Assembly: GCF_003347015.1 (NCBI RefSeq) | Contig: NZ_PNFB01000004.1 | Location: forward strand, 186,001 to 250,000 | DNA length: 64,000 bases | Reading direction: 5' to 3' | Source: Brachybacterium sp. YJGR34 | GTDB lineage: Bacteria; Actinomycetota; Actinomycetes; Actinomycetales; Dermabacteraceae | Part shown: positions 1-64,000 of the stretch, piece by piece | How positions within the stretch are numbered: the stretch's first letter is position 1 | How the letters are laid out: each line of letters opens with the position of its first letter | Translations under genes and position numbers: made by a program | Notes under the pieces: model-generated | Database searches by the model: none | What the model was told of the DNA's origin: nothing | What the model saw: the letters and a program-made list of their open reading frames with translations, nothing else

Positions 1-243
1 CGGGGTGACGTGCTCATCCATGCTGCCGGCGCCGGGGAGCATCTCACCTCCGCGGGTCCCTCGCCCGTGGCGCCGGAGGTCGATGGCGAGGATGGCCGTG
101 CGGCCGACGGCGCGGGCCTGGCCAGGACCGGTGCCGCCGGTCTGCTTTCGGTGGTCGTCGCGGCCCTCGTCCTCGGCATCGTCGGCGCCGCTCTGGGGTG
201 GGCTGCGCGACGGTCGGGGAGTTCGCGGCCTCCAGTCTCCTGA
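1..243 (+). CDS. C-terminal end of a sortase-anchored surface protein (partial)
   Basis: The reading frame is open from the first base and ends at a TGA at 241-243, so only the last 80 or so residues are in the window. The tail has the layout of a sorting signal: LARTG, then a hydrophobic segment of about 20 residues (Leu/Val/Ala rich), then a short Arg-rich end. LAXTG rather than LPXTG is the form used by class E sortases in high-GC actinobacteria. The part before the signal is a Gly/Ala/Asp linker that says nothing about function. The next gene on the same strand also encodes a LARTG protein, so this may be a pair of surface proteins. The function of the missing part cannot be judged here. 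Confidence 0.75.
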   Translation, partial: RGDVLIHAAGAGEHLTSAGPSPVAPEVDGEDGRAADGAGLARTGAAGLLSVVVAALVLGIVGAALGWAARRSGSSRPPVS

Positions 244-695
244 GCCTCCTGAGCATCTGTGCTTCGGGGCGATGGAACGTGCGGAGCGTGGGGTGATCGG
301 CGCGCGGGGCCGCGCCCGCGCGCGCTTTCCGACATGCGCCGTCACTGTCGTGCGAAGGGTCGTGAGCGGCGCCTGAGGTCAGTGTCGAGCCGGAGAGGGG
401 GTGTGGAGAACCTCGTGCACTCAAGGGGAAAAAACTCTGACCCTACCAAGAGGTGTGATCAATGGGTAGTTACTCGCTGGTCATTACAGGCCCTCTCGGA
501 AAGCGCTTGGAAAGATTGTGACGGTTGGTAACTTTCTGGCAACAAGTGCACGGCTGTCCAGAAGAAGCATTCCGCTGCGGGGCGGCGCCTGCGAGGCTGT
601 CGAGGTCACCTGTGTGACCCCGCCCACCGCGTAGGCCTTCCCCCTTGGTGCGCTCGTGCGGGCCCTGTCCCCGACTCATCGATGATGGAGTGAAT
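244..695. other. Gene-free stretch before the repeat-rich surface protein
   Basis: About 450 bases without a convincing gene. The short open frames here have no recognisable product and look like chance frames in GC-rich DNA. The part from roughly 420 to 550 is clearly AT-richer than its surroundings, and probably holds the promoter and leader of the downstream surface-protein gene. A weak candidate is TTGGAA at 507-512 with TAACTT at 529-534 (16-base spacer). Confidence 0.4.
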
Positions 696-3600
696 GTGGA
701 ACGACTGCAGCCCCCACGATCCTCGACGCACCGAGGGAGCCCACCCCTCCTGAAGGGCGTTGTCGCGGCCGTCGCCGCAGCGAGCCTGACCCTTCTCGGA
801 CTCCCGCCGGCGGTCGCCGCCGAGACGGACGACTCCGAAGCGCTGGGCCGCGTGATCAACGCCGATGCGCTGGGTCTCGACCTGGCCGATGTCGGCACCA
901 GCGCCTCCGGCTTCCCGAGCGATGCGGGCCCGAACGCCAACCCGCTGAACGTCGGCCTGATCGACGACTCGATCGCGCTCGACCTCGGCACTCTCACCCT
1001 GCCGCTGATCGGCGACGAGAACAACGTCGGCCTGCTGCACCTCGGCGAGGCGGGGGCTCTCTCGAGCTTCGCCACGTCGCCGGATGCGGTCAGCTCGACC
1101 GCGAGCGCCGGAGCCGTGGGGGAAGGCGGAGGCCTGGACCTCGACGGGATCGCGAATGGCACGTACGGCACCTCCCGCGTCGACCTGACGACCCTGCTCG
1201 CGCAGGCGGGTGTGGACGGGCTGACCGATGACATCGTCGACGAGCTCGCTCTCGAGCTCGGCGCCATGGGGTCCACGGCCTCGGAGGCCAACGGGGAGAC
1301 CTCGTCCGAGTACGTGATCGTGGACGGTCAGCTGATGATCAGCTCGCCGCTGGTCGGGGAGCTCGCCACCGAGCTCGACACCGCGGTGACAGGCGTCGGC
1401 ACGACTCTCGACGCGGCCGTCGGGGCGGAAGGTGCGCTGGGAAGCATCGCGCAGGCCGCGTCGATCGATCTCAATGTCGGCCTGGTCGCCGTCGAGGCCG
1501 GCGGCGGGACGATCGGACTGACGGGGCTCGACGCGGCGCTCGAGCAGGCGAGCTCCTCGCTCCTCGAGCAGCCGTTGACCGATGAGAACGGCCTGGTCTC
1601 CATCAGCCTTGCGGACGGGACCATCGCTGTCGACCTGCAGCAGCTGGGCGGAGCGGACGGCCTCAACGGCCTCCCCGCGAACACCGAGCTCCTGGACGCG
1701 GAGACCATCGGACTGATCACGGGAGCCACGAGCGAAGCTCTCGGCACCGTCTCCGAGCGTGCCGGTCAGGTGCTCATCGACGACGTGTTCAACACTGTCG
1801 GTCTCACGGTCGAGCTCCCCGCCTCGGTCTCGGCCCTCGGGCTGCCCGCGGCCGATGTCGACATCGTCGTGGAGACGACGCTCGGCCAGCTCGCCGGCAC
1901 CGCCGAGGGCGAGCCGACCATCGACATCGACGGAAGCCTGCTCGGTATCATCCCGATCGGCACTCTGCTCGATGCGGTCGAGCCGGTTCTCGAGACCGTC
2001 CTCATCGCGCCCCTCCAGGGGGCTATCGGTGGTGTGCTCGACACGGCCACCACGGGTCTCACCGAGACCATCGACGGGCTGGTCAACCCCGCCCTGAACC
2101 TGCTCTCCCCGGTGCTCTCCGGTGTGCTGTCCGAGGTCGTCTCCGTGACGATCAACGAGCAGCCGTCCCCGGGGTACCTCGGCGACGAGTCCTTCACGGT
2201 GAACGCCCTGAGCCTCGAGCTGCTCCCGAACCTCGCCGCGGTGAACGTGGATCTCGCCTCCTCCACCGTCCGTGCGGCGGATGAGGCGGTCTTCGATCCG
2301 ACCCTCGCCGCAGAGCCCGGAACGGTCGAGGACGGTTCCACGACCAGCGTGACCGGCGAGGGCTACCCGCCGAACACCGAGGTGGACGTCCAGCTGACCG
2401 ATACCGAGGGCAACCCGGTCGGTGAGCCGGTGACGGTCACCTCGGATGATGCAGGGGCCTTCACCACCGACCTGACGGTGCCCGAGGGCACCGACGGCGG
2501 TGACTACACGGTGGTCGGCACCGCTACCAGCGGTGAATCCGCCTCCGCGCCCCTCGTGGTGACCAATGCTCCGGCGATCACGGCGGATCCCGACCGTGTC
2601 CCGGCCGGTGAGACCACCACCGTGACCGGGACGGATTTCCCGGCGGACTCCGAGGTGACCGTGCAGCTCCAGGATGCTGCCGGCGACGATGTCGGTGACC
2701 CCGTCACCGTGACCACCGATGCCGACGGTGGCTTCGAGGCCGTCCTCCCCGTTCCCGCAGATGCGCCGGAGGGTGAGGACTACCAGGTCGAGGCTTCGGC
2801 TCCGACGGGTGAGTCGGCGACGACGCCCCTGGCCGTCATCGCGGACAGCGCGGCAGACAACACGGCTGAGAACACTGAGGTCAACACCGAGGTGAACACG
2901 GCTGAGAACACTGAGGTGAACACGGCTGAGAACACTGAGGTGAACGAGGCTGACAACACGGACGTGAACACGGCTGACAACACCGAGGTCAACACGGCTG
3001 AGAACACTGAGGTGAACGAGGCTGACAACACGGACGTGAACACGGCTGAGAACACTGAGGTCAACGCAGCTGACAACACCGAGGTGAACACGGCTGAGAA
3101 TACTGAGGTGAACGAGGCTGACAACACGGACGTGAACACGGCTGAGAATACTGAGGTGAACGAGGCTGACAACACGGACGTGAACACGGCTGAGAACACT
3201 GAGGTCAACGCAGCTGACAACACCGAGGTGAACACGGCTGAGAACACTGAGGTGAACGAGGCTGACAACACGGACGTGAACACGGCTGACAACACCGAGG
3301 TCAACGCAGCTGACAACACCGAGGTGAACACGGCTGAGAACACTGAGGTGAACGAGGCTGACAACACGGACGTGAACACGGCTGAGAACACTGAGGTGAA
3401 CACGGCCGACAACACTGAGGTCAACGCAGCTGACAACACCGAGGTCAACACGGCCGAGAACACCGAGGTCAACACGGCCGAGAACACCGAGGTCAACGCT
3501 GAGGTCAATACGGCTGAGAACACCGAGGTCAACGCGGCTGACAACACCGAGGTGAACACTGCCGACAACACGTCGGACAACACTGCTGACAACACTGCGC

Positions 3601-5123
3601 GGGCGGAGATCGATCTGACGCCCAGTCGCGCCGTGCAGGGCGTTGACGACGTGCTCGTCCTGGGGACCGGCTACACCCCGAACGGCACCGCTGAGGTCTA
3701 CCTCAAGGCGACCGACGCTGATGTGCTTGAGCCTGACGCGTCTGCCGTCGAGGTCGCTGTGGCGGCACTTGCGGCCATCGTCGATCCGGGTGAGCGCATC
3801 AATACGGTCGACGTTGATGAGAATGGGGAAGTTGCCTTCCGCGTCAACTCCTCGGAGCTCGAGCTGGGTGACTATGTGGTGACCGTCATCGACAACATCG
3901 ACCCGATGCTCGGCGACTCGGAGCCGTTCACTGTCGTGGCGGCCAGCGATGGCTCGGACAACACTGCCGACAACACGGCGGAGAACACCGAGGTGAACAA
4001 CGCTGAGAACACTGAGGTGAACACTGGGGTGAACACGGCTGAGAACACTGAGGTCAACACCGAGGTGAACGCGGCTGACAACACGGACGTGAACACGGCA
4101 GAGAACACTGAGGTCAACACCGAGGTGAACGCGGCTGAGAACACCGAGGTGAACACGGCTGAGAACACCGAGGTCAACACGACCGACAACACCGGGGACA
4201 ACGCTGGCGACAACGCCGAGGCTCCCGGTGTCTCGGTCGACCCGTCCACGGTCCAGGACGGAGAGTCCACGACGGTGACCGGTGAGGACTTCCCGCCGAA
4301 CACCGAGGTGGAGGTCCAGCTGACGGGCCCGGACGGCAACCCCGTGGGGGATGTCGTCACGGTCACGACCGACGATGACGGTGGCTTCACCGTCGACATC
4401 CCGGTCCCCGAGGGCTCTGCCGCCGGTGACTACACGATCGTGGCCACTGCGGAGACCGATGAGACCGCCTCGGCGGACCTCACGGTCACCAACGGCTCCG
4501 TCGGTGATCCCGGTGATGACGGGACTGTCGATCCGGTCGTGAGTGTCGACCCGGAGTCCGTGGAGGACGGAGAGTCCACGACGGTGACCGGTGAGGACTT
4601 CCCGCCGAACACCGAGGTGGAGGTCCAGCTGACGGGGCCCGACGGCAACCCCGTGGGCGATCCCGTGACCGCCACGACCGACGATGACGGTGGCTTCACC
4701 GTCGATGTCCTGGTCCCCGAGGGCTCTGCCGCCGGTGACTACACGGTCGAGGTCGCTGCGGAGACCGGGGAGGCCGCCTCGGCGGCCCTCACCGTCACGA
4801 ACGGCTCCGACGGTGGGAACGCGTCCGACAACGACGCGGACAACACCGCTGACAACGGGTCGGACAACACCGGGGCGAACGCCGGAGACGGCTCCACCGG
4901 TGGGAACGGCTCCACCGGTGGTAACGGTTCGACCGGTGGGAACGGCTCCACCGGTGGGAGCGGTTCGACCGGTTCGAGCAACGGCGGCAGCACCTCCGGT
5001 GACGGCTCGGGCTCCCTCGCCCGCACCGGCGCCGGCGGCACGGCCGCGATGGTCGCACTGGTGGTGCTGCTGCTCGTCGGCGGCGCCGCGGGGGTGATCG
5101 TCTCCCGTCGCTCCGCGTCCTGA
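696..5123 (+). CDS. Large repeat-rich surface protein, choice-of-anchor G type, LAXTG-anchored
   Basis: A 1,475-residue secreted, wall-anchored protein. The GTG at 696 is chosen because GGAG (687-690) lies five bases upstream; an earlier frame start at 645 has no such site. Layout from this start: signal peptide to about residue 43 ending in AVAA; a region to about 525 rich in alternating hydrophobic and Asp/Glu residues, resembling choice-of-anchor G surface proteins; two Ig-like modules (about 533-712); 28 octapeptides of the form NxA[DE]NT[DE]V (about 721-968); another Ig-like module; a second, shorter octapeptide block (about 1087-1175); two nearly identical Ig-like modules; a Gly/Ser/Thr linker; and LARTG with a membrane segment and Arg-containing tail. 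It has almost no Lys and is very acidic. A role in adhesion or as a surface-layer stalk is likely but inferred. A hairpin follows the stop codon. Confidence 0.8.
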   Translation: MERLQPPRSSTHRGSPPLLKGVVAAVAAASLTLLGLPPAVAAETDDSEALGRVINADALGLDLADVGTSASGFPSDAGPNANPLNVGLIDDSIALDLGTLTLPLIGDENNVGLLHLGEAGALSSFATSPDAVSSTASAGAVGEGGGLDLDGIANGTYGTSRVDLTTLLAQAGVDGLTDDIVDELALELGAMGSTASEANGETSSEYVIVDGQLMISSPLVGELATELDTAVTGVGTTLDAAVGAEGALGSIAQAASIDLNVGLVAVEAGGGTIGLTGLDAALEQASSSLLEQPLTDENGLVSISLADGTIAVDLQQLGGADGLNGLPANTELLDAETIGLITGATSEALGTVSERAGQVLIDDVFNTVGLTVELPASVSALGLPAADVDIVVETTLGQLAGTAEGEPTIDIDGSLLGIIPIGTLLDAVEPVLETVLIAPLQGAIGGVLDTATTGLTETIDGLVNPALNLLSPVLSGVLSEVVSVTINEQPSPGYLGDESFTVNALSLELLPNLAAVNVDLASSTVRAADEAVFDPTLAAEPGTVEDGSTTSVTGEGYPPNTEVDVQLTDTEGNPVGEPVTVTSDDAGAFTTDLTVPEGTDGGDYTVVGTATSGESASAPLVVTNAPAITADPDRVPAGETTTVTGTDFPADSEVTVQLQDAAGDDVGDPVTVTTDADGGFEAVLPVPADAPEGEDYQVEASAPTGESATTPLAVIADSAADNTAENTEVNTEVNTAENTEVNTAENTEVNEADNTDVNTADNTEVNTAENTEVNEADNTDVNTAENTEVNAADNTEVNTAENTEVNEADNTDVNTAENTEVNEADNTDVNTAENTEVNAADNTEVNTAENTEVNEADNTDVNTADNTEVNAADNTEVNTAENTEVNEADNTDVNTAENTEVNTADNTEVNAADNTEVNTAENTEVNTAENTEVNAEVNTAENTEVNAADNTEVNTADNTSDNTADNTARAEIDLTPSRAVQGVDDVLVLGTGYTPNGTAEVYLKATDADVLEPDASAVEVAVAALAAIVDPGERINTVDVDENGEVAFRVNSSELELGDYVVTVIDNIDPMLGDSEPFTVVAASDGSDNTADNTAENTEVNNAENTEVNTGVNTAENTEVNTEVNAADNTDVNTAENTEVNTEVNAAENTEVNTAENTEVNTTDNTGDNAGDNAEAPGVSVDPSTVQDGESTTVTGEDFPPNTEVEVQLTGPDGNPVGDVVTVTTDDDGGFTVDIPVPEGSAAGDYTIVATAETDETASADLTVTNGSVGDPGDDGTVDPVVSVDPESVEDGESTTVTGEDFPPNTEVEVQLTGPDGNPVGDPVTATTDDDGGFTVDVLVPEGSAAGDYTVEVAAETGEAASAALTVTNGSDGGNASDNDADNTADNGSDNTGANAGDGSTGGNGSTGGNGSTGGNGSTGGSGSTGSSNGGSTSGDGSGSLARTGAGGTAAMVALVVLLLVGGAAGVIVSRRSAS
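2856..3600 (+). repeat. Tandem 24-bp repeats encoding acidic octapeptides
   Basis: Twenty-eight in-frame units of about 24 bases encode NxA[DE]NT[DE]V, with two short three-residue insertions (TEV, AEV). A 48-base higher-order unit (an NTAENTEV unit followed by an NEADNTDV unit) recurs several times with identical DNA, which suggests recent expansion. Each unit carries about two acidic residues and no basic residue. Such identical direct repeats can change length by recombination or slippage. Confidence 0.95.
3955..4215 (+). repeat. Second block of octapeptide-coding repeats
   Basis: A shorter block of the same 24-base unit, separated from the first by one Ig-like module. It is less regular: several units are split by an extra NTEV or NTGV, and it ends in a DNTGDNAGDN run. 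It belongs to the same protein and the same phase as the first block. Confidence 0.9.
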
Positions 5124-5155
5124 ATGACACGGACGTCCTGTTGATGGCCGTCGGG

Positions 5156-5177
5156 CCGGCACCGCACGCGGTGCCGG
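5156..5177 (+). terminator. GC hairpin after the surface-protein gene
   Basis: Perfect ten-base arms CCGGCACCGC and GCGGTGCCGG flank a two-base loop, 33 bases after the stop of the surface-protein gene. There is no T tract, which is common for actinobacterial terminators. It may partly separate transcription of the surface protein from the DUF5819 gene. Confidence 0.45.
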
Positions 5178-5244
5178 ACCCGGCGGCCATCGCCGGTGCC
5201 CTGCCGGCTCTTCTCGCTCGCCCCCTGCAGATCGGACCCTCCCA

Positions 5245-5997
5245 ATGGCTTCGCCACGAATCCGCCGCTTGCCCGCCGTGGTTCTGGCCACCGTCGGACT
5301 GCTCGCCGCCGGGCACATCGGCGCGACCCTCGCGTACACCGGACCCGACACCCCGGTCCGCGCCGCTCTGCAGCCCGCGCTGAACAGGTACTTCCTGGGC
5401 CCGCTCGATCAGGGCTGGAACCTCTTCGCACCGGGTCCGTACTCGCAGGACGAGTACATGCTCGTGCGTGCTTGCATCAGCGAACCGGAGGTGTGCGCAG
5501 GCGGTGCCGCTGCCGGCGCCGAGTTCACCGAGTGGCGGAACGTCACCGCGGAGGAGTCGGAGGCCATCGAGAACAACATCTTCGCCAACCGCGAATCGAG
5601 GCAGTCGAAGGTGGTCCATGGGCGGCTCTGGCCCGCGGCGCACCGTCTTCCCGACGACCAGCAGGCCATGGTGGCGGCCAACCACATCGACGGCGAGCCG
5701 GTGTTCGGGGTGGACCTCTACTCCGAGGAGGCGGAGGAGATCTTCGCTCCCGGCCAGCTGAACGATCTGCGAACGTACCAGCGGCTCGAGGAGGTCGCCG
5801 TCGGCATCGCCACCCTGTACCTGCAGCAGGAGCACGGCGATGCGGTCTCCCTCGTCGAGGTGCGGATGCTGCGCGAGGCCGTCCCCGCCTTCGAGCAGCG
5901 GCACGACCCGCCGGAGGAGCCCGCTCAGCAGTGGACGGAGATCGGCTGGCGCCCCGCCGCCGAGTTCGACGACGACGTGAAGGCGGCCTGGTCATGA
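5245..5997 (+). CDS. DUF5819 family protein, membrane-anchored
   Basis: A 250-residue protein with one N-terminal membrane segment (about residues 9-32), followed by a soluble domain with motifs such as NRYFLGPLDQGWNLFAPGPY near residue 50. That WxLFAP region and the pairing with an HTTM gene match the DUF5819 family, whose function is unknown. Its stop overlaps the ATG of the HTTM gene by four bases (ATGA at 5994-5997), so the two are translationally coupled. No strong ribosome site precedes the ATG at 5245, but the signal-anchor begins right after it, which supports this start. It probably acts at the membrane together with the HTTM protein. Confidence 0.7.
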   Translation: MASPRIRRLPAVVLATVGLLAAGHIGATLAYTGPDTPVRAALQPALNRYFLGPLDQGWNLFAPGPYSQDEYMLVRACISEPEVCAGGAAAGAEFTEWRNVTAEESEAIENNIFANRESRQSKVVHGRLWPAAHRLPDDQQAMVAANHIDGEPVFGVDLYSEEAEEIFAPGQLNDLRTYQRLEEVAVGIATLYLQQEHGDAVSLVEVRMLREAVPAFEQRHDPPEEPAQQWTEIGWRPAAEFDDDVKAAWS

Positions 5998-7082
5998 CTG
6001 CTCCCACCCCGGTCCGCAGCTGGCTGCGGGCTCATCGCGACCTCCCGGCCCGGACGCTGAGCCGGGTGGTCACCTGGTTCATCGCCGACCGCCACTCGGA
6101 CTACGGCGTGGCCGTCATGCGCATCGCCACCGGGGCGTTCCTGCTGGGATGGCTGCTGGTGAACCTGCCCGTGGCGTCCCGCATCTGGGGGCCCGGCTCG
6201 CAGTACTGGCAGCCCTACCGCGAGATCCTCGGTTACGACGCCCCGTTCAACGCCCTCCAGCAGGCCGGGCCGGGTCTGTTCTGGCTGTGGTATCTCGCGA
6301 CCATCGCCCTGGTCACCGCCTTCATGCTGGGCTGGCGCACCCGGATCGTGACCCCGCTGCTGTTCATCGCCTACACGACGCTCAACGGCCAGAACACCCC
6401 GATCTCCGACGGCGGCAACTACTTCATTCGGATCATGCTGATCTACCTGATCCTCATGGACGTCTCGCGTCGCTGGTCCCTCGACGCGCGGCGACGTGCC
6501 CGCAGCGCACGGCCGGAGACCCAGACGGGGTCGGTGCTGCACAACATCGGACTGTGCCTGGTCATCGCTCAGATCTGCATCGTGTACCTCGAGGCCGGGC
6601 TCTACAAGGTGCAGGGGACGCTGTGGCAGGACGGCACCGCGGTGTACTACCCGCTGCAGTCCGTCGCCTACGGCGTGTTCCCACCCCTGGCCGATCTCAT
6701 GACCGCCTTCGCGCTCCCCGTGGTGCTGGCGACCTATGTGACCGTGCTGGCGCAGATCGCCTTCCCGTTCTTGCTGTTCCATCGGGTCACGCGACGCATC
6801 GCGCTGATCGTGCTGCTGGGCATGCATCTGAGCATCGCGGTGGTCATGGGGCTGCCGTTCTTCTCCGGCATCATGGCCTCGGCCGATGCCGTGCTCGTCT
6901 CGGGCGCGACGTGGATCGCGATCGTCACCTGGCTGCGCACGGTCGTCCTGGGGAACCCTGCTGCCCGGTGGGTGGCGCAGAAGGGGCGGCGACTGCGGCC
7001 GCCCCGCCCGTCGCCGGAGGGCGGCCGCTCGTCCACGGAGCCGAGCGCGGAGACCGCCGGCGAGGAGCGCGTCTCGGCGTGA
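5994..7082 (+). CDS. HTTM domain protein (vitamin K-dependent carboxylase-like membrane protein)
   Basis: A 362-residue polytopic membrane protein. Hydrophobic segments recur through most of the length, and the N-terminus and C-terminus are charged and cytosolic-looking. The segment around residues 198-215 reads AGLYKVQGTLWQDGTAVYY. This resembles the region of mammalian gamma-glutamyl carboxylase around its catalytic lysine (K218), and Lys205 is the candidate equivalent here. HTTM proteins are the membrane core of that family; most bacterial members have no proven reaction. This one lacks the extra C-terminal domain of the animal enzymes. It overlaps the DUF5819 gene by four bases. The upstream gene encodes a Glu-rich secreted repeat protein, a conceivable substrate, but nothing in the sequence proves carboxylation. 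Confidence 0.8.
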   Translation: MTAPTPVRSWLRAHRDLPARTLSRVVTWFIADRHSDYGVAVMRIATGAFLLGWLLVNLPVASRIWGPGSQYWQPYREILGYDAPFNALQQAGPGLFWLWYLATIALVTAFMLGWRTRIVTPLLFIAYTTLNGQNTPISDGGNYFIRIMLIYLILMDVSRRWSLDARRRARSARPETQTGSVLHNIGLCLVIAQICIVYLEAGLYKVQGTLWQDGTAVYYPLQSVAYGVFPPLADLMTAFALPVVLATYVTVLAQIAFPFLLFHRVTRRIALIVLLGMHLSIAVVMGLPFFSGIMASADAVLVSGATWIAIVTWLRTVVLGNPAARWVAQKGRRLRPPRPSPEGGRSSTEPSAETAGEERVSA

Positions 7083-7154
7083 CCTGTGCGAGGCAGGACC
7101 GGCAGGCGACGCCGTCGTGGAGGTGCGGACCTGCCGTCGCACCCGCTACGCTGT

Positions 7155-7164
7155 GTTGTACAAC
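7155..7164. promoter_or_regulatory. Palindromic operator candidate for the glycosidase operon
   Basis: GTTGTACAAC is a perfect ten-base palindrome. It lies 54 bases before the GH2 start and just after a plausible -10 hexamer TACGCT (7146-7151). A repressor bound there would cover the transcription start. LacI- or GntR-type regulators use palindromes of this kind, but no such regulator is encoded nearby. Confidence 0.35.
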
Positions 7165-7217
7165 GTGAGAACCCAGGACTCACCTGCCGCCCTCGACACC
7201 CTCTCCAGGAGCCACCG

Positions 7218-9011
7218 ATGACTCTGCGCGCCACCCAGCACGACGGCACCCACCCCCGCCCCACGCTCATGCGCGAGGACTGGAGCAGCCTCGACGGCAC
7301 CTGGTCCTTCGCGCACGACGACGAGGACCGGGGCCTGGCCGAGCGCTGGTACGAGCCCGCCCGGGAGGCGGTCTTCACGCGCTCCATCACCGTGCCCTTC
7401 GTGCCGGAGTCCGAGGCCTCGGGCATCCACGCCACCGGATTCCACCCCGTGGTCTGGTACCGCCGCACGATCACCGCCCGCGCCGAGGAGGGTCGGCGGG
7501 TCCTGCTGCACCTGGGCGCCGTGGACCATGCCGCGCAGGTGTGGGTCGACGGCCGCCTGGCCGGCCATCACGTGGGCGGACAGACCTCCTTCACCTGCGA
7601 CCTCACCGATCTGCTGGATGCGGGCGACGAGCACGTCGTCGTGGTCCGCGCCTTCGACGACCCGCACGACATGGAGCTGCCGCGCGGCAAGCAGGACTGG
7701 CGCGAGGAGCCCCACGGCATCTGGTACCACCGCTCCACCGGCATCTGGCGCAGCGTCTGGCTGGAGACCGTCGCGACGCAGCACGTCACCGGCTTCCACT
7801 GGGAGTTCGACATGCCGCGGGCGCGCGTGGAGGTCTCCGCGCGCCTGGCCCGTCGGCCCGTGCCCGGCACCACCGTGCGCGTCACCCTCACCGCCGGGGA
7901 GGAGCACCTGGGCGCCGTCGAGATCGCCGCGCAGGACACCCGCCTCCAGGGCGTCGTCGACGTCCCCGCCGTGCGCAACACCCAGGACCGCGACCGCCTG
8001 CTGTGGAGCCCCGAGCACCCCAACCTCGTGGACGTGACCCTCGAGGTGCTCGTCGGCGGCGAGGTGGTCGACACCGCCGCGAGCTACCTGGGCCTGCGCA
8101 CCACCGGCATCGACCGCGGCTGGTTCCTGCTCAACGGCGAGCCGTACTTCGTGCGCTCCGTGCTCGAGCAGGGCTACTGGCCCACCTCCCATCTCACCGC
8201 CCCGAGCCTCGAGGCCTACCGTGAGGAGGTCGAGCTGATCAAGGAGCTCGGCTTCACCGCCGCCCGCGTCCACCAGAAGGTCGAGGACCCCCGCTTCCTG
8301 TTCTGGGCCGATCGCCTGGGCCTGCTCATCTGGGGCGAGACCGCCAACGCCTACGCCTTCAGCCCCCGGGCCGCCGCGGCGCTGACCGACGAGTGGATCG
8401 AGATCGTCGAGCAGGTCCGCCCCCACCCCAGCGTCGTCACCTGGGTGCCGGTCAACGAGTCCTGGGGCGTGCGCGACCTCGCCGACTCCGCCCCGCAGAA
8501 GGACCTCACCATCGCCCTGACCGCGCTCACCCGCTCGCTGGATCCCAGCCGGCCTGTCGTCTCCAACGACGGCTACGAGCTCACCGGCGGGGACATCATC
8601 GCCCTGCACGACTACGCGACCGACGGCGAGGAGCTCGCCGCCCACTACGCCGACGAGGCCGCGACCGCCGCCACGATCGCCGGGCGCGGGCCGCAGCGTC
8701 GCCGTCCCATCGACGACGCCGCCCAGGGCCTCACCGAGGGCGCGCCGGTGATGGTCACCGAGTTCGGCGGCATCGCCTACGCGGCCGAGGGCACCTGGGG
8801 CTACGCCACCGTGTCCGGGCCCGAGGAGTTCGAGGAGAAGGTCAGCTCCCTCTTCGACGCGCTGAACGCGAGCCCCGTGCTGGCCGGGCACTGCTACACG
8901 CAGATCACCGACACCCTGCAGGAGGCCAACGGCCTGGCCACCGCGGACCGTCGGCCCAAGCTCGACCCGGCCGTGATCCGCGCCTTCGTCACCGGGCGCG
9001 CGCCGCGATGA
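7218..9011 (+). CDS. Glycoside hydrolase family 2 enzyme
   Basis: A 597-residue enzyme with the GH2 plan: N-terminal jelly-roll sugar-binding domain (LDGTWSF near residue 23, HATGFHPVVWYRR near 75), a central Ig-like domain, and a C-terminal TIM barrel. The likely acid/base is Glu414 in PVNESWG, and the likely nucleophile is Glu515 in VTEFGG. There is no signal peptide, so it should act on imported or cytosolic oligosaccharides. AGGAG at 7206-7210 supports the ATG at 7218. The next gene starts inside its stop codon. Family members include beta-galactosidases, beta-glucuronidases and beta-mannosidases; the substrate cannot be told from sequence alone, but the GH127 partner suggests plant or cell-wall glycans. 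Confidence 0.88.
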   Translation: MTLRATQHDGTHPRPTLMREDWSSLDGTWSFAHDDEDRGLAERWYEPAREAVFTRSITVPFVPESEASGIHATGFHPVVWYRRTITARAEEGRRVLLHLGAVDHAAQVWVDGRLAGHHVGGQTSFTCDLTDLLDAGDEHVVVVRAFDDPHDMELPRGKQDWREEPHGIWYHRSTGIWRSVWLETVATQHVTGFHWEFDMPRARVEVSARLARRPVPGTTVRVTLTAGEEHLGAVEIAAQDTRLQGVVDVPAVRNTQDRDRLLWSPEHPNLVDVTLEVLVGGEVVDTAASYLGLRTTGIDRGWFLLNGEPYFVRSVLEQGYWPTSHLTAPSLEAYREEVELIKELGFTAARVHQKVEDPRFLFWADRLGLLIWGETANAYAFSPRAAAALTDEWIEIVEQVRPHPSVVTWVPVNESWGVRDLADSAPQKDLTIALTALTRSLDPSRPVVSNDGYELTGGDIIALHDYATDGEELAAHYADEAATAATIAGRGPQRRRPIDDAAQGLTEGAPVMVTEFGGIAYAAEGTWGYATVSGPEEFEEKVSSLFDALNASPVLAGHCYTQITDTLQEANGLATADRRPKLDPAVIRAFVTGRAPR

Positions 9012-10879
9012 GCGCCGCGCCCGTCGCGTCCCCCTTCCGCCGCACCGCGAGCGCCCTCCCGCTGGGGCGGATCCGCCCGCGCGGCTGGCTCGAGCGGCAG
9101 CTGCGCCTGCAGGCCGACGGGATCACCGGGCAGCTGCCGGAGATCTGGCCGGACGTGGGGGAGGACAGCGGCTGGCTGGGCGGGGACGGCGAGAGCTGGG
9201 AGCGCGGCCCGTACTACCTCGACGGGCTGGTCCCGCTGGCGCACGTCCTGGGCGACGAGCAGCTGATGGACCGGGCGCGGCCCTGGATCGAGTGGATGCT
9301 CGCCTCCCAGGACGCCTCGGGCTCCTTCGGGCCGTCCGCGAACGACGACTGGTGGCCCCGCATGGTCGCCGCGAAGGTCCTCATCCAGCACGCCGAGGCG
9401 ACCGAGGACGAGCGCGTGGCCCCCTTCCTGCTGCGCTGGTGCGAGCATCTGCGCGAGCAGCTGCCCGCCCGTCCCCTGAGCGACTGGGGCCGGGCGCGCG
9501 GCGCGGAGCTCGCGCTCGCCGTCGTCTGGGTCCACGAGCGCACCGGCCAGGAATGGCTCGCCGAGCTCGTCGACCTCGTGATGTCCCAGACCGTCGACTG
9601 GAACAGCTACCTCACCACCGAGCTGGTCACCGGCCCCGCCCGCGTCTTCGAGCACCGCACCCACGGCGTCAACGTCGCGATGGGCCTGAAGACCGGGGCG
9701 GTCGCCTCCCTGCGCGGGGACGAGGCCGCCGAGCGCGAGCGCACCGAGGCGGCCTTCGCGGCGCTCGAGCGCTGGCACGGGCAGGCCCACGGCTGGTTCT
9801 CCGGCGACGAGTGGCTGGGCGGGCGCGAGGCCACCGCGGGCATCGAGACCTGCCTGGTGGTGGAGATGATGCACACCCAGGAGGTGCTGGCGCGGCTGTT
9901 CGGCGATGCCCGCCAGGGCGACCGGCTCGAGGAGCTCGCGCTGAACCTGCTGCCGGCCTCCTCGGACCCGCGGATGCGCGGCCACCAGTACCACCAGCAG
10001 GGCACGCAGATCGCGGCCTCGGTCGCACATCGCGACTGGTCCTTCTCCAGCGACGACGCGAACATCTTCGGTCTCGAGCCCCACTTCGGCTGCTGCACCG
10101 CGAACCTCCACCAGGGCTGGCCGAAGTTCGCCGCCTCGCTGTGGGCACAGGACGCCGACGGGGGCCTGCGCGCTGTCGCCTACGCCCCGGCGAGCGTGGA
10201 GGCCGCCGTCGACGGTCGGCCGCTGCGGATCGAGGTCGAGACCGAGTACCCCTTCGAGGAGACCGTGCGCCTCACGGTCACGGCCGACGGTCCGGCCCGC
10301 GTCCCGCTGCGGCTGCGCCTGCCGCAGTGGTGCACCGCGCCGGAGCTGAGCATCGACGGGAAGGAGCAGGAGGTGCGCGACCGCGGCGACGGCCACGTCG
10401 AGCTGGACCGGGACTGGGACGGCACCACCGCCGTGCAGCTGCGACTGCCGATGACCCCGCGCATCACGCGTCGCGAGCGGCAGGCCGCCTCGGTGCACCT
10501 GGGACCGCTGGTCATGGTCGCGAGCCCGGGGGAGAACTGGGTGGAGGTCGAGGGCGCGCCCGGGATCGGCGAATGGGAGGTCCACCCGCGCAGCTCCTGG
10601 AACTGGGCGCTCGCCGACCTCTCCGCCGCCGACCGCTGGCCGGTGCGCCGGGGGACGGTGCCCGAGGCGCCCTTCGCACTCGGCGACGCGCTCAGCCTCG
10701 AGGCCACGGGATGCCGCGTGCCGCACTGGCGACGCCGCGGCGCCTCGGCCGCGCCCCCGCCGCCGAGCCCGATCATGGACCGCGGACCGATCCACGGCCT
10801 GCGCCTGGTGCCCTACGGCACGGCGCGCCTGCGCGTCATGGAGTTCCCGGTCCTGCTCGAGGAGGGGGTCGAGAAATAG
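9008..10879 (+). CDS. GH127-type glycosidase (DUF1680, beta-L-arabinofuranosidase family)
   Basis: A 623-residue protein without a signal peptide. The start ATG overlaps the GH2 stop by four bases (ATGA at 9008-9011). It has the alpha/alpha barrel signatures of the DUF1680/GH127 family. The motif GIETC places Glu280 and Cys282 where the family has its catalytic Glu and a zinc-binding Cys, and FGCCTANLHQGWPKF supplies the vicinal pair Cys362-Cys363. In the characterised beta-L-arabinofuranosidase HypBA1, Glu and the Cys cluster with zinc form the active site. All these residues are present, so the enzyme is probably active. Its gene end runs 67 bases into the end of the opposing regulator gene. 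Confidence 0.85.
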   Translation: MSAAPVASPFRRTASALPLGRIRPRGWLERQLRLQADGITGQLPEIWPDVGEDSGWLGGDGESWERGPYYLDGLVPLAHVLGDEQLMDRARPWIEWMLASQDASGSFGPSANDDWWPRMVAAKVLIQHAEATEDERVAPFLLRWCEHLREQLPARPLSDWGRARGAELALAVVWVHERTGQEWLAELVDLVMSQTVDWNSYLTTELVTGPARVFEHRTHGVNVAMGLKTGAVASLRGDEAAERERTEAAFAALERWHGQAHGWFSGDEWLGGREATAGIETCLVVEMMHTQEVLARLFGDARQGDRLEELALNLLPASSDPRMRGHQYHQQGTQIAASVAHRDWSFSSDDANIFGLEPHFGCCTANLHQGWPKFAASLWAQDADGGLRAVAYAPASVEAAVDGRPLRIEVETEYPFEETVRLTVTADGPARVPLRLRLPQWCTAPELSIDGKEQEVRDRGDGHVELDRDWDGTTAVQLRLPMTPRITRRERQAASVHLGPLVMVASPGENWVEVEGAPGIGEWEVHPRSSWNWALADLSAADRWPVRRGTVPEAPFALGDALSLEATGCRVPHWRRRGASAAPPPPSPIMDRGPIHGLRLVPYGTARLRVMEFPVLLEEGVEK

Positions 10880-11823
10880 GGGGAGTGGTCCCACGGGCGG
10901 TCGCGGAGCACCGCCTGCAGGGCAGCTCCGGCGCTGCGCCACCGGTCCGAGGGCGCGGAGCACGCATCCACGAAGGCTCGTCCCAGCGAGGTGAGCCGCA
11001 GGGCATGCCCGCAGGTGATACCGCTGAGCTCGGGACCGTCGCTGCTCATGAGGAGGACGCCCCGCTCGGGGGAGGTCTCCGGCCACCGCAGCACGCGGGC
11101 GACCGCCGCGGGATCGCTGACATAGATCCTCGGGGTCGCGTGGAACGAGGCGTCCGGGAGTTCCAGGGCGGGCGCGAGGCCGGAGGCCGCATAGTCGAAG
11201 CCTGCCTCGTCGATCTGCAGCGCGGCCTCCCGCCAGTGCCGCGCGTCGCCGACGGCGAGGGCGGGCACGCCCCGGGGGAGAGGGCCGGAGACCGTCGCGG
11301 CGATCTCCACCATCCGGCGCACCTGGATCGCCTGCATGAACCTCTGCGTCTCCGGGCCGTGGGGGATGAATCCTGCTCGCTCGAACCGGTCGATCCAGCT
11401 CTGCATGGCCGTGGTGGGCTTCCGCTGCCTCAGCCTGCCCCCGAGGGAGACGAGGAGACGGTCCAGCACGAGCGCCGCCGCGGCGCCGGCCGCGGGGTCG
11501 CCCGTGGGCCGGACGTCGTCGCCGACGAACCGCGTTCCCGCGGCATCGAGCAGGCGCGTCAGCATGCCCCAGGTGGGGTCGAGGGTCCCCGCCACGATGC
11601 GGCCGACGGTCGACGGGCTGACCTCGGCGAAGCGGGCGAGCTCCGTGCGCGACAGCCTCATCCGGACGCAGACCTGCCGGATGATCATCCGTGCGGACAT
11701 CGGTGCGGTCATCGGCGCAGGTGTCGGAGCGGCCGTCGGCACGGTCATCGGCGCGGGCGTCAGTGCAGGCGACGGCACGACGGTCGGCGCGTCCGGCGGT
11801 TCTGAGCGTGAAAGGGTCATCAC
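10813..11823 (-). CDS. XRE-type helix-turn-helix regulator with a large C-terminal domain
   Basis: A 336-residue frame read from the GTG at 11823. A helix-turn-helix of Cro/C1 type lies near residues 55-95 (LSRTELARFAEVSPSTVGRI). The remaining 230 residues match no family I can name. The first 45 residues are a Pro/Ala/Met-rich run built from a repeated DNA motif (GGTCATCGGCGC-like), so the true start may be further in, for example the Met before IIRQVCVRMRL. The last 67 bases overlap the GH127 gene tail-to-tail, so the extreme C-terminus is less certain. DNA binding is likely; the target is unknown. It could regulate the adjoining glycosidases or be the sensor part of an abortive-infection or toxin-antitoxin-like module, but no partner gene is seen. 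Confidence 0.6.
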   Translation of the reverse strand: MMTLSRSEPPDAPTVVPSPALTPAPMTVPTAAPTPAPMTAPMSARMIIRQVCVRMRLSRTELARFAEVSPSTVGRIVAGTLDPTWGMLTRLLDAAGTRFVGDDVRPTGDPAAGAAAALVLDRLLVSLGGRLRQRKPTTAMQSWIDRFERAGFIPHGPETQRFMQAIQVRRMVEIAATVSGPLPRGVPALAVGDARHWREAALQIDEAGFDYAASGLAPALELPDASFHATPRIYVSDPAAVARVLRWPETSPERGVLLMSSDGPELSGITCGHALRLTSLGRAFVDACSAPSDRWRSAGAALQAVLRDRPWDHSPYFSTPSSSRTGNSMTRRRAVP

Positions 11824-11950
11824 GGGCGTACTTCCGGAGAGGCGGATGCTCCGGTCCGGAGCGTCGGTGCGGGGATGCTACCCATCGGCCGGCCGGCGAT
11901 CGTGCGTCGTGCACAACGACGAGGTCAGCGGCGGGAAGTGGGGTGTCGAC

Positions 11951-11986
11951 CGTTCACCAATTTGCGTATCCGCACATTAGTGAACG
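11951..11986. repeat. 36-bp imperfect palindrome
   Basis: Sixteen-base arms CGTTCACCAATTTGCG and CGCACATTAGTGAACG are reverse complements except at two positions, around a TATC centre. It stands about 130 bases upstream of the XRE-type regulator gene in an otherwise GC-rich gap. It may be an operator for that regulator or a mobile palindromic element. Confidence 0.6.
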
Positions 11987-12034
11987 CCGCGGAAGGGACC
12001 TGGCCCAGGAGCGTGAGGCGCGACCTCGCGGCTG

Positions 12035-12116
12035 CCTCGCCTCGCCTCGCCTCGCCTCGCCGAGGAGCCGAGGAGCCGAGGAGCCGAGGAGCCGAGGAGT
12101 CGAGGAGCCGAGGGGC
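12035..12116. repeat. Simple-sequence repeats (CCTCG and CGAGGAGC units)
   Basis: Five CCTCG units run directly into seven copies of an eight-base unit CGAGGAGC, one with a single change and the last degenerate. The two halves are partly complementary and could fold into hairpins. No gene overlaps them. Confidence 0.85.
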
Positions 12117-12278
12117 AGGGGACCGGGGGCCCGGGGAGCAGGGGGCCGAGGGGTCGAGGGGCTGAGGGGCAGAAGGACCCGAGGGCCGGGGCCCGAGGAG
12201 CCGCGGGGCTGCGGAGCGTCGGCCGCAGGACGCAGCACGGCGGCGACGCCGGCTGCTCGCGAGGGGGATGGCGTGTTT

Positions 12279-13346
12279 CTAGGCCGGTGAGGACGCTGGC
12301 CGGCCGCCGCGGAACGTCTCCACGTACCGTGCGAAGTCCCAGGGCTCGTGATCGTCGTCGCCGTCGAGGAAGGACGTCGCCGCCTGTCGCCCCGAGCGGT
12401 AGAGCTGCTCGCGGGATTCCTCCTCGAGATCGAACTCGGTGGGGCGCACGGCGTCGGTGTCGATGAAGATCGTGCGTGCGACGGCGTCGGAGGCATCGAC
12501 GTGGAGGCGGTCATAGAAGCCCGTGACAGTGTCCAGCACCGCCCGGCCGTAGGACAGCGGGCCGGTGATCCGATGCGCCACGCCGTGGTCCGCCTCGGGC
12601 TTCGCCGAGAGCTTGATGCCGAGGGTGGGCCAGCGCGGGACCTCGCCGGCGGGCCGGTCGAAGACGGAGACCGGGAAGTTCGACAGCATCCCGCCGTCGA
12701 CCAGCCAGGAGGTCGTCCCCGTCGCGCTCGTCCACCGTTCGGGGCGGAAGAAGAGAGGGATCGCCGTGGAGGCGCGGACGGCATCGGCCACGCGCAGCGT
12801 CTCGGGGGTCGTGCCGAGATCGTCGGCGTCGGTCGGCAGGTAGCGCAGGCGCCCGCTGCTGAGGTCGGAGACCGTGACCACCAGCCGGTACGGCGGCCCG
12901 CTCACCGCGGTCCGCTCCGGGTCGGGATCGCGGTAGACCAGATCCGCGAAGGTGCCCGTGGAGCCCGGGGCCCCGTGCGCGGTGAGCTGCTCCTCGATCC
13001 AGGCGCGCAGTCTCTCGCCGCGGTGGATGCCCTGGTGCAGCAGGACGCTCAGCGCCGCCCCGGGAGGGAAGCGGGTCCAGGCCGGGCCGTCGGCGAACCG
13101 CCGGTAGTCGGTCTCGCGGAGGATCTGCACGATCGTGGAGGCGGGGATCCCTGCCGTGATCAGGGCCCCGGCGACCGCTCCGGCCGAGGCTCCTGCCACC
13201 CGGTTGACGCGGTACCCGCGCTCCTCGAGCACCTCGAGCGCCCCGGCCAGCGCGACCCCTTTGACCCCGCCGCCCTCCAGGACCAGGTCGACGCGGCGCT
13301 CCGCGGTGGATCCGGTGGGGCCTGCGGCGGCATCGAGGGAGGTCAT
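12279..13346 (-). CDS. Patatin-like phospholipase
   Basis: A 355-residue protein with the patatin catalytic dyad and oxyanion elements: GGGVKG at about residues 25-30, the nucleophile elbow GASAG with Ser54, and the DGG motif with the catalytic Asp near residue 213. It should hydrolyse acyl esters of lipids in the cytosol or at the inner face of the membrane; there is no signal peptide. The ATG at 13346 is preferred over an upstream in-frame Met because TATCCT, a good -10, lies six bases before it, implying a leaderless message. No partner gene is coupled to it. Confidence 0.88.
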   Translation of the reverse strand: MTSLDAAAGPTGSTAERRVDLVLEGGGVKGVALAGALEVLEERGYRVNRVAGASAGAVAGALITAGIPASTIVQILRETDYRRFADGPAWTRFPPGAALSVLLHQGIHRGERLRAWIEEQLTAHGAPGSTGTFADLVYRDPDPERTAVSGPPYRLVVTVSDLSSGRLRYLPTDADDLGTTPETLRVADAVRASTAIPLFFRPERWTSATGTTSWLVDGGMLSNFPVSVFDRPAGEVPRWPTLGIKLSAKPEADHGVAHRITGPLSYGRAVLDTVTGFYDRLHVDASDAVARTIFIDTDAVRPTEFDLEEESREQLYRSGRQAATSFLDGDDDHEPWDFARYVETFRGGRPASSPA

Positions 13347-13352
13347 CCCGGC

Positions 13353-13358
13353 AGGATA
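13353..13358 (-). promoter_or_regulatory. -10 element of the patatin gene
   Basis: TATCCT on the minus strand, six bases before the ATG at 13346. Confidence 0.45.
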
Positions 13359-13392
13359 GGAGATGGGGCCGAGGCCCCTCACTCCGCCGCGC

Positions 13393-13935
13393 TCACTCCA
13401 GACCGATCAGCTTCCCGCTCCTGGCGAGCTCCGGATCGGTGCACGAGGCGAGGTCGAAGCAGCAGGGCCGGCGCTTGCCACCGCGGAGCTTGTCGATCGA
13501 GACGTCCACGCGCTTGGCGCGGGTGGCGGGATTCTTCGTCGCACCGACCCACCGCACCCACTCCCAGCGGGCCATCGGCGTGATGCTGCTCCAGGTCCCG
13601 GCGAGGTCCTCGGCCTCGGCGAGGGCGGCGCCGAGGTCCTCGGGGATCTCCGGCTCGGGCCAGACCGCCGACGGCGTCAGGGAGAACTCGATGCTCATGC
13701 CGTCGGCAGCTCCCAGCGCGCGCACGAGCGCGTCCGTCAGCGAGATCCAATGGCCCTTGCGGCCGTCGGGCTCGATGACCAGGGTGGTCTCCGTGCCGCC
13801 GAGCACCGCGTCCACCGCGACCTGCCCGCGCGAGGGCAGCTGCGCGCTGGCCTCCTCGGGCAGCGGGAGGATCAGGCGCTCGCCCATCGTGCGGACGGCG
13901 GCGGTGCCGGTGATCGTGGTCTTCGTGGTCGCCAT
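13393..13935 (-). CDS. YdeI/OmpD-associated family protein with DUF1905 domain
   Basis: A 180-residue cytosolic protein in two parts. The first (about residues 1-95) matches the DUF1905 beta-barrel type, with the sequence PSRGQVAVDAVLGG and a following RKGHWISL stretch. The second (about 135-180) resembles the YdeI/OmdA helical domain, with ATKNPATRAKRVDVSIDKL and CCFDLASC. The function of this family is not settled; members are linked to resistance to some peptides in other bacteria. The ATG at 13935 has GGAGG eight bases upstream, which excludes the longer frame that runs into the MFS gene. It is transcribed away from the MFS exporter gene from a shared 118-base gap. Confidence 0.72.
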   Translation of the reverse strand: MATTKTTITGTAAVRTMGERLILPLPEEASAQLPSRGQVAVDAVLGGTETTLVIEPDGRKGHWISLTDALVRALGAADGMSIEFSLTPSAVWPEPEIPEDLGAALAEAEDLAGTWSSITPMARWEWVRWVGATKNPATRAKRVDVSIDKLRGGKRRPCCFDLASCTDPELARSGKLIGLE

Positions 13936-14039
13936 GATGTGGTCCTCCGGATCGTGACGGGCCGGGTCGGCCGCTGCGATCCACGGTACCGCCGCCGCGT
14001 CGCGCCGGCTTCTCGCATCCTGACCGACCCGTGCCGGAG

Positions 14040-14045
14040 TACGCT
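14040..14045 (+). promoter_or_regulatory. -10 element of the MFS gene
   Basis: TACGCT, eight bases before the ATG at 14054. Confidence 0.4.
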
Positions 14046-14053
14046 GACCTGCG

Positions 14054-15313
14054 ATGAACCTCGCTCCCCCTGCCACTGCGCGCCGATTCGGTCCGCTGCG
14101 GGACTCCCACTCGCGCCCGTACCTGATCACGGCCGGGATGGCGATGATGGGCGACAACATCGAGCACGTCATCACCTACTGGGTGCTCTGGCAGGTCTTC
14201 GAATCACCGTGGCTGGTGGGATTCCAGGTCATCAGCCATTGGCTGCCGTTCCTGCTGTTCTCCGTGCTCTTCGGATCCCTGGCGGAGAAGTACGACTGCC
14301 GGCGCATCATCCAGATCGCGCAGGGTCTGTTCGCCGCGGTGTCCCTGGGCTGGGGCCTGCTGTTCCTCACCGGCACCCTGGAGATGTGGAGCGCCTGCGT
14401 GCTGCTGGTGCTGCACGGCTGCGCGGGCGCGCTGTGGGGGCCGGCCGAGCAGCTGATGCTCCACGACTTCGCCGAACCCCACGAGCTGCCCAGCGCGGTG
14501 CGGCTGAACGCCACCTTCAAGAGCCTCGGGGTGCTCGCCGGGCCGGTGGTCGGCTCGGTGCTGATGCTGCTGCTGGGGCCCACCTGGGGGATCTTCGCCA
14601 ACATCGTCTTCTACCTGCCCATGACCCTGCTGATGCTGCGCACCCCGTACACCGGGCACGTCCGCAGCGGCTTCGTACGGCGCGAGCGGGTCTCGATCCT
14701 GGACACCCCGCGGGTGCTGCGCACGGTGGCCGACGACAGGGTCCTGCTGGGCATGATCGCGCTGGCCGGCCTGATCGCCGTGTGCGTCGGCTCCTCGCTG
14801 ACCGTCGCGATGCCCAACTTCGCCGAGACCCTGGGCGCCGGGGACGACGGGGGACTGGGCTACGGCGCCCTGCTGTTCGCCAACGGCATCGGAGGCGTGG
14901 TGGGCGGCTTCCTGCTGGAGGCCACCGGCTTCCTGCGGGTCACCGTGCGCAGCGCGATCGTCGCGGCCGTCGTCTTCGGGCTGACCACGGTGATCGTCGC
15001 CGTCACCGCGTCCTACCCGGTGGCGCTGACCGCGCTGGTGATCGGCGGCATCGCCAACCTCGCCGCGGTCTCGATCGGCCAGGCGATCGTGCAGCTGCGC
15101 GCCCCGGAGGACCAGCGCGGGCGCGTGATCGGTGCCTACTCCATGATCGGGAGCGGCCTGCGCACCGGCAACGGCATCACCCTCGCCTGGCTGGGCGCGC
15201 TGATCGGCGTGAGCGCCGCCGTGGCGGTGGGCGGCGCGGCGCTCGTGATCGGGGCGCTGATCATCGCGGTCCTCGTCGCGCAGGGCGCCCGGCGCCGCCG
15301 GACCGCGGTCTGA
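14054..15313 (+). CDS. MFS transporter (MFS_3 / enterobactin-exporter-like)
   Basis: A 419-residue integral membrane protein with about twelve hydrophobic helices in two halves. The N-terminal half has GSLAEKYDCRRI in the first cytoplasmic loop, the position of the MFS signature. PEDQRGRVIGAYSM in the second half is the motif typical of the MFS_3 branch that includes siderophore and drug exporters. It is predicted to be a proton-driven exporter; the substrate is unknown. The message is probably leaderless. A perfect 26-base hairpin follows in the convergent gap. Confidence 0.85.
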   Translation: MNLAPPATARRFGPLRDSHSRPYLITAGMAMMGDNIEHVITYWVLWQVFESPWLVGFQVISHWLPFLLFSVLFGSLAEKYDCRRIIQIAQGLFAAVSLGWGLLFLTGTLEMWSACVLLVLHGCAGALWGPAEQLMLHDFAEPHELPSAVRLNATFKSLGVLAGPVVGSVLMLLLGPTWGIFANIVFYLPMTLLMLRTPYTGHVRSGFVRRERVSILDTPRVLRTVADDRVLLGMIALAGLIAVCVGSSLTVAMPNFAETLGAGDDGGLGYGALLFANGIGGVVGGFLLEATGFLRVTVRSAIVAAVVFGLTTVIVAVTASYPVALTALVIGGIANLAAVSIGQAIVQLRAPEDQRGRVIGAYSMIGSGLRTGNGITLAWLGALIGVSAAVAVGGAALVIGALIIAVLVAQGARRRRTAV

Positions 15314-15384
15314 GGCCTGATCCGGGGGTCGGCGCTCCGGAGGCGGGGTGCGCGCTCGAGGTTCCCGCGGTGCGGGGCGGGATC

Positions 15385-15444
15385 ACAGCCAGTATGTGCA
15401 CAGGAAGGCCCTCAGTGAGGCCTTCCTGTGCACATACTGGCTGT
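15385..15444. terminator. Perfect 26-bp hairpin between convergent genes
   Basis: Arms 15385-15410 and 15419-15444 are exact reverse complements with an eight-base loop (CTCAGTGA). It lies between the MFS gene (ending 15313) and the oppositely oriented surface-protein gene (ending 15572), as expected for a bidirectional terminator. No T run follows either arm. Exact pairing over 26 bases is longer than a normal terminator stem, so it may also be a palindromic element. Confidence 0.65.
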
Positions 15445-15571
15445 ACTCAGCCCTGAACCACCGATGGGTGATGACACCGGGCGCCGGACTGGAGGTCGCG
15501 GACGTTCGGTGACCCAGGCACGCGACGTGGCCCACCACGGCCAGCGGATCGGGGAGGGGGCGGCGACGGTC

Positions 15572-16792
15572 TCAGCGGCCGCGGCGCCGCTGGTACCAGA
15601 GGGCGCCCGCGCCGCCGGCCAGCAGGATCCCCGCGACGGCCAGGGCGGGGCCGACGGAGGTGCCGGTCGCGGCGAGCTCGCCGCCGCCGTCGGAGGCGTC
15701 CTGCTCCGCGGAGGGCTCCTCGTCGACGGCCCCGAGCTCGCCGTCCTCGAGCAGGGCGGCCAGCATGCGGGCGAGCTCCGTGCCGCGCGTCTCCTCCGAG
15801 CTCTGCTCCGGGGTCGCCGATCCGCTGTCCGGGGTCGAGGGGTCGTCCTCGTCCGCCGAGGGCTCGTCCTCCGACGGGGGAGGGGTGGTCTGCTCCGGGG
15901 TCGTGAAGACAGGGTCCTCGCCCTCGCCGCCGCCCTCGTTCTCGTCCGGGCCGGCCGGCGGGGAGTCGGTCCCCTCGGCCGGAGCGGTCGGGGAGCCGGT
16001 GGTGTCCTCGTCGCCGGGCTCGACCGTGGGGGTCGTGGACGGGTCCTCGGCGGGGGCCGACGGCTGCTCGCTCGGCGTGTCGGTGGGGTCGCTCGTGGGC
16101 TCCGGGGTGGGGGTGGTCGTGGGATCGGTCGTCGGGTCCGCGGTGGGTTCCTCGGTCGGCTCCACCGTCGGTTCGCCGGTGGGGTCCTCCGTCGGCTCCA
16201 CCGTCGGCTCGCCGGTGGGCTCGTCCGTGGGTTCCGCGGTCGGCTCCTCGGTGGGTTCCGCCGTCGGCTCGTCCGTGGGCTCCTGCGTCGGTTCCTCGGT
16301 GGGTCCTTCCGTCGGCTCGTCCGTCGGTTCCGCGGTCGGCTCCTCCGTGGGCTCCTCGGTCGGCGGGTCCGTCGGCTCCTCGCCGCGGCCCATCGCCGAG
16401 AACTGCCCGTCGTCCTGGACCTCGTCGACGGTGGCCACGAAGGTGTAGTCGCCCGGGCTGCTCGGAGCGTAGCTCGCCGCGGCATTGCCGTCGAGATCCG
16501 TCGTGATCGAGAGCGATTCGTGCTCGCCGTTCGGGCCGATCACGGTGATCGTGCCCGAGGCGTTCTTCGGGAAGCACTGGATCGAGAACTCCGCGGCCTG
16601 GCCGGTCTCGAGATTCACGGTGTCATCGGCGACCGTCGCGGTGGGGGTCTGGCAGATCTCGCCGCCCGCCATCGGCGCCGCCTCCGCGGCAGCGATCTCG
16701 CTCGGCGCCGTGGCCGGGACCAGCACGCAGGCGGCCGCGAGCGCGAGGCCGGCACCCAGGCGGGCGGGAGCCGGACGGCGGAGGACGAGCAC
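15572..16792 (-). CDS. LAXTG-anchored surface protein with Pro/Glu/Thr stalk
   Basis: A 406-residue secreted protein starting at GTG 16792, with AGAGGAG five bases upstream. It has a signal peptide (to about residue 38), a small domain of about 100 residues with two Cys (EICQTPT and FSIQCFP) that could form a disulfide, then a long stalk of PTEEPTxEPTDEP repeats (about 135-240), further acidic Pro/Ser/Thr linker, and a sorting signal LAATG followed by a hydrophobic segment and an Arg-rich end. The folded domain looks Ig-like (GEHESLSITTDLDGNAAASY). It is probably displayed on the cell wall by a class E sortase; its binding partner is unknown. It is transcribed divergently from the MoxR operon. 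Confidence 0.8.
   Translation of the reverse strand: MLVLRRPAPARLGAGLALAAACVLVPATAPSEIAAAEAAPMAGGEICQTPTATVADDTVNLETGQAAEFSIQCFPKNASGTITVIGPNGEHESLSITTDLDGNAAASYAPSSPGDYTFVATVDEVQDDGQFSAMGRGEEPTDPPTEEPTEEPTAEPTDEPTEGPTEEPTQEPTDEPTAEPTEEPTAEPTDEPTGEPTVEPTEDPTGEPTVEPTEEPTADPTTDPTTTPTPEPTSDPTDTPSEQPSAPAEDPSTTPTVEPGDEDTTGSPTAPAEGTDSPPAGPDENEGGGEGEDPVFTTPEQTTPPPSEDEPSADEDDPSTPDSGSATPEQSSEETRGTELARMLAALLEDGELGAVDEEPSAEQDASDGGGELAATGTSVGPALAVAGILLAGGAGALWYQRRRGR
16130..16395 (-). repeat. PTEEPT/PTDEPT-coding repeats
   Basis: In-frame 12-base units encode P-T-x-E/D, about twenty in a row, forming the extended stalk of the LAATG surface protein. Base differences between units are mostly silent, showing selection on the protein pattern. 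Confidence 0.85.
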
Positions 16793-16929
16793 GAGAACTC
16801 CTCTGAGGACAGCAGGAACCCGTCATACTGTACGAGGCATCACCTCAGTTCGGTCCTCGATCAGTTCATCGCAGGGCAAACTCTTTGTGAACACCCGTCA
16901 CGGTGGTGGAACCGGAGGAGCGCGACATC

Positions 16930-17994
16930 ATGACGCAGAACACCGCACCGGCCCAACCGCCCGACGACCTCCCGCCCTCCGAGGGCGACCGCGGGGCGCG
17001 GTTCGACCCTCACGGCCCCGCCGCCGTCCTCACCGAGGCGGAGGCGCGCGATGTCGCCGACGAGGCCCAGGCCGTGGTCGAGGAGATCGCGACCGTCGTC
17101 GAGGGCAAGGACGAGGTGGCGCGCATCGCCGTGCTGGTCCTGCTCGCCGGCGGTCACCTGCTCATCGAGGACATCCCCGGGGTCGGCAAGACGATGCTCG
17201 CCAAGTCGCTCGCGGCCTCCCTCGGCGCCGAGCGCCACCGCATCCAGTTCACCCCCGACCTGCTGCCCGGCGATGTCACCGGCGCGAGCGTGTTCAACCA
17301 GGCCAGCGGTCAGTTCGAGTTCCGGCGCGGCGCGGTGTTCACCCAGATCCTGCTGGCCGACGAGATCAACCGGGCCTCCCCGAAGACGCAGTCCGCGCTG
17401 CTCGAGGCGATGGAGGAGCGGCAGGTCAGCGTCGACGGCGAGACCTACGCCCTCGCCGAGCCCTTCATGGTGGTCGCCACCGCCAACCCCGTGGAGATGG
17501 AGGGCACCTACCGGCTGCCCGAGGCCCAGCGGGACCGCTTCCTCGCCCAGACCACGATGGGCTATCCGATCGCCTCCGCCGAGGCGCGGATGCTCGCCGC
17601 CCAGTCCGGGCCGGTCCGCGCCGGGGATCGCGACGTGCTCGACGCCGTCGCGCGGCGCACCACCCCCGAGCGGATCGCCGAGCATGTCCGCGCGGTCCGC
17701 ACCGTCCACGCCTCCCCGGTGATCCTCGACTACGTGGTGCGCCTGGCCGAGGCCACCCGCAGCCATCCGCACGTCACCCTGGGCGCCTCCCCGCGCGCGG
17801 CCGTCCACCTGGTGCGCGCGGCCAAGGCCGGCGCCGCGCTGGACGCCCGCACCTTCGTCACCCCGCAGGACATCGCCGACGTCATCATGCCGGTGTGGCG
17901 CCACCGCATGCACCTCACCCCGCAGGCCCTCTCGCGCGGGGTCGGGGCCGGGGACCTCCTCGACCAGGTGCTCGCCGGCACCTCGCAGACGTGA
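16930..17994 (+). CDS. MoxR-family AAA+ ATPase
   Basis: A 354-residue cytosolic AAA+ protein. Walker A is GVGKT near residues 83-88 and Walker B is LLADEINRAS near 142, followed by PKTQSALLEAMEE, the MoxR signature. The ATG at 16930 follows GGAGGAG by nine bases, better than the GTG at 16903. The stop overlaps the GTG of the DUF58 gene by four bases. MoxR proteins act as chaperone-like ATPases in metal loading or complex assembly, and clusters with DUF58 and transglutaminase proteins are widespread in actinobacteria. The client in this cluster is not known. Confidence 0.92.
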   Translation: MTQNTAPAQPPDDLPPSEGDRGARFDPHGPAAVLTEAEARDVADEAQAVVEEIATVVEGKDEVARIAVLVLLAGGHLLIEDIPGVGKTMLAKSLAASLGAERHRIQFTPDLLPGDVTGASVFNQASGQFEFRRGAVFTQILLADEINRASPKTQSALLEAMEERQVSVDGETYALAEPFMVVATANPVEMEGTYRLPEAQRDRFLAQTTMGYPIASAEARMLAAQSGPVRAGDRDVLDAVARRTTPERIAEHVRAVRTVHASPVILDYVVRLAEATRSHPHVTLGASPRAAVHLVRAAKAGAALDARTFVTPQDIADVIMPVWRHRMHLTPQALSRGVGAGDLLDQVLAGTSQT

Positions 17995-19328
17995 ACCCGG
18001 CCCCCGGCGCCCGGCTGCGTCCCACGGGGCGCGGGATCGTCGTGCTCGTGGCCTGCCTGCTGCTGTGGGTGCTGGGGGACCTCACACGGGTGGTGCCCGC
18101 CCGCCAGGTCGCCGCCGGGCTGCTGCTCATGCTGGTCATCGGCGCGATCTCGATCGCCGTGTGCAGCATCGGGCTGCGACCGCGCCGCTCGCTGGTGGAC
18201 GACGCGGTGCCCGTCGGCGCCGTGGCCCGGGTGCAGCTCGAGCTGCTGGGCACGCCGTGGATCACCGTGGTGCCGCTGGGCCGCGGCGTGGTGCGCGAGC
18301 ACCTCCCCGAGGCGCTGGGCGGGCAGGGGGACCTGCCGATGGACCGGGCGATGCCGCACGTGCTGCGGGTCGCCCGTCGCGGCGCGCACCCGCTGGGGGC
18401 CTACAGCCTCATCGTCCGCGACGTGTTCGGGCTCTTCCACCTCCGCCGCACCCTGAACGACTCCCTGCAGATCACGGGCCTGCCCGTGATCGCCGAGATG
18501 TCCCCGGCGGCCGAGCGCGCCACCGGCATCGCCCGCGAGGACGCGCTCGGCACGGCGGCCGCCCCGGGCGTCGGGGAGATCGGCCCCATCGCCCGTCCCT
18601 ACGCCAGCGGGGACGACATCCGCCGCATCCACTGGCGGGCCAGCGCCCGCACCGGTCAGCTCATGACCCGCGAGGACGAGCCCGCCGCGGGGTTCAGCGC
18701 CGTGATCGTCCTGGACACCAGCCAGCGCGCGCACCCCTCCGCCGAGGTCGAGGACCGCCTCGTCTCCCACGCCGCGACGCTGCTCGAGTCCCTCGGGCTC
18801 AACGGCTGGGACGTGCGGATCCTCGACGCCTCCGGGGACGAGATCACCCGCAGCTCCCGCCGCCGCGGCATCCCCGGCCCCTCGCCGCTGGGCAGCGAGG
18901 CCGATGCCGTCGAGCGCCGCGCCTCCCTGCTCGCGCTCGCCGACGTCGCCTTCGACGACGACGCCTCCGGCGGGATCGGCCACGACCACGCCGCCGGGCA
19001 CACCGCGCTGGCGATCGCCCTGGGCCCGGATACAGGCGAGCCGTTCTCCGGGCTCGAGCTGGACCGCTTCGCGGGCCGCGCCACGCGCCGCACCGCCATC
19101 GCCGTGCGGTCCGTGCTCGCCGAGAGCGAGCAGAGCGCGCCCCGTCGCGCCCGTCGGCTGGAACCGGCCGACGCCCCCGACGGCGGCCGCGCCGAGCAGC
19201 TCGCCGCCGCGCGCGAGCAGCACACCCCCACCCGCAGCGAGCTCGGCGCCTGGACGCTCGTGCGCGGGACCACGGCCGACGCCCTCACCGACCTGCTCAC
19301 CGCTGCCCGGGAGGAGGAGCCCGCATGA
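17991..19328 (+). CDS. DUF58 domain protein
   Basis: A 445-residue protein starting at GTG 17991, overlapping the MoxR stop (GTGA). Two membrane helices occupy about residues 10-55. The DUF58 signature is near 200-225, where ARPYASGDDIRRIHWRASAR matches the family pattern of Asp, Arg and the IHW motif. The following 100 residues (VIVLDTSQRAHPSAEVEDRL) have a von Willebrand A-like fold with a DTS start of a metal site. The C-terminal 130 residues are variable. It probably works with the MoxR ATPase at the membrane. It ends in ATGA shared with the next gene. Confidence 0.9.
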   Translation: MNPAPGARLRPTGRGIVVLVACLLLWVLGDLTRVVPARQVAAGLLLMLVIGAISIAVCSIGLRPRRSLVDDAVPVGAVARVQLELLGTPWITVVPLGRGVVREHLPEALGGQGDLPMDRAMPHVLRVARRGAHPLGAYSLIVRDVFGLFHLRRTLNDSLQITGLPVIAEMSPAAERATGIAREDALGTAAAPGVGEIGPIARPYASGDDIRRIHWRASARTGQLMTREDEPAAGFSAVIVLDTSQRAHPSAEVEDRLVSHAATLLESLGLNGWDVRILDASGDEITRSSRRRGIPGPSPLGSEADAVERRASLLALADVAFDDDASGGIGHDHAAGHTALAIALGPDTGEPFSGLELDRFAGRATRRTAIAVRSVLAESEQSAPRRARRLEPADAPDGGRAEQLAAAREQHTPTRSELGAWTLVRGTTADALTDLLTAAREEEPA

Positions 19329-21859
19329 GCCCGCTCATGGGCCGCCCGCCGCTGGAGGGTCGCCACCTCACCGGCCGAGCCCTGCTGCTCCTGGTCGCCG
19401 TCGTGCTCTCCAGCGCCCCCGCCTCGCAGCTGCTGACCGGCTCCTCCTGGCTGCTGCTGACGCTCACCGCCGCCACCGCCGTGATCCTGGGCGGGCTCGC
19501 GCTGCGCCGCCTGGTCCGCCAGCAGGTGCTGGTCCCCGTGCTGCAGATGGGCGTGCTGCTGGTGCTCGTGCTCGTCCTCGAGCTCGCCGAGGATCTGATC
19601 CAGCTGGAGGACGGGCCGTTCGCCGCCCTCGCCGCCCAGGAACAGATCGTCCGGGTGGGGCTCGAGGAGCTCGCCGGGGGCCTGGCGCCGATGACCCTCG
19701 GCCCCAGCGCGACTGCCGTGGTGGTGCTGGTCATCGGGTTGATGGTGCTCCTGCTGGATGTCATGTTCCTGGACCTGGGCTGGCACACGCCCACCGCGCT
19801 GCTGCTGATCAGCTCGATCCTGCTGCCGGCCCTGCAGCAGCCCGCCGGCGGGCCCTGGTGGAACGTCTCAGCGCCCATGCTCGCCGGGGCGATGATCTTC
19901 GCCGCTCGCACCGTGCACTCCGATCCGCGCTACATCCAGGGGGATCGCCGGCCGCAGGCGGGACCGCTGACCGCCCCCGGTCGCACCCTGGGCGCGGCCG
20001 TGCTCTGCGTGGGGCTGGTCGCGGGGCTCACCCCGGGGCTCGCGAGCACCCTCCCGCAGCTCGCCCCGACCCGCATCGCGCTGAACATCGATGTGCTGAA
20101 CTCGTGGCAGAACCCCGGCGGATCGTCGCTGGGACCGGTGATGATCGACGACTCGGTCTCCGTGCGCCGCTCCCTGCTCCAGCAGGAGGAGGTCGAGGTG
20201 CTGCGCTACTCCACGACCGACCAGGACCCCTCCTACCTGCGGCTGCGCACCCTGAACACCTTCGACGGCGAGACCTACAGCGGCGGTGCCGAGTCCGAGC
20301 AGCCGCTGCTGGGGACGACCTCCTTCTCCGACGCCCGCACGGACGGGCAGAGCGTGGCCGGCTCCGCCGAGGACCTCGCCGAGACCACCGTCGAGATCAC
20401 CGACCTCGCCGGCAACCGTCTCCCCGTGCCCGAGAACATCCGCTCCGTCAGCGCTCCCGACCCGGCCCTGACCCGGGCGATGTCTGTGCAGCCCACCGAT
20501 GGGGAGGTGGCCCTCACCGGTGTCCCCGCCGGGCTCATCGGCCAGAGCTACACCGTGCGCACCGAGGAGAACCCCGCCACCGCCGAGCAGCTGCGCGCCG
20601 TGGACCCCGCCGCCTTCACGACCCCCTTCGACGACGGCTACACCTCGCGCGCGGAGGTGCCGCAGCCCGCCGCGGACCTCGCCGAGGAGCTCGCCGCGGA
20701 CGCCGGCGCCGAGACCGCCTACGACACCGCCATCGCCTACCAGGACTACTTCCGCAGCTCCTTCGCGTACTCGCTGACCGTCAACTCCCCGCCGGGCGAG
20801 GACCCCCTGGAGTCCTTCCTCGAGGACCGGATCGGCTACTGCGAGCAGTTCGCCTCCGCCTTCGCGCTGATGATGACCTCCCAGGGGTACCCCACCCGGG
20901 TCGCCATCGGCTTCACCGCCGGGGAGCAGGACGGCGGCGACTGGTCCGTGAGCTCGACCAACGCCCACGCCTGGCCCGAGGTGTGGTTCGGCCCCGAGCA
21001 CGGCTGGGTGCGCTTCGAGCCGACGCCGGCCGCCGCGGCCAACGGGGTCAGCGCCCCGGACCGCAGCGAGCCGGCCCCCGGCCAGGAGGAGCCCGCGCCG
21101 GAGACCGAGGAGTCCGCGCCGCCCGAAGAGGAGACCCCCGCCGAGGAGGAGGGGCCCACCGAGGAGCCCACCAGCTCCGAGGAGGCCGCGGCCTCCGACG
21201 CTGGCGGGACCCCGGTGCTCACCCAGGAGACCGCGCAGCGAGTGGAGGGCGGGCTGCTCAGCGCGCTCTCCCTGGGCGCGCTCGTCGCCGGCGGCGGAGC
21301 CGCCGCCGTGCTGCTGATCCGGCGCCGACGCCTGCGCGCCCGCGAGGAGCGCTGGGCCGCCCAGGCCGGCGGCGGCGCGGCACCGGGCACGGATGCCGCG
21401 GCCCGCGAGCGGCAGCGGCGCGGTGCGGGGGAGCTGGCCTGGTCGGAGATCGAGGGCGAGCTCGCCATCCGCCGAACCGCGATCCGCTGGCTGGGTGTCA
21501 CCGGTGCCTGGGGTCGCCCGCCGCGGGCGATCGGTCTGGACGGGGCGCTGCCCCCGGAGCGCGCGCTCGAGGACCTGCTCGACCAGATCGCCGCCGGCGA
21601 CCGCGAGGTGACCGCGGAGCATCACGCCGCGGCCGGTCGCATCGCCGCGGCGGTCTCCGCCGCCCGCTACGCCGCACCGGTGGTGGACGGGGGCGGCGTG
21701 GCCACGGAGGAGGCGCCGGGCGCTGAGGACGGAGCGGAGACCGGGCCCGTGCCGGGGGAGGGGGCTACACCGTCAGGGGCCGCCCCGACCGCCACCACGC
21801 AGCACCCCCTGCGGCGCGACAGCGACCTGATCATCCACCTGCTCCGCGCCGCGCGGTGA
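19325..21859 (+). CDS. Transglutaminase-like membrane protein (TgpA type)
   Basis: An 844-residue protein with about six N-terminal membrane helices (to about residue 240), a large extracytoplasmic domain, a transglutaminase core, an acidic Pro/Glu linker (about 580-640), one more membrane helix and a cytosolic tail. Catalytic Cys506 is in DRIGYCEQFASAF, His548 is in TNAHAWPE, and the third position falls in WVRFEPTP, where Glu replaces the more usual Asp. The reaction could be proteolysis or cross-linking of wall proteins. It is the last gene of the MoxR-DUF58-TgpA operon; all three junctions are ATGA or GTGA overlaps, so the proteins are probably made in fixed ratio. Confidence 0.9.
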   Translation: MSPLMGRPPLEGRHLTGRALLLLVAVVLSSAPASQLLTGSSWLLLTLTAATAVILGGLALRRLVRQQVLVPVLQMGVLLVLVLVLELAEDLIQLEDGPFAALAAQEQIVRVGLEELAGGLAPMTLGPSATAVVVLVIGLMVLLLDVMFLDLGWHTPTALLLISSILLPALQQPAGGPWWNVSAPMLAGAMIFAARTVHSDPRYIQGDRRPQAGPLTAPGRTLGAAVLCVGLVAGLTPGLASTLPQLAPTRIALNIDVLNSWQNPGGSSLGPVMIDDSVSVRRSLLQQEEVEVLRYSTTDQDPSYLRLRTLNTFDGETYSGGAESEQPLLGTTSFSDARTDGQSVAGSAEDLAETTVEITDLAGNRLPVPENIRSVSAPDPALTRAMSVQPTDGEVALTGVPAGLIGQSYTVRTEENPATAEQLRAVDPAAFTTPFDDGYTSRAEVPQPAADLAEELAADAGAETAYDTAIAYQDYFRSSFAYSLTVNSPPGEDPLESFLEDRIGYCEQFASAFALMMTSQGYPTRVAIGFTAGEQDGGDWSVSSTNAHAWPEVWFGPEHGWVRFEPTPAAAANGVSAPDRSEPAPGQEEPAPETEESAPPEEETPAEEEGPTEEPTSSEEAAASDAGGTPVLTQETAQRVEGGLLSALSLGALVAGGGAAAVLLIRRRRLRAREERWAAQAGGGAAPGTDAAARERQRRGAGELAWSEIEGELAIRRTAIRWLGVTGAWGRPPRAIGLDGALPPERALEDLLDQIAAGDREVTAEHHAAAGRIAAAVSAARYAAPVVDGGGVATEEAPGAEDGAETGPVPGEGATPSGAAPTATTQHPLRRDSDLIIHLLRAAR

Positions 21860-21903
21860 GGTCCGCCCGGTCCACGTCGAGGCCGGGACGCCGGGGCTCC
21901 TTG

Positions 21904-21972
21904 CGATCAGTGTCGGTATACGGACAGGCAGCGCGTATAGGGGCCTGCCTGTCCGTATTCCGCCACTGATCG
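21904..21972. repeat. Palindromic element, copy A (28-bp arms)
   Basis: Arms 21904-21931 and 21945-21972 pair at 26 of 28 positions around a 13-base loop. The left arm starts CGATCAGTGTCGGTATACGG; 18 of these 20 bases recur in the left arm of the element at 30044. It sits between the convergent ends of the transglutaminase operon and the NADH dehydrogenase gene, so it may act as a two-way terminator, but the shared arm sequence suggests a repeat family. Confidence 0.75.
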
Positions 21973-22060
21973 TCACGGGTGCCGCCGGGGACCGCTGCCA
22001 TGACGCCGTCGGGGCCCCGTGCGCGTCCGTGGTGGCGCGGGCCTGGCGACCGGCGCGCGC

Positions 22061-23506
22061 TCAGTCCTTCGTGGGCTCCGCGACGGAGGCGGCGCCCTCG
22101 GCCCGCGCGGCGGCACGGACGGAGGAGCGGTCCCCGGCGCCGGCGCCCTTGCCGAAGCGTCGGCGGGCGGCCTGCTCCTCGAACACCCGCGCGGCGCGCA
22201 GCGAGTCGACCTCGCCGACCACGGGGTTCGGCTGGTGGGTGGCGCGGGTGCCGCCGTAGAGGGAGATCAGGTTCATCGCCACCGCGCGCTGGTTGCGGTG
22301 GCCCATCATCTTGGTGATGTGCACGCCCAGCCAGGCGGCCCAGCCGATCGAGCCCTCGAGGCCTCCGATGCCGGGGATCTGCGCGATCGCGGCGTGCCGG
22401 CCGATGGTCGCCATGGTGCCCAGGTCGGTGTACTTGAAGGGCTTGCGCGGCGTGCCGGCGACCTCCGCGGCGATCGCCTGGGCCGCGGCCTGGCCGGTCT
22501 GGATCGCCGGCTGGGCGAGCTGCGGGAGCGGCTCGTCCTGGCCTGCGACGTCTCCGGCGGCGTACACCCCGGGGAATCCCTTGACCTGCAGGTACTCGTC
22601 CACGGAGAGGCGGCCGCGGCGGTCCTGCGGGAAGCCCCAGCGGGAGACCTTCTCCGGGATCGCGACGCCCGCGGCCCAGATCGTGATGTCGGACTCGAGC
22701 ACGGAGTCGTCGTCGAGGATGACGTGGTCGTAGCCCACTTCCTTCACGCCGCGGCCCAGGCACAGCGTCACCCCGCGCTCCTCGAGCTCCGCGGCCGCGT
22801 ACTCGCGGTGCTTGGGGCTGAACTCCTTGATCAGCTCACCGCCGCGCTGCAGCACGGTGACCTGCAGGGTGCCGGGGTCCATCTCGGGGTAGAGGATGTC
22901 CAGCTCCTGCATCCGGAAGTCCGCCAGGGCACCGGCGATCTCCACCCCCGTCGGCCCGCCGCCGACGATGCAGACGTTCAGCCGGTCGTGCGAATGCAGC
23001 TGCTCGCGGCTGGAGCGCTCCAGCTCCGAGAAGATCCGGTCGCGGATCGCGAGGGCCTGGGAGCGGGTGTACATCGGCATCGCGTGCTCCTCCGCGCCGG
23101 GAGTGCCGAAGTAGGTGGTGGTCGCGCCGTTGGCGACGATCAGGTAGTCGTAGGACAGCTCCTGGATGCCCTTCTGCCCCTCGTCCATGCGGACCACCTT
23201 GCGCTCGGGGTCCACGCCCTCGATCTCGCCCTGGCGGTAGCGCATGTTGGGGACCTTCAGCGAGAGCCCGCGCAGGAACATCGTGACGTCCCCCGGGTTC
23301 AGGCCGGCGGTGGCGACCTGGTACAGCAGCGGCTGGAAGGTCTTGTAGACGTTGCGGTCGATGAGGGTCACGCGCACGCGCGCGTCCCGCAGGGCCGTCA
23401 CGGCGTGCGCCCCGGCGAATCCGCCGCCGAGGATGATCACGTGCGGCCAGCTCGCGCCGTCCTTCGCGGGGACGGTGGGGCGGCGGCTGAGGAACGGCAT
23501 GGCCAT
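22061..23506 (-). CDS. ndh: Type II NADH dehydrogenase
   Basis: A 481-residue flavoprotein of the NDH-2 family. It oxidises NADH and passes electrons to menaquinone without pumping protons. The N-terminal FAD fold has ILGGGFAGAHAV (about residue 25), the NADH-binding fold has GGGPTGVEIAGAL (about 190), and the FAD-closing motif is VYAAGDVAG (about 320). The last 100 residues contain a hydrophobic stretch (GSIGWAAWLGVHITKMMG) that would bind the membrane. The ATG at 23506 is chosen because AGGAG lies eight bases upstream; longer in-frame starts lack this. Nothing is coupled to it downstream. Confidence 0.9.
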   Translation of the reverse strand: MAMPFLSRRPTVPAKDGASWPHVIILGGGFAGAHAVTALRDARVRVTLIDRNVYKTFQPLLYQVATAGLNPGDVTMFLRGLSLKVPNMRYRQGEIEGVDPERKVVRMDEGQKGIQELSYDYLIVANGATTTYFGTPGAEEHAMPMYTRSQALAIRDRIFSELERSSREQLHSHDRLNVCIVGGGPTGVEIAGALADFRMQELDILYPEMDPGTLQVTVLQRGGELIKEFSPKHREYAAAELEERGVTLCLGRGVKEVGYDHVILDDDSVLESDITIWAAGVAIPEKVSRWGFPQDRRGRLSVDEYLQVKGFPGVYAAGDVAGQDEPLPQLAQPAIQTGQAAAQAIAAEVAGTPRKPFKYTDLGTMATIGRHAAIAQIPGIGGLEGSIGWAAWLGVHITKMMGHRNQRAVAMNLISLYGGTRATHQPNPVVGEVDSLRAARVFEEQAARRRFGKGAGAGDRSSVRAAARAEGAASVAEPTKD

Positions 23507-24041
23507 GACGAGGACTCCTGGGTCGACGGGGTGGCGGCCGGGTCGCGGCGCGGGGTGGACCAGGTCGTGCACCCATCCGGGTGGGGAGGGGCGGCGGGCG
23601 GAGCGGGCTGCGGGCGGTGCCCGGGGATCCCGGGAGGGGCCGAGGTCATCGGGGCCGCGACCCGCTCGGCGGCGGGACGCCGGGCCCGTCCGAAGTCCCT
23701 GCCGATGCTACCCATTCCGGGGTCGAGCGGGAACCGCGCCGCCGCCCCGGGCCCACCTCGTGACTGGCGCCGAGGGAGCCGCGATGCCCCGGGGCGACGC
23801 GGGTAAGCGTTCGCCGGTGACCGGGGTCTCGTCGTCGTCGGTGCGAGCGACAGGGGCGGGTCAAGGGCGGGCAAAGCGGTCGCCGAGAAAGTGTCATCAC
23901 CGAGGGGCTGGTCACAGTCCCGGGTGAACAGCTGGTGACGGGAGGCGGCCGGGACGGGGAAGTCGCGGGCGCGCACCCTCCCCGATGGGCTGAGATGGAG
24001 GCATCCCACCCCCGCAGGCCCCTCGCCCCAGGAGCTCCTCC
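23507..24041. other. Divergent regulatory gap between ndh and the 5'-nucleotidase gene
   Basis: About 535 bases with no convincing gene; the translated frames are low-complexity Arg/Pro/Gly. It must hold both promoters. The only feature I can point to is the pair of direct repeats at 23923-23940. Confidence 0.5.
23923..23940 (-). promoter_or_regulatory. PhoP-box-like direct repeats
   Basis: GGTGAAC and GGTGACG are spaced 11 bases apart. On the minus strand they read CGTCACC, four bases, then GTTCACC, which resembles the 11-base direct repeats bound by PhoP in Streptomyces. The site is about 100 bases before a secreted 5'-nucleotidase gene, a typical phosphate-starvation gene. Only two units are present and one deviates, so this is tentative. 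Confidence 0.3.
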
Positions 24042-26543
24042 ATGCCCGCCTCCTCCTCCCGACGCCTCGCGCACCGGGCCTCCGCCGGCCTCGGTGCCGC
24101 GGCGCTCGCCCTCGCCGGGGTCGCCGTCCCGCTCGGTGCCGCGCACGCCGCCGATCCCGGCGACGAGGTCACGCTGCTGGCCTTCAACGACTTCCACGGC
24201 GCGCTCGACGCCGGTGACGCCTTCGCCTGCACCGTGACGGGGCTGCGGGCCCAGCACCCGAGCTCGGTGCTGATCTCCGCCGGGGACAACGTCGGCGGCA
24301 GCGCCTTCGCCTCCGCCGTCGCGAACGACGAGCCGACCATCGACTTCCTCAACGCGCTGGGCGTGGACGCGGGCGCGATCGGCAACCACGAGTACGACCA
24401 GGGGCTCAGCGACCTCACCGAGCGCATCGCGCCGGGCACCGACTTCCCGGACCTGGCCGCGAACGTCTATGCGGCCGACGGCACCCGCGTCCACGATCCC
24501 TACGCGATCGTCGAGGCCGACGGGGTCCGAGTGGCCGTGGTGGGAGCGGTGACCACCAAGACCGTCGGCAAGGTCTCCCCGGCCGCGATCGAGGGCCTGA
24601 CCTTCGGCGACCCGGTGGAGGGAGTCAACGACGCGGTCGCGGAGCTCGAGGCCTCCGGCGAGGAGTACGACGTCCTGGTCGCCTCGTACCACGAGGGGGC
24701 CAGCGGCAGCGGGGAGGCCGGCGCCGCCCCGACGAACTCCGATCCGATCTTCGACTCGATCGTCGAGGGGACCTCGCCCGAGGTCGACGCGATCCTGGGC
24801 GGTGACTCCCACCAGAGCTACGCCTACCACGCCCCGGTGCCCGGCCAGGACGGTGAGGTGCGCCCGATCGTGCAGACCGGTGCGAGCGGCGAGGCCCTGG
24901 GTGCCATGACGCTGGCCCTGGGCGAGGACGGCGACTGGGACGTGGTCGAGGGCGGCACCGCGCTGCACCCCACGGAGTCCGCGGATCTCGGTGCCTGTGC
25001 CGGGGACGAGACCTATGAGGCTGCCGCGGGGGTGGCCGAGCAGGCGCTCGCCGATGCCGAGGTCGCCGGCTCCGTGCCCGTCGGCTCCGTCGCCGGGGAC
25101 ATCACCACCTCCTGGGACTCCTCCGTCGCCGAGTACGAGGACGGCGCGCGCGTCCCGCGCTCCCCGGTCAGCGACCAGGCCTCCACCAAGGGCGATGACC
25201 GCTCCCGGCACTCCGCCGCCGGCTCGATGCTCGCCGATTCGATGGCCTGGTATCTCGACGAGCGCGGGACGGCGGGCGACTCCGAGGTCATCGGCTTCAT
25301 GAACCCCGGCGGCATCCGCGCCGAGCTGTGGGAGGAGGCCGCCGGCGGCGAGGGCGACGGCGTGGTCACCTACGCCGAGGCCAACTCGATGGTGCCCTTC
25401 GGCAACACCCTGAACACCGGCGAGGTCACCGGCGCCCAGTTCGAGCAGATGCTCGAGGAGCAGTGGCAGCGCGACGGGAGCGGGGCGCCCACCAGCGAGT
25501 TCCTCGCCTTCAGCGTCTCCGAGAACGTCGAGTACGTCTACGAACCCAGCCGCGAGGTGGACGACCGCATCCTCGAGATCCGCATCAACGGCGAGAGGAT
25601 CGACCCGGAGGCCACCTACACGATCGTCACCGCCAGCTTCCTCTTCGAGGGCGGCGACAACATGTGGGCTCTGTCCGAGGCCACGAACGTGCAGGACACC
25701 GGCGTGCTGGATCGCGACGCCTTCGTCGAGTACCTCGGCGCGCACGAGGACCTGGCCCCCGACTTCTCCCAGCGCCAGCTCGAGCTGCAGGTCCTCGAGG
25801 CCGGCGAGTACGACGCCGAGGCCGGCGTGGACACCGATCCGGTGCTGCGCCTCGGCGGGCTGGAGTCCCCGAGCCTCGGCGCCCCGGAGATCACGAGCGT
25901 GGTCCTGGACGCCGGTGAGCACGGCACCTTCGAGGCTCCCTACGACGTGGTCGAGGACTCCGGGGAGCTCGCGGCCGACGTCACGCTCGAGGACTGGCTG
26001 TGCGTGCCCGAGGGCACCGAGGTCCCGGTGAGCATCACCGCGGTCCCGGACACCGGCACCGACATCGTCCTCGACATCCCGTCCTTCACCTGGACCGCCG
26101 GCGGCGCCCCGGAGGACTGCGGGGACGACCAGGGCACGGAACCCCCGGCCGAGGGCGACGAGGAGACCACGCCCCCGCCCGCCGAGGGTGATGACGAGGG
26201 GACCACGCCCCCGCCGGCCGAGGACGAGGGGACCACACCCCCACCCGCCGAGGGCGACGACGAGGGCACCTCGCCCCCGCCGGCCCAGGACGACGACGAG
26301 GGCGCCACCCCGCCGGCGGCCGATGGCGACTCGGGCACCACCCCGCCCCCGGCCGACGACGACGCCGCCCTGCCGGCACCCGCGCCCGAGGCCGAGGACC
26401 CCGCCGGTGACGACACCGCCGCGGGCTCCGAGAGCCTCGCCCGCACCGGCGCGACGGTCTGGCCCCTCGCCGCGGCGGCCGGTGCGCTGGCCCTCGCCGG
26501 CGCCGCGGCCCTGGCGCTGCGCCGGCACCTGCGCCGCCGCTGA
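24042..26543 (+). CDS. Secreted, LAXTG-anchored bifunctional metallophosphatase / 5'-nucleotidase
   Basis: An 833-residue exported enzyme. The signal peptide ends at AAHAA (about residue 36). The metallophosphatase domain has FNDFHG, SAGDNVGG, GNHEYDQG and GGDSHQS, all metal ligands of the dinuclear site. The 5'-nucleotidase C-terminal domain has MNPGGIRAEL and SFLFEGGDNM, which bind the nucleoside. A Pro/Asp/Glu stalk of TPPPAEGDDEG-type repeats (about 700-790) leads to LARTG, a hydrophobic segment and an Arg-rich end. It should dephosphorylate extracellular nucleotides on the wall surface to supply phosphate and nucleosides. AGGAG at 24030-24034 supports the ATG. A strong hairpin follows the stop. 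Confidence 0.92.
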   Translation: MPASSSRRLAHRASAGLGAAALALAGVAVPLGAAHAADPGDEVTLLAFNDFHGALDAGDAFACTVTGLRAQHPSSVLISAGDNVGGSAFASAVANDEPTIDFLNALGVDAGAIGNHEYDQGLSDLTERIAPGTDFPDLAANVYAADGTRVHDPYAIVEADGVRVAVVGAVTTKTVGKVSPAAIEGLTFGDPVEGVNDAVAELEASGEEYDVLVASYHEGASGSGEAGAAPTNSDPIFDSIVEGTSPEVDAILGGDSHQSYAYHAPVPGQDGEVRPIVQTGASGEALGAMTLALGEDGDWDVVEGGTALHPTESADLGACAGDETYEAAAGVAEQALADAEVAGSVPVGSVAGDITTSWDSSVAEYEDGARVPRSPVSDQASTKGDDRSRHSAAGSMLADSMAWYLDERGTAGDSEVIGFMNPGGIRAELWEEAAGGEGDGVVTYAEANSMVPFGNTLNTGEVTGAQFEQMLEEQWQRDGSGAPTSEFLAFSVSENVEYVYEPSREVDDRILEIRINGERIDPEATYTIVTASFLFEGGDNMWALSEATNVQDTGVLDRDAFVEYLGAHEDLAPDFSQRQLELQVLEAGEYDAEAGVDTDPVLRLGGLESPSLGAPEITSVVLDAGEHGTFEAPYDVVEDSGELAADVTLEDWLCVPEGTEVPVSITAVPDTGTDIVLDIPSFTWTAGGAPEDCGDDQGTEPPAEGDEETTPPPAEGDDEGTTPPPAEDEGTTPPPAEGDDEGTSPPPAQDDDEGATPPAADGDSGTTPPPADDDAALPAPAPEAEDPAGDDTAAGSESLARTGATVWPLAAAAGALALAGAAALALRRHLRRR

Positions 26544-26548
26544 CCCCC

Positions 26549-26584
26549 GCGCCGCCGACGCCCCCGCCCGGCCGTCGGCGGCGC
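26549..26584 (+). terminator. Hairpin terminator after the 5'-nucleotidase gene
   Basis: Twelve-base arms GCGCCGCCGACG (26549-26560) and CGTCGGCGGCGC (26573-26584) pair exactly around a 12-base C-rich loop. It begins six bases after the stop codon. No T run follows. Confidence 0.6.
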
Positions 26585-26716
26585 ACGACCTGCCCGCCGG
26601 CGGTGCGGGTGGGGCGTCGGCCGGGCGCGTCGGCCCGCCCCGGCGCGAGGGCGAGCAGGGACAATGACGACCGGGCGGTGCTCGCTCCCTGCACGGACCT
26701 CGACGAACGGACCTCC

Positions 26717-28102
26717 ATGACCGCTTCCCCCGCCCCTGCCGGCGGCGCGCTCGCGCGCCGGCTCGGCCTGCGCGACGCCGTGGTGATCGGCCTGGCCTCG
26801 ATGATCGGCGCGGGCGCCTTCGTCTCGCTCGGCGCCGCCGTGGAGCTCGCCCGATGGCTCGCACCGCTCGCGGTGCTGATCGCCGCCGGGGTGGCCCTGT
26901 GCAATGCGACCTCGAGCGCGCAGCTGGCCGCCCAGCACCCCAGCTCCGGCGGCACCTACCACTTCGGCCGCGAGCAGCTGGGCCCCTGGTGGGGATTCCT
27001 CGCCGGGTGGTGCTTCGTGATCGGCAAGACCGCCTCCTGCGCGGCCATGGCCCTGGTCATCGCCGCCTACCTGGTGCCCGAGGGTCTGCAGCGACCCGTC
27101 GCCGCGCTCGCGGTGGTGGTGCTCACGGGCGTGAACCTGGTGGGCATCACACGCACCGCCGCGCTCGCCCGGGTGCTGGTGACCATCGCGCTCGGCGCGC
27201 TGGTGCTGACCGGGGTCCGGCTGCTGGTGGGCCTTCCGGGGGTCGAGGCCGAGGCGGGGCCTGCGGACGCGACGTTGGGTGGCCCGGCGTACAGCACACC
27301 GGTTCTCCTCTGGGACCGAGGGCTGGCGGGAGCGCTCGACGCATGGGCCGGCGGCCCCCTGGGCGTGGCGCTCGCCGTCGCGCAGGCCGCGGCGCTGATG
27401 TTCTTCGCCTTCGCCGGCTACGCCCGCGTGGCGACCCTGGGGGAGGAGGTCGTCGAACCGCGGCGCACCATCCCGCGAGCGATCCTGCTGGCCCTCGGCA
27501 TCGTGACGGTGCTCTACCTGGCGCTGTCCGTGGTGCTGGTCCAGCTCCTGCCCGCCCTGAGTGTCGGGGGCTGGGGTCCGGCGCCCTTCCTCACCGCGCT
27601 GGAGATCGTGGGCGCGGGGGCGCCGTGGCGCGTGATCATCACCGTCGGGGCGGTCGCCGCGGCCGCCGGTGCGCTGCTCGCCCTCATCGCCGGCATCTCC
27701 CGCACCACTCTCGCCATGGCCCGCGAGCGCGATCTGCCCCCGGTCCTCGCCCACGTGGATCCCGCCCGCTCGGTGCCGCAGCGCGCGGAGCTCGCCGCCG
27801 GGATCGCCATCGTGCTCATCGTCCTGCTGGCCCCGGACGTGCTCACCGCGATCGCGGCCTCCTCCTTCGGCGTGCTGCTCTACTACGCGATCGCGAACCT
27901 CTCCGCCTTCACCCAGCGCGCGCCGTGGCGGCTGTACCCCAAGGCGATGCAGGTGATCGGCGTGGTGAGCTGCGTGCTGCTGGTGGCCTCGCTGCCCGGG
28001 CGCACGATCGCGGCCGGGGTGGCGCTGCTGGCGGTCGGCGTGGCGTACCGGGGCGTGGTGCTGTGGCGCCGCCGGTCCCGCGAAGGTGCCCCCAACGCGT
28101 AA
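26717..28102 (+). CDS. APC-family amino acid/polyamine permease
   Basis: A 461-residue membrane transporter with about twelve hydrophobic helices. The first helix has GLASMIGAGAFVSLG, the glycine-rich helix-break motif of amino acid permeases of the APC superfamily, and AGYARVATLGEEVVEPRRTI near residue 235 is the conserved loop. It probably imports or exchanges an amino acid or amine; the substrate is not evident. Charged residues between helices are few. The ATG at 26717 has only a weak ribosome site (GGACC), but the hydrophobic core starts about 20 residues later as in relatives. The ArsR-type gene begins 38 bases downstream behind its own control region. Confidence 0.85.
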   Translation: MTASPAPAGGALARRLGLRDAVVIGLASMIGAGAFVSLGAAVELARWLAPLAVLIAAGVALCNATSSAQLAAQHPSSGGTYHFGREQLGPWWGFLAGWCFVIGKTASCAAMALVIAAYLVPEGLQRPVAALAVVVLTGVNLVGITRTAALARVLVTIALGALVLTGVRLLVGLPGVEAEAGPADATLGGPAYSTPVLLWDRGLAGALDAWAGGPLGVALAVAQAAALMFFAFAGYARVATLGEEVVEPRRTIPRAILLALGIVTVLYLALSVVLVQLLPALSVGGWGPAPFLTALEIVGAGAPWRVIITVGAVAAAAGALLALIAGISRTTLAMARERDLPPVLAHVDPARSVPQRAELAAGIAIVLIVLLAPDVLTAIAASSFGVLLYYAIANLSAFTQRAPWRLYPKAMQVIGVVSCVLLVASLPGRTIAAGVALLAVGVAYRGVVLWRRRSREGAPNA

Positions 28103-28113
28103 GTCTTGACTTA
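28100..28113. promoter_or_regulatory. Operator-like palindrome before the ArsR-type gene
   Basis: TAAGTC and GACTTA are inverted around a two-base centre. They sit 27 bases before the ArsR-type start and touch a plausible -10 (TATATG at 28113-28118). ArsR-family repressors often bind such sites in their own promoters. The local AT content is unusually high for this window. Confidence 0.5.
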
Positions 28114-28140
28114 TATGTGGGAGGCGGGGAGCATGGCGCC

Positions 28141-28536
28141 ATGCACGCGCTCGACGTCCTGGGGGACCCGGTGCGGCGGAGGATCCTCGAGCTCCTCGCC
28201 GACGCCGGGGAGCTCAGCGCCGGCGAGCTCGGGGAGTCGGTGCAGGAGGAGTTCGGCATCAGTCAGCCGGCCGTCTCCCAGCACCTGCGCGTCCTGCGCG
28301 ATCACGGCTTCACGCAGGTCCGGCCGGAGGGCCGGCGCCGGCTCTACTCCCTCGACGCCCGCGGTCCGCAGGAGGCGGAGCAGTGGCTGAGCGCCTTCGA
28401 GCGCTTCTGGCTGCCGCCGCTGGACGCCCTGGGCACCGAGCTGGCCCGCGGTCGCCGGGAGCGGCGGCTCGCGGCCGAGCGTGCACAGGACCCCGACCCC
28501 ACCACCGCATCACCACCACCGAGCAAGGAGGCCTGA
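28141..28536 (+). CDS. ArsR-family winged-helix repressor
   Basis: A 131-residue protein. The winged helix-turn-helix spans about residues 5-80, with GDPVRRRILELL, a recognition helix in ISQPAVSQHLRVLRDHGF and a wing in RPEGRRRLYSLD. The metal-binding ELCVCD motif of arsenic sensors is absent. It therefore fits the ArsR subgroup that pairs with SRPBCC/AHSA1 proteins rather than metal sensors. GGGGAG at 28126-28131 supports this ATG over the one eight bases upstream. The SRPBCC gene starts one base after its stop, so they form an operon probably controlled by the palindrome at 28100. Confidence 0.85.
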   Translation: MHALDVLGDPVRRRILELLADAGELSAGELGESVQEEFGISQPAVSQHLRVLRDHGFTQVRPEGRRRLYSLDARGPQEAEQWLSAFERFWLPPLDALGTELARGRRERRLAAERAQDPDPTTASPPPSKEA

Positions 28537-28537
28537 C

Positions 28538-29200
28538 ATGGTCGACGTCCCCCGTCAGCTGCAGTCCGTCACCCGTTCGATCCGCACCGAGGACCACGAG
28601 GGCGAGCCCTCGCACATCCAGACCCTCGAGCAGACCTACCCCGCCCCGCTCGAGGACGTCTGGGAGGCCGTCACCACCGCCGAGCGCATCGCCCGCTGGT
28701 TCCTGCCGATCACCGGCGAGCTCGAGGAGGGCGGCAGCTACCAGCTCCAGGGCAATGCCGGCGGCACCGTCCTGGAGTGCTCCCCGCCGGCCGACGGCGC
28801 CGCCGAATACCGCGTGACCTGGGAGTTCGATGGCAACGTCACCTGGGTGACGATCCGCCTCGCTGCCGAGGGCGAGCAGACCCGCTTCGAGCTCGAGCAC
28901 ATCTCCCGCGCCTCGGACATCCCCGAGGGCATGTGGGACTCCTTCGGCCCCGGCGCCACCGGCGTGGGCTGGGACGGCGGCCTGCTGGGCCTGGGCCTGC
29001 ACCTCGGCGCCACCGAGGGCTCCCTGTCCCCGGGCGAGGCCGAGGCCTGGGCCGGCACCGAGGAGGGCCGCTCCTTCTACCGCGGTGCGGCCGACGGCTG
29101 GGCCGTGGCCCAGGTCGCCGCGGGCGAGGACCCCGAGGTCGCCCAGCGCAAGGCGGACGCCACCTACAACGCCTACACCGGCGCCGAGCCGGAGGCCTGA
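28538..29200 (+). CDS. SRPBCC (START-like, AHSA1-type) domain protein
   Basis: A 220-residue protein starting at ATG 28538, behind AAGGAGG. The SRPBCC fold is shown by LEQTYPAPLEDVWEAVTT near residue 30, the WFLPITGELEEGG turn, and a final helix. Such domains make a hydrophobic cavity and bind lipids or other ligands. The C-terminal 40 residues (SFYRGAADGWAVAQVAAGED) extend the last helix. Paired ArsR and SRPBCC genes are common; the SRPBCC partner may bind the signal or carry out the response. It converges with the methyltransferase gene, six bases away. Confidence 0.82.
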   Translation: MVDVPRQLQSVTRSIRTEDHEGEPSHIQTLEQTYPAPLEDVWEAVTTAERIARWFLPITGELEEGGSYQLQGNAGGTVLECSPPADGAAEYRVTWEFDGNVTWVTIRLAAEGEQTRFELEHISRASDIPEGMWDSFGPGATGVGWDGGLLGLGLHLGATEGSLSPGEAEAWAGTEEGRSFYRGAADGWAVAQVAAGEDPEVAQRKADATYNAYTGAEPEA

Positions 29201-29206
29201 TCGCCC

Positions 29207-29965
29207 TCAGACCGCCCGGGCGATGACCACGAACTCGCGGCCCGGGCGGTCCGGCGCCTGCCGGATCTCCCGGGTCTCGAAGCCCGCCGAACTCAGGGCA
29301 TCCCGCAGCTCCTGCTCCTCGCGGAAGCGGAGGGTCACTCTCGAGTCGACGACCGCGCCGCCGTCGAGATGGAACTCCTCGGTGAGCGTCACGATCGGCC
29401 AGTCCACCTCGACGCCCAGCGGGTGTTTCCGCACCCGTCCTGTGCCCGGCACCTCGTAGATCTCGTCCTCGATCGCCGCGGACCACTCCTCCCAGGCCCG
29501 CGCGGCAGGGCGACGGGCCTCGAACACCAGGTGCCCGCCCTCGCGCAGCGCCGCGCGGATCGCCCGCAGCGTCGAGGCCCAGGCCGCGTCGGTGAGGAAC
29601 ACCTGGGCGACGTTCCCGGTCATCACCGCGGCATCGGCCCCGGGCCCACCGCCCGCCCCGGGCGCCGACAGGTCCTCGGCAGTGCCGTGGAGCCAGGTCA
29701 CGCGCTCGGCACCCGGCTTCGCGCGGGCCACCTCGAGGGAGGCGGATGCGGGGTCGATGCCCGTCACCGCGACGCCCCGTGCGGCGAGCCGCAGGGAGAG
29801 CGAGCCGGTCCCGCAGCCCACGTCGATCACGGAGCGGGCCCCCAGCTCGTCCAGGATCTCCTCGTAGTGATCGAGGTCGTCGCGCTCGCCGTCGAGAGTG
29901 TCGTAGCAGGCGGCGAGGCGGGGATCGGCGTAGAGCGGCTCGGGCGCGGGGTGCAGCGGGGTCAT
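29207..29965 (-). CDS. Class I SAM-dependent methyltransferase
   Basis: A 252-residue methyltransferase. Motif I is VIDVGCGTGSLSLRLA near residues 46-61, followed by VTGIDPA (motif II, acidic end of strand 2) and a motif IV-like region VMTGNVAQVF. The N-terminal DPRLAACYDTLDGERDD resembles small-molecule or ubiquinone/menaquinone-type methyltransferases, but the substrate is unknown. The ATG at 29965 has TACGGT six bases upstream and no ribosome site, so the longer upstream frame is rejected. Confidence 0.85.
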   Translation of the reverse strand: MTPLHPAPEPLYADPRLAACYDTLDGERDDLDHYEEILDELGARSVIDVGCGTGSLSLRLAARGVAVTGIDPASASLEVARAKPGAERVTWLHGTAEDLSAPGAGGGPGADAAVMTGNVAQVFLTDAAWASTLRAIRAALREGGHLVFEARRPAARAWEEWSAAIEDEIYEVPGTGRVRKHPLGVEVDWPIVTLTEEFHLDGGAVVDSRVTLRFREEQELRDALSSAGFETREIRQAPDRPGREFVVIARAV

Positions 29966-29971
29966 GCCGTC

Positions 29972-29977
29972 ACCGTA
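29972..29977 (-). promoter_or_regulatory. -10 element of the methyltransferase gene
   Basis: TACGGT on the minus strand, six bases before the ATG at 29965. Confidence 0.45.
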
Positions 29978-30043
29978 GGCGGCACGGCGCTCCGCGGCCC
30001 ACCGGTTTTCCGCCGACGGCCGCACCGCTCCCCGAACCGGTGA

Positions 30044-30112
30044 CGATCAGTGTCGGAATGCGGCCACCCTGCGCGATATACGCGCTGCTCGGCCGTATGA
30101 CGACAGTGATCG
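30044..30112. repeat. Palindromic element, copy B (22-bp arms)
   Basis: Arms 30044-30065 and 30091-30112 pair at 18 of 22 positions. The 25-base centre holds its own small stem, GCGCG and CGCGC around ATATA. The left arm CGATCAGTGTCGGAATGCGG differs from copy A at two of 20 positions. It lies between two minus-strand genes, after the end of the 30164 gene and before the methyltransferase promoter. Confidence 0.7.
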
Positions 30113-30163
30113 ACATCGGCCCGACGCCACGCCCCACAGGACCCCGCCTCGCCGCCGCGCCGC

Positions 30164-30859
30164 TCAGGCCAGACCGGTCCAGGTGGTGTCGGCGTCGATG
30201 AGCCAGTGGTTGCGCAGAGTGAGCGCCCGCTCGGTGGCCGCGAGAGCGCCCGCCACCAGCAGCGCCCCGTTCGCCCAGGCCGGCAGGCTGAGCGGGGAGG
30301 TGAAGGGATCGACATGGTCGGCGACCAGCTCGAGATGCGTGACCAGCTCGACCAGCTGCGGCACCGCCACCACCAGCCCCACCAGCAGCACCACCACCGC
30401 GATCGCGCCGATCGCCCGGCTCGCGGCGGGGAAGCGCCGGCCGAACCGCGCCCGCCACCCCTCGAGCGTGCGCGGATGCGGGGTGAGCGCGCGGGCGGGG
30501 CCCTCGACGGGGACGTAGTGCATGCGGGTCATCCCGTACAGGTTCCTCGCCACCTCCAGGTGGCCGCCGGCGACGGGGAAGGCGGCCGGAGGGTTCGCGC
30601 GGGCCACCTGGACCCCGTCGCGGTACAGCGCCACCGGGGGCATCTCGTCGGAGTCCGAGGTGCTGTCGTCCAGCGAGAGATCGTCGGCGAGGTGGTGCAC
30701 GTCGACCGTCATGCGGTGCATCGCGCCGTCGGCCTCCGGGAGGTCGAGGACGAACAGCGAGCGATGGAAGAGCTGCCAGAAGCGGTAGTCCCTCAGCGCG
30801 CTGTCGTCACCCGGGCGCACCCGGCGCTCCCGGCGTCGCCGCCGGTGGGTCTCGAACAT
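30164..30859 (-). CDS. Hypothetical membrane protein
   Basis: A 231-residue protein I cannot assign to a family. The N-terminus is very basic (HRRRRRERRVR), the middle holds a beta-rich region with DGVQVARANPPAAFPVAGGH, and two hydrophobic segments lie near residues 146-170 and 196-215. The topology suggests a cytosolic domain anchored by a helical hairpin. The ATG at 30859 is well supported by GGGAGG. It stands alone; the gene upstream on the same strand is the flavin oxidoreductase. Confidence 0.65.
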   Translation of the reverse strand: MFETHRRRRRERRVRPGDDSALRDYRFWQLFHRSLFVLDLPEADGAMHRMTVDVHHLADDLSLDDSTSDSDEMPPVALYRDGVQVARANPPAAFPVAGGHLEVARNLYGMTRMHYVPVEGPARALTPHPRTLEGWRARFGRRFPAASRAIGAIAVVVLLVGLVVAVPQLVELVTHLELVADHVDPFTSPLSLPAWANGALLVAGALAATERALTLRNHWLIDADTTWTGLA

Positions 30860-30967
30860 GGTCCTCCCGCCCGTGCCGTCGTCTCTCCGATCGACTCCAT
30901 TCCAGCCGATCGCCCCGGGGGAGAACCAGTGCGATCTGTCATCTCCTCCCCATGGAGGAGTGCACGG

Positions 30968-32431
30968 TCAGCGCGCCCGCAGCTCCTGCGGCAGCTCCTC
31001 GAGCAGGCGCAGCCACAGCTCGGAGGAGGCGGGGAAGCTCGGCACCGCGTGCCGCAGCACGTGGACGGGCACTTGGCCGGTGATCGCGATGGTCGCCCCG
31101 TGCAGCAGCTCCGCGGCCTCGGGACCCGCGAAGGTCGCCCCGAGCAGAACGCCCGCGGCCCGGTCGACCACGATCCGGGCGGTCCCCGCCACGTCGTCGC
31201 GCAGCAGGGCGGTGCCCGCGGTGCCGCCGTAGGGGACGGTGGCGACGGCGACCTCGTGCCCGGCCTGCTGCGCGGCCGCGGCGGTGAGGCCGACGGAGGC
31301 CACCTGCGGGTCGGTGAACACCACCTGCGGCACGGGCACCACCTCGGGCACCGGCTCGAGCGCCTCGCCCGTCGCCTCGGCGCGGAGGGACTGGCCGATG
31401 ACGCGTGCGCGGTACTTGCCCCAGTGGGTCAGCGGCGCCTCCCCGCTCGCATCGCCCACGACGCGCAGCCAGTCCGGGAGCCCCGCCCCGTCGGCGGCAC
31501 CGGTGACGTCCTCGGCGGTCAGCCCGACCGCCTCGAGGCCGACGTCCGCGAGACGGGGCCGGCGGCCGGTGGCGAGCAGCACCTCGTCGGCCGCGAGCTC
31601 GCCGGGACCGTCGGGGCCCTGCAGCTGCAGGTGCACCCGGCCGCCATGGACCCGACCCACGCCGGTATCCCGCACCTCCTCGCGGGTCCCGGAGACCACC
31701 GAGGTGCCCAGGCGCACCTGCACGCCGAGCGCCTCGAGGGCGTCGCGGAGATGCTCGCCCGCGAAGGGTTCCGCGTCGCGCAGCAGGGCCTCGCCCCGCA
31801 CCAGCAGCGTGACCCGGCTGCCGAGGGCGGCCATCCAGGTCGCGGCCTCGACCGCCACCACGCCGCCACCCACGATCGCCAGCTCGCCCGGGACCTCCTG
31901 CACCCCGGTCGCGTCGCGGGAGGTCCAGCCCTGCAGGGGTGCGAGCGCCTCGGGGATGGTCGGGACGGAGCCGGTCGCCAGCACCACGGCCCGCCGGGCG
32001 TGGACCCGGGTTGCGCCGCCGTCCGGCGTCTCGACGAGCACCTCGCGCTCGCCGACCAGCCGGCCGTGGCCGCGCACCACCTGCATGCCGGCGCCCTCGG
32101 CCCAGGTGACCTGCGAGGAGTCGTCGTAGTGGGAGACCCATTCGTCGCGCCTGGCCAGCAGCGCCTCGCGGTCGATCTCCGGGGCGGTGATGCCCGGCAG
32201 GTGCGCCGCGTCGGCGGCGACGGCGAGCGGCCTCAGCAGCGCCTTGGAGGGGATGCACGCCCAGTAGGAGCACTCGCCGCCCAGCAGCTCGCCCTCGACG
32301 AGCACGGCGGTGAGATCGGTGCCCTCGATCGCGTACTGGGCGACGTTCTCGCCGACGGGCCCGGCGCCGAGCACGACGATGTCGGCGGTGGTCTCCGTGG
32401 TGGGGGCGGGGGACGGTGCGGAGGTGCTCAT
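30968..32431 (-). CDS. NAD(P)/FAD-dependent disulfide-type oxidoreductase lacking the usual His-Glu pair
   Basis: A 487-residue flavoprotein built like lipoamide dehydrogenase and mercuric reductase. The FAD motif is VVLGAGPVGENVA, the redox Cys pair is GGECSYWACIPSK (CxxxxC), the NAD(P) motif is IVGGGVVAVEAATW, and the second FAD motif is RVVGDASG. In lipoamide dehydrogenase the dimer domain ends in HPTLSE, with the catalytic His-Glu dyad; here the same place reads VPSFPASSE, so the His is gone. It therefore probably does not act on lipoamide and belongs to a related actinobacterial subgroup of unknown substrate. The ATG at 32431 has a good -10 six bases before it. Confidence 0.85.
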   Translation of the reverse strand: MSTSAPSPAPTTETTADIVVLGAGPVGENVAQYAIEGTDLTAVLVEGELLGGECSYWACIPSKALLRPLAVAADAAHLPGITAPEIDREALLARRDEWVSHYDDSSQVTWAEGAGMQVVRGHGRLVGEREVLVETPDGGATRVHARRAVVLATGSVPTIPEALAPLQGWTSRDATGVQEVPGELAIVGGGVVAVEAATWMAALGSRVTLLVRGEALLRDAEPFAGEHLRDALEALGVQVRLGTSVVSGTREEVRDTGVGRVHGGRVHLQLQGPDGPGELAADEVLLATGRRPRLADVGLEAVGLTAEDVTGAADGAGLPDWLRVVGDASGEAPLTHWGKYRARVIGQSLRAEATGEALEPVPEVVPVPQVVFTDPQVASVGLTAAAAQQAGHEVAVATVPYGGTAGTALLRDDVAGTARIVVDRAAGVLLGATFAGPEAAELLHGATIAITGQVPVHVLRHAVPSFPASSELWLRLLEELPQELRAR

Positions 32432-32437
32432 GGTCTG

Positions 32438-32443
32438 ACGCTA
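32438..32443 (-). promoter_or_regulatory. -10 element of the flavin oxidoreductase gene
   Basis: TAGCGT six bases before the start, with GTGACG 17 bases further upstream as a possible -35. Confidence 0.5.
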
Positions 32444-32477
32444 CGCCGCCGATGCCGTGTCGTCACGGGGCGACGAC

Positions 32478-33047
32478 TCACTGTCGCCGAAGGTGCGTCC
32501 GTGCGGCCTCCCAGAGCGCATCGGCACAGCACTCCGGCGCATCGTCTGATCCCGTGCGGAGGACTCTCGACGGTGACAGCAGGTCACGAAGGGCGATGGC
32601 GTCCGAGCGTGCACTGGCAACAGTGGCCTCGGGTTCTTGGCGATGCCGGAGCCGATCAGCCCGTGTCGCGTCGTCGACCTCCCAGCCGATGAGCGTCCCC
32701 TTCTCCGGTGCTGGGAGGCTGTCCGGCACCTGCGTCAGCAGAACCATGTCGAATCCAGCCCGGGTGACGAACCCAGCGATGCGATCCCAGAGCCGGTCGT
32801 AGGCGGGCCAGATCGGCGCCGCGGACGGATCGGCGATCCGGACGCCCAGCAGGGAGCCGCTTTCGAGCACTTCGTCGATGTCAGCCACCACGGCGTGGCC
32901 CCGGGCGCGAGCGATCAGGTGGGGGAGGACTGTCGACTTTCCCGTGCCGGGCGGAGCGGCGATGCAGACGAGCGCACCTCCACGGCAACGCAGATCGTCC
33001 ACAGCAGTGACCTCTCGAGGGAAAGCGGCGATGTCTCGGGCCAGCAT
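32478..33047 (-). CDS. P-loop kinase-like ATPase
   Basis: A 189-residue protein with a Walker A motif APPGTGKST near residues 31-39 and an aspartate in VVADIDEVLE that could be the Walker B or substrate base. FDMVLLTQVP and the Arg/Asp run RADRLRHRQEP have the look of a small nucleotide or nucleoside kinase. I cannot assign the substrate. Start: the ATG at 33047 has only a poor -10 (CACGAT, five bases upstream). It is one of two small P-loop proteins in this minus-strand run (see 35898). Confidence 0.6.
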   Translation of the reverse strand: MLARDIAAFPREVTAVDDLRCRGGALVCIAAPPGTGKSTVLPHLIARARGHAVVADIDEVLESGSLLGVRIADPSAAPIWPAYDRLWDRIAGFVTRAGFDMVLLTQVPDSLPAPEKGTLIGWEVDDATRADRLRHRQEPEATVASARSDAIALRDLLSPSRVLRTGSDDAPECCADALWEAARTHLRRQ

Positions 33048-33119
33048 GCCGAATCGTGCCTCGAATCGCGACCCATCAACGGATGCTTCAGACGGCGCGC
33101 CATGTGCTGCCGATGATGC

Positions 33120-33485
33120 TCAGAGGTTCTGAGGGGTCGAGGGATCCGGTACGAGACTGATGGGGAGCCCGGACACCGTGCACGCGACGGCGATGGCGCC
33201 GGTAATGACACCTGCAACGGCCCACACCCTTCTGGTTTGCCGAGTCAGGAGTCCGATCGTGCCGAGCCCGAGCGCCAGAAGTGCACAGATGAGTCCGGGA
33301 GCCGGAGCGAGGAGCGCGATTCCGTCGAACATCACCGGGTGTCCGTTGCGGACGCGGAGTGCGTGTCTCTCGGCAACCACCAGTTGTCCCCACAGCATGA
33401 GAGCGATCCCGATACCGCCCGCGGTGGTCGACATGACGCCGAAGATGTCGGCGGCACGTGAGGTGATCGAGCGGCTGGATCCCAT
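33120..33485 (-). CDS. Small hypothetical membrane protein
   Basis: A 121-residue protein with three hydrophobic segments (about residues 18-35, 52-80 and 88-105) and Arg-rich loops between them. No family is recognised. The -10 six bases before the ATG argues that this is a real gene. Confidence 0.55.
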   Translation of the reverse strand: MGSSRSITSRAADIFGVMSTTAGGIGIALMLWGQLVVAERHALRVRNGHPVMFDGIALLAPAPGLICALLALGLGTIGLLTRQTRRVWAVAGVITGAIAVACTVSGLPISLVPDPSTPQNL

Positions 33486-33491
33486 CCATCC

Positions 33492-33497
33492 ACCGTA
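33492..33497 (-). promoter_or_regulatory. -10 element of the 33485 gene
   Basis: TACGGT on the minus strand, six bases before the ATG at 33485. Confidence 0.4.
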
Positions 33498-33545
33498 CTC
33501 AGGTGCCGGACCCGGCCTGCGCCAAGACGGGTTCTCTGCGCCCGA

Positions 33546-34265
33546 CTACGCCGGTGTTTGCCAGCAAGCCGGTAGCGGTGTGGGTCCGAGCTCGCGCGGA
33601 GGAACCCATCGACTCCAGTCCTCGCGCGTCACCTCGCTGTCGTGCTCGAGCGAATCGACGAGAGTCTGTCCGACCTGACGGATGCCCTCAGCCTGCTCGG
33701 TCGAGTAGACCCCCTGACTGATGAACCACTCCAGTTCGTCGTCGTCCTTGAGGCGCACAGTCCAGTCAGAAGTGCCAGGCGACCCCTCTGCTACGACATC
33801 GAGTGTCCAATCCTGGGTGTCATAGCCCATTGCTGTTCGCTTCCACGGGGCCTCGAGGTTGCCATACCAGGTCTGATTCCACTGGTGGCCATCGTGGAAG
33901 CGCCAGATAGACCAGCACTGCCCTCGGCGATGCACCCTCGCGACGCTCTCGCCGTCCCAGATGCCCAGTTCATACGCACCCTTCCATTGAGAGTGAATAA
34001 TGTTGCGACCTCGGGGCCCTCCTCGTGCTCCTGTTCGGGCAGCCTTCCCCGACCCCGAAATCGACGCGACCACAATGGCGTCGTCGTCGTCTCGGAGGAC
34101 AACCCCGGAGACGGCGAAACCCACCGCTTCGCCGCGTCCCTCCACTGGCTCAATGCTCCGGAGCACCACCGTGCTGCCTACTGGGTGCGGACCAACCTCG
34201 AGTCCGTCGTTGAGCGCCTGCGAGGCACGAGGCACGCTGGTTTCATCTACGTCATTGTCGGCCAT
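33546..34265 (-). CDS. DUF402 domain protein
   Basis: A 239-residue protein. Its C-terminal half fits DUF402: WYGNLEAPWKRTAMGYDTQ followed by DWTLDVVAEG and the acidic stretch LKDDDELEW, the Asp/Glu residues that in related proteins bind metal and nucleotide phosphates. DUF402 members include nucleoside di- and triphosphatases and a phosphonate-pathway hydrolase, so a phosphohydrolase role is likely but inferred. The ATG at 34265 is preferred over the GTG at 34286 because TACGTT lies six bases before it. The base composition here is AT-richer than the window average. A second DUF402 gene is at 39629. Confidence 0.68.
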   Translation of the reverse strand: MADNDVDETSVPRASQALNDGLEVGPHPVGSTVVLRSIEPVEGRGEAVGFAVSGVVLRDDDDAIVVASISGSGKAARTGARGGPRGRNIIHSQWKGAYELGIWDGESVARVHRRGQCWSIWRFHDGHQWNQTWYGNLEAPWKRTAMGYDTQDWTLDVVAEGSPGTSDWTVRLKDDDELEWFISQGVYSTEQAEGIRQVGQTLVDSLEHDSEVTREDWSRWVPPRELGPTPLPACWQTPA

Positions 34266-34271
34266 GTAGGC

Positions 34272-34277
34272 AACGTA
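34272..34277 (-). promoter_or_regulatory. -10 element of the DUF402 gene
   Basis: TACGTT six bases before the ATG at 34265; it decides between two possible starts. Confidence 0.4.
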
Positions 34278-34333
34278 CCCGGCCACGCTTCATAGTGATC
34301 CAACAACGGTTCTCTCGGAGCCAGCGGCTCGGC

Positions 34334-35312
34334 CTAGAAGACCCGGAAGCGTACGCCGTCTCCCACAGTGACCTCAGCGTGTCCCCCGATGGGAAGGGTC
34401 GCGAGCGGCATGGTGTGTCCGATGTCGGCGCCGGCCACGACGGGCTTTCCGATCAGGGCCGGTTGGCGGGCAACGATCTCGGAGAGCAGCTCCTCCGTCA
34501 TCGCTGACTGGCGTTGGAACCGGCCGACGACGAGTCCCTGGACGCCAGCGGCGTCGGGCAGCTGGAGCAGCGAGGTGAGGTTTCGAGCGAACTCTCTGGC
34601 ATCGCTGGCGGCGTCATCCTCGAGGACCAGCAGTGCGCCGTCCAACGAGGGCATGTACGGAGTGCCCTGCAACAGGTTGAGCGTGCAGAGGTTCGTGCCG
34701 ATGATGCGACCGACACCGACGCCCTCCGAGAGCGTCTGCCAGCCGGGGTTAGGTGCGGGGCGACGGTCGTCCTGATCTACGAACCACAGGTCATCCGTCC
34801 ATTCCGCCGACGGCTCGAGGTCGAACGGACCCTCCTCGCAGACGGCGCGACGGAACCACTCCTGGGTCTGCGTGAAGTGGTCTCGCATACCGAAGCTGGA
34901 CCAGTGGGGGCCGCTGTAGGTGACGAGGCCGGTGCGCGCGAGGATCGCGCACTGCAATGCGGTGATATCGGAGTAGCCGCAGAGAACCTTGGGGTTCGCG
35001 GCGATGAGGTCGAAGTCGAGAATGGGGGAGCAGCTCATTGCTGTTGAAGCCGCCGATCACGGTGAGGATCGCCCGAACATCCTGGTCAGAGAACGCGTCA
35101 TGGAGGTCTGCGACCCGCGAGTCGATGGACGAGGAGTCGAAGCGATCCCGCTCGTCCACGTGCTGCCCGTAGGTCAGGCGAAGCGACATTTCCTCGAAGC
35201 GTTCTTCGATGATCCGCGCGTGGTCGAACTCCATCACCATGGCGCGAGACTGCGCCGGTGCGACGACGCGCACCTGATCGCCGGGGCGAAGTCGAGGACG
35301 AGAGGGAGGCAT
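34334..35312 (-). pseudogene. Frameshifted LD-carboxypeptidase (peptidase family S66)
   Basis: Two overlapping frames together make one S66 peptidase, a serine enzyme that trims the terminal D-Ala from muropeptides (or, in MccF relatives, cleaves peptide antibiotics). The first frame (from ATG 35312) carries RPGDQVRVVAPA and GGFNSNELLP. The sequence then continues in the next frame with ILDFDLIAANPKVLCGYSDI, which holds the nucleophile Ser in GYSD, and later LLVLEDDA and ADIGHTMP with the Glu and His. The shift falls in a run of five G (plus strand, 35024-35028); with four, the frames join perfectly. The total length of 979 bases is one more than a multiple of three. It could be a recent mutation, phase variation at the homopolymer, or a sequencing error. 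Confidence 0.82.
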
Positions 35313-35319
35313 GGGCAGG

Positions 35320-35325
35320 ACCCTA
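35320..35325 (-). promoter_or_regulatory. -10 element of the LD-carboxypeptidase gene
   Basis: TAGGGT seven bases before the ATG at 35312. Confidence 0.4.
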
Positions 35326-35464
35326 TCTACGGCGCGTCCAGGACGCTCCGCACACAGGGCGGCGGCCACGGAGGCACGATGCCACGCGCGCGAGCGTTGT
35401 ACTGGTCGCCCCGCGATCGCTGGTGACGAACGGGCCCGCTGCGCCATGAACTGTCGTCGATGGA

Positions 35465-35812
35465 TCAGCGCTGCATAGATTCCCCCGCGCCGATGAGCAC
35501 GCGGTGATCCGCGGCGGCCATCGGTTTCGCGTGGTCCGGTCTCGGACGCTCAGGAAGCTGATGGAGCACTACGGGCACATAATCCAGACCGAGGCGTAGA
35601 GCCACCGCGATCCGGTGGTTTCCGTCGAGGGTCGCAAAGAGCCGATTGAACCTGAGGTCGAGCGGCACGAGGATGCCTCGTCGTCCGATGTCCGTTGCGA
35701 GGTGGTCGAGGTGCGACGGAGTGTCGACGAGGGCTGAACCGACCAACTCCCGGTCCACGGCCCTGTACCGAGCCACCAAGGAGGTGGGGAGCTGGACGAC
35801 GGTGGTTCGCAT
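35465..35812 (-). CDS. Small ParB/sulfiredoxin-like protein
   Basis: A 115-residue protein. The middle part, IGRRGILVPLDLRFNRLFAT followed by LDGNHRIAVALRLG, resembles the ParB N-terminal domain, where the final GNHR/GxxR motif binds nucleotide. Many such stand-alone domains are nucleases, kinases or CTP-binding switches outside chromosome partition. No helix-turn-helix follows, so it is not a full ParB. The ATG has a -10 six bases upstream. Confidence 0.58.
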   Translation of the reverse strand: MRTTVVQLPTSLVARYRAVDRELVGSALVDTPSHLDHLATDIGRRGILVPLDLRFNRLFATLDGNHRIAVALRLGLDYVPVVLHQLPERPRPDHAKPMAAADHRVLIGAGESMQR

Positions 35813-35818
35813 CGGGCG

Positions 35819-35824
35819 AGCGTA
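35819..35824 (-). promoter_or_regulatory. -10 element of the ParB-like gene
   Basis: TACGCT six bases before the ATG at 35812. Confidence 0.4.
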
Positions 35825-35897
35825 CCGATGCGGCCCCGGGATCGACGACCAATTGTGGCTCCCGGCCAGCAGGGTTTCCTTTCGCAGCCGTGCCTGT

Positions 35898-36422
35898 CTA
35901 GCCGGCTTGAAGTGAGCGGAGACGCTGGGCGATCGCGGCCACCTGCTCCGGATCGTCGGTACACCGAGCGTCGACGATCAGCGCGTCCTCATCGGTCGGA
36001 GGCTCGAAGGTCGCGCGATGCTCCCGAAGGACAGCGTCCGTGACGTCGTGACGGTCGAGGGATCTCCTGGTGGCGCGAACTCGTTCGTCCTGCAGGGCGG
36101 CGCTGATCTGGACCCAGACGAGCGCGAAGGGCACCCCCGACCGCTCGGCGACGTCCCGCCATCCCTCGCGGATGAAACGTGGCGAACCGGTGTCGTCCAC
36201 GACCACGTGATGACCCGCCTCGAGGAGCTCGTGACCGCGCTCGTGGGCCATCCGGTTCGTCGTCGCCCACTCCTCGAGCGGGATGCCCTGTCCACCGTCC
36301 AGACCGCGCTCCTCGTTGAGGAGGTCGAGGCTGACCACACGTGCGGGCAGCGCCTCAGCCAGCCGGGCGGCCAGGGTGCTCTTGCCCGAGAACGAGAGAC
36401 CGCACATCAGCGTCAGAGTCAT
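35898..36422 (-). CDS. Small P-loop kinase (AAA_33 type)
   Basis: A 174-residue protein. Walker A is GLSFSGKST near residues 8-16, the base or Walker B is in VVVDDTGSPRF near 75-85, and a basic lid RATRRSLDRHD lies near 120. This is the plan of small kinases that phosphorylate polynucleotide ends, sugars or antibiotics such as chloramphenicol. The substrate is unknown. A good promoter precedes it. Confidence 0.7.
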   Translation of the reverse strand: MTLTLMCGLSFSGKSTLAARLAEALPARVVSLDLLNEERGLDGGQGIPLEEWATTNRMAHERGHELLEAGHHVVVDDTGSPRFIREGWRDVAERSGVPFALVWVQISAALQDERVRATRRSLDRHDVTDAVLREHRATFEPPTDEDALIVDARCTDDPEQVAAIAQRLRSLQAG

Positions 36423-36428
36423 CCCGGC

Positions 36429-36434
36429 AACCTA
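36429..36434 (-). promoter_or_regulatory. Promoter of the small kinase gene
   Basis: TAGGTT six bases before the ATG at 36422, with GCGACA (36452-36457, minus strand) 17 bases further upstream as -35. This is one of the clearest promoters in the window. Confidence 0.5.
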
Positions 36435-36471
36435 TCGCCGGCCGGAGCCCCTGTCGCCGTGAACAGTGCAG

Positions 36472-37257
36472 TCACCCGTCCAAGCGACACAGCTCGGGAA
36501 CGGCCTGCACCTGTTCGGTGAGCAGGTCGTTGGTGTAGATGCCGCCGTGCGCGTCGATGCGCGTGCCTCCGAGCTTGTCGATGTACCGTCCGCCGGCTTC
36601 AGTGGTGAGCAGGACTTGTGGAGCGTGGTCCCAGATCTCTCCTGCGGGGGCGACGACGGCATCGACCCGGCCTTCGACGAGAGCGATGATGTCGCCCAGA
36701 GGGTCGGCGACCCAGTGCCCGTGCCGAGCGATCGCGCTGGCCATCTCGGAGCCGGGAGCGACGAAGCCGCCGATGCGTGCGTCGGCGAGCACGTCGGTCC
36801 GTGACACCGCGAGCCGTGTGGCGGTCTGCTGGGCTCGGCCCGTGGGAGAGGACCAGGCGCCGAGGCCGCGGACGGCCCACCAGCGCCGGCGCTCGGTCGG
36901 CCGGGTGATGACGGCGATCTCCACCTCGCCGTCCACGGCGAGGGCGATGTGCGTGCCCCAGGATCGCTGCCCGGCCAGGAACGGCTCGGTGCCGTCGATC
37001 GGATCGAGGATCCACTGCCGATGACGTCCGGAGGCGACGGTCCCGCTCTCCTCGCTCAGCACGCCGTCGCCGGGTCGCTGGGCGCGCAGGATGTCCACCA
37101 GTGCTTCCTCGACGGCGAGGTCGGCCGCGCTGACCATGGTGCCGTCGTCCTTTCGTGCTGTGGCGAGCGATCGTGGGAAATGTCGAGCACTGATCGAGTC
37201 GGCGACGTCGGCGAGCCGGTGGGCCAGCTCGACATCATCGTTCTGCGGAGACGTCAT
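36472..37257 (-). CDS. Inositol monophosphatase-family phosphatase
   Basis: A 261-residue magnesium-dependent phosphatase. All motifs are present: SEESG with the first metal-binding Glu (near residue 69), WILDPIDGTEPF with two Asp ligands (near 82-93), and WDHAPQVLL (near 209) with the last Asp. Relatives act on inositol phosphate, histidinol phosphate, 3'-phosphoadenosine phosphate or fructose bisphosphate. The sequence does not decide among these, and no histidine-pathway gene is near. The start overlaps the stop of the GNAT gene by four bases, so the two are coupled. Confidence 0.85.
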   Translation of the reverse strand: MTSPQNDDVELAHRLADVADSISARHFPRSLATARKDDGTMVSAADLAVEEALVDILRAQRPGDGVLSEESGTVASGRHRQWILDPIDGTEPFLAGQRSWGTHIALAVDGEVEIAVITRPTERRRWWAVRGLGAWSSPTGRAQQTATRLAVSRTDVLADARIGGFVAPGSEMASAIARHGHWVADPLGDIIALVEGRVDAVVAPAGEIWDHAPQVLLTTEAGGRYIDKLGGTRIDAHGGIYTNDLLTEQVQAVPELCRLDG

Positions 37258-37811
37258 GGAGCCTCATGGCCCCAGGCCCACAGCGGTCGGTTCTCGGTGC
37301 CGGGCAAGATCGTCTCGCCCGGTCGGGCCCATGCCATGACCACCCCCTTCGAGGCGGCTCGGACCTCCTCGAAGCCTCGCGACCTGTACAGCTCCGCCGC
37401 CGGTGCATTGGTTGCGTCGACATGGAGGCTCAGCCTCGGGACCTGCAGTTCGTCGGCGCGACGCAGCAGTTCGTCGAGCAGACGGCTGCCGATGCCTGCC
37501 CGTCGGAACCCCTCGTTGACGGCCAGGACGAGCTCTGGGGTGGAATCGTCGACGTATCCCGCGCGAGCGGTCTCCCGAGTGAAGAGACGGAACCAGGCGG
37601 CGCCGCAGACCGCCGTCCCCTCGACGGCGATCATCCCGGTATCGCCTATGCGGGTTCCGAAGCCATCCACATAGGAGTCGGGACCGCCCGCCCGGACGTG
37701 CTCCTGGTACGCCCTCTCGTCCCATGGCTCGTGCCATCGCCATGCGGCGTGAACTGCGCGTCTCAGCTCCGGCTCGTCCGTGGGTACGGCACGACGCAAC
37801 GTCACAGTCAT
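37254..37811 (-). CDS. GNAT-family N-acetyltransferase
   Basis: A 185-residue acetyltransferase. The acetyl-CoA motif is EGFRRAGIGSRLLDELLRRA near residue 105, with the R/QxxGxG/A pattern seen in RAGIGS, and motif B is in LHVDATNAPAAELYRSRGF, the usual YxxxGF end. It transfers an acetyl group to an amine of unknown identity; resistance or metabolite modification are both possible. The ATG at 37811 is chosen over a much longer frame because TACGGT lies seven bases upstream. It shares four bases with the IMPase start. Confidence 0.85.
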   Translation of the reverse strand: MTVTLRRAVPTDEPELRRAVHAAWRWHEPWDERAYQEHVRAGGPDSYVDGFGTRIGDTGMIAVEGTAVCGAAWFRLFTRETARAGYVDDSTPELVLAVNEGFRRAGIGSRLLDELLRRADELQVPRLSLHVDATNAPAAELYRSRGFEEVRAASKGVVMAWARPGETILPGTENRPLWAWGHEAP

Positions 37812-37818
37812 GGCGGGA

Positions 37819-37824
37819 ACCGTA
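37819..37824 (-). promoter_or_regulatory. -10 element of the GNAT-IMPase operon
   Basis: TACGGT seven bases before the ATG at 37811. Confidence 0.4.
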
Positions 37825-37872
37825 GCAATCAGGGATCGCGCCATGTGCAGCTCCACGCACTGCGCCGTGGCC

Positions 37873-38340
37873 TCATGATGGCGGTATGCCTCGGTCCCCG
37901 TTGAGGCGGGGACCCGGAACGTTGATGGCGTACGGCGGGAACAGCAGGAGAGCTTCGATAGCCAGGGGAGAGAGCTGTTCGCGGGAGGGAGCGTCGGCGA
38001 GCACCACGCCGGATACGTCCTCGTCGACGATGTCGACACGAAGGGTGCCGGTGACCTGTACCTCGGCGATCCAGCCTTCATGGAGTAAGTCGATCGGGAG
38101 GCCTTCGGCATCCGCAGTGACGTGGATGCTGAAGGAGCACATCCTCAGGACGCCGGTGAGCTCGACGCCCGTCTCCTCGTGCAGCTCGCGGCGAAGTGTC
38201 TGCTCCGTCGTCTCCCCGGCCTCGGGGGTGCCGCCGGGAAGGTCCAGCAGCCCGGTGTATGGTCCGCGCGTTTTGCGGACGAGAACCAGACGGCCGTCCT
38301 GCTGCCACAGTCCGTACACACCGCGATGAGCCGCCATCAT
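37873..38340 (-). CDS. Nudix hydrolase
   Basis: A 155-residue protein with a full Nudix box, GGTPEAGETTEQTLRRELHE followed by ETGVEL (about residues 36-61), giving the REUXEEXGU metal site. The edge strand before it (LVLVRKTRGPYTGLLDLPGG) is typical. It cleaves a nucleoside diphosphate linked to another group; the substrate is unknown. Start: two ATG codons in a row at 38340, with no clear -10 close by, unlike its neighbours. Confidence 0.85.
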   Translation of the reverse strand: MMAAHRGVYGLWQQDGRLVLVRKTRGPYTGLLDLPGGTPEAGETTEQTLRRELHEETGVELTGVLRMCSFSIHVTADAEGLPIDLLHEGWIAEVQVTGTLRVDIVDEDVSGVVLADAPSREQLSPLAIEALLLFPPYAINVPGPRLNGDRGIPPS

Positions 38341-38400
38341 GGTCTGAGCACAGCACAGGCGCGCGTGTCGCCGTCGACAGGTCCGCTGTCCGGCCTGTGC

Positions 38401-39045
38401 TCAGAGGTCGTGAGCGGAGCCGCAGAGCTGCCGTCCTGCCTCAGTGACGATCTCCGTGGTGAAGGCGAGCAGATGCGGGCGCTCGCGTCCGATCACTTCG
38501 GAAAGGTGCACGATGTCGTCCCGCACGCCGGTCTGTGGACGAGGACGGTCGATCCGTTCGTACCCCCTGGTCAGGAGCGCCTCAGCGAGGTCATCACGTC
38601 CTCTCCTGACAGCCTTGATGGTGGCCAGGGCGTTCTGGGCGGCGCTCTCATACGGATCCCATTCCTGGACCTGCGGGACCGTAGGGCCCTCGACTGCGCC
38701 GTCAGCGGTCGTGCGCACCTCGAGATCCAGGGGCCACCAGAGGGGGACGGCGAGGAGCCGAGCGAAGATGAGCCGCCGAGTCCTGGACGTCTGGTCCTCG
38801 CGGTCGATGCGGAAGGAGAGCAGGGGCTGCACCGACGCGATGACTGCGGATGACGAGCCGATGGCTTCCCCGAAACGGCCGCGTGGAACCGTCCACAGGA
38901 GATCGATGTCGCTGAACTCATCGGCACCACCGGTCGCGAGGGACCCCTGGATGTCGGCGTGAGATCCGGGGCATGCACTCGTGAGAGCCGTGGTGAACCG
39001 GCGTGCCAGCTCGAGACGATCTTTCGGTGCGGGAGCCGTCGTCAT
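38401..39045 (-). CDS. Nucleotidyltransferase-fold protein
   Basis: A 214-residue protein. IQGSLATGGADEFSDIDLLW near residues 33-52 is the nucleotidyltransferase signature (GS...SDxD), with two Asp in SDIDLLW; a third acidic residue is likely in WWPLDLEVRT near 105. The C-terminal 80 residues form helices. The arrangement is like aminoglycoside or lincosamide nucleotidyltransferases and like minimal-nucleotidyltransferase toxins. Which of these applies cannot be told. No HEPN partner gene lies next to it. Confidence 0.75.
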   Translation of the reverse strand: MTTAPAPKDRLELARRFTTALTSACPGSHADIQGSLATGGADEFSDIDLLWTVPRGRFGEAIGSSSAVIASVQPLLSFRIDREDQTSRTRRLIFARLLAVPLWWPLDLEVRTTADGAVEGPTVPQVQEWDPYESAAQNALATIKAVRRGRDDLAEALLTRGYERIDRPRPQTGVRDDIVHLSEVIGRERPHLLAFTTEIVTEAGRQLCGSAHDL

Positions 39046-39051
39046 GGCTGC

Positions 39052-39057
39052 ACGCTA
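39052..39057 (-). promoter_or_regulatory. -10 element of the nucleotidyltransferase gene
   Basis: TAGCGT six bases before the ATG at 39045. Confidence 0.45.
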
Positions 39058-39122
39058 GTGGACCGGCGAGCGCGCGACCGAGCACCCGGAGCACGTATCG
39101 CCGCTCAGGCCACGAGGCTCCG

Positions 39123-39128
39123 TAGACT
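39123..39128 (+). promoter_or_regulatory. -10 element of the plus-strand Nudix gene
   Basis: TAGACT six bases before the ATG at 39135. The same stretch also contains GGAG placed to serve an ATG at 39141, so the start is open to two readings. Confidence 0.4.
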
Positions 39129-39134
39129 CCGGAG

Positions 39135-39599
39135 ATGCCGATGTCGGATTATGTCGCCTCCCTCCGCTCGCGGATCGGGAACGATCTCCTCCTCCTGCCC
39201 GGCGTCACCGCCGTGATCCGTGAGGGGGATCGCTACCTGCTCGCCCGGCATCGCGACTCGGATCCGTGGAGCCTCATCGGCGGTGGCGTCGAGCCGGGTG
39301 AAGAACCCGCCGATGCCCTCGTGCGCGAGGTCGTCGAGGAGATCGGCGCCGAGATCCGCATCCGAGGGATCGTCGGCGCGTACGGCGGGCCGCCGATGAC
39401 TGTCACCTACCCGAACGGGCACCAGGTCGGTTACGTGACCGTCGCGTATGACTGCGAGCTGCTGACCGCGGCGCGCCCCGATCAGGACGAGGTGTCGCAG
39501 CTGGGGTGGTTTCCGCAGTCAGCCATCGCCTCCCTGCCGCGCCAGACGTGGATCGATCGCGTCATCGACGACGCGGCCCTGCCACAGCCTCGGCGATGA
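39135..39599 (+). CDS. Nudix hydrolase
   Basis: A 154-residue protein with a Nudix box GGGVEPGEEPADALVREVVE followed by EIGAEI (about residues 48-73). The preceding HRDSDPWSLIGG and the later QDEVSQLGWF match the group near ADP-sugar and nucleoside triphosphate hydrolases of unknown substrate. The start at 39135 fits a leaderless message; 39141 fits a ribosome site (GGAG). The DUF402 gene follows at once; its alternative start at 39596 would overlap this stop. Confidence 0.85.
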   Translation: MPMSDYVASLRSRIGNDLLLLPGVTAVIREGDRYLLARHRDSDPWSLIGGGVEPGEEPADALVREVVEEIGAEIRIRGIVGAYGGPPMTVTYPNGHQVGYVTVAYDCELLTAARPDQDEVSQLGWFPQSAIASLPRQTWIDRVIDDAALPQPRR

Positions 39600-39628
39600 C
39601 ACGACCGACGACCACCCCGGAGGACTCC

Positions 39629-40186
39629 ATGGACACCGCCGCCGCTCACGCCCTCGAGCAGGTGACCGTGTGGCACCGCAGCGGGCAGGAGTGCCGGGGC
39701 GTGCGGCTCGGCTCCGTCATCGCCTACGACGTGCGGATCCTCCCGGAATATCGGATCGAGGGCGGGGGCGAGATCGACCGGTGCTTCGTGCTCCCGGACG
39801 AGGGCATCCAGCTGAGGCGACCGACGAACTGGGCCCCTCCGCTGGCAGGCGGGTGGTACATCGACCTCGTCGAGCTGGACACCGATGAGCAGGGCCGGAT
39901 CGTGGTGCGTGACCTCGACGTCGATCTCGTGGTGCATCCCGTCGGGCGGCGCTACGAGATCCTCGACCTCGACGAGTTCGCCGACGCGATGGAGTCCGGG
40001 ACGATCAGCCAGGACACCGGGCTGCGCGTGCTCCGGCAGACCCAGCGCTTCATCGATCGCCACCTGCTGGAGCGCGGCGCCGGACCGGAGGACGCATGGC
40101 CGGACTTCCCGCCGGCGGCGATCCGTCCTCTGCTGGACGTGCCCCTCCCTGACCAGGACACGAGCGCTGGTACTGTCCCGAGGTGA
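39629..40186 (+). CDS. DUF402 domain protein (second copy in window)
   Basis: A 185-residue protein. The DUF402 core is visible as WYIDLVELDTDEQGRIVVRD, then DVDLVVHPVGRRYEILDLDE, a row of Asp that would bind metal and phosphate. It resembles nucleoside tri- and diphosphatases of this family. GGAGG five bases before ATG 39629 supports this start over 39596. It forms an operon with the Nudix gene, which suggests joint removal or processing of nucleotides; that link is inferred. Its 3' end contains the promoter of the HAD gene. Confidence 0.75.
   Translation: MDTAAAHALEQVTVWHRSGQECRGVRLGSVIAYDVRILPEYRIEGGGEIDRCFVLPDEGIQLRRPTNWAPPLAGGWYIDLVELDTDEQGRIVVRDLDVDLVVHPVGRRYEILDLDEFADAMESGTISQDTGLRVLRQTQRFIDRHLLERGAGPEDAWPDFPPAAIRPLLDVPLPDQDTSAGTVPR
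40171..40176 (+). promoter_or_regulatory. Promoter of the HAD gene inside the DUF402 gene
   Basis: TACTGT six bases before the GTG at 40183, with CTGACC (40149-40154) 16 bases upstream as -35. Confidence 0.45.
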
Positions 40187-41007
40187 CCTACCGACTCGTC
40201 GCCACCGACCTCGACGGCACCCTCCTGCACGACGACCTCAGCGTCAGCCCGCGCACCCGCGCCGCACTCGACGCCGTGCGTGCCGCGGGCGTACCCGTCG
40301 TCCCCGTCACCGCCCGCCAGCCCGAGGGCGTCCGGGACATCGCCGAGCAGGCCGGGATCGACGGCTGGGTGCTGTGCAGCAACGGCTCCCTCGCCCTCCA
40401 CTGGCGCACCGGCGAGCGGCTGTTCGAGCAGGCGATCGCCGTCGAGGCCCAGCAGGAGCTGGCCGCGGCGCTGAACGAGCGCATCCCCGGCCTGCTCTAC
40501 GCGAGCGTCCGCCAGGGTGGGGAGGTCTTCCTCGCCGAGCACGACTACGCGCGCTCGGCCACCTACGCCGACCACAAGCGCGACCCGGAGTCCATGGCGG
40601 TCGCCGTGCTCGAGGACGTCCTGGCCGAGCCCAGCCTCAAGCTGGTGGTCCGTCACCTCTCGCGCACGCCCGCCGAGCTGCTCGAGGCCGCCCGGGAGCT
40701 GGGGGTCGACGGTGTCGAGCTCACCCACTCCGACGCCCCTTTCCTCGAGGTGCAGCCCGCCGGGGTCACCAAGGCGAGCTCCCTGGCCCGCCTCTGTGAG
40801 GAGCTGGGCGTGGACCGCAGCGAGGTCGTCGCCTTCGGTGACGCCCCCAACGACCTCGAGATGGTCGGCTGGGCAGGGCACGGCGTCGCGGTCGCGGGAG
40901 CCGACGCGGCGGTGGCCCGCGCCGCCGCGGAGGTCACGGGCTCCAACAACGCCGACGGTGTCGCCCAGGTGCTCGAGCGGATGCTGGAGCAGGGGGAGCT
41001 GGGCTGA
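40183..41007 (+). CDS. HAD-superfamily hydrolase, Cof type
   Basis: A 274-residue phosphatase starting at GTG 40183, which overlaps the DUF402 stop. Motif I is TDLDGTLL (nucleophile Asp near residue 9), motif II lies in VVPVTARQPEGV (Thr), motif III is Lys in PAGVTKASSL, and motif IV is VVAFGDAPNDLEMV, all standard for the Cof/IIB group with its C2B cap. Such enzymes remove phosphate from sugar phosphates or flavin. The substrate is unknown. Confidence 0.88.
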   Translation: MTYRLVATDLDGTLLHDDLSVSPRTRAALDAVRAAGVPVVPVTARQPEGVRDIAEQAGIDGWVLCSNGSLALHWRTGERLFEQAIAVEAQQELAAALNERIPGLLYASVRQGGEVFLAEHDYARSATYADHKRDPESMAVAVLEDVLAEPSLKLVVRHLSRTPAELLEAARELGVDGVELTHSDAPFLEVQPAGVTKASSLARLCEELGVDRSEVVAFGDAPNDLEMVGWAGHGVAVAGADAAVARAAAEVTGSNNADGVAQVLERMLEQGELG

Positions 41008-41046
41008 GACGAGGGCTCCCGCGCCTCGTCCGTCGGAACCCGCTCG

Positions 41047-41052
41047 TAGAGT
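41047..41052 (+). promoter_or_regulatory. -10 element of the sbcDC operon
   Basis: TAGAGT seven bases before the ATG at 41060. Confidence 0.4.
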
Positions 41053-41059
41053 CGAGCCC

Positions 41060-42220
41060 ATGAGAATCCTGCACACCTCGGACTGGCACCTGGGGCGCAC
41101 GCTGCACAAGGTCGACCTCCACGAGCACCAGGCTGCCTTCCTCGACTGGCTGGTGGACCTGGTGATCGAGCGCGAGGTCGACGTGGTCGTCATCCCCGGC
41201 GACGTGTACGACCGCGCCGTCCCCGCCGTCTCGAGCGTGACCCTGCTGGACGGGGCGCTCGGACGCCTCGCCGAGCACGCCACCGTGGTGGTCACCTCCG
41301 GCAACCACGACTCTCCCGAGCGGCTCGGCTTCGGGCGCGACCTCATGCGGCCCGGCATCCATCTGCTCACCGACGTCGCCGGCATCGAGCACCCGGTCGC
41401 CGTCGAGGACGAGCACGGCGAGGTGCTGTTCTTCGGCCTGCCCTACCTGGAGCCGGACCGGGCACGGATCGAGCTGGTGGACGCGGGGGAGCCGCCGCTG
41501 GCCCGCAGCCATGAGGCGGTCACCCGCGCCGCCCTCGAGCGGGTGCGCGAGCGGGCCGCCGCGCATCCCGGCGCCCGCACGGTCGTCCTCGCCCACACCT
41601 TCGTCACCGGGGGCCAGGGCAGCGACTCCGAGCGCGACCTGACCGTCGGCGGCGTCGACTCGGTCCCCGCCGGCGTGCTGGGCGGCATCGACTATCTCGC
41701 GCTCGGCCACCTGCACGGCTGCCAGGACCTCACCCGCACCGTCGGCGCCCCCGCCTGGTACTCCGGCTCTCCGCTGGCCTTCTCCTTCTCCGAGCGGACC
41801 CAGCGCAAGGCGGTGCTGCTGGTGGATCTCGGCGCCCCCGGCGCCGCGGTGAGCGTGGAGCGGGTCCCCACCCCGATCCCGCGGCCCCTCACCGAGCTCC
41901 GCGGCACCCTCGAGGAGATCCTCGCCCGCCGCGATGAGCACGCCGGCGACTGGCTGAAGGCCGTCGTCACCGACACCTCCCGCGCGCCCCACCTGCAGGA
42001 GCAGCTCCGGGACGCCTACCCCCACCTGCTGCTGACGGAGTACGCCCCCGAGGGCCGCAGCGCCCACGAGAGCACCCCGGTGGTGCGTCGCGAGGCGAAC
42101 CCGCTGGAGGTGATGGACGAGTTCCTCACCGCCGTCACCCACGCCGCCCCCACCACCGCGGAGCACGCGGTGCTCGAGCGCGCCTACACCCGGGCGCGGG
42201 ACCTGAAGGAGGCCTCGTGA
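41060..42220 (+). CDS. sbcD: Exonuclease SbcCD subunit D
   Basis: A 386-residue Mre11-like nuclease. The metal-binding motifs occur in order: SDWHLGR (residue about 7), PGDVYDRA, SGNHDSPERL, VLAHTF and LGHLHG. The capping domain follows (about residues 275-386). It forms a complex with SbcC that cuts hairpins and DNA ends during repair and replication. Its stop overlaps the GTG start of sbcC by four bases (GTGA). It is leaderless from the promoter at 41047. Confidence 0.93.
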   Translation: MRILHTSDWHLGRTLHKVDLHEHQAAFLDWLVDLVIEREVDVVVIPGDVYDRAVPAVSSVTLLDGALGRLAEHATVVVTSGNHDSPERLGFGRDLMRPGIHLLTDVAGIEHPVAVEDEHGEVLFFGLPYLEPDRARIELVDAGEPPLARSHEAVTRAALERVRERAAAHPGARTVVLAHTFVTGGQGSDSERDLTVGGVDSVPAGVLGGIDYLALGHLHGCQDLTRTVGAPAWYSGSPLAFSFSERTQRKAVLLVDLGAPGAAVSVERVPTPIPRPLTELRGTLEEILARRDEHAGDWLKAVVTDTSRAPHLQEQLRDAYPHLLLTEYAPEGRSAHESTPVVRREANPLEVMDEFLTAVTHAAPTTAEHAVLERAYTRARDLKEAS

Positions 42221-45200
42221 AGCTCCACCACCTGCGCCTGAGGGGCATCGGCCCCTTCGCCGGCACCGTCGACATCGACTTCGCCGCTCTCTCGGCGAGC
42301 GGCATGTTCCTGCTCGAGGGCCCCACCGGCTCCGGCAAGTCCACGATCCTGGACGCCATCGTCTACGGCCTCTACGGCCAGGTGGCCGGGCAGGCCACGA
42401 GCGCGGATCGCATCCGCTCCCAGTTCGCCGCGCCCACCGAGGCGAGCGTCGTGGACCTGATCGTCGAGACCGCGAGCGGCATCTTCCGCGTGCGCCGCCA
42501 GCCCGAGTTCCAGCGTCCCAAGCTGCGCGGCTCCGGCACCACGAAGGAGCAGGCCCGGGCCGTGCTGTGGCGGATCGGCTCCCCGCAGGCCCTGCCCGCC
42601 GTGATCGCCGACGATGCCGGCGGCGGCGCCGGGGTCGAGGTGGTCGCCAGCCGCATCGACGAGGTGGGCCGGGAGATCCAGCGCGCCGTGGGGCTGACCC
42701 GCGACCAGTTCACCCAGACCGTCCTGCTGCCGCAGAACGAGTTCTCCCGCTTCCTGCGCGCGGACACCAAGGAGCGCCAGCAGGTGCTGCAGCGCGTCTT
42801 CGGCACCGAGATCTACGCCGGCGTCGAGAAGCAGCTCGAGGAGATGCGCAAGAGCGCCAAGCGGGAGGTCGACGCCGCCACGCAGACGCTCCTGACCGCG
42901 CTGGCCCGCTTCACCGAGGCCACCGCGGTCGAGGACGAGGAGACCGCCACGCTGCAGAAGCATGCGAGCGCCCTCCGCCTCGAGCCGCTCGCGCAGCGGG
43001 CCGATCACCAGCTCGCCGCCGTCACCGCCCAGGCCGGGGCCGCCGCCCAGGCCCAGCAGGACGCCCAGGCCCGCGAGCAGCAGACCGCCGCCGCGGCCGA
43101 GGCGGCGCGCACCGCCGTGGCCCGCATCGACCGTCGGCGCGAGCTGAACGCCCTGGCCGCCCGGCTGCGCGAGAGCGAGTCGACCGTCCGCGCCGCCCGG
43201 CAGTCCCTGCAGCGGGACCGCACCGCGCGCCCCGTCGTCGAGCTGCTGCGCCGCCGCGATACGGCCTCCGCCCAGGCCACCACTGCCATCGAGGCCCTCG
43301 CCGAGCGCGCCGCGAGCACCCGGCCCGCCCATCCGGACCTCGTGGACCTCCTCGAGCACCGCGAGGGCGACGACACCGCCGCCGAGGCGCTCGCCGAGGC
43401 CGCCGAGGAGGCGACCACCGCCGCCGGCGCCCTCGCCGATCTCGTCGCCCTCGAGGCCGCCCTCCCGGAGCGCGAGCGAGCCCTCGCCGCGCGGCGCGAG
43501 GCGCTCGAGGAGTCCCGGACTGCCCAGCGCACCCTCGCCGAGCAGCTCGAGCAGCGGCCCTCCCAGCGCGAGGAGCTCGTCGCCGCCCGCGACGCGGCGC
43601 GCACCACCGCCGCCACCGTCGCCGACGCCCGGCTCGCCCAGCAGGCCGCCGAGGAGAAGCACCGCGCCGTCACCGCCGCAACCGCCCAGCAGGCCACGGT
43701 GGAGACGGCCCGCACCGCGACGGCCGACGCCCTGGCCACCGCCCGGCAGCGCAGCGAGCAGGAGATCTCCCTGCGCCGGCGCCGCTTCGCCGGGATCGCC
43801 GCCGAGCTCGCCGCGGACCTCGCCCCGGGCGAGGCCTGCGCCGTCTGCGGCGCACTCGACCACCCCCACCCGGCCGATCCCGCCGAGGACGCCGTCACCC
43901 CCGAGCAGGTCGAGGCGGCCGAGGCCGCCCGCCGCGACGCCGAGTCCGCCCACTCCCGCGCCGAACAGGCCCATGCCCTCGCGCTCCAGGAGCTCGAGCG
44001 GCTCCGCGAGACCGCCGGGGAGCTCACCGCCGAGCAGGCCGCCGCCGCCCTCGAGACGGCGCGAGCCGCCGTCGCCGCCGCGCGCGCGGCCGAGGACACC
44101 GCCACCGCGCTCGAGGCGAAGATCGTCGCGCACGACGCGGAGACGGAGCAGCTCACCCGGCGCCGGGAGGCCGAGGCCCTCGCCGTCGAGCGCGAGCGCA
44201 CCGCGATCGAGGAGGCGGCCCGCACCCTCGAGGCGGACCGCGACCGCCTCACCGCCGCCCGCGGCGAGGACAGCTCGATCCAGGAGCGGCGCCGCGGCCA
44301 CACCGCCCGCGCCCGTGCCGCGACCGCCCTCCGCGAGGCCCTGCGCACCCGGGACCAGGACGAGGCCCGCGCCGCCGAGCTCACCCAGGAGGCCGCCGAC
44401 GCGCTCGCCGCCGCCGAGCTCGCCACCGCCGAGGAAGCCCGCGCCGCGGTGCTCGAGGACGCGGAGCATCGCCGTCTCGAGCAGCTGGTCCGGACCCGCG
44501 CGGTCGAGGAGTCCCGGCTCGGCGACGGCCTCGCCGAGGAGGGGATCGCCGAGGCCCCCGCCACCGAGGAGGCCCGCACCGAGGCCGCAGCCCGGCGCGA
44601 GACCGCCGAGGAGACCCTCGCCGCCGCCCGGGCCGCGGCCCGCGAGGCCGACGGCATCGCAGCCCGCCAGGGCGCGATCGCCGAGCGCGGCACCGCCGCC
44701 CGCACCGCCCTGGCCGCCGCCGCGGACCAGGTCCGGGACGTCGGCGAGCGGGCCGGGGTGGTGGTGCGCGTGGCGGACCTCGCCACCGGCCGCTCGGCCG
44801 ATGGCCAGCGGATCCAGCTGTCCACCTTCGTGCTCATGTGGCGCCTGGACGCCGTCATCACCGCCGCGAACGCGCGCCTGGCGCTGTTCTCCGGCTCCGA
44901 TCTCGAGCTGCAGCGCGACCCCGGCGCCCGCGGCGCGAAGAAGACCGGCCTGGACCTGCTGATCCTGGACCGCCGCACCGACCAGGTGCGCGTGCCCGAG
45001 ACGCTCTCCGGCGGCGAGACCTTCTTCGTCTCCCTCGCCCTCGCGCTGGGCCTGGCGGACATCGTCGCCGGCGAGGCCGGGGGCGTGGCGATGGAGACCC
45101 TCTTCATCGACGAGGGCTTCGGCTCCCTGGACCCCGAGACCCTCGAGACCGTGGTGCGCGAGATCGGTCACCTCGCCCAGAACGGGCGCGCGATCGGCAT

Positions 45201-45297
45201 CGTCAGCCACGTCGGGGACATGAAAGCGCAGATCGCAGAGCAGATCCACGTGCGCCGCGGGGCCGATGAACGCTCCACGCTGACCATCACGGCCTGA
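42217..45297 (+). CDS. sbcC: Exonuclease SbcCD subunit C (Rad50-like SMC ATPase)
   Basis: A 1,026-residue Rad50-type protein. Walker A is GPTGSGKST near residue 35; long Ala/Glu/Arg coiled coils follow, broken by a zinc hook CAVC (Cys541 and Cys544); the C-terminal half has the signature LSGGETF and Walker B TLFIDEGFGSLD. The coiled coils are unusually rich in Ala and Arg because of the high GC content. It pairs with SbcD and tethers DNA ends through the hook. The stop is 74 bases before the KAS III gene. Confidence 0.93.
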   Translation: MKLHHLRLRGIGPFAGTVDIDFAALSASGMFLLEGPTGSGKSTILDAIVYGLYGQVAGQATSADRIRSQFAAPTEASVVDLIVETASGIFRVRRQPEFQRPKLRGSGTTKEQARAVLWRIGSPQALPAVIADDAGGGAGVEVVASRIDEVGREIQRAVGLTRDQFTQTVLLPQNEFSRFLRADTKERQQVLQRVFGTEIYAGVEKQLEEMRKSAKREVDAATQTLLTALARFTEATAVEDEETATLQKHASALRLEPLAQRADHQLAAVTAQAGAAAQAQQDAQAREQQTAAAAEAARTAVARIDRRRELNALAARLRESESTVRAARQSLQRDRTARPVVELLRRRDTASAQATTAIEALAERAASTRPAHPDLVDLLEHREGDDTAAEALAEAAEEATTAAGALADLVALEAALPERERALAARREALEESRTAQRTLAEQLEQRPSQREELVAARDAARTTAATVADARLAQQAAEEKHRAVTAATAQQATVETARTATADALATARQRSEQEISLRRRRFAGIAAELAADLAPGEACAVCGALDHPHPADPAEDAVTPEQVEAAEAARRDAESAHSRAEQAHALALQELERLRETAGELTAEQAAAALETARAAVAAARAAEDTATALEAKIVAHDAETEQLTRRREAEALAVERERTAIEEAARTLEADRDRLTAARGEDSSIQERRRGHTARARAATALREALRTRDQDEARAAELTQEAADALAAAELATAEEARAAVLEDAEHRRLEQLVRTRAVEESRLGDGLAEEGIAEAPATEEARTEAAARRETAEETLAAARAAAREADGIAARQGAIAERGTAARTALAAAADQVRDVGERAGVVVRVADLATGRSADGQRIQLSTFVLMWRLDAVITAANARLALFSGSDLELQRDPGARGAKKTGLDLLILDRRTDQVRVPETLSGGETFFVSLALALGLADIVAGEAGGVAMETLFIDEGFGSLDPETLETVVREIGHLAQNGRAIGIVSHVGDMKAQIAEQIHVRRGADERSTLTITA

Positions 45298-45371
45298 GCG
45301 CGGATGCGCCATGATGGGACGGGCCCGCGAGCAGCCGGGCCGCCCCCAGTCGGTCTGCAGGGAGGACCTCC

Positions 45372-46325
45372 ATGACATCCACCGCCGCCGGGTCCTCGAT
45401 CATCGGCATCGGCCACCACCGGCCCGAGCGCATCCTCACCAACCATGACCTCGAGCAGATGGTCGAGACCAGCGACGACTGGATCCGCCGCCGCACCGGC
45501 ATCGAGCAGCGCCGCATCGCCGGCGAGTCCGAGACCGTCGCGCAGATGGCGTCCCAGGCCGCGCGCGCGGCCCTCGCCGACGCCGCCATCGACCCCGCCG
45601 AGGTCACCCAGGTCATCGTCGCGACCTGCTCGAACGACGAGGGCTCCCCGAGCGCCGCCGGCCGCGTCGTGCGCGAGCTGGGCCTCGACGCCCCCGCCGC
45701 CTTCGACCTGGGCGCCGCCTGCTCCGGCTTCAGCCACGCCCTCGCCGTCGCCGACCAGGGCATCCGCGCCGGCGCCTCCGGCACCACCCTGGTCATCGGT
45801 TCGGAGAAGCTCTCCGCCGTCACCGACTACACCGACCGCACCACCTGCGTCCTCACCGCGGACGGTGCCGGCGCCGTGGTGCTGCGCGCGAGCGAGCAGG
45901 CCGGTGTCCACCCCGTCGTCTGGGGCACCGTCCCCGAGCTCGTCGACGCCGTGACCATCTCCCCGCCCGCGGGGACCTTCGCGCAGAACGGCCGCCAGGT
46001 GCTGGGCTGGGCGCTGCGGGAGGCGCCCGTCATCGCCCAGCGGGTGATCGAGGCCGCCGGGGTGCAGATGACGGACATCGACGTGTTCGTCCCGCACCAG
46101 GCGAACCTGCGGATGATCGAGCCGCTCGCCGAGTCCCTGGGTCTCCGGTCCGATGCGATCGTCGCCGACGACGTCACCACCTCCGGCAACACCTCCGCCG
46201 CGACCATCCCGCTGGCGATCTCGCGGCTGCGCGAGGCCGGCCGGATCCCCGACGGCGCGACGGCCCTGCTGCTCGGCTTCGGCGGCGGCTTCTCCTACGC
46301 CGGGCAGGTCGTGCACCTGCCCTGA
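45372..46325 (+). CDS. 3-oxoacyl-ACP synthase III family protein (KAS III)
   Basis: A 317-residue thiolase-fold enzyme. The catalytic residues of FabH are all there: Cys117 in GAACSGF, His242 in HQANLRM and Asn273 in SGNTSAAT. It should condense acyl-CoA with malonyl-ACP to start fatty acid synthesis. No other fab gene is near, so it may be the housekeeping FabH placed alone or a paralogue for branched or specialised acyl chains. AGGGAGG precedes the ATG by five bases. It converges on the VanZ gene with a 12-base gap. Confidence 0.88.
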   Translation: MTSTAAGSSIIGIGHHRPERILTNHDLEQMVETSDDWIRRRTGIEQRRIAGESETVAQMASQAARAALADAAIDPAEVTQVIVATCSNDEGSPSAAGRVVRELGLDAPAAFDLGAACSGFSHALAVADQGIRAGASGTTLVIGSEKLSAVTDYTDRTTCVLTADGAGAVVLRASEQAGVHPVVWGTVPELVDAVTISPPAGTFAQNGRQVLGWALREAPVIAQRVIEAAGVQMTDIDVFVPHQANLRMIEPLAESLGLRSDAIVADDVTTSGNTSAATIPLAISRLREAGRIPDGATALLLGFGGGFSYAGQVVHLP

Positions 46326-46337
46326 GGCCGGCACGGC

Positions 46338-46958
46338 TCAGCGGCGAGCATCCGCCCGCTCCTCCCGCACGAACAGCGGCACGCCCAGCCGCCTCAGCAG
46401 CGGAGCGCACAGCGCCCCGAGCAGCGCGCCGGCGGTGTTGGCGAGCAGATCCTCGATGTCCGCGATCCGCACCCCGCACGGATACAGCCCGAACGCCCCC
46501 GTGAACTGGGTGACCTCGATCAGCGCGGAGAGCAGCATCGCCATGGCCACCGAGGTGGTGGCGTCACGGCGGAACACCCCGCGCAGGATCAGCCCCAGCG
46601 GCACGAACAGCGCCATGTTCATCGCGAGCTGCAGTACCGGGAAGCTCCCGGCCACCTCCCACCAGGCGGCTCCCTCCCGGTGCAGTCCCAGCACCTCCCG
46701 GGCCGTGCGGAAGGGGTCCCAGCGGGCCGCGCCGCCCGCCCGGTCCCGGCAGGTGCTCTCCACGTCGTACGCGGGGGCGATGGTCAGGCCCGCGAGCGTC
46801 ATCGTGTACACGCAGATCGCGGCGACGGCGAGCAGGCGCAGCGGACGCACCCGCCCGAAGCGTCGGCGCTGCAGGGCCGCGGCGGGCAGCAGGATCACCG
46901 CGAACACCCCGAGGCCGCCCGCGACCCCCACCACCGCCAGTCGCATCAACTCGCTCAC
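46338..46958 (-). CDS. VanZ family membrane protein
   Basis: A 206-residue membrane protein with about five helices. The family pattern is in WDPFRTAREV, NMALFVPLGLILRGVF, SALIEVTQFTGAFG and RIADIEDLLANTAGALLG, with the conserved polar residues (Asn, Glu, Asp) of VanZ-like proteins. VanZ gives low-level teicoplanin resistance in enterococci; the role of the broad family is unknown. The GTG at 46958 is chosen because TACGGT lies six bases before it; the longer frame runs through low-complexity Arg/Pro. Confidence 0.82.
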   Translation of the reverse strand: MSELMRLAVVGVAGGLGVFAVILLPAAALQRRRFGRVRPLRLLAVAAICVYTMTLAGLTIAPAYDVESTCRDRAGGAARWDPFRTAREVLGLHREGAAWWEVAGSFPVLQLAMNMALFVPLGLILRGVFRRDATTSVAMAMLLSALIEVTQFTGAFGLYPCGVRIADIEDLLANTAGALLGALCAPLLRRLGVPLFVREERADARR

Positions 46959-46964
46959 CCGGGC

Positions 46965-46970
46965 ACCGTA
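46965..46970 (-). promoter_or_regulatory. -10 element of the VanZ gene
   Basis: TACGGT six bases before the GTG at 46958. Confidence 0.45.
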
Positions 46971-47043
46971 CGATCCGCGGCTGGACGGCGAGCCGTCGCC
47001 GGGATCCATCCGGGGACGTGAACGTTCCCACGTGGCATCCCGG

Positions 47044-47049
47044 CTAGGA
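47044..47049 (+). promoter_or_regulatory. Possible -10 of the DUF456-ABC operon
   Basis: TAGGAT, about 80 bases before the GTG at 47127. An ACGTG/GAACGTTC/CACGT group of overlapping small palindromes at about 47016-47034 lies in the -35 area. Confidence 0.35.
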
Positions 47050-47126
47050 TGGACACGGCCCGGCAGGCGTTTTCCCCGCCCGCTCCCCGGCCGCACCGAC
47101 CCATCTCACCCCCGTGGAGGACGACC

Positions 47127-47639
47127 GTGGTGGACTCCCTGACCGTCCAGATCGTGGTGACGGTCCTCGCCGGCCTGGCCTACATCGTGGGCCTCACGGG
47201 CATCATCGTGCCCGTGCTCCCCGGCACCATCACCATCGTCGCGGCCACCCTCGTCTGGGCGATCGTGGTGGGCGGCTGGCCCGCCTGGGTCGCCTTCGGC
47301 CTGGTCCTCGTGTTCGGGGTGATCGGCATGGGCACCAGCTACGTGCTCACCGGCCGCCGCCTCCAGCAGGCCGAGGTCCCCATGTGGCCGATCTACGTCG
47401 GCATCGCCGCGGGCATCGTCGGCTTCTTCGTCATCCCGCTGCTGGGCCTGCCGATCGGCTTCCTGCTGGGCCTGTACATCGCCGAGGCGGCGCGCACGAA
47501 GGACCTGCGCCAGGGCCTGACCTCCATGAGCGTGGCCCTCAAGGCCCTCGGCATCGGCATCCTCATCGAGTTCTCCCTGGCGATGCTCTCGACCATCACC
47601 TTCGCCGTCGCCGTCGTCGTCCACTTCGTCTCCGTATGA
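47127..47639 (+). CDS. DUF456 family membrane protein
   Basis: A 170-residue membrane protein with about five helices. The pattern VGLTGIIVPVLPGTITIVAA near residue 20, with a Pro and Gly, is the DUF456 signature, and GLPIGFLLGLYIAEAARTKD near the middle is also typical. Its function is unknown. GGAGG six bases before the GTG at 47127 sets the start; the longer frame upstream is rejected. The stop overlaps the ABC transporter start by four bases (ATGA at 47636-47639), so it is coupled to the exporter pair. Confidence 0.82.
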   Translation: MVDSLTVQIVVTVLAGLAYIVGLTGIIVPVLPGTITIVAATLVWAIVVGGWPAWVAFGLVLVFGVIGMGTSYVLTGRRLQQAEVPMWPIYVGIAAGIVGFFVIPLLGLPIGFLLGLYIAEAARTKDLRQGLTSMSVALKALGIGILIEFSLAMLSTITFAVAVVVHFVSV

Positions 47640-49726
47640 GCGCCCACCCCGACCCCACGCGCCCCGCCGACCCCACCCGCCGCACCCCCGCCGTCCTCGT
47701 CCCGGGCCTCAAGCGCCTGTTCACGGGCGCCTGGGAGGTCCGTCCCTGGTTCGCCCTCGCGATCCTCGGCGCGATCGCCTTCGCCCTGCTGCAGATCGCG
47801 ACCTCCTCGATCGTCGGCCGCGTCACCGAGGACGTCGTCGTGCCCTCCTTCGCGAGCGGGGAGATCAGCCCCGCGCTGCTGCTGGGCGGCGGTGCCGCGA
47901 TCCTCGGCATCGCGGTGGCCCGCGCCGTCTCCGTGATGGCCCGCCGCATCTTCGCCGCCGGCGCCCAGTACGACCTGTTCCGGCTCTACCGCGAGCGCCT
48001 CTCCGCGGTCTACGCGAAGGTGCCGCTGCTGTGGCACCGCCGCCAGGCCACCGGCACCCTGCTGTCGGCGATGTACTCCGACGTCGAGGCCGCCTTCTTC
48101 GCGATGGCGCCCTTCCCCTTCGCGCTGGCCACCATCGTCATGCTGGTCTACGCGACGATCGTGGTGGCCCGCATCGACCCCGTGATCCTGCTGGTCATGC
48201 TCGCGCTGATCCTCCTGCTCATCGCGCTGAACGTGCTGCTGCAGCACTACGCGACGCCGATCGCGATGCGCTCCCAGCAGCTGCGCGCCGAGGTCGCCGA
48301 GATCGCCCACGAGTCCTTCGACGGCGCCAACGTCGTGAAGTCCCTGGGCCGCGAGGACATCGAGGAGCGCCGCTTCACCCGCGCCGCCGAGGACCTGCGC
48401 CGCACCGGCATCCGCTTCGGCTACGTGCGGGGCTGGTTCGACCCCGCGATCGACGCCCTGCCCAACCTCGGCATCCTCGCCGTCGCGGTGCTCGGCGCCT
48501 GGAGGATCGGTGAGGGCCACCTCACCACCGGCCAACTGGTCGAGGTCTCCTACCTGTTCACGCTGATGGCCCTGCCCATCCGCTCCTTCGGCTGGGTGCT
48601 GGGCGACCTGTCCCGCACCGTCGTCGGCGGCGGCCGCGTCCAGCAGATCCTCGAGGTCACCGAGGAGCGCACCTATGGACCGGACCCCCTCCCGGACGGC
48701 CCCGGCGTGCTGGCCCTCGAGGACGTCACCTTCGTCTACCGCGACGACCCCTCCCAGGTCATCCTGGGCCGCGGCACCCGCGCCGAGGACCTCCACGTGC
48801 GCACCAGCCGGTCGCTGACCGACGTCTCGCTGCGCGCGGACCCCGGGGCCGGCACCCGCGTGCTGGCCGTCGTCGGCGCCACCGGCTCCGGCAAGTCCAC
48901 CCTCGCCCTGCTCGCCGCGGGCCTGATCCACCCCAGCGCCGGCAGCATCAGCCTGGACGGCGCGGACCTGCGCACCCTGACCGCCGAGGCGCTCACCGCG
49001 GACGTGGCGCTCGTGCTCCAGCAGGCCTTCGTCTTCGACGCCAGCGTGCGGGAGAACGTCACCCTCGGGGAGGACATCGACGAGGAGACCGTGCGCTGGG
49101 CGCTGCGCGTCGCGCAGGCGGAGGCCTTCGTCGACGCCCTGCCCGACGGCCTGGACACCGAGCTGGGGGAGCGGGGCGGCTCGCTCTCCGGCGGGCAGCG
49201 CCAGCGCATCGCCCTGGCCCGCGCGCTCGCACGCCGGCCCCGGCTGCTCATCCTGGACGACGCCACCAGCGCCTGCGATCCCAGCGTCGAGCTCGCGATC
49301 CTCGACGGCATCCGCACCGAGATGACCCGCTCGACCCTGCTGCTGATCGCCTACCGCAAGTCCACCATCTCCCTCGCGGACCAGGTGGTCTTCCTCGATC
49401 ACGGGAAGGTCGCCGCCACCGGCACCCACGAGGAGCTGCGCAGCACCGCCGCGGGCTACCGCGCCCTGGTGGACGCCTACGACGAGGCCGCGATCTCCCA
49501 CAGCCTGCTGGAGGCCTCCGGCCCCCAGCCCAGCGACGGCCCCGACCCGGCCGTGGCGGTGCCCGCCCAGCGCGCCCGCGCCGTCGAGGCGGCGGTGGAG
49601 CGCCACGGCGCCGGCCGCCTGCGCCACGAGGAGGAATGGGCCGACGAGGATTGCGAGCAGGAGGTGCCCGCGATCACGGGTGCCACCCCGGCCGTCGGCC
49701 AGGACGACGAGGAGGACCGACGATGA
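47636..49726 (+). CDS. ABC exporter half (degenerate ATP site), first of heterodimer 1
   Basis: A 696-residue fusion of six membrane helices (about residues 40-320) and an ATPase domain. Walker A is GATGSGKST (near 415) and the signature is LSGGQRQ (near 525), both canonical. Walker B reads LLILDDATSACD, with Asp in place of the catalytic Glu, and the switch reads IAYRKST, with Tyr in place of His. This half therefore has the weak site of a heterodimer. The C-terminal 90 residues are an acidic extension. The next gene overlaps it (ATGA at 49723-49726) and carries the reverse pattern. Confidence 0.9.
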   Translation: MSAHPDPTRPADPTRRTPAVLVPGLKRLFTGAWEVRPWFALAILGAIAFALLQIATSSIVGRVTEDVVVPSFASGEISPALLLGGGAAILGIAVARAVSVMARRIFAAGAQYDLFRLYRERLSAVYAKVPLLWHRRQATGTLLSAMYSDVEAAFFAMAPFPFALATIVMLVYATIVVARIDPVILLVMLALILLLIALNVLLQHYATPIAMRSQQLRAEVAEIAHESFDGANVVKSLGREDIEERRFTRAAEDLRRTGIRFGYVRGWFDPAIDALPNLGILAVAVLGAWRIGEGHLTTGQLVEVSYLFTLMALPIRSFGWVLGDLSRTVVGGGRVQQILEVTEERTYGPDPLPDGPGVLALEDVTFVYRDDPSQVILGRGTRAEDLHVRTSRSLTDVSLRADPGAGTRVLAVVGATGSGKSTLALLAAGLIHPSAGSISLDGADLRTLTAEALTADVALVLQQAFVFDASVRENVTLGEDIDEETVRWALRVAQAEAFVDALPDGLDTELGERGGSLSGGQRQRIALARALARRPRLLILDDATSACDPSVELAILDGIRTEMTRSTLLLIAYRKSTISLADQVVFLDHGKVAATGTHEELRSTAAGYRALVDAYDEAAISHSLLEASGPQPSDGPDPAVAVPAQRARAVEAAVERHGAGRLRHEEEWADEDCEQEVPAITGATPAVGQDDEEDRR

Positions 49727-51600
49727 CCGCCGCCCCCGCCACCTCTTCGTCTCTCGGCACGGAGACCACCACCGACGAGGGCGCCCTCGGGACCATCCGC
49801 CGCGGCCTCGCGCTCACCCCCGAGCTGCTGCGCGGGCTGTGGATCACCCTGCTGCTGGCCGTCGTCGCGACCGCCGGCAAGGTGGTGGTGCCGATTGCCG
49901 TGCAGTCGATCCTGGACCGTGGCATCATCGCCCCCGAGTCCCCGGACGTCGCCTTCGTCGCCGGGGCCGCCGGGCTGGCCGCGCTGGTGCTGCTGGTCAC
50001 CGCGGGATGCAACGTGCTCATGAACCGTCGGCTGTTCCGCCTCGCGGAAACCTCGCTGGCGACCCTGCGCACCCGCGCCTTCCGCCACATCCACGACCTC
50101 TCCCTGCTCACCCAGGGCACCGAGCAGCGCGGCGCGCTGGTCTCCCGCGTGACCAGCGACGTCGACACCGTCAGCCAGTTCATGAGCTTCGGCGGCATCA
50201 TGCTGGTGGTGATGAGCCTGCAGGTGGTGCTCGCCACCGGGGTGATGGTGGCCTACTCCTGGCCGCTCGCGCTGGTGGTCTGGATCTGCTACCTCCCGAT
50301 CCTCATCATCATGGGCTTCCTGCAGAAGCGCATCCGCGCCCGCTACCAGGTGGTGCGCACCAACGTCGGCCGGATGCTGGGCACCGTCTCCGAGTCCCTC
50401 GTCGGCGCCGCGACCGTGCGCGCCTACGACATCGAGGACCGCAGCCGCCGCGGGCAGGTGGACCGGGTCCGGGAGGTCCGCTCCGCCCAGTTCTCGGTGC
50501 TGAAGCCGCAGTCGCTGTCCTTCCTGCTCTCGGAGACGGCCGACGGCCTGGCCACCGCCGTGGTGGTCGTGGTCGGCGTGCTGCTGGGCACGCAGGCCCT
50601 GGGTCTGGACCTGCCCGGCGGCGACCTCACCGCCGGCGCCGTGGTCGCCTTCATCTTCCTCGTCTCGCTGTTCAGCCAGCCGGTCCGGATGGGCATCGAG
50701 ATGCTCTCCGAGGCGCAGAACGCGGTGGCCGGCTGGCGGCGCGTGCTGGGCGTGCTCGACACCCCGGCCGACGTCGCCGACCCCGCCGGCGGCATGGACC
50801 CCCACACCGGCACCCGGCGCGAGCCCGTGCCCGGGGCGACGCCGCTGCCGGACGGGCTGCTCGACATCGAGGTGCGCGGCCTGCGCTTCTCCTATCCGAC
50901 CGGCCCCGAGGTGCTGCACGGCATCGACGTGGACATCCCCGCCCGCTCCCGCATCGCGATCGTGGGGGAGACGGGCAGCGGGAAGACCACCTTCGCCAAG
51001 CTGCTGACCCGCGTCATGGACCCCGCCGGCGGGGAGATCCGCATCGGCTCCGTGCCGCTGCACCTGGTGCCCTACGCCTCGCTGCGCTCGCGCGTGATCA
51101 TGGTGCCGCAGGAGGGCTTCCTCTTCGACACCTCCGTGGCCGGCAACCTGCTGTACGGGCGGCCGGAGGCGACCGAGGAGGAGATGCGCCGCGCCCTGGA
51201 CGAGCTGGGCCTGGGCACCTGGGCGGACGAGCTGCCCGAGGGCCTGTCCACCCCCGTCGGCCAGCGCGGCGAGTCCTTCAGCGCGGGGGAGCGGCAGCTG
51301 GTGGCCCTGGCCCGCGCCTATCTCGCGGATCCGGACATCATCGTGCTCGACGAGGCCACCAGCGCCGTCGACCCCGCGGCGGACGTCCGCCTCCAGCAGG
51401 CCATCGACGGCCTCGCCCGCGGCCGCACCACGATCACCATCGCCCACCGCCTCTCCACCGCGGAGCGGGCGGACGCGATCATGGTGCTGGACGACGGATC
51501 CCTGGTCGAGCACGGCACGCACGCTGAGCTGGTGGACCTCGAGGACGGCATCTACGCCGGCCTCCACCGCTCCTGGGTCGCCCACCGCCAGTCCCGCTGA
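49723..51600 (+). CDS. ABC exporter half (canonical ATP site), second of heterodimer 1
   Basis: A 625-residue protein with six membrane helices and an ATPase domain. Walker A is GETGSGKTT, Walker B is IIVLDEATSAVD with the catalytic Glu, and the switch is IAHRLST with His. Its signature motif is FSAGERQ, not LSGGQ. In an antiparallel dimer, its Walker site faces the LSGGQ of the partner (47636), so that site is fully competent; its own altered signature meets the partner's Asp-bearing Walker B. Exporters of this kind move drugs, lipids or peptides; the substrate is unknown. Confidence 0.9.
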   Translation: MTAAPATSSSLGTETTTDEGALGTIRRGLALTPELLRGLWITLLLAVVATAGKVVVPIAVQSILDRGIIAPESPDVAFVAGAAGLAALVLLVTAGCNVLMNRRLFRLAETSLATLRTRAFRHIHDLSLLTQGTEQRGALVSRVTSDVDTVSQFMSFGGIMLVVMSLQVVLATGVMVAYSWPLALVVWICYLPILIIMGFLQKRIRARYQVVRTNVGRMLGTVSESLVGAATVRAYDIEDRSRRGQVDRVREVRSAQFSVLKPQSLSFLLSETADGLATAVVVVVGVLLGTQALGLDLPGGDLTAGAVVAFIFLVSLFSQPVRMGIEMLSEAQNAVAGWRRVLGVLDTPADVADPAGGMDPHTGTRREPVPGATPLPDGLLDIEVRGLRFSYPTGPEVLHGIDVDIPARSRIAIVGETGSGKTTFAKLLTRVMDPAGGEIRIGSVPLHLVPYASLRSRVIMVPQEGFLFDTSVAGNLLYGRPEATEEEMRRALDELGLGTWADELPEGLSTPVGQRGESFSAGERQLVALARAYLADPDIIVLDEATSAVDPAADVRLQQAIDGLARGRTTITIAHRLSTAERADAIMVLDDGSLVEHGTHAELVDLEDGIYAGLHRSWVAHRQSR

Positions 51601-51633
51601 GACAGGGCGCAGACAGGATCCGATCCCCTCTGC

Positions 51634-51639
51634 CAGGAT
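51634..51639 (+). promoter_or_regulatory. -10 element of the NTF2-like gene
   Basis: CAGGAT six bases before the ATG at 51646, with CAGACA (51610-51615) 18 bases upstream. Confidence 0.35.
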
Positions 51640-51645
51640 GTCCGC

Positions 51646-52023
51646 ATGGACACCGCAGCGCTCACCAGTCGGGAGAACCTCGTACGTCGGGAGCACGAGG
51701 GCTGGGAGGCTCTCTGCCGCGGCGAGGGCGGCACCTTCTACGGCGAGCTGATGACCGAGGACGCGGTGATGGTCCTGGTCAACGGCATGGTGCTGGACCG
51801 GGACGCGGTCGTCGCCTCCCTCGACGGCGCCCCGGCGTGGGACGCCTTCACGCTCCAGGACCCGCGCCGGATCGACCTCGGCCCCGGCGCCGCGGCGCTC
51901 GTCTACACGGCCGAGGCCCGTCGCGGCGAGGAGCTCTTCACCGCCCTCATGACCAGCGCCTACCGCGAGATCGACGGTCGTCTCCGCCTCGCGCTGTACC
52001 AGCAGACCACCATCACCCACTGA
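51646..52023 (+). CDS. NTF2-like (DUF4440-type) protein
   Basis: A 125-residue protein with the cone-shaped NTF2-like plan: an N-terminal helix (LVRREHEGWEALCRGEGGTF), strands starting LMTEDAVMVLV, and a final strand pair YREIDGRLRLALYQQTTI. The family includes ketosteroid isomerases, polyketide cyclases and many binding proteins; no catalytic His/Asp can be named here with confidence. Its function is unknown. The methyltransferase gene follows eight bases later. Confidence 0.75.
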   Translation: MDTAALTSRENLVRREHEGWEALCRGEGGTFYGELMTEDAVMVLVNGMVLDRDAVVASLDGAPAWDAFTLQDPRRIDLGPGAAALVYTAEARRGEELFTALMTSAYREIDGRLRLALYQQTTITH

Positions 52024-52031
52024 GACCGCTC

Positions 52032-52862
52032 GTGTCCGATGCCCTGCACCCGCCCGTCCCGCCGATCTCCGGCCGCGACGAGCCCCGTTTCGGCAGCGCG
52101 GAGCGCAAGAGCGCCCTCGCCGCCGCCTTCCAGGACCAGGGCGAGGACTACGACCGGCTCCGCCCCGGCTATCCGGAGGCGGTGCTCGACGCGCTGCTCG
52201 ACTCCGTCCCGGAGGGGGCCGACGGGCGCGCGGCGCGCGCGATCGACCTCGGCGCCGGCACCGGGAAGCTCTCCTGGGCGCTGAGTGAGCGAGGGCTCGA
52301 GGTCACCGCGGTGGACACCAGCGCGGAGATGCTCGCCGCGGCGCGCCGGGGCGGTCCCGCGCTGGCCACCCACCTCGCCCCGGCGGAGGCGACCGGCCTG
52401 GAGGGCGCCTCGGCCCAGCTGGTCACCGTCGCCCAGGCCTGGCACTGGTTCGACGCCGCGGCCGCCTCCGCGGAGGTCGCGCGCCTGCTGGCCCCGGGCG
52501 GGGTGCTGGCGCTGGTGTGGAACATGCTGGACGTGACGATCCCCTGGGTGCACCGCCTCTCGCGGATCATGCACGCCGGCGACATCCACCGCGAGGACTT
52601 CCGCCCCACCGTCGGCCCCGAGCTCGCGCCGCTCCGGCGCGGGGTGCACGACTGGGAGGACCCGATGCCCACCCAGGACGTCATCGACCTCGCCCGGACC
52701 CGCAGCTACGTCCTCACCGCCACCGAGGAGCGCCGCGAGCGGGTGCTGGCCAACCTCGACTGGTACCTGCACGACCACCTGGGCCACGAGCGCGGCGCCG
52801 TGATCGGCCTCCCGTACCGCACCGACTGGTTCCTCTACCGCGCTGCCCCCTCGAGCCCCTGA
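52032..52862 (+). CDS. Class I SAM-dependent methyltransferase
   Basis: A 276-residue methyltransferase starting at GTG 52032. Motif I is AIDLGAGTGKLSWAL near residue 75, and the acidic residue ending strand 2 is in VTAVDTSAEML. VAQAWHWFDAAAA is the motif of the family near methyltransferase-11 and trans-aconitate methyltransferases. The N-terminal DEPRFGSAERKSALAAAFQD places the substrate helix. The substrate is unknown. It probably shares a message with the NTF2-like gene. Confidence 0.85.
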   Translation: MSDALHPPVPPISGRDEPRFGSAERKSALAAAFQDQGEDYDRLRPGYPEAVLDALLDSVPEGADGRAARAIDLGAGTGKLSWALSERGLEVTAVDTSAEMLAAARRGGPALATHLAPAEATGLEGASAQLVTVAQAWHWFDAAAASAEVARLLAPGGVLALVWNMLDVTIPWVHRLSRIMHAGDIHREDFRPTVGPELAPLRRGVHDWEDPMPTQDVIDLARTRSYVLTATEERRERVLANLDWYLHDHLGHERGAVIGLPYRTDWFLYRAAPSSP

Positions 52863-52892
52863 GCCTCCCCGGGCCCGTGGAGCCGCGTCGTC

Positions 52893-52898
52893 TACCGT
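52893..52898 (+). promoter_or_regulatory. -10 element of the DUF6318 gene
   Basis: TACCGT seven bases before the GTG at 52906; it favours that start over two GTG codons inside or next to the hexamer. Confidence 0.4.
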
Positions 52899-52905
52899 GG
52901 TGGGC

Positions 52906-53553
52906 GTGAAACGTCCCGCCCAGCGCCTCGTGGTGATCGCGCTCGCCCTCCTGCTCGTGGTGCCGATCGGCGCCGTCGGCCTCAGCCAGCTCCTCGGCCC
53001 GGACCAGGAGGACCCGGCGGCCGAGAGCTCGGCGCCCGTCGACCAGCGCCCGGAGGTCGACCCGGCCGATCAGCCGCCTCGACCCGAGCTGCCCCGCCCC
53101 GAGGAGCCGGCCGGCCTGACGGAGCAGACCGCCGAGGGGGCGGAGGCGACCCTCACCTACCTGCTCGAGTCCTACGCGTACATGATGAGCAGCGGCGACG
53201 TCTCGGTGTGGGCGAACTCCGTGGATCCGAACTGCCAGGTCTGCGTGACCTTCCTGGACAACGCCGCGCTCCTGGCCGAGCAGGACGGCTACATGGTGGG
53301 CGGTGCCTTCGAGGTCCAGGGCACCTCCTTCACCGGCACCGGCGAACCGCCGGCGACCGGCGAGGTCACCGCGGACTTCGCGCAGCAGGAGAGCACCATC
53401 GTCGACGACCCGACCCGGGCGCCCACCCCGGTCGACGCGGTCTCCGGGCAGATCGTCGCCCAGATCGCCTGGGACGGCCAGCGCTGGCGGGTGACCGACA
53501 TGTCCCTCGGTGCCGCCGAGGGGGCGGGGGCGAGCGACGCGGGCGAGGGCTGA
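52906..53553 (+). CDS. DUF6318 family exported protein
   Basis: A 215-residue protein with one N-terminal hydrophobic segment (about residues 6-27), a Pro/Asp/Glu linker, and a folded domain from about residue 75. That domain includes TLTYLLESYAYMMSSGDVSV and VDPNCQVCVTFL; the CxxC in NCQVC and the flanking pattern fit the DUF6318 family found in actinobacteria. Family members are often lipoproteins, but no lipobox Cys is present here, so it is more likely membrane-anchored or secreted. Its function is unknown. The GTG at 52906 gives a short basic N-terminus (KRPAQR) before the helix. Confidence 0.7.
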   Translation: MKRPAQRLVVIALALLLVVPIGAVGLSQLLGPDQEDPAAESSAPVDQRPEVDPADQPPRPELPRPEEPAGLTEQTAEGAEATLTYLLESYAYMMSSGDVSVWANSVDPNCQVCVTFLDNAALLAEQDGYMVGGAFEVQGTSFTGTGEPPATGEVTADFAQQESTIVDDPTRAPTPVDAVSGQIVAQIAWDGQRWRVTDMSLGAAEGAGASDAGEG

Positions 53554-53596
53554 CAGAGCCCCGATCGGACCCGGGATCCCCTCCGGAGGTCGGATG

Positions 53597-53623
53597 CTGA
53601 CAGCGTGCCAGCAACCCTATGAT
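53597..53623 (+). promoter_or_regulatory. Promoter of the second ABC exporter operon
   Basis: CTGACA at 53597-53602 and TATGAT at 53618-53623 are separated by 15 bases. They lie about 55 bases before the GTG at 53677, which has AAGGA as its ribosome site. Confidence 0.4.
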
Positions 53624-53676
53624 GTGACGGTCGCCTGTGCGCTGCCTCTCACAGCGACCCCTTCGGAAGGAACGAT

Positions 53677-55413
53677 GTGACGCTGCTGCGACTGGTGCTG
53701 GGGAACCTCAGGCCGTACTGGATCTGGGTGCTCCTGGTGGTGGTCCTGCAGATCGCCGGGGTGCTCGCCGCCCTCTACCTGCCCACGCTCAACGCCGACA
53801 TCATCGACGACGGCGTCGCGAAGGCGGACGTCCCCGTCATCTGGCGGCTGGGCCGGATCATGCTCGTGATCTCGCTGGTGAACATCCTCGCGCTGATCGG
53901 CGCGAACTTCTTCGCGGCGCGGTCCGCGATGCGGGTGGGCCAGGACCTGCGCTCGAAGGTCTTCGCCCGGGTGAACTCCTTCTCCCCGCGCGAGCTGGGG
54001 CGCTTCGGCACGCCCTCCCTGATCACCCGCTCCACCAATGACGTCCAGCAGGTGCAGATGCTGGTCTTCTTCTCCCTGAACATGCTGGTCCAGGCGCCGG
54101 TGACCGGGATCGGCGGGGTGGTGCTGGCGCTGCGGGTGGAGCCGGGGATGGCCTGGCTGATCGCGGTGATGGTCCCGGTCATGCTGATCGCGGTGGGCAT
54201 GCTCATCGTGCGGGCGGCTCCGCTGTTCAAGCAGATGCAGGGAAAGATCGACGACATCAACGGGGTGCTGCGCGAGCAGATCACGGGCATCCGCGTGCTG
54301 CGCGCCTTCGTGCGCGAGGACCGCGAGCGCGAGCGCTACGAGACGGTCAACCACGAGCTGACCGAGCTCAACCGCCGCATCGGCCTGCTGATGATCCTCA
54401 TCAACCCGATCATCATGTTCATCCTGAACATCTCCAGCGTCGCGGTGCTCGCGGTGGCCGCGCCGCGCATCGATGACGGGCAGATGGAGATCGGCTCGAT
54501 CACCGCCTTCATCGCCTACCTCATGCAGATCCTCATCGCCGTGATGATGGCGACCTTCATGACCATGATGATCCCGCGCGCGATGGTCTCCGCCGATCGC
54601 ATCACCGAGGTGCTCGAGACCGAGACCAGCGTGGTCCAGCGCACCGACGGCGTCCGCGCGCTCGAGGGGCCGATCGAGCTGACCTTCGAGGACGTCTCCT
54701 TCACCTACCCGGGCGCCGAGCGCCCGGTGCTCGAGGGCATCTCCTTCTCCGCCCGCGCCGGGGAGACGGTCGCGATCATCGGCGGCACCGGTGCCGGCAA
54801 GACCACCCTGGTGAACCTGGTCCCGCGCCTGATGGACGCGAGCGAGGGCCGCGTGCTGCTGAACGGGCACGACGTCCGCGACCTCGATGCCCGGGTGCTC
54901 TGGGACCGGGTGGGCCTGGTCCCGCAGCGCCCCTTCCTGTTCTCCGGGGACATCGCCTCGAACCTGCGCTTCGGCAACCCCGAGGCCGACGAGCAGCAGC
55001 TGTGGCACGCCCTGACCGTCGCCCAGGGCCGTGACTTCGTCGCCTCGATGCCGGAGCAGCTCGACTCGCCGATCGCGCAGGGCGGCACCAACGTCTCGGG
55101 CGGACAGCGCCAGCGCCTGTGCATCGCCCGCGCCCTGGTCGCCGAGCCCTCGCTGTTCCTCTTCGACGACTCCTTCAGCGCGCTCGACCTCACCACCGAT
55201 GCGCGGCTGCGCAGCGCCCTGGCGCCGGAGACGCGTGACGCCCTGGTGCTCATCGTCGCCCAGCGCGTCTCGACCATCACCTCCGCGGACCTGATCCTGG
55301 TGATGGACAACGGCCGGATCGTCGACCAGGGCACCCATGCCGAGCTGCTGGAACGCTCGGAGACCTATCAGGAGATCGTCCGCTCGCAGGGCGTCGAGGA
55401 GGAGGTGGCCTGA
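53677..55413 (+). CDS. ABC exporter half (degenerate ATP site), first of heterodimer 2
   Basis: A 578-residue protein with six membrane helices (about residues 10-300) and an ATPase domain. Walker A is GGTGAGKTT and the signature is VSGGQRQ. Walker B reads LFLFDDSFSALD, with Asp for the catalytic Glu, and the switch is VAQRVST, with Gln for His. These are the marks of the weak site. The GTG at 53677 follows AAGGA. Its TGA shares one base with the next ATG (TGATG), so the two halves are made together. Confidence 0.9.
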   Translation: MTLLRLVLGNLRPYWIWVLLVVVLQIAGVLAALYLPTLNADIIDDGVAKADVPVIWRLGRIMLVISLVNILALIGANFFAARSAMRVGQDLRSKVFARVNSFSPRELGRFGTPSLITRSTNDVQQVQMLVFFSLNMLVQAPVTGIGGVVLALRVEPGMAWLIAVMVPVMLIAVGMLIVRAAPLFKQMQGKIDDINGVLREQITGIRVLRAFVREDRERERYETVNHELTELNRRIGLLMILINPIIMFILNISSVAVLAVAAPRIDDGQMEIGSITAFIAYLMQILIAVMMATFMTMMIPRAMVSADRITEVLETETSVVQRTDGVRALEGPIELTFEDVSFTYPGAERPVLEGISFSARAGETVAIIGGTGAGKTTLVNLVPRLMDASEGRVLLNGHDVRDLDARVLWDRVGLVPQRPFLFSGDIASNLRFGNPEADEQQLWHALTVAQGRDFVASMPEQLDSPIAQGGTNVSGGQRQRLCIARALVAEPSLFLFDDSFSALDLTTDARLRSALAPETRDALVLIVAQRVSTITSADLILVMDNGRIVDQGTHAELLERSETYQEIVRSQGVEEEVA

Positions 55414-57464
55414 TGTCCGAGCAGAAGAAGTCCGCACAGCGTGCCGGCGACGAGGCGGCCGCGGCCGAGGAGATCGCGAGCGAGAAGGCCGCCGAGCGCG
55501 GGCTGCGCCCCGGGCAGAGCGCGAAGAACTTCTGGCCCTCGACCAAGCGTCTGGTCCGGGAGATCGGTCCGGAGCGCCGGTACCTGCTGGCCGCGATCCT
55601 CATCGGGGCGGTCTCGGTGGCGCTCGGCGTGGTGGGCCCGCGCATCCTGGGCCGCGCCACCGACCTCATCTTCACCGGCCTGATCTCGAAGGAGCTGCCC
55701 GCCGGGGCGGAGCCGGAGGAGGTCATCGCACAGCTGCGCGCGGAGGGCGAGGAGCAGTTCGCGGACATGCTCTCGGGCATGACCCTCACCCCCGGCCAGG
55801 GCATCGACTTCACCGCGCTGTACCAGACGCTCGCCCTGGCCGTCGGCCTCTTCGCGATCTCCGCCCTGCTCATGTGGCTGCAGGGGGTGGCCCTGAACCG
55901 CATCCTGGTGCGGATGGTGTACCGGCTGCGCCGCGACGTGGAGGAGAAGCTGCACCGCCTGCCGCTGAGCTACTTCGACCGCATGAAGCGCGGCGAGATC
56001 CTCTCCCGCGTCACCAACGACATCGACAACATCCAGAACACCCTGATGAACACGATCACGGGCCTGGTCAACTCGATCCTCACGGTGATCGGCGTGCTGG
56101 TGATGATGGTGCTGATCTCCTGGCAGCTGTCGCTCATCGCGCTCGCCGTGATCCCGGTGGCGCTCGTGCTCACCGGCATCGTCGGCTCCCGCTCCCAGAA
56201 GCTCTTCGCCCAGCAGTGGGACGCGACCGGCGTGGTGAACTCCGAGGTGGAGGAGGCGTACACCGGCCACAGCCTGGTCACCGTCTTCGGCCGCCGCGAC
56301 GAGGTCGCCGCCCGCTACGAGCGGCGCAACCAGGAGCTGTTCCGGGCGTCCTTCGGCGCGCAGTTCGTGTCCTCCCTGATCATGCCGCTGATGATGTTCG
56401 TGGGGAACCTGTCCTACGTGGTGGTCGCGATCGTGGGCGGGCTGCGGATCGTCTCCGGTCAGCTCACCCTGGGCGACGTGCAGGCGTTCATCCAGTACTC
56501 GCGCCAGTTCACCCAGCCGCTCTCCCAGATCGCCTCGATGGCCACCATGCTGCAGTCCGGGGTGGCGAGCGCGGAACGGGTCTTCGAGCTGCTGGACGCC
56601 GAGGAGCAGGAGCTCGAGACCGTCGACCACTCGGCCGCCGCGGGCATCCGCGAGGGCCGGGTCGAGTTCGAGCACGTGCGCTTCTCCTACAAGGCCGACC
56701 GCGAGCTGATCCGGGACCTCTCGCTGGTCGCCGATCCCGGGCACACGGTCGCGATCGTGGGCCCCACCGGCGCCGGCAAGACCACGCTGGTGAACCTCGT
56801 GATGCGCTTCTACGAGGTGGACGGCGGCCGGATCACCATCGACGGGATCGACATCCGCGACCTCACCCGCGCCCAGCTGCGCGAGCGCACCGGGATGGTC
56901 CTCCAGGACACCTGGCTGTTCAAGGGCAGCCTGATGGAGAACATCCGCTACGGCCGCCTGGACGCGAGCGACGAGGAGGTGATCGAGGCCGCCCGTGCCA
57001 CCCATGTCGACGACTTCGCTCGCCAGCTGCCGGACGGCTACGACACCGTCGTGGACGATGACGAGACCTCCCTCAGCGCCGGCGAGAAGCAGCTGGTCAC
57101 CATCGCGCGCGCCTTCCTCGCCCGGCCCAGCCTGCTGATCCTCGACGAGGCGACCTCGAGCGTGGACACCCGCACCGAGGTGCTGGTGCAGAACGCGATG
57201 AACCGCCTGCGCGAGGGCCGCACCTCCTTCGTCATCGCCCACCGTCTCTCGACGATCCGCGACGCGGACCTCATCCTCGTCATGGAGAGCGGGGACATCG
57301 TCGAGCAGGGCGATCACGACCAGCTGCTCGCGGTCGGCGGCGCCTACGCGCGGCTGTACCGCTCGCAGTTCGAGGGCGCCGCGGTGGACATCGACGCGGA
57401 GGAGGAGAAGGCGGGGCACACCGAGGAGGTCCCGACGACCACCGGCGGGATGATGCCGGGATGA
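55413..57464 (+). CDS. ABC exporter half (canonical ATP site), second of heterodimer 2
   Basis: A 683-residue partner with a charged N-terminal extension of about 45 residues, six membrane helices and an ATPase domain. Walker A is GPTGAGKTT, Walker B is LLILDEATSSVD, and the switch is IAHRLST, all intact; the signature is LSAGEKQ. With the 53677 protein this builds one full and one degenerate site, as in LmrCD or TM287/288. An extra loop of about 40 residues (GAEPEEVIAQLRAEGEEQFA) sits between the first two helices on the outside. The substrate is unknown. Confidence 0.9.
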   Translation: MSEQKKSAQRAGDEAAAAEEIASEKAAERGLRPGQSAKNFWPSTKRLVREIGPERRYLLAAILIGAVSVALGVVGPRILGRATDLIFTGLISKELPAGAEPEEVIAQLRAEGEEQFADMLSGMTLTPGQGIDFTALYQTLALAVGLFAISALLMWLQGVALNRILVRMVYRLRRDVEEKLHRLPLSYFDRMKRGEILSRVTNDIDNIQNTLMNTITGLVNSILTVIGVLVMMVLISWQLSLIALAVIPVALVLTGIVGSRSQKLFAQQWDATGVVNSEVEEAYTGHSLVTVFGRRDEVAARYERRNQELFRASFGAQFVSSLIMPLMMFVGNLSYVVVAIVGGLRIVSGQLTLGDVQAFIQYSRQFTQPLSQIASMATMLQSGVASAERVFELLDAEEQELETVDHSAAAGIREGRVEFEHVRFSYKADRELIRDLSLVADPGHTVAIVGPTGAGKTTLVNLVMRFYEVDGGRITIDGIDIRDLTRAQLRERTGMVLQDTWLFKGSLMENIRYGRLDASDEEVIEAARATHVDDFARQLPDGYDTVVDDDETSLSAGEKQLVTIARAFLARPSLLILDEATSSVDTRTEVLVQNAMNRLREGRTSFVIAHRLSTIRDADLILVMESGDIVEQGDHDQLLAVGGAYARLYRSQFEGAAVDIDAEEEKAGHTEEVPTTTGGMMPG

Positions 57465-57538
57465 CCGCGGGACGACTCCCGGGTTCGCATGGCAGGATTC
57501 GATACGGCCTCCGCCCGCGAGGCCTCCGACACGTCGAT

Positions 57539-57567
57539 TTGATGCCATGCAGACCCCTGACTATCGT
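57539..57567 (+). promoter_or_regulatory. Promoter of the amino-acid ABC importer operon
   Basis: TTGATG (57539-57544), a 17-base spacer and TATCGT (57562-57567), then six bases to the GTG at 57574. This is the best-formed promoter in the window, and it fixes the start codon. Confidence 0.6.
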
Positions 57568-57573
57568 GCGCCG

Positions 57574-58506
57574 GTGACTTCGCCCCGTCCCCGTCGGCGC
57601 ACCCTGCTGCGCGCCGCCCCGCTGGCCCTGGCCACGGCGGCGCTCACCCCTGCGCTGGCCTCCTGCACCCGCGCCTCCGAGCGTCTGGACGCCGAGTCGA
57701 ACGCGGTGCCCGAGGTGGACCTCAGCGGCATCGAGGAGGTGCCCGAGATCGCCGCCCTGGTGCCGGAGGAGACCCGCGCCCGCGGCGAGCTGGTCAACGG
57801 CGCCGCCCTGAACTACGCGCCGGGGGAGTTCGTGGGCTCCAGCGGCGAGGCGGTCGGCTACGACATCGACATCCTCGCGGCGATCGGCCGGGTGCTGGGG
57901 CTGGACACCCGCACGGAGGCGGCCGTCTTCGCGCAGATCATCCCCGCCGTCGGCTCCACCTACGACATCGGGATGTCGAGCTTCACCGTCAACGAGGAGC
58001 GGCTCGAGGCGGTCACGATGATCTCCTACTTCCAGGCGGGCATCTCCTACGCGGTCAAGGCCGGCAACCCCTACGGCATCGACCCGGCGGACCTCTGCGG
58101 CCGGCGGGTCGCCCTCCAGGTGGGCACCTACCAGGAGGAGCTCTCCGCCGAGCGCTCCCAGGAGTGCCGCGACGGCGGGGACCGCGCCTACGACGTGCTC
58201 GCCTACACCTCGAACTCCGACGCCGCCACCAACGTCGCCGGCGGCAAGGGGGACATCCTCATGGCCGACTCCCCGGTGACCAACTACGCCATCGCCCGCT
58301 CCCGCGGGACGCTCGAGGCGATCGGCGAGATCGAGGAGTCCGCCCTGAACGGCATCGTCGTCGCCAAGGACCAGCCCGAGCTGGCCGAGGCGATCCGCGC
58401 AGCCGTCCAGCACCTCATCGACTCCGGCCACATGGAGCGCATCCTCGCTGCATGGGGCAATGAATCCGGCATGATCCCGACCGCGGAAGTGAACCCCCAG
58501 CCGTGA
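57574..58506 (+). CDS. Amino-acid ABC transporter, substrate-binding lipoprotein
   Basis: A 310-residue exported binding protein. The GTG at 57574 is set by the promoter and gives [16 protein letters not shown] as N-terminus, removing nine residues of the longer frame. The signal has an RRR run and a lipobox ending LASC, so it is a lipoprotein and possibly Tat-exported. The mature part has the type-3 binding-protein pattern: [32 protein letters not shown] and [12 protein letters not shown]. The ligand is probably a polar amino acid. The stop overlaps the permease GTG (GTGA at 58503-58506). Confidence 0.88.
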
Positions 58507-59489
58507 GCACCACCCCGACCCCGACCCCGCCCGTCGGCGCCCCCGCCGCCGGCGAGGACTTCGTGCCGATCCGCGCCCGGGCGGCCCCGCGGCCGGGCAC
58601 CTGGATCTCCGCGGTGATCGTCGCGCTGCTGGCCCTGGCCCTGGTCAACTTCCTCATCACGAACCCGGTCTTCGAGTGGGACACGGTCGCGACCTACCTG
58701 CTGGACGTCAAGGTCGTCCAGGGCGTCGGCTGGACGCTGCTGCTGACCGTGATGTCGATGCTGCTGGGCACGATCGTGGCCCTCACCGCGGCCGTCATGC
58801 GCCGCAGCGACAACCCCGTACTGCGCGGCGTGAGCTGGGTCTACATCTTCGTCTTCCGCGGCATCCCGGTGTACACGCAGCTGGTGTTCTGGGGTCTGTT
58901 CACGGTGATCGTCCCCAAGATCGTCATCGGCGTGCCCTTCGGTCCCGAGCTGTGGAGCTTCTCCACCCGCGACCTGGTCACCGCCTTCTGGGCGGCGGTG
59001 ATCGGCCTGGGCCTCAACGAGGGCGCCTATCTCGCCGAGATCATCCGCTCGGGCCTGAACTCGGTGGACCGGGGGCAGAGCGAGGCCGCCAAGGCGCTGG
59101 GCATGGGCAACGGCAAGATCCTGCGCCGCATCATCGTCCCGCAGGCCATGCGCGTGATCGTGCCGCCGCTGGGCAACGAGACCATCGGGATGCTCAAGAC
59201 CACCTCGCTGGTGCTCGCGGTGCCGTTCACGCTGGACCTCACCTTCGCGACCAACGGCATCGCCAACAAGCTGTTCACCCCGATCCCGCTGCTGATCGTC
59301 GCGGCCCTGTGGTACCTCGCGATCACCAGCGTGCTGATGGTGGGCCAGCACTACCTCGAGAAGTACTTCGGGCGCGGCTTCGACGACCGCACCCCCGGGC
59401 CGCGCCGCGGCGGCGGGCACGGCCGCCAGGCCGCGGTGAACTCCTCGGCCACGACCCCGAAGAACCCCCTCCCGGAGGTGGAGCTGTGA
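58503..59489 (+). CDS. Amino-acid ABC transporter, permease
   Basis: A 328-residue membrane protein starting at GTG 58503. After about 35 cytosolic residues come five to six helices. The permease loop is [20 protein letters not shown] near residue 197, with the EAAxxLG pattern that contacts the ATPase. The His/Met permease type fits polar amino acid uptake. The C-terminal 40 residues are a Gly/Arg/Pro tail. The stop shares one base with the ATPase gene start (TGATG). Confidence 0.9.
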
Positions 59490-60274
59490 TGAGCACTGAC
59501 GAGTCCCCCGTGGTGATCCGCGTCGAGGACGTGCACAAGGTCTTCGGCGACCTGCACGTCCTGACCGGCTGCGATCTCACCGTCCGCTCCGGCGAGGTGG
59601 CGGTGCTGGTGGGTCCCTCGGGCTCCGGCAAGTCGACCCTGCTGCGCTGCATCAACCAGCTCGAGGAGCCGACGGCGGGGCGGGTGCTGATCGAGGACGT
59701 CGTCCAGGGCTACGCGCCGGACCCGCTGCCCGACGGCCGCTGGCAGAAGCTCTCCGCCGCTCAGATCGCCGCGCAGCGCTCCCGCATCGGCATGGTCTTC
59801 CAGCGCTTCCACCTCTTCCCGCACCTCACGGCGCTCGGCAACGTCATGGAGGCGCCGGTGCAGGTGCGCGGCCTGCCCAAGGCGGCGGCGGAGACGAAGG
59901 CCCGCGCCCTCCTGGAGCGGGTGGGTCTGGCCGATCGCGCGGACCACTACCCCTCGGAGCTCTCCGGCGGTCAGCAGCAGCGGGTCGCGATCGCCCGCGC
60001 GCTCGCGATGGATCCCGAGCTCATGCTCTTCGACGAGCCCACCAGCGCCCTGGACCCCGAGCTGGTCTCCGAGGTCCTGGCGGTGCTCAAGGACCTCGCG
60101 GCCGACGGCATGACGATGGTCGTGGTCACCCACGAGATGGGCTTCGCCCGCGAGGTCGCGGACCAGGTGGTGTTCATGGACGAGGGGCGCATCCTCGAGC
60201 AGGGCGCCCCCGAGCAGGTCATCGACAACCCGCGCTCGGAGCGCCTGCAGGGATTCCTCGCCTCGGTGCTCTGA
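59489..60274 (+). CDS. Amino-acid ABC transporter, ATP-binding protein
   Basis: A 261-residue ATPase. Walker A is GPSGSGKST near residue 42, the signature is LSGGQQQR near 158, Walker B is [13 protein letters not shown] near 180, and the His switch is VVTHEM. It is close to GlnQ/ArtP-type ATPases. With the binding protein and permease it forms a complete importer operon; all three junctions overlap. An extra loop ([20 protein letters not shown]) is present before the Q-loop. It converges on the SDR-HAD gene. Confidence 0.92.
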
Positions 60275-60289
60275 GCGCGGGCATCCCGC

Positions 60290-62581
60290 TCACCACTCCA
60301 GGATCTGCCAGCGCTTCTTCTTCGCCACGGCGTACAGCCCGAGGTCCGGCGCGATCGCCGTCGGGGTGCCCACGAGGGACAGCCAGGCGGCGTCCGCATG
60401 GGAGTCGCCGTAGCCGTAGGAGTCCGCGAGCCGGGCGCCGTGCTGGTCGGCGTACTTGCGCAGCCAGTTCGCACGTGCCTCGTCGACCAGCGGGGGAGTG
60501 GCGAGGTAGCCGGTCATGACCCCGGCGGCGTCCTCGTCCATGTGGGTCGCGATGACCTCGTCGAAGAGGTCCGCGAGGGGCTCGACCAGCACGTCCAGCG
60601 CCCCGGTGACGAGCACGGTGCGGTGCCCGGCGGCGCGGTGGCGCTCGATGGTCTCGAGGGCCTCGGGGCGGATCGAGGCGCGGATGCGGCGCCCGGCCTC
60701 GCCCTGCATGAGGGTGCGCAGCTCCTGGGCGCGGTAGCCCTTGTAGCGGCGGTTGACCAGGCGGATCAGCTCGGAGCGGTCGCGCTTCTCGGCGCGCAGG
60801 TAGCCGGGGACCGCGGCGAGCAGGCCGCCGATCTCCGCGGGCCAGGTGCGCCGGGGCGTCGTCGCGCGGACCACGGCGAAGTACTGCTGGACGATGTTCG
60901 TGGCCAGCACCGTGCCGTCGAGGTCGAAGACCGCGAGCGCGGTCTCGGAGGTCTTGAGCGCCGGGGCAGGGCGGTCGGCGCGCTTGCGCTGCGCGGACTT
61001 CGCCCGGGAGTAGGCCTTGGTGAGGTCGGTGACGGCCGGCAGGTGCTGGTTCTGGAAGTAGTCCTTCCAGTCGATCTCGGTGACGTCGAAGTCGTGCTCG
61101 GCCAGGAAGTCCGCCGGTAGCTCCTCGCGCATCGCGCGGGTGTTCGCGTCGTCGAAGACCATCTCGGTCTTCGTGTACTGCCGGTACAGCTCGATGTACT
61201 TGCGCAGCATGGTCAGGCCCGAGGTGGCCTTGTGCAGCTCGGAGGTCCAGCTGCGGGTGCGGCGGGTGGCCGGCAGGTAGGCGACCGCGGCGGAGCCCAC
61301 CTTGGCGGCGATCTCCTTGCCGCGGAAGCGCTGCTCGACCATCTCCACGGCGGGGAAGGACCACTCGGGGACCGTGATCGGCCGGCCCTTGTCGTCCTCC
61401 AGGGGGTGCTCGACGAAGTACTCGCGCACCGCGGTGACCATCTCGTGGAAGGGCAGCGGGTTCGAGGCCCCGGAGACCACCTGGTAGTAGGCCTCGTCGC
61501 CGCGACGGGAGACGTCCTGGGTCGCGAGCGCCACGATCACGTTGACGACGTGGTCCACGGGGATGACGTCGAGGATCGAATCGGCCAGGCCCGGGAACTC
61601 CGGCAGGGCGCCGCGGGCGTAGGCCATGATCAGGGGGTCGGCGACCTTGTAGCCGTCGATCCAGCCCGGGAACGGCTTGTGCATCGCGGACTCGATGATC
61701 GAGGGGCGCACGAAGGAGACGCGGTGGCCATTGCCGGCCCACATCTCCTCGGCGACCTGCTCGGCCATCGCCTTGGTGAAGGTGTAGATGTCGGTCCAGC
61801 CCACGGACTGGGCGCGGGTGCGGCCGAAGTCGACGAGGCGCTCGTCGACCCAGGCGCGGCGCGCCTCCTCGGAGGCGGAGGCCACTGCCTTGGGGCCCAT
61901 GCGGCCGTCGCGCAGGCGCGCGGCTCGGATCTGGGAGCGCAGGGTCTCGGGCCGGCGGGACTCCGCCTCGACCCGGGCACGGGCGCCGAGCGCGGCCTCG
62001 TACTCGGCGCGCCAGTCGACGTCGGACTGCAGCGAGCCCTCCTGCCGCAGCCCCTTGGAGATCCCGCCGACGTACGCGGTGGAGACGTGGATGACGTGCG
62101 GGTCCTGGCCGGAGGCCAGCAGCGCCTCGTACAGATTGCGGGCCCCGCCGACGTTGGTGTGGAAGGCCTCGTCGATCGGGGGGTCGAAGGAGACCGAGGA
62201 GGCGGAGTGGATGACCACGTCCAGCGGCTCGGTGATCTCCGGCATGTCCGTGAGGTCGCCCTCGAGGACCGTGACGCGGTCGGTGAGGATCTGCTGCAGG
62301 GCCGCCCGGCCGTCGGTGCCCTCGGGCCCCGCGGCGGCGATGAGCTCCGCCCAGGAGGCGAAGACGGGCTTGCGCAGCAGCTGCTCGAGACGCTTGCGGC
62401 CGTTCACCGAGCCCTTGGGGCGGACCACGGCCGTGACGTGCACGTCCTCGGTGGTCTCCAGCAGTGAGCGCAGCACCGCCTGGCCGAGGAACCCGGTCAC
62501 CCCGGTCAGGAGGATCCGGCGGCCCCCGCGGGTGGTGCCGCCGGCGGCGGACGGAGCGGCAGGGACAGTGCTGTGCGACAT
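60290..62581 (-). CDS. Fusion of an SDR fatty-acyl-reductase-like domain and a HAD-IB phosphatase
   Basis: A 763-residue fusion. The first 500 residues or so are an extended SDR: Rossmann motif LLTGVTGFLGQAVL (near residue 24), Tyr-Lys pair in YTFTKAMAEQ (near 268), a fold like the NAD-binding domain of fatty acyl-CoA reductases. The last 240 residues are a HAD-IB phosphatase: nucleophile Asp in VFDLDGTVLATN (near 547), VLVTGALDVLVEPLA, and YGYGDSHADAAWL. HAD-IB domains usually sit next to acylglycerol acyltransferases, and an acyltransferase gene is at 63484. A role in lipid or wax synthesis is likely but not shown. AGAGGA supports the ATG. Confidence 0.8.
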   Translation of the reverse strand: MSHSTVPAAPSAAGGTTRGGRRILLTGVTGFLGQAVLRSLLETTEDVHVTAVVRPKGSVNGRKRLEQLLRKPVFASWAELIAAAGPEGTDGRAALQQILTDRVTVLEGDLTDMPEITEPLDVVIHSASSVSFDPPIDEAFHTNVGGARNLYEALLASGQDPHVIHVSTAYVGGISKGLRQEGSLQSDVDWRAEYEAALGARARVEAESRRPETLRSQIRAARLRDGRMGPKAVASASEEARRAWVDERLVDFGRTRAQSVGWTDIYTFTKAMAEQVAEEMWAGNGHRVSFVRPSIIESAMHKPFPGWIDGYKVADPLIMAYARGALPEFPGLADSILDVIPVDHVVNVIVALATQDVSRRGDEAYYQVVSGASNPLPFHEMVTAVREYFVEHPLEDDKGRPITVPEWSFPAVEMVEQRFRGKEIAAKVGSAAVAYLPATRRTRSWTSELHKATSGLTMLRKYIELYRQYTKTEMVFDDANTRAMREELPADFLAEHDFDVTEIDWKDYFQNQHLPAVTDLTKAYSRAKSAQRKRADRPAPALKTSETALAVFDLDGTVLATNIVQQYFAVVRATTPRRTWPAEIGGLLAAVPGYLRAEKRDRSELIRLVNRRYKGYRAQELRTLMQGEAGRRIRASIRPEALETIERHRAAGHRTVLVTGALDVLVEPLADLFDEVIATHMDEDAAGVMTGYLATPPLVDEARANWLRKYADQHGARLADSYGYGDSHADAAWLSLVGTPTAIAPDLGLYAVAKKKRWQILEW

Positions 62582-62689
62582 GGGATCCTCTGTGGACGGG
62601 GCTTCTCGGCGGTGCCCGGGCTGCGCGCGACACGCCTGGAGGGCTCGTCACCAGGGGTCTTCTCAGCGCTGGTCAGGGACTCGCTAGTG

Positions 62690-62695
62690 TATCGT
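62690..62695 (+). promoter_or_regulatory. -10 element of the SDR gene
   Basis: TATCGT seven bases before the ATG at 62703, in the 121-base gap shared with the divergent SDR-HAD gene. Confidence 0.45.
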
Positions 62696-62702
62696 AGCCG
62701 CC

Positions 62703-63479
62703 ATGCACAGGGCCCTGATCACCGGTGGCACCGCAGGCATCGGGGCCGCCTTCGCCAGAGCGTTCGCCGCGCGAGGGTCCTCCCTCGTCCTGGTCGCGCG
62801 CGACGCCGCACGTCTCGACGAGTCCGCGGCGCAGCTCCGCCGCGAGTACGGCGTCGAGGTCGAGACGCTCGTCGCCGACCTCGTCGACCGCGATGCCCAG
62901 CAGCGGGTGGCCGACCGCCTCGAGGACGACGACGACCCCGTCGACGTCCTCGTCAACAACGCCGGATTCTCCGTCCGGGCGAGCCTCCTGGACGAGGACC
63001 TCACCCCGCACGACCTCGGTTTCGAGGTGATGATCCGGGCGGTCCTGAAGCTGGGCGGCGCGGCCGGCCGCGGCATGGCGCGGCGCGGCGGCGGCTGGAT
63101 CATCAACGTCGGCTCCGTCAGCGCCCTGGTCACGCAGAACAACTACTCCGCCATCAAGGCCTGGGTGGGCAACTACTCCGAGTCCCTCGGCGTGCAGCTC
63201 TCCGGCACCGGGGTGAAGGTCACCGCCCTGATGCCGGGCTGGGTGCGCACGGAGTTTCATTCCCGGGCCGGGATCAAGGGCTCCTCGATCCCGGGCGTGC
63301 TGTGGCTGGACGCGGACCGCCTCGTGGAGGACTGCCTGCGGGACGTCGCCCGCGGGAAGCCGGTCTCGATCCCCTCGAAGCGCTGGAAGCTCATCGCCGC
63401 CGTGCTGCGGACCACTCCGCGCGGCCTCGTCGCCCGGCTCAGCGCGGTGCTCAGCCACCGCCGCAATCGAGAGAAGTGA
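62703..63479 (+). CDS. Classical short-chain dehydrogenase/reductase
   Basis: A 258-residue SDR. The cofactor motif is TGGTAGIG near residue 7, the adenine-ring motif is NNAGFSV, and the catalytic residues are Ser in NVGSVSAL and Tyr and Lys in YSAIKAW. The C-terminal 40 residues are basic (RWKLIAAVLRTTPRGLVARL), which could bind membrane. This plan fits the DltE/SadH-like group that reduces ketones or fatty-acid derivatives. It is divergent from the SDR-HAD fusion and five bases upstream of an acyltransferase. Confidence 0.88.
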   Translation: MHRALITGGTAGIGAAFARAFAARGSSLVLVARDAARLDESAAQLRREYGVEVETLVADLVDRDAQQRVADRLEDDDDPVDVLVNNAGFSVRASLLDEDLTPHDLGFEVMIRAVLKLGGAAGRGMARRGGGWIINVGSVSALVTQNNYSAIKAWVGNYSESLGVQLSGTGVKVTALMPGWVRTEFHSRAGIKGSSIPGVLWLDADRLVEDCLRDVARGKPVSIPSKRWKLIAAVLRTTPRGLVARLSAVLSHRRNREK

Positions 63480-63483
63480 TCGC

Positions 63484-64000
63484 TTGACCCCGAAGGATCC
63501 CGCCGCGAGCTCCTCGAGCTCGGACAGCGATGCGCGGAGCGGACCCCAGCGACTGCTGAAGTCGCTCTCGGCGCGCTCGCGCGCCGAGGGCTGGGAGAAG
63601 CCGGAGGGGGAGCTGGCGAAGTACCGCTCCCGCTGGCGCGCGAACGTCCGCTTCGTCCTGCAGCGGGTGGTGTTCCGCGCGGTGGTGAACTCGGCGGTGA
63701 CCCCGATGGTGGACACGCATCGCCGGGTGAAGAGCATCCGGGGGCCGTTCGTGCTGGTCGCGAACCACACCAGTCATGTCGACGGGCCGCTGCTGGCGAT
63801 GAGCCTGCCCTGGGCGCAGGGCCGGTACCTGTGCACCGGCACGGCCGCGGACTACTGGTTCGACCACTGGTACCGCCGGATCTTCGTGCGCCTGATGCTC
63901 AACGCCTTCCCGATCGACCGCGGGGGCAGTCGCAAGTACTCGGGCACCTCCCGGCGCCTGCTGCGCTCCGGCGTGCCGATCCTGGTCTTCCCCGAGGGCG
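63484..64000 (+). CDS. Lysophospholipid acyltransferase (PlsC type), cut by window end
   Basis: The first 172 residues are present. The TTG at 63484 is the likely start, five bases after the SDR stop; no ATG or GTG is placed better. The acyltransferase motif is VANHTSHVDGP (NHx4D, His near residue 95) and motif III is FPEG right at the window end. It should add an acyl chain to a glycerol-phosphate acceptor at the inner membrane. With the SDR and SDR-HAD genes it suggests a lipid-modifying cluster. Confidence 0.85.
   Translation, partial: MTPKDPAASSSSSDSDARSGPQRLLKSLSARSRAEGWEKPEGELAKYRSRWRANVRFVLQRVVFRAVVNSAVTPMVDTHRRVKSIRGPFVLVANHTSHVDGPLLAMSLPWAQGRYLCTGTAADYWFDHWYRRIFVRLMLNAFPIDRGGSRKYSGTSRRLLRSGVPILVFPEG

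Follow-up and report, generated by a model that had tools for sequence, protein, structure and literature searches.

REPIN-like palindromic repeat families at gene 3′ ends in Brachybacterium

Brachybacterium genomes carry families of intergenic palindromes that are discrete units of fixed geometry, with several families to a genome, arms that differ between lineages, and positions mostly at gene 3′ ends. On balance, we lean toward regarding them as REPIN-like, RAYT-less miniature mobile hairpin repeats that are retained at gene 3′ ends, perhaps with a putative role as bidirectional terminators or insulators. The analysis began from two palindromes in a window of 64,000 nucleotides from Brachybacterium sp. 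YJGR34 (contig NZ_PNFB01000004.1), which an earlier note had taken for members of a REP- or MITE-like family rather than ordinary terminators.

Results

Two palindromes in the window belong to a dispersed family of 69-bp units

The first of the two palindromes (copy A, CGATCAGTGTCGG...CCGCCACTGATCG) occupies positions 21904 to 21972 of the window and the second (copy B) positions 30044 to 30112, neither being assigned to a strand; each is 69 bp long, and both the coordinates and the length agree with the earlier reading. Copy A lies in the gap between two convergent genes. The left neighbor (19325 to 21859, plus strand) ends with its stop 44 bp from the copy, and a homologue is the convergent partner at the loci of 12 other species; the right neighbor (22061 to 23506, minus strand) encodes what we take to be a type II NADH dehydrogenase. 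Copy B is flanked by two minus-strand genes, the upstream one (30164 to 30859) with its stop 51 bp away and the downstream one (29207 to 29965) with its start 78 bp away. The difference in context that had been pointed out, a convergent gap for copy A and same-strand genes for copy B, is thus reproduced with our codon-based gene finder.

As previously counted, 18 of the left 20 bases are identical between the two copies; 16 of the right 20 and 48 of all 69 are identical as well. Each copy keeps an internal palindrome (self-complementary position pairs, 27 of 34 in copy A and 24 of 34 in copy B), and folding of the plus strand as DNA gave −30.4 kcal/mol for copy A (z = −10.5) and −25.5 kcal/mol for copy B (z = −5.4); none of 200 shuffles equaled the value for either copy. 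The small central stem that had been proposed for copy B is also predicted by DNA folding. A search of positions 21000 to 31000 against Rfam 15 returned two matches at E ≤ 5, neither of them on copy A or copy B.

We searched for further copies in the Brachybacterium genome that contains the window (G000; an assembly of 3.99 Mb in 44 contigs). With at most one mismatch, the arm GATCAGTGTCGG matched 36 places there, versus 3 for the reversed control. Twenty of the 36 matches fall in 11 palindromes; the remainder, 16 solitary arms, all contain a mismatch. A covariance model (R1), built from 11 copies (alignment A1), identified at least 16 strong places, each scoring at least 62.9 bits on its better strand; this number is a lower bound because 150 of 3,167 first-look candidates were scored in the R1 search. 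Among the weaker R1 matches, three places represent a second family, and one more match (E = 0.18) lies inside a gene. The genome therefore holds at least 16 copies and not just the two of the window, and the proposal of a dispersed repeat family holds: the 16 copies are discrete 69-bp units with unrelated flanks.

All 16 copies are exactly 69 bp long and could be aligned across 75 columns with no gap. The terminal CGATCA and TGATCG are invariant throughout. Averaged over pairs of copies, identity falls from 0.91 in either outer arm to 0.81 and 0.74 for the two middle stems and 0.50 for the core; in the flanks it is about 0.35, the drop coming abruptly at the boundary of the 69-bp unit. Substitutions are correspondingly distributed, at 22 of 384 arm positions versus 99 of 272 core positions.

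Further families occur in the same genome and across the genus

A member of the second family, CCAGTATGTGCACAGG with its inverse, lies at positions 15385 to 15444 of the window (no strand assigned), its half-sites 36 bases apart. Genome-wide, CCAGAATRTGCACAGG and its inverse (at most two mismatches) gave 13 half-sites at 7 places in G000, including six complete pairs, all six spaced 36 nt, versus 0 for the reversed control. Across 464 kb sampled from G000, which include the window and several stretches picked for known copies, we counted 21 palindromes, of which six belong to family 1 and two to family 2, the remaining 13 being single. A related genome, G015, carries at least six palindrome families, with units of approximately 50 to 87 bp; 25 of the 51 intergenic palindromes in the 800 kb sampled belong to these six. 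Unit length is not constant in all species, the elements of G014 spanning 74 to 92 bases, which counts against regarding them as mobile hairpins.

To place the families within the genus, we used one genome per species for the relatives. Cross-species counts are not independent, because they include sites shared by descent. The exact G000 arm had 0 matches in GTDB genomes, a search that may leave out the genome itself and its nearest relatives; the commoner arm of the genus (CATCCASTGGCG type), searched with the same possible omission, matched five contigs in named GTDB genomes, all of them Brachybacterium. A genus model (R2; 20 sequences drawn from R1 matches in the same genomes) matched 25 of 36 Brachybacterium genomes, G000 included, and 2 of 22 genomes outside the genus, the latter with weak E values of 0.0017 and 0.008. 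Because it was built from R1 matches in those genomes, R2 misses genomes with very different families. G018 gave nothing with R2, yet it has a separate family of 10 half-sites (at most three mismatches; reversed control, 1), comprising three complete pairs, all 34 nt apart, and four unpaired halves. The strongest copy had no match in either a plasmid or a phage collection, and an element borne by plasmids or phages was accordingly set aside.

Some conserved gene ends carry dissimilar palindromes in different species

G014 and G015 are close relatives (97% protein identity in fumC; we use the gene names fumC and phoH as presumed from their translations by eye). Sixteen G014 sites were listed and nine were compared, the matching G015 stretch being available for seven. 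At five of these seven sites, the same element is present in G015 with its outer arms largely kept, the core being kept at two (L106 and L111) and changed at three (L107, L109, and L119); the alignment of one G014 element with its match in G015 has a gap of 12 bases. Because these five sites are common to both genomes, movement is slow at best, which argues against mobility. At the remaining two sites, the G015 palindrome has no detectable similarity to that of G014. Behind the gene of L108, it belongs to another family. At the place of L105, a further family supplies two near-identical palindromes that flank a 4.7-kb stretch of G015, and the one palindrome that G014 has there is dissimilar to both. 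No clean insertion event was seen among the comparisons made, a further point against mobile hairpins. The one near-identical pair of copies, in G013, was rejected as proof of transposition; it is a segmental duplication, in which the identity extends beyond the element on both sides.

A broader comparison covered 30 loci for each of two gene ends. At copy A's gene, R2 found an element in G000 alone, plus a weak match in L167 (E = 0.013). Three of the 30 loci were unreadable behind the stop; in the 27 searched directly, a palindrome (score ≥ 12, span ≥ 40) was present in 10, G000 counted. BLAST (E = 0.01) among these 10 palindromes joined G016 with G029 and, weakly, G021 with G028, and because it joined only these two pairs, the gene end holds eight groups without detectable similarity. 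The convergent partner gene was confirmed in 13 loci, five of which have a palindrome (G000, G002, G015, G020, and G021), and no two of those five are similar. At the 3′ end of fumC, R2 matched close by in 10 of 30 loci, with one further match at E = 0.09. By eye, the palindromes behind fumC in G000, G017, G018, and G058 are unlike the commoner arm, and in 19 of the 30 loci the best palindrome is short (18 to 44 bp) and was not counted as a member. We conclude that some conserved gene ends are occupied by palindromes that are dissimilar from one species to the next.

The palindromes prefer gene 3′ ends but lack the T tract of a terminator

Placement relative to genes was assessed with our own simple codon-based gene finder in place of curated annotation. 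All 16 family-1 copies are intergenic by this measure. Among the 67 copies examined (16 in G000 and 51 from the loci available elsewhere), 29 lie in convergent, 33 in tandem, and 5 in divergent gaps; in 320 kb of G015, the corresponding shares of intergenic base pairs are 18%, 53%, and 29%. In tandem gaps, 30 of 33 copies are nearer the upstream stop, and the median distance to the nearest stop is 56 in G000 and 63 in other genomes. We then counted gaps of 70 to 1,200 bp with a long palindrome of any family (span ≥ 40, score ≥ 14) in five genomes, pooling windows of which some had been picked for known copies or were orthologous to such windows. The number of gaps with a long palindrome was 38 of 105 for convergent, 26 of 412 for tandem, and 2 of 216 for divergent gene pairs, whereas one shuffle per gap yielded none. 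The G030 windows had been chosen without regard to palindromes, being evenly spaced or set around the expected origin; they gave 8 of 14 convergent, 3 of 72 tandem, and 0 of 39 divergent gaps with a palindrome.

Confinement of the copies to gene 3′ ends is what would be expected if the palindromes were primarily bidirectional terminators or insulators kept by selection, with their similarity due to sequence being copied or converted now and then from one gene end to another. We consider this explanation possible but unlikely. It is favored by predicted RNA hairpins of approximately −30 to −67 kcal/mol (15 G000 copies, folded with 3-nt flanks), by the positions conserved between G014 and G015, and by the dissimilar palindromes found behind one gene across species. 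Like intrinsic bidirectional terminators, the elements place a hairpin shortly behind stop codons, especially those of convergent genes. However, a T tract is expected after the stem of such a terminator, and it is absent here, T making up a fraction of 0.113 of the 12 nt that follow the element (91 gene-strand ends). Many elements, moreover, sit behind another hairpin, because strong folds between stop and element (≤ −22 kcal/mol, a cutoff of our choosing) are commoner than elsewhere: they were predicted at 56% of 62 ends, with 29 ends excluded as too near or too far, versus 40% of 116 other gene ends (rank test, P = 0.003). Before starts, the proportion was 20%. Such folds being commoner and not rarer, we rejected the idea that the elements simply stand in for ordinary terminator hairpins. 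Three G000 copies sit between divergent genes, and the conservation of the arms appears to exceed what a bare hairpin would need, both of which also speak against a primary role in termination. The contrast with ordinary terminators drawn in the earlier note is therefore only half borne out: a T tract is absent, but the strong preference for gene 3′ ends leaves room for a terminator or insulator function.

Within G000, the arms are kept as sequences

Within G000, complementarity of the inner stem was no better than expected when right halves were re-dealt at random (observed, 154; expected, 154.0), a result that counts against mobile hairpins. The outer block reached 234 versus 227.4 when re-dealt, a value attained in 140 of 5,000 shuffles, and columns 10 and 66, which are C or G, are paired in just 10 of the 16 copies. 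The halves are thus kept as sequences within G000, which disfavors the hairpin as structure alone. Across species, compensatory change was observed at 17 of 21 pairs, in an alignment that mixes arm dialects.

We also recorded where palindromes lie along the chromosome. On five closed chromosomes, 58 of the 60 listed matches to the genus model lie in the 60% nearest the origin, a count in which shared sites enter repeatedly and from which three closed genomes with matches (G004, G021, and G020; dnaA unplaced) are omitted. Palindromes of any family were present in 0 of 37 gaps near the terminus versus 35 of 233 other gaps in the G015 windows, and in 5 of 21 versus 6 of 65 gaps in the G030 windows. 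Avoidance of the terminus as a general rule was rejected, as the two sets of windows disagree (pooled P = 0.39).

Halves conserved as sequence and not through compensatory change, near-invariant arms with the same spacing in every one of the 16 copies, and the mostly origin-proximal matches to the genus model would be consistent with outer arms that are half-sites of a DNA-binding protein active in chromosome organization or looping, with changes in the arms tracking the protein. We consider such a role improbable, given that a single genome has several dissimilar families, that the G030 palindromes are not depleted near the terminus, and that no candidate protein was found. Very improbable is an account of the palindromes as attachment or recombination sites for islands, with cargo between two palindromes: the 4.7-kb stretch of G015, which by eye resembles an island for sugar catabolism, has a near-identical palindrome at either end and corresponds to a single dissimilar palindrome in G014, and the fumC-phoH gap of G002, G004, and G015 has two palindromes around variable cargo, but the bounding palindromes each lie at a gene 3′ end and are explained without recombination, no two of the 16 family-1 copies that share a contig of G000 are closer than 8 kb to each other, and DUF559 genes found by profile near palindromes are limited to one locus. 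Those DUF559 genes occur at 27 places in 8 genomes, 5 of them within 2 kb of a listed palindrome and all 5 at the fumC-phoH locus; two more DUF559-like frames near palindromes (L103 and L106), recognized by eye or by DNA similarity, lie outside the 27. A DUF559 (Vsr-like) nuclease, which had become a candidate because it lies between palindromes at the fumC-phoH locus, was accordingly rejected as a general partner.

The elements resemble REPINs without a RAYT transposase

Repeats of the REPIN type are thought to depend on RAYT transposases. The REP-associated transposase that the earlier note had suggested looking for did not turn up: the Y1 (RAYT) domain PF01797 was detected (E ≤ 0.001) in 0 of 38 genus genomes, with 0 of 1 for G000 itself, whereas 5 of 14 control genomes were positive. 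RAYT was therefore rejected as the partner, and for the same reason we file the elements as REPIN-like and not as REPINs.

REPINs, doublets of REP sequences that form hairpins, are described by Bertels and Rainey (2011; PMC3116915) as having conserved inverted ends that are a fixed distance apart, the length of the hairpin spacer being important. The Brachybacterium palindromes are like the REPINs described there in their inverted ends, fixed distance, variable hairpin spacer, extragenic position, and several groups per genome. Unlike REPINs, they come without a recognizable RAYT in the 38 genomes, lack GTAG near their ends, and strongly prefer convergent gene ends. Their numbers are also lower, with at least 16 copies of family 1 versus the 430 REP doublets counted in PMC3116915, and with family 2 at 7 places, versus the more than 100 copies per genome usual for REPs according to PMC2817692. 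The designation REP-like thus stands with respect to inverted conserved ends, fixed spacing, and a variable spacer, but not with respect to PF01797, GTAG, or copy number.

Neither the 16 G000 copies nor 25 elements from other species have GTAG within 12 nt of their ends. The three bases outside the family-1 units are weakly alike (identity, 0.50 and 0.53), and for this reason 13 of the 16 G000 copies carry CGTC, in the outward direction, on at least one side (right end, 7; left end, 8); none of the 25 elements from other species does. The GTAG- and CGTC-tagged repeats of PMC3733652 are likewise intergenic palindromic families, several per genome, but their units are 20 to 40 bp, versus 69 bp for family 1 and approximately 50 to 87 bp for the families of G015. 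The main text of PMC3733652 makes no mention of Actinobacteria, Brachybacterium, Micrococc-, or Streptomyces. Our literature search, with most subscription journals outside its reach, found no earlier description of the Brachybacterium elements and, with the same coverage, nothing on REP sequences with RAYT in Actinobacteria.

Like MITEs, the units are short, noncoding, and dispersed, and they have inverted ends. Unlike MITEs, they have almost no interior and no target-site duplication; none was found in the flanks of the 16 copies for lengths of 2 to 9 bp at offsets of 0 to 4, and the lowest result among the 40 settings was 10 of 500 shuffles. No parental element was seen, since close pairs among the 36 arm matches in G000 are 69-bp palindromes only, although a repeated parental element could be broken in this assembly because it consists of 44 contigs. 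The units are thus MITE-like as short dispersed repeats with inverted ends, and at most putative MITEs in the strict sense.

Inverted DNA uptake sequences of Neisseriaceae have a role as terminators. The Brachybacterium palindromes are like these uptake sequences in that hairpins stand behind genes and a repeated motif has lineage dialects. The inverted forms and dialects of uptake sequences are reported in PMC3630211. Uptake sequences, however, number hundreds to thousands of copies, versus few here, and 20 of the 36 arm matches lie in palindromes.

Discussion

Taken together, these comparisons incline us to view the Brachybacterium palindromes as REPIN-like miniature mobile hairpin repeats without RAYT. 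Each unit would be noncoding and nonautonomous, consisting of two inverted, near-invariant ends of approximately 13 bp at a fixed distance that can form a 69-nt hairpin. An enzyme acting in trans would recognize these ends, probably while the hairpin is extruded or single-stranded, and would copy the unit to new places; it would not be a recognizable RAYT/Y1 transposase. Copies would persist almost solely behind genes, where they may be harmless or useful, and their usefulness may lie in acting as bidirectional transcription barriers between convergent genes. Lineages would renew their families, and conserved slots would therefore come to be filled by unrelated palindromes.

We advance a broader proposal more tentatively and hold it to be doubtful as a whole: that Brachybacterium harbors several unrelated, quickly replaced families of mobile hairpins, interchangeable at conserved slots and moved by an enzyme other than Y1/RAYT, which supply many of its bidirectional barriers. 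REPIN-like hairpins without a detectable RAYT would imply either that another enzyme mobilizes them or that the repeats are kept because they serve the cell. The latter idea is made testable by the way palindromes replace one another at the slots, because if any palindrome suffices, it is the slot that matters and not the sequence. For annotation, the families carry a warning that large hairpins at gene ends in Brachybacterium can be repeats.

A second palindrome family and chromosomal placement

A near-perfect palindrome of 60 bp, located at 15385-15444 of the window, represents a second family whose arm sequence is separate from that of the 69-bp family 1 elements. This second family was detected at seven places in the genome of Brachybacterium sp. 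YJGR34, and the spacing was exactly 36 nt in all six of the complete pairs.

Placement was examined on five closed Brachybacterium chromosomes in which dnaA was located (G002, G014, G015, G022, and G030). Among the matches listed for the genus covariance model, 58 of 60 fell within the origin-proximal 60% of the chromosome. Palindromes of any family were also biased toward the origin in G015 windows; no such bias was found in G030 windows.

Sequence context of the elements

Variable cargo, often a DUF559-like gene, is enclosed by two palindromes in the gap behind fumC and/or phoH in several species (loci L093, L094, L096, and L101; YJGR34 contig C41, 6270-7445), with differing arm families. 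At G015 locus L179 (8432-9153), the unit of a repeat array includes part of a palindrome arm (CTCGTATCCACTGGCGTC, found in some units); the array adjoins a complete element, which lies behind a gene conserved in G014. At the right end of YJGR34 locus L040 (contig C39, 105212), the element is followed immediately by a second copy of the end of its right arm (CACTGATCGCACTGATCGC), which may reflect slippage or an insertion.

Within the window, a codon-based gene finder called only two weak genes across 6.7 kb (about 32432-39134), possibly foreign or oddly composed DNA. In G015, two near-identical palindromes of another family flank a 4.7-kb stretch (L188, 1719-6549); the matching place in G014 holds one palindrome, of family 1. 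Judged by eye, the G015 stretch looks like a sugar-catabolism island.
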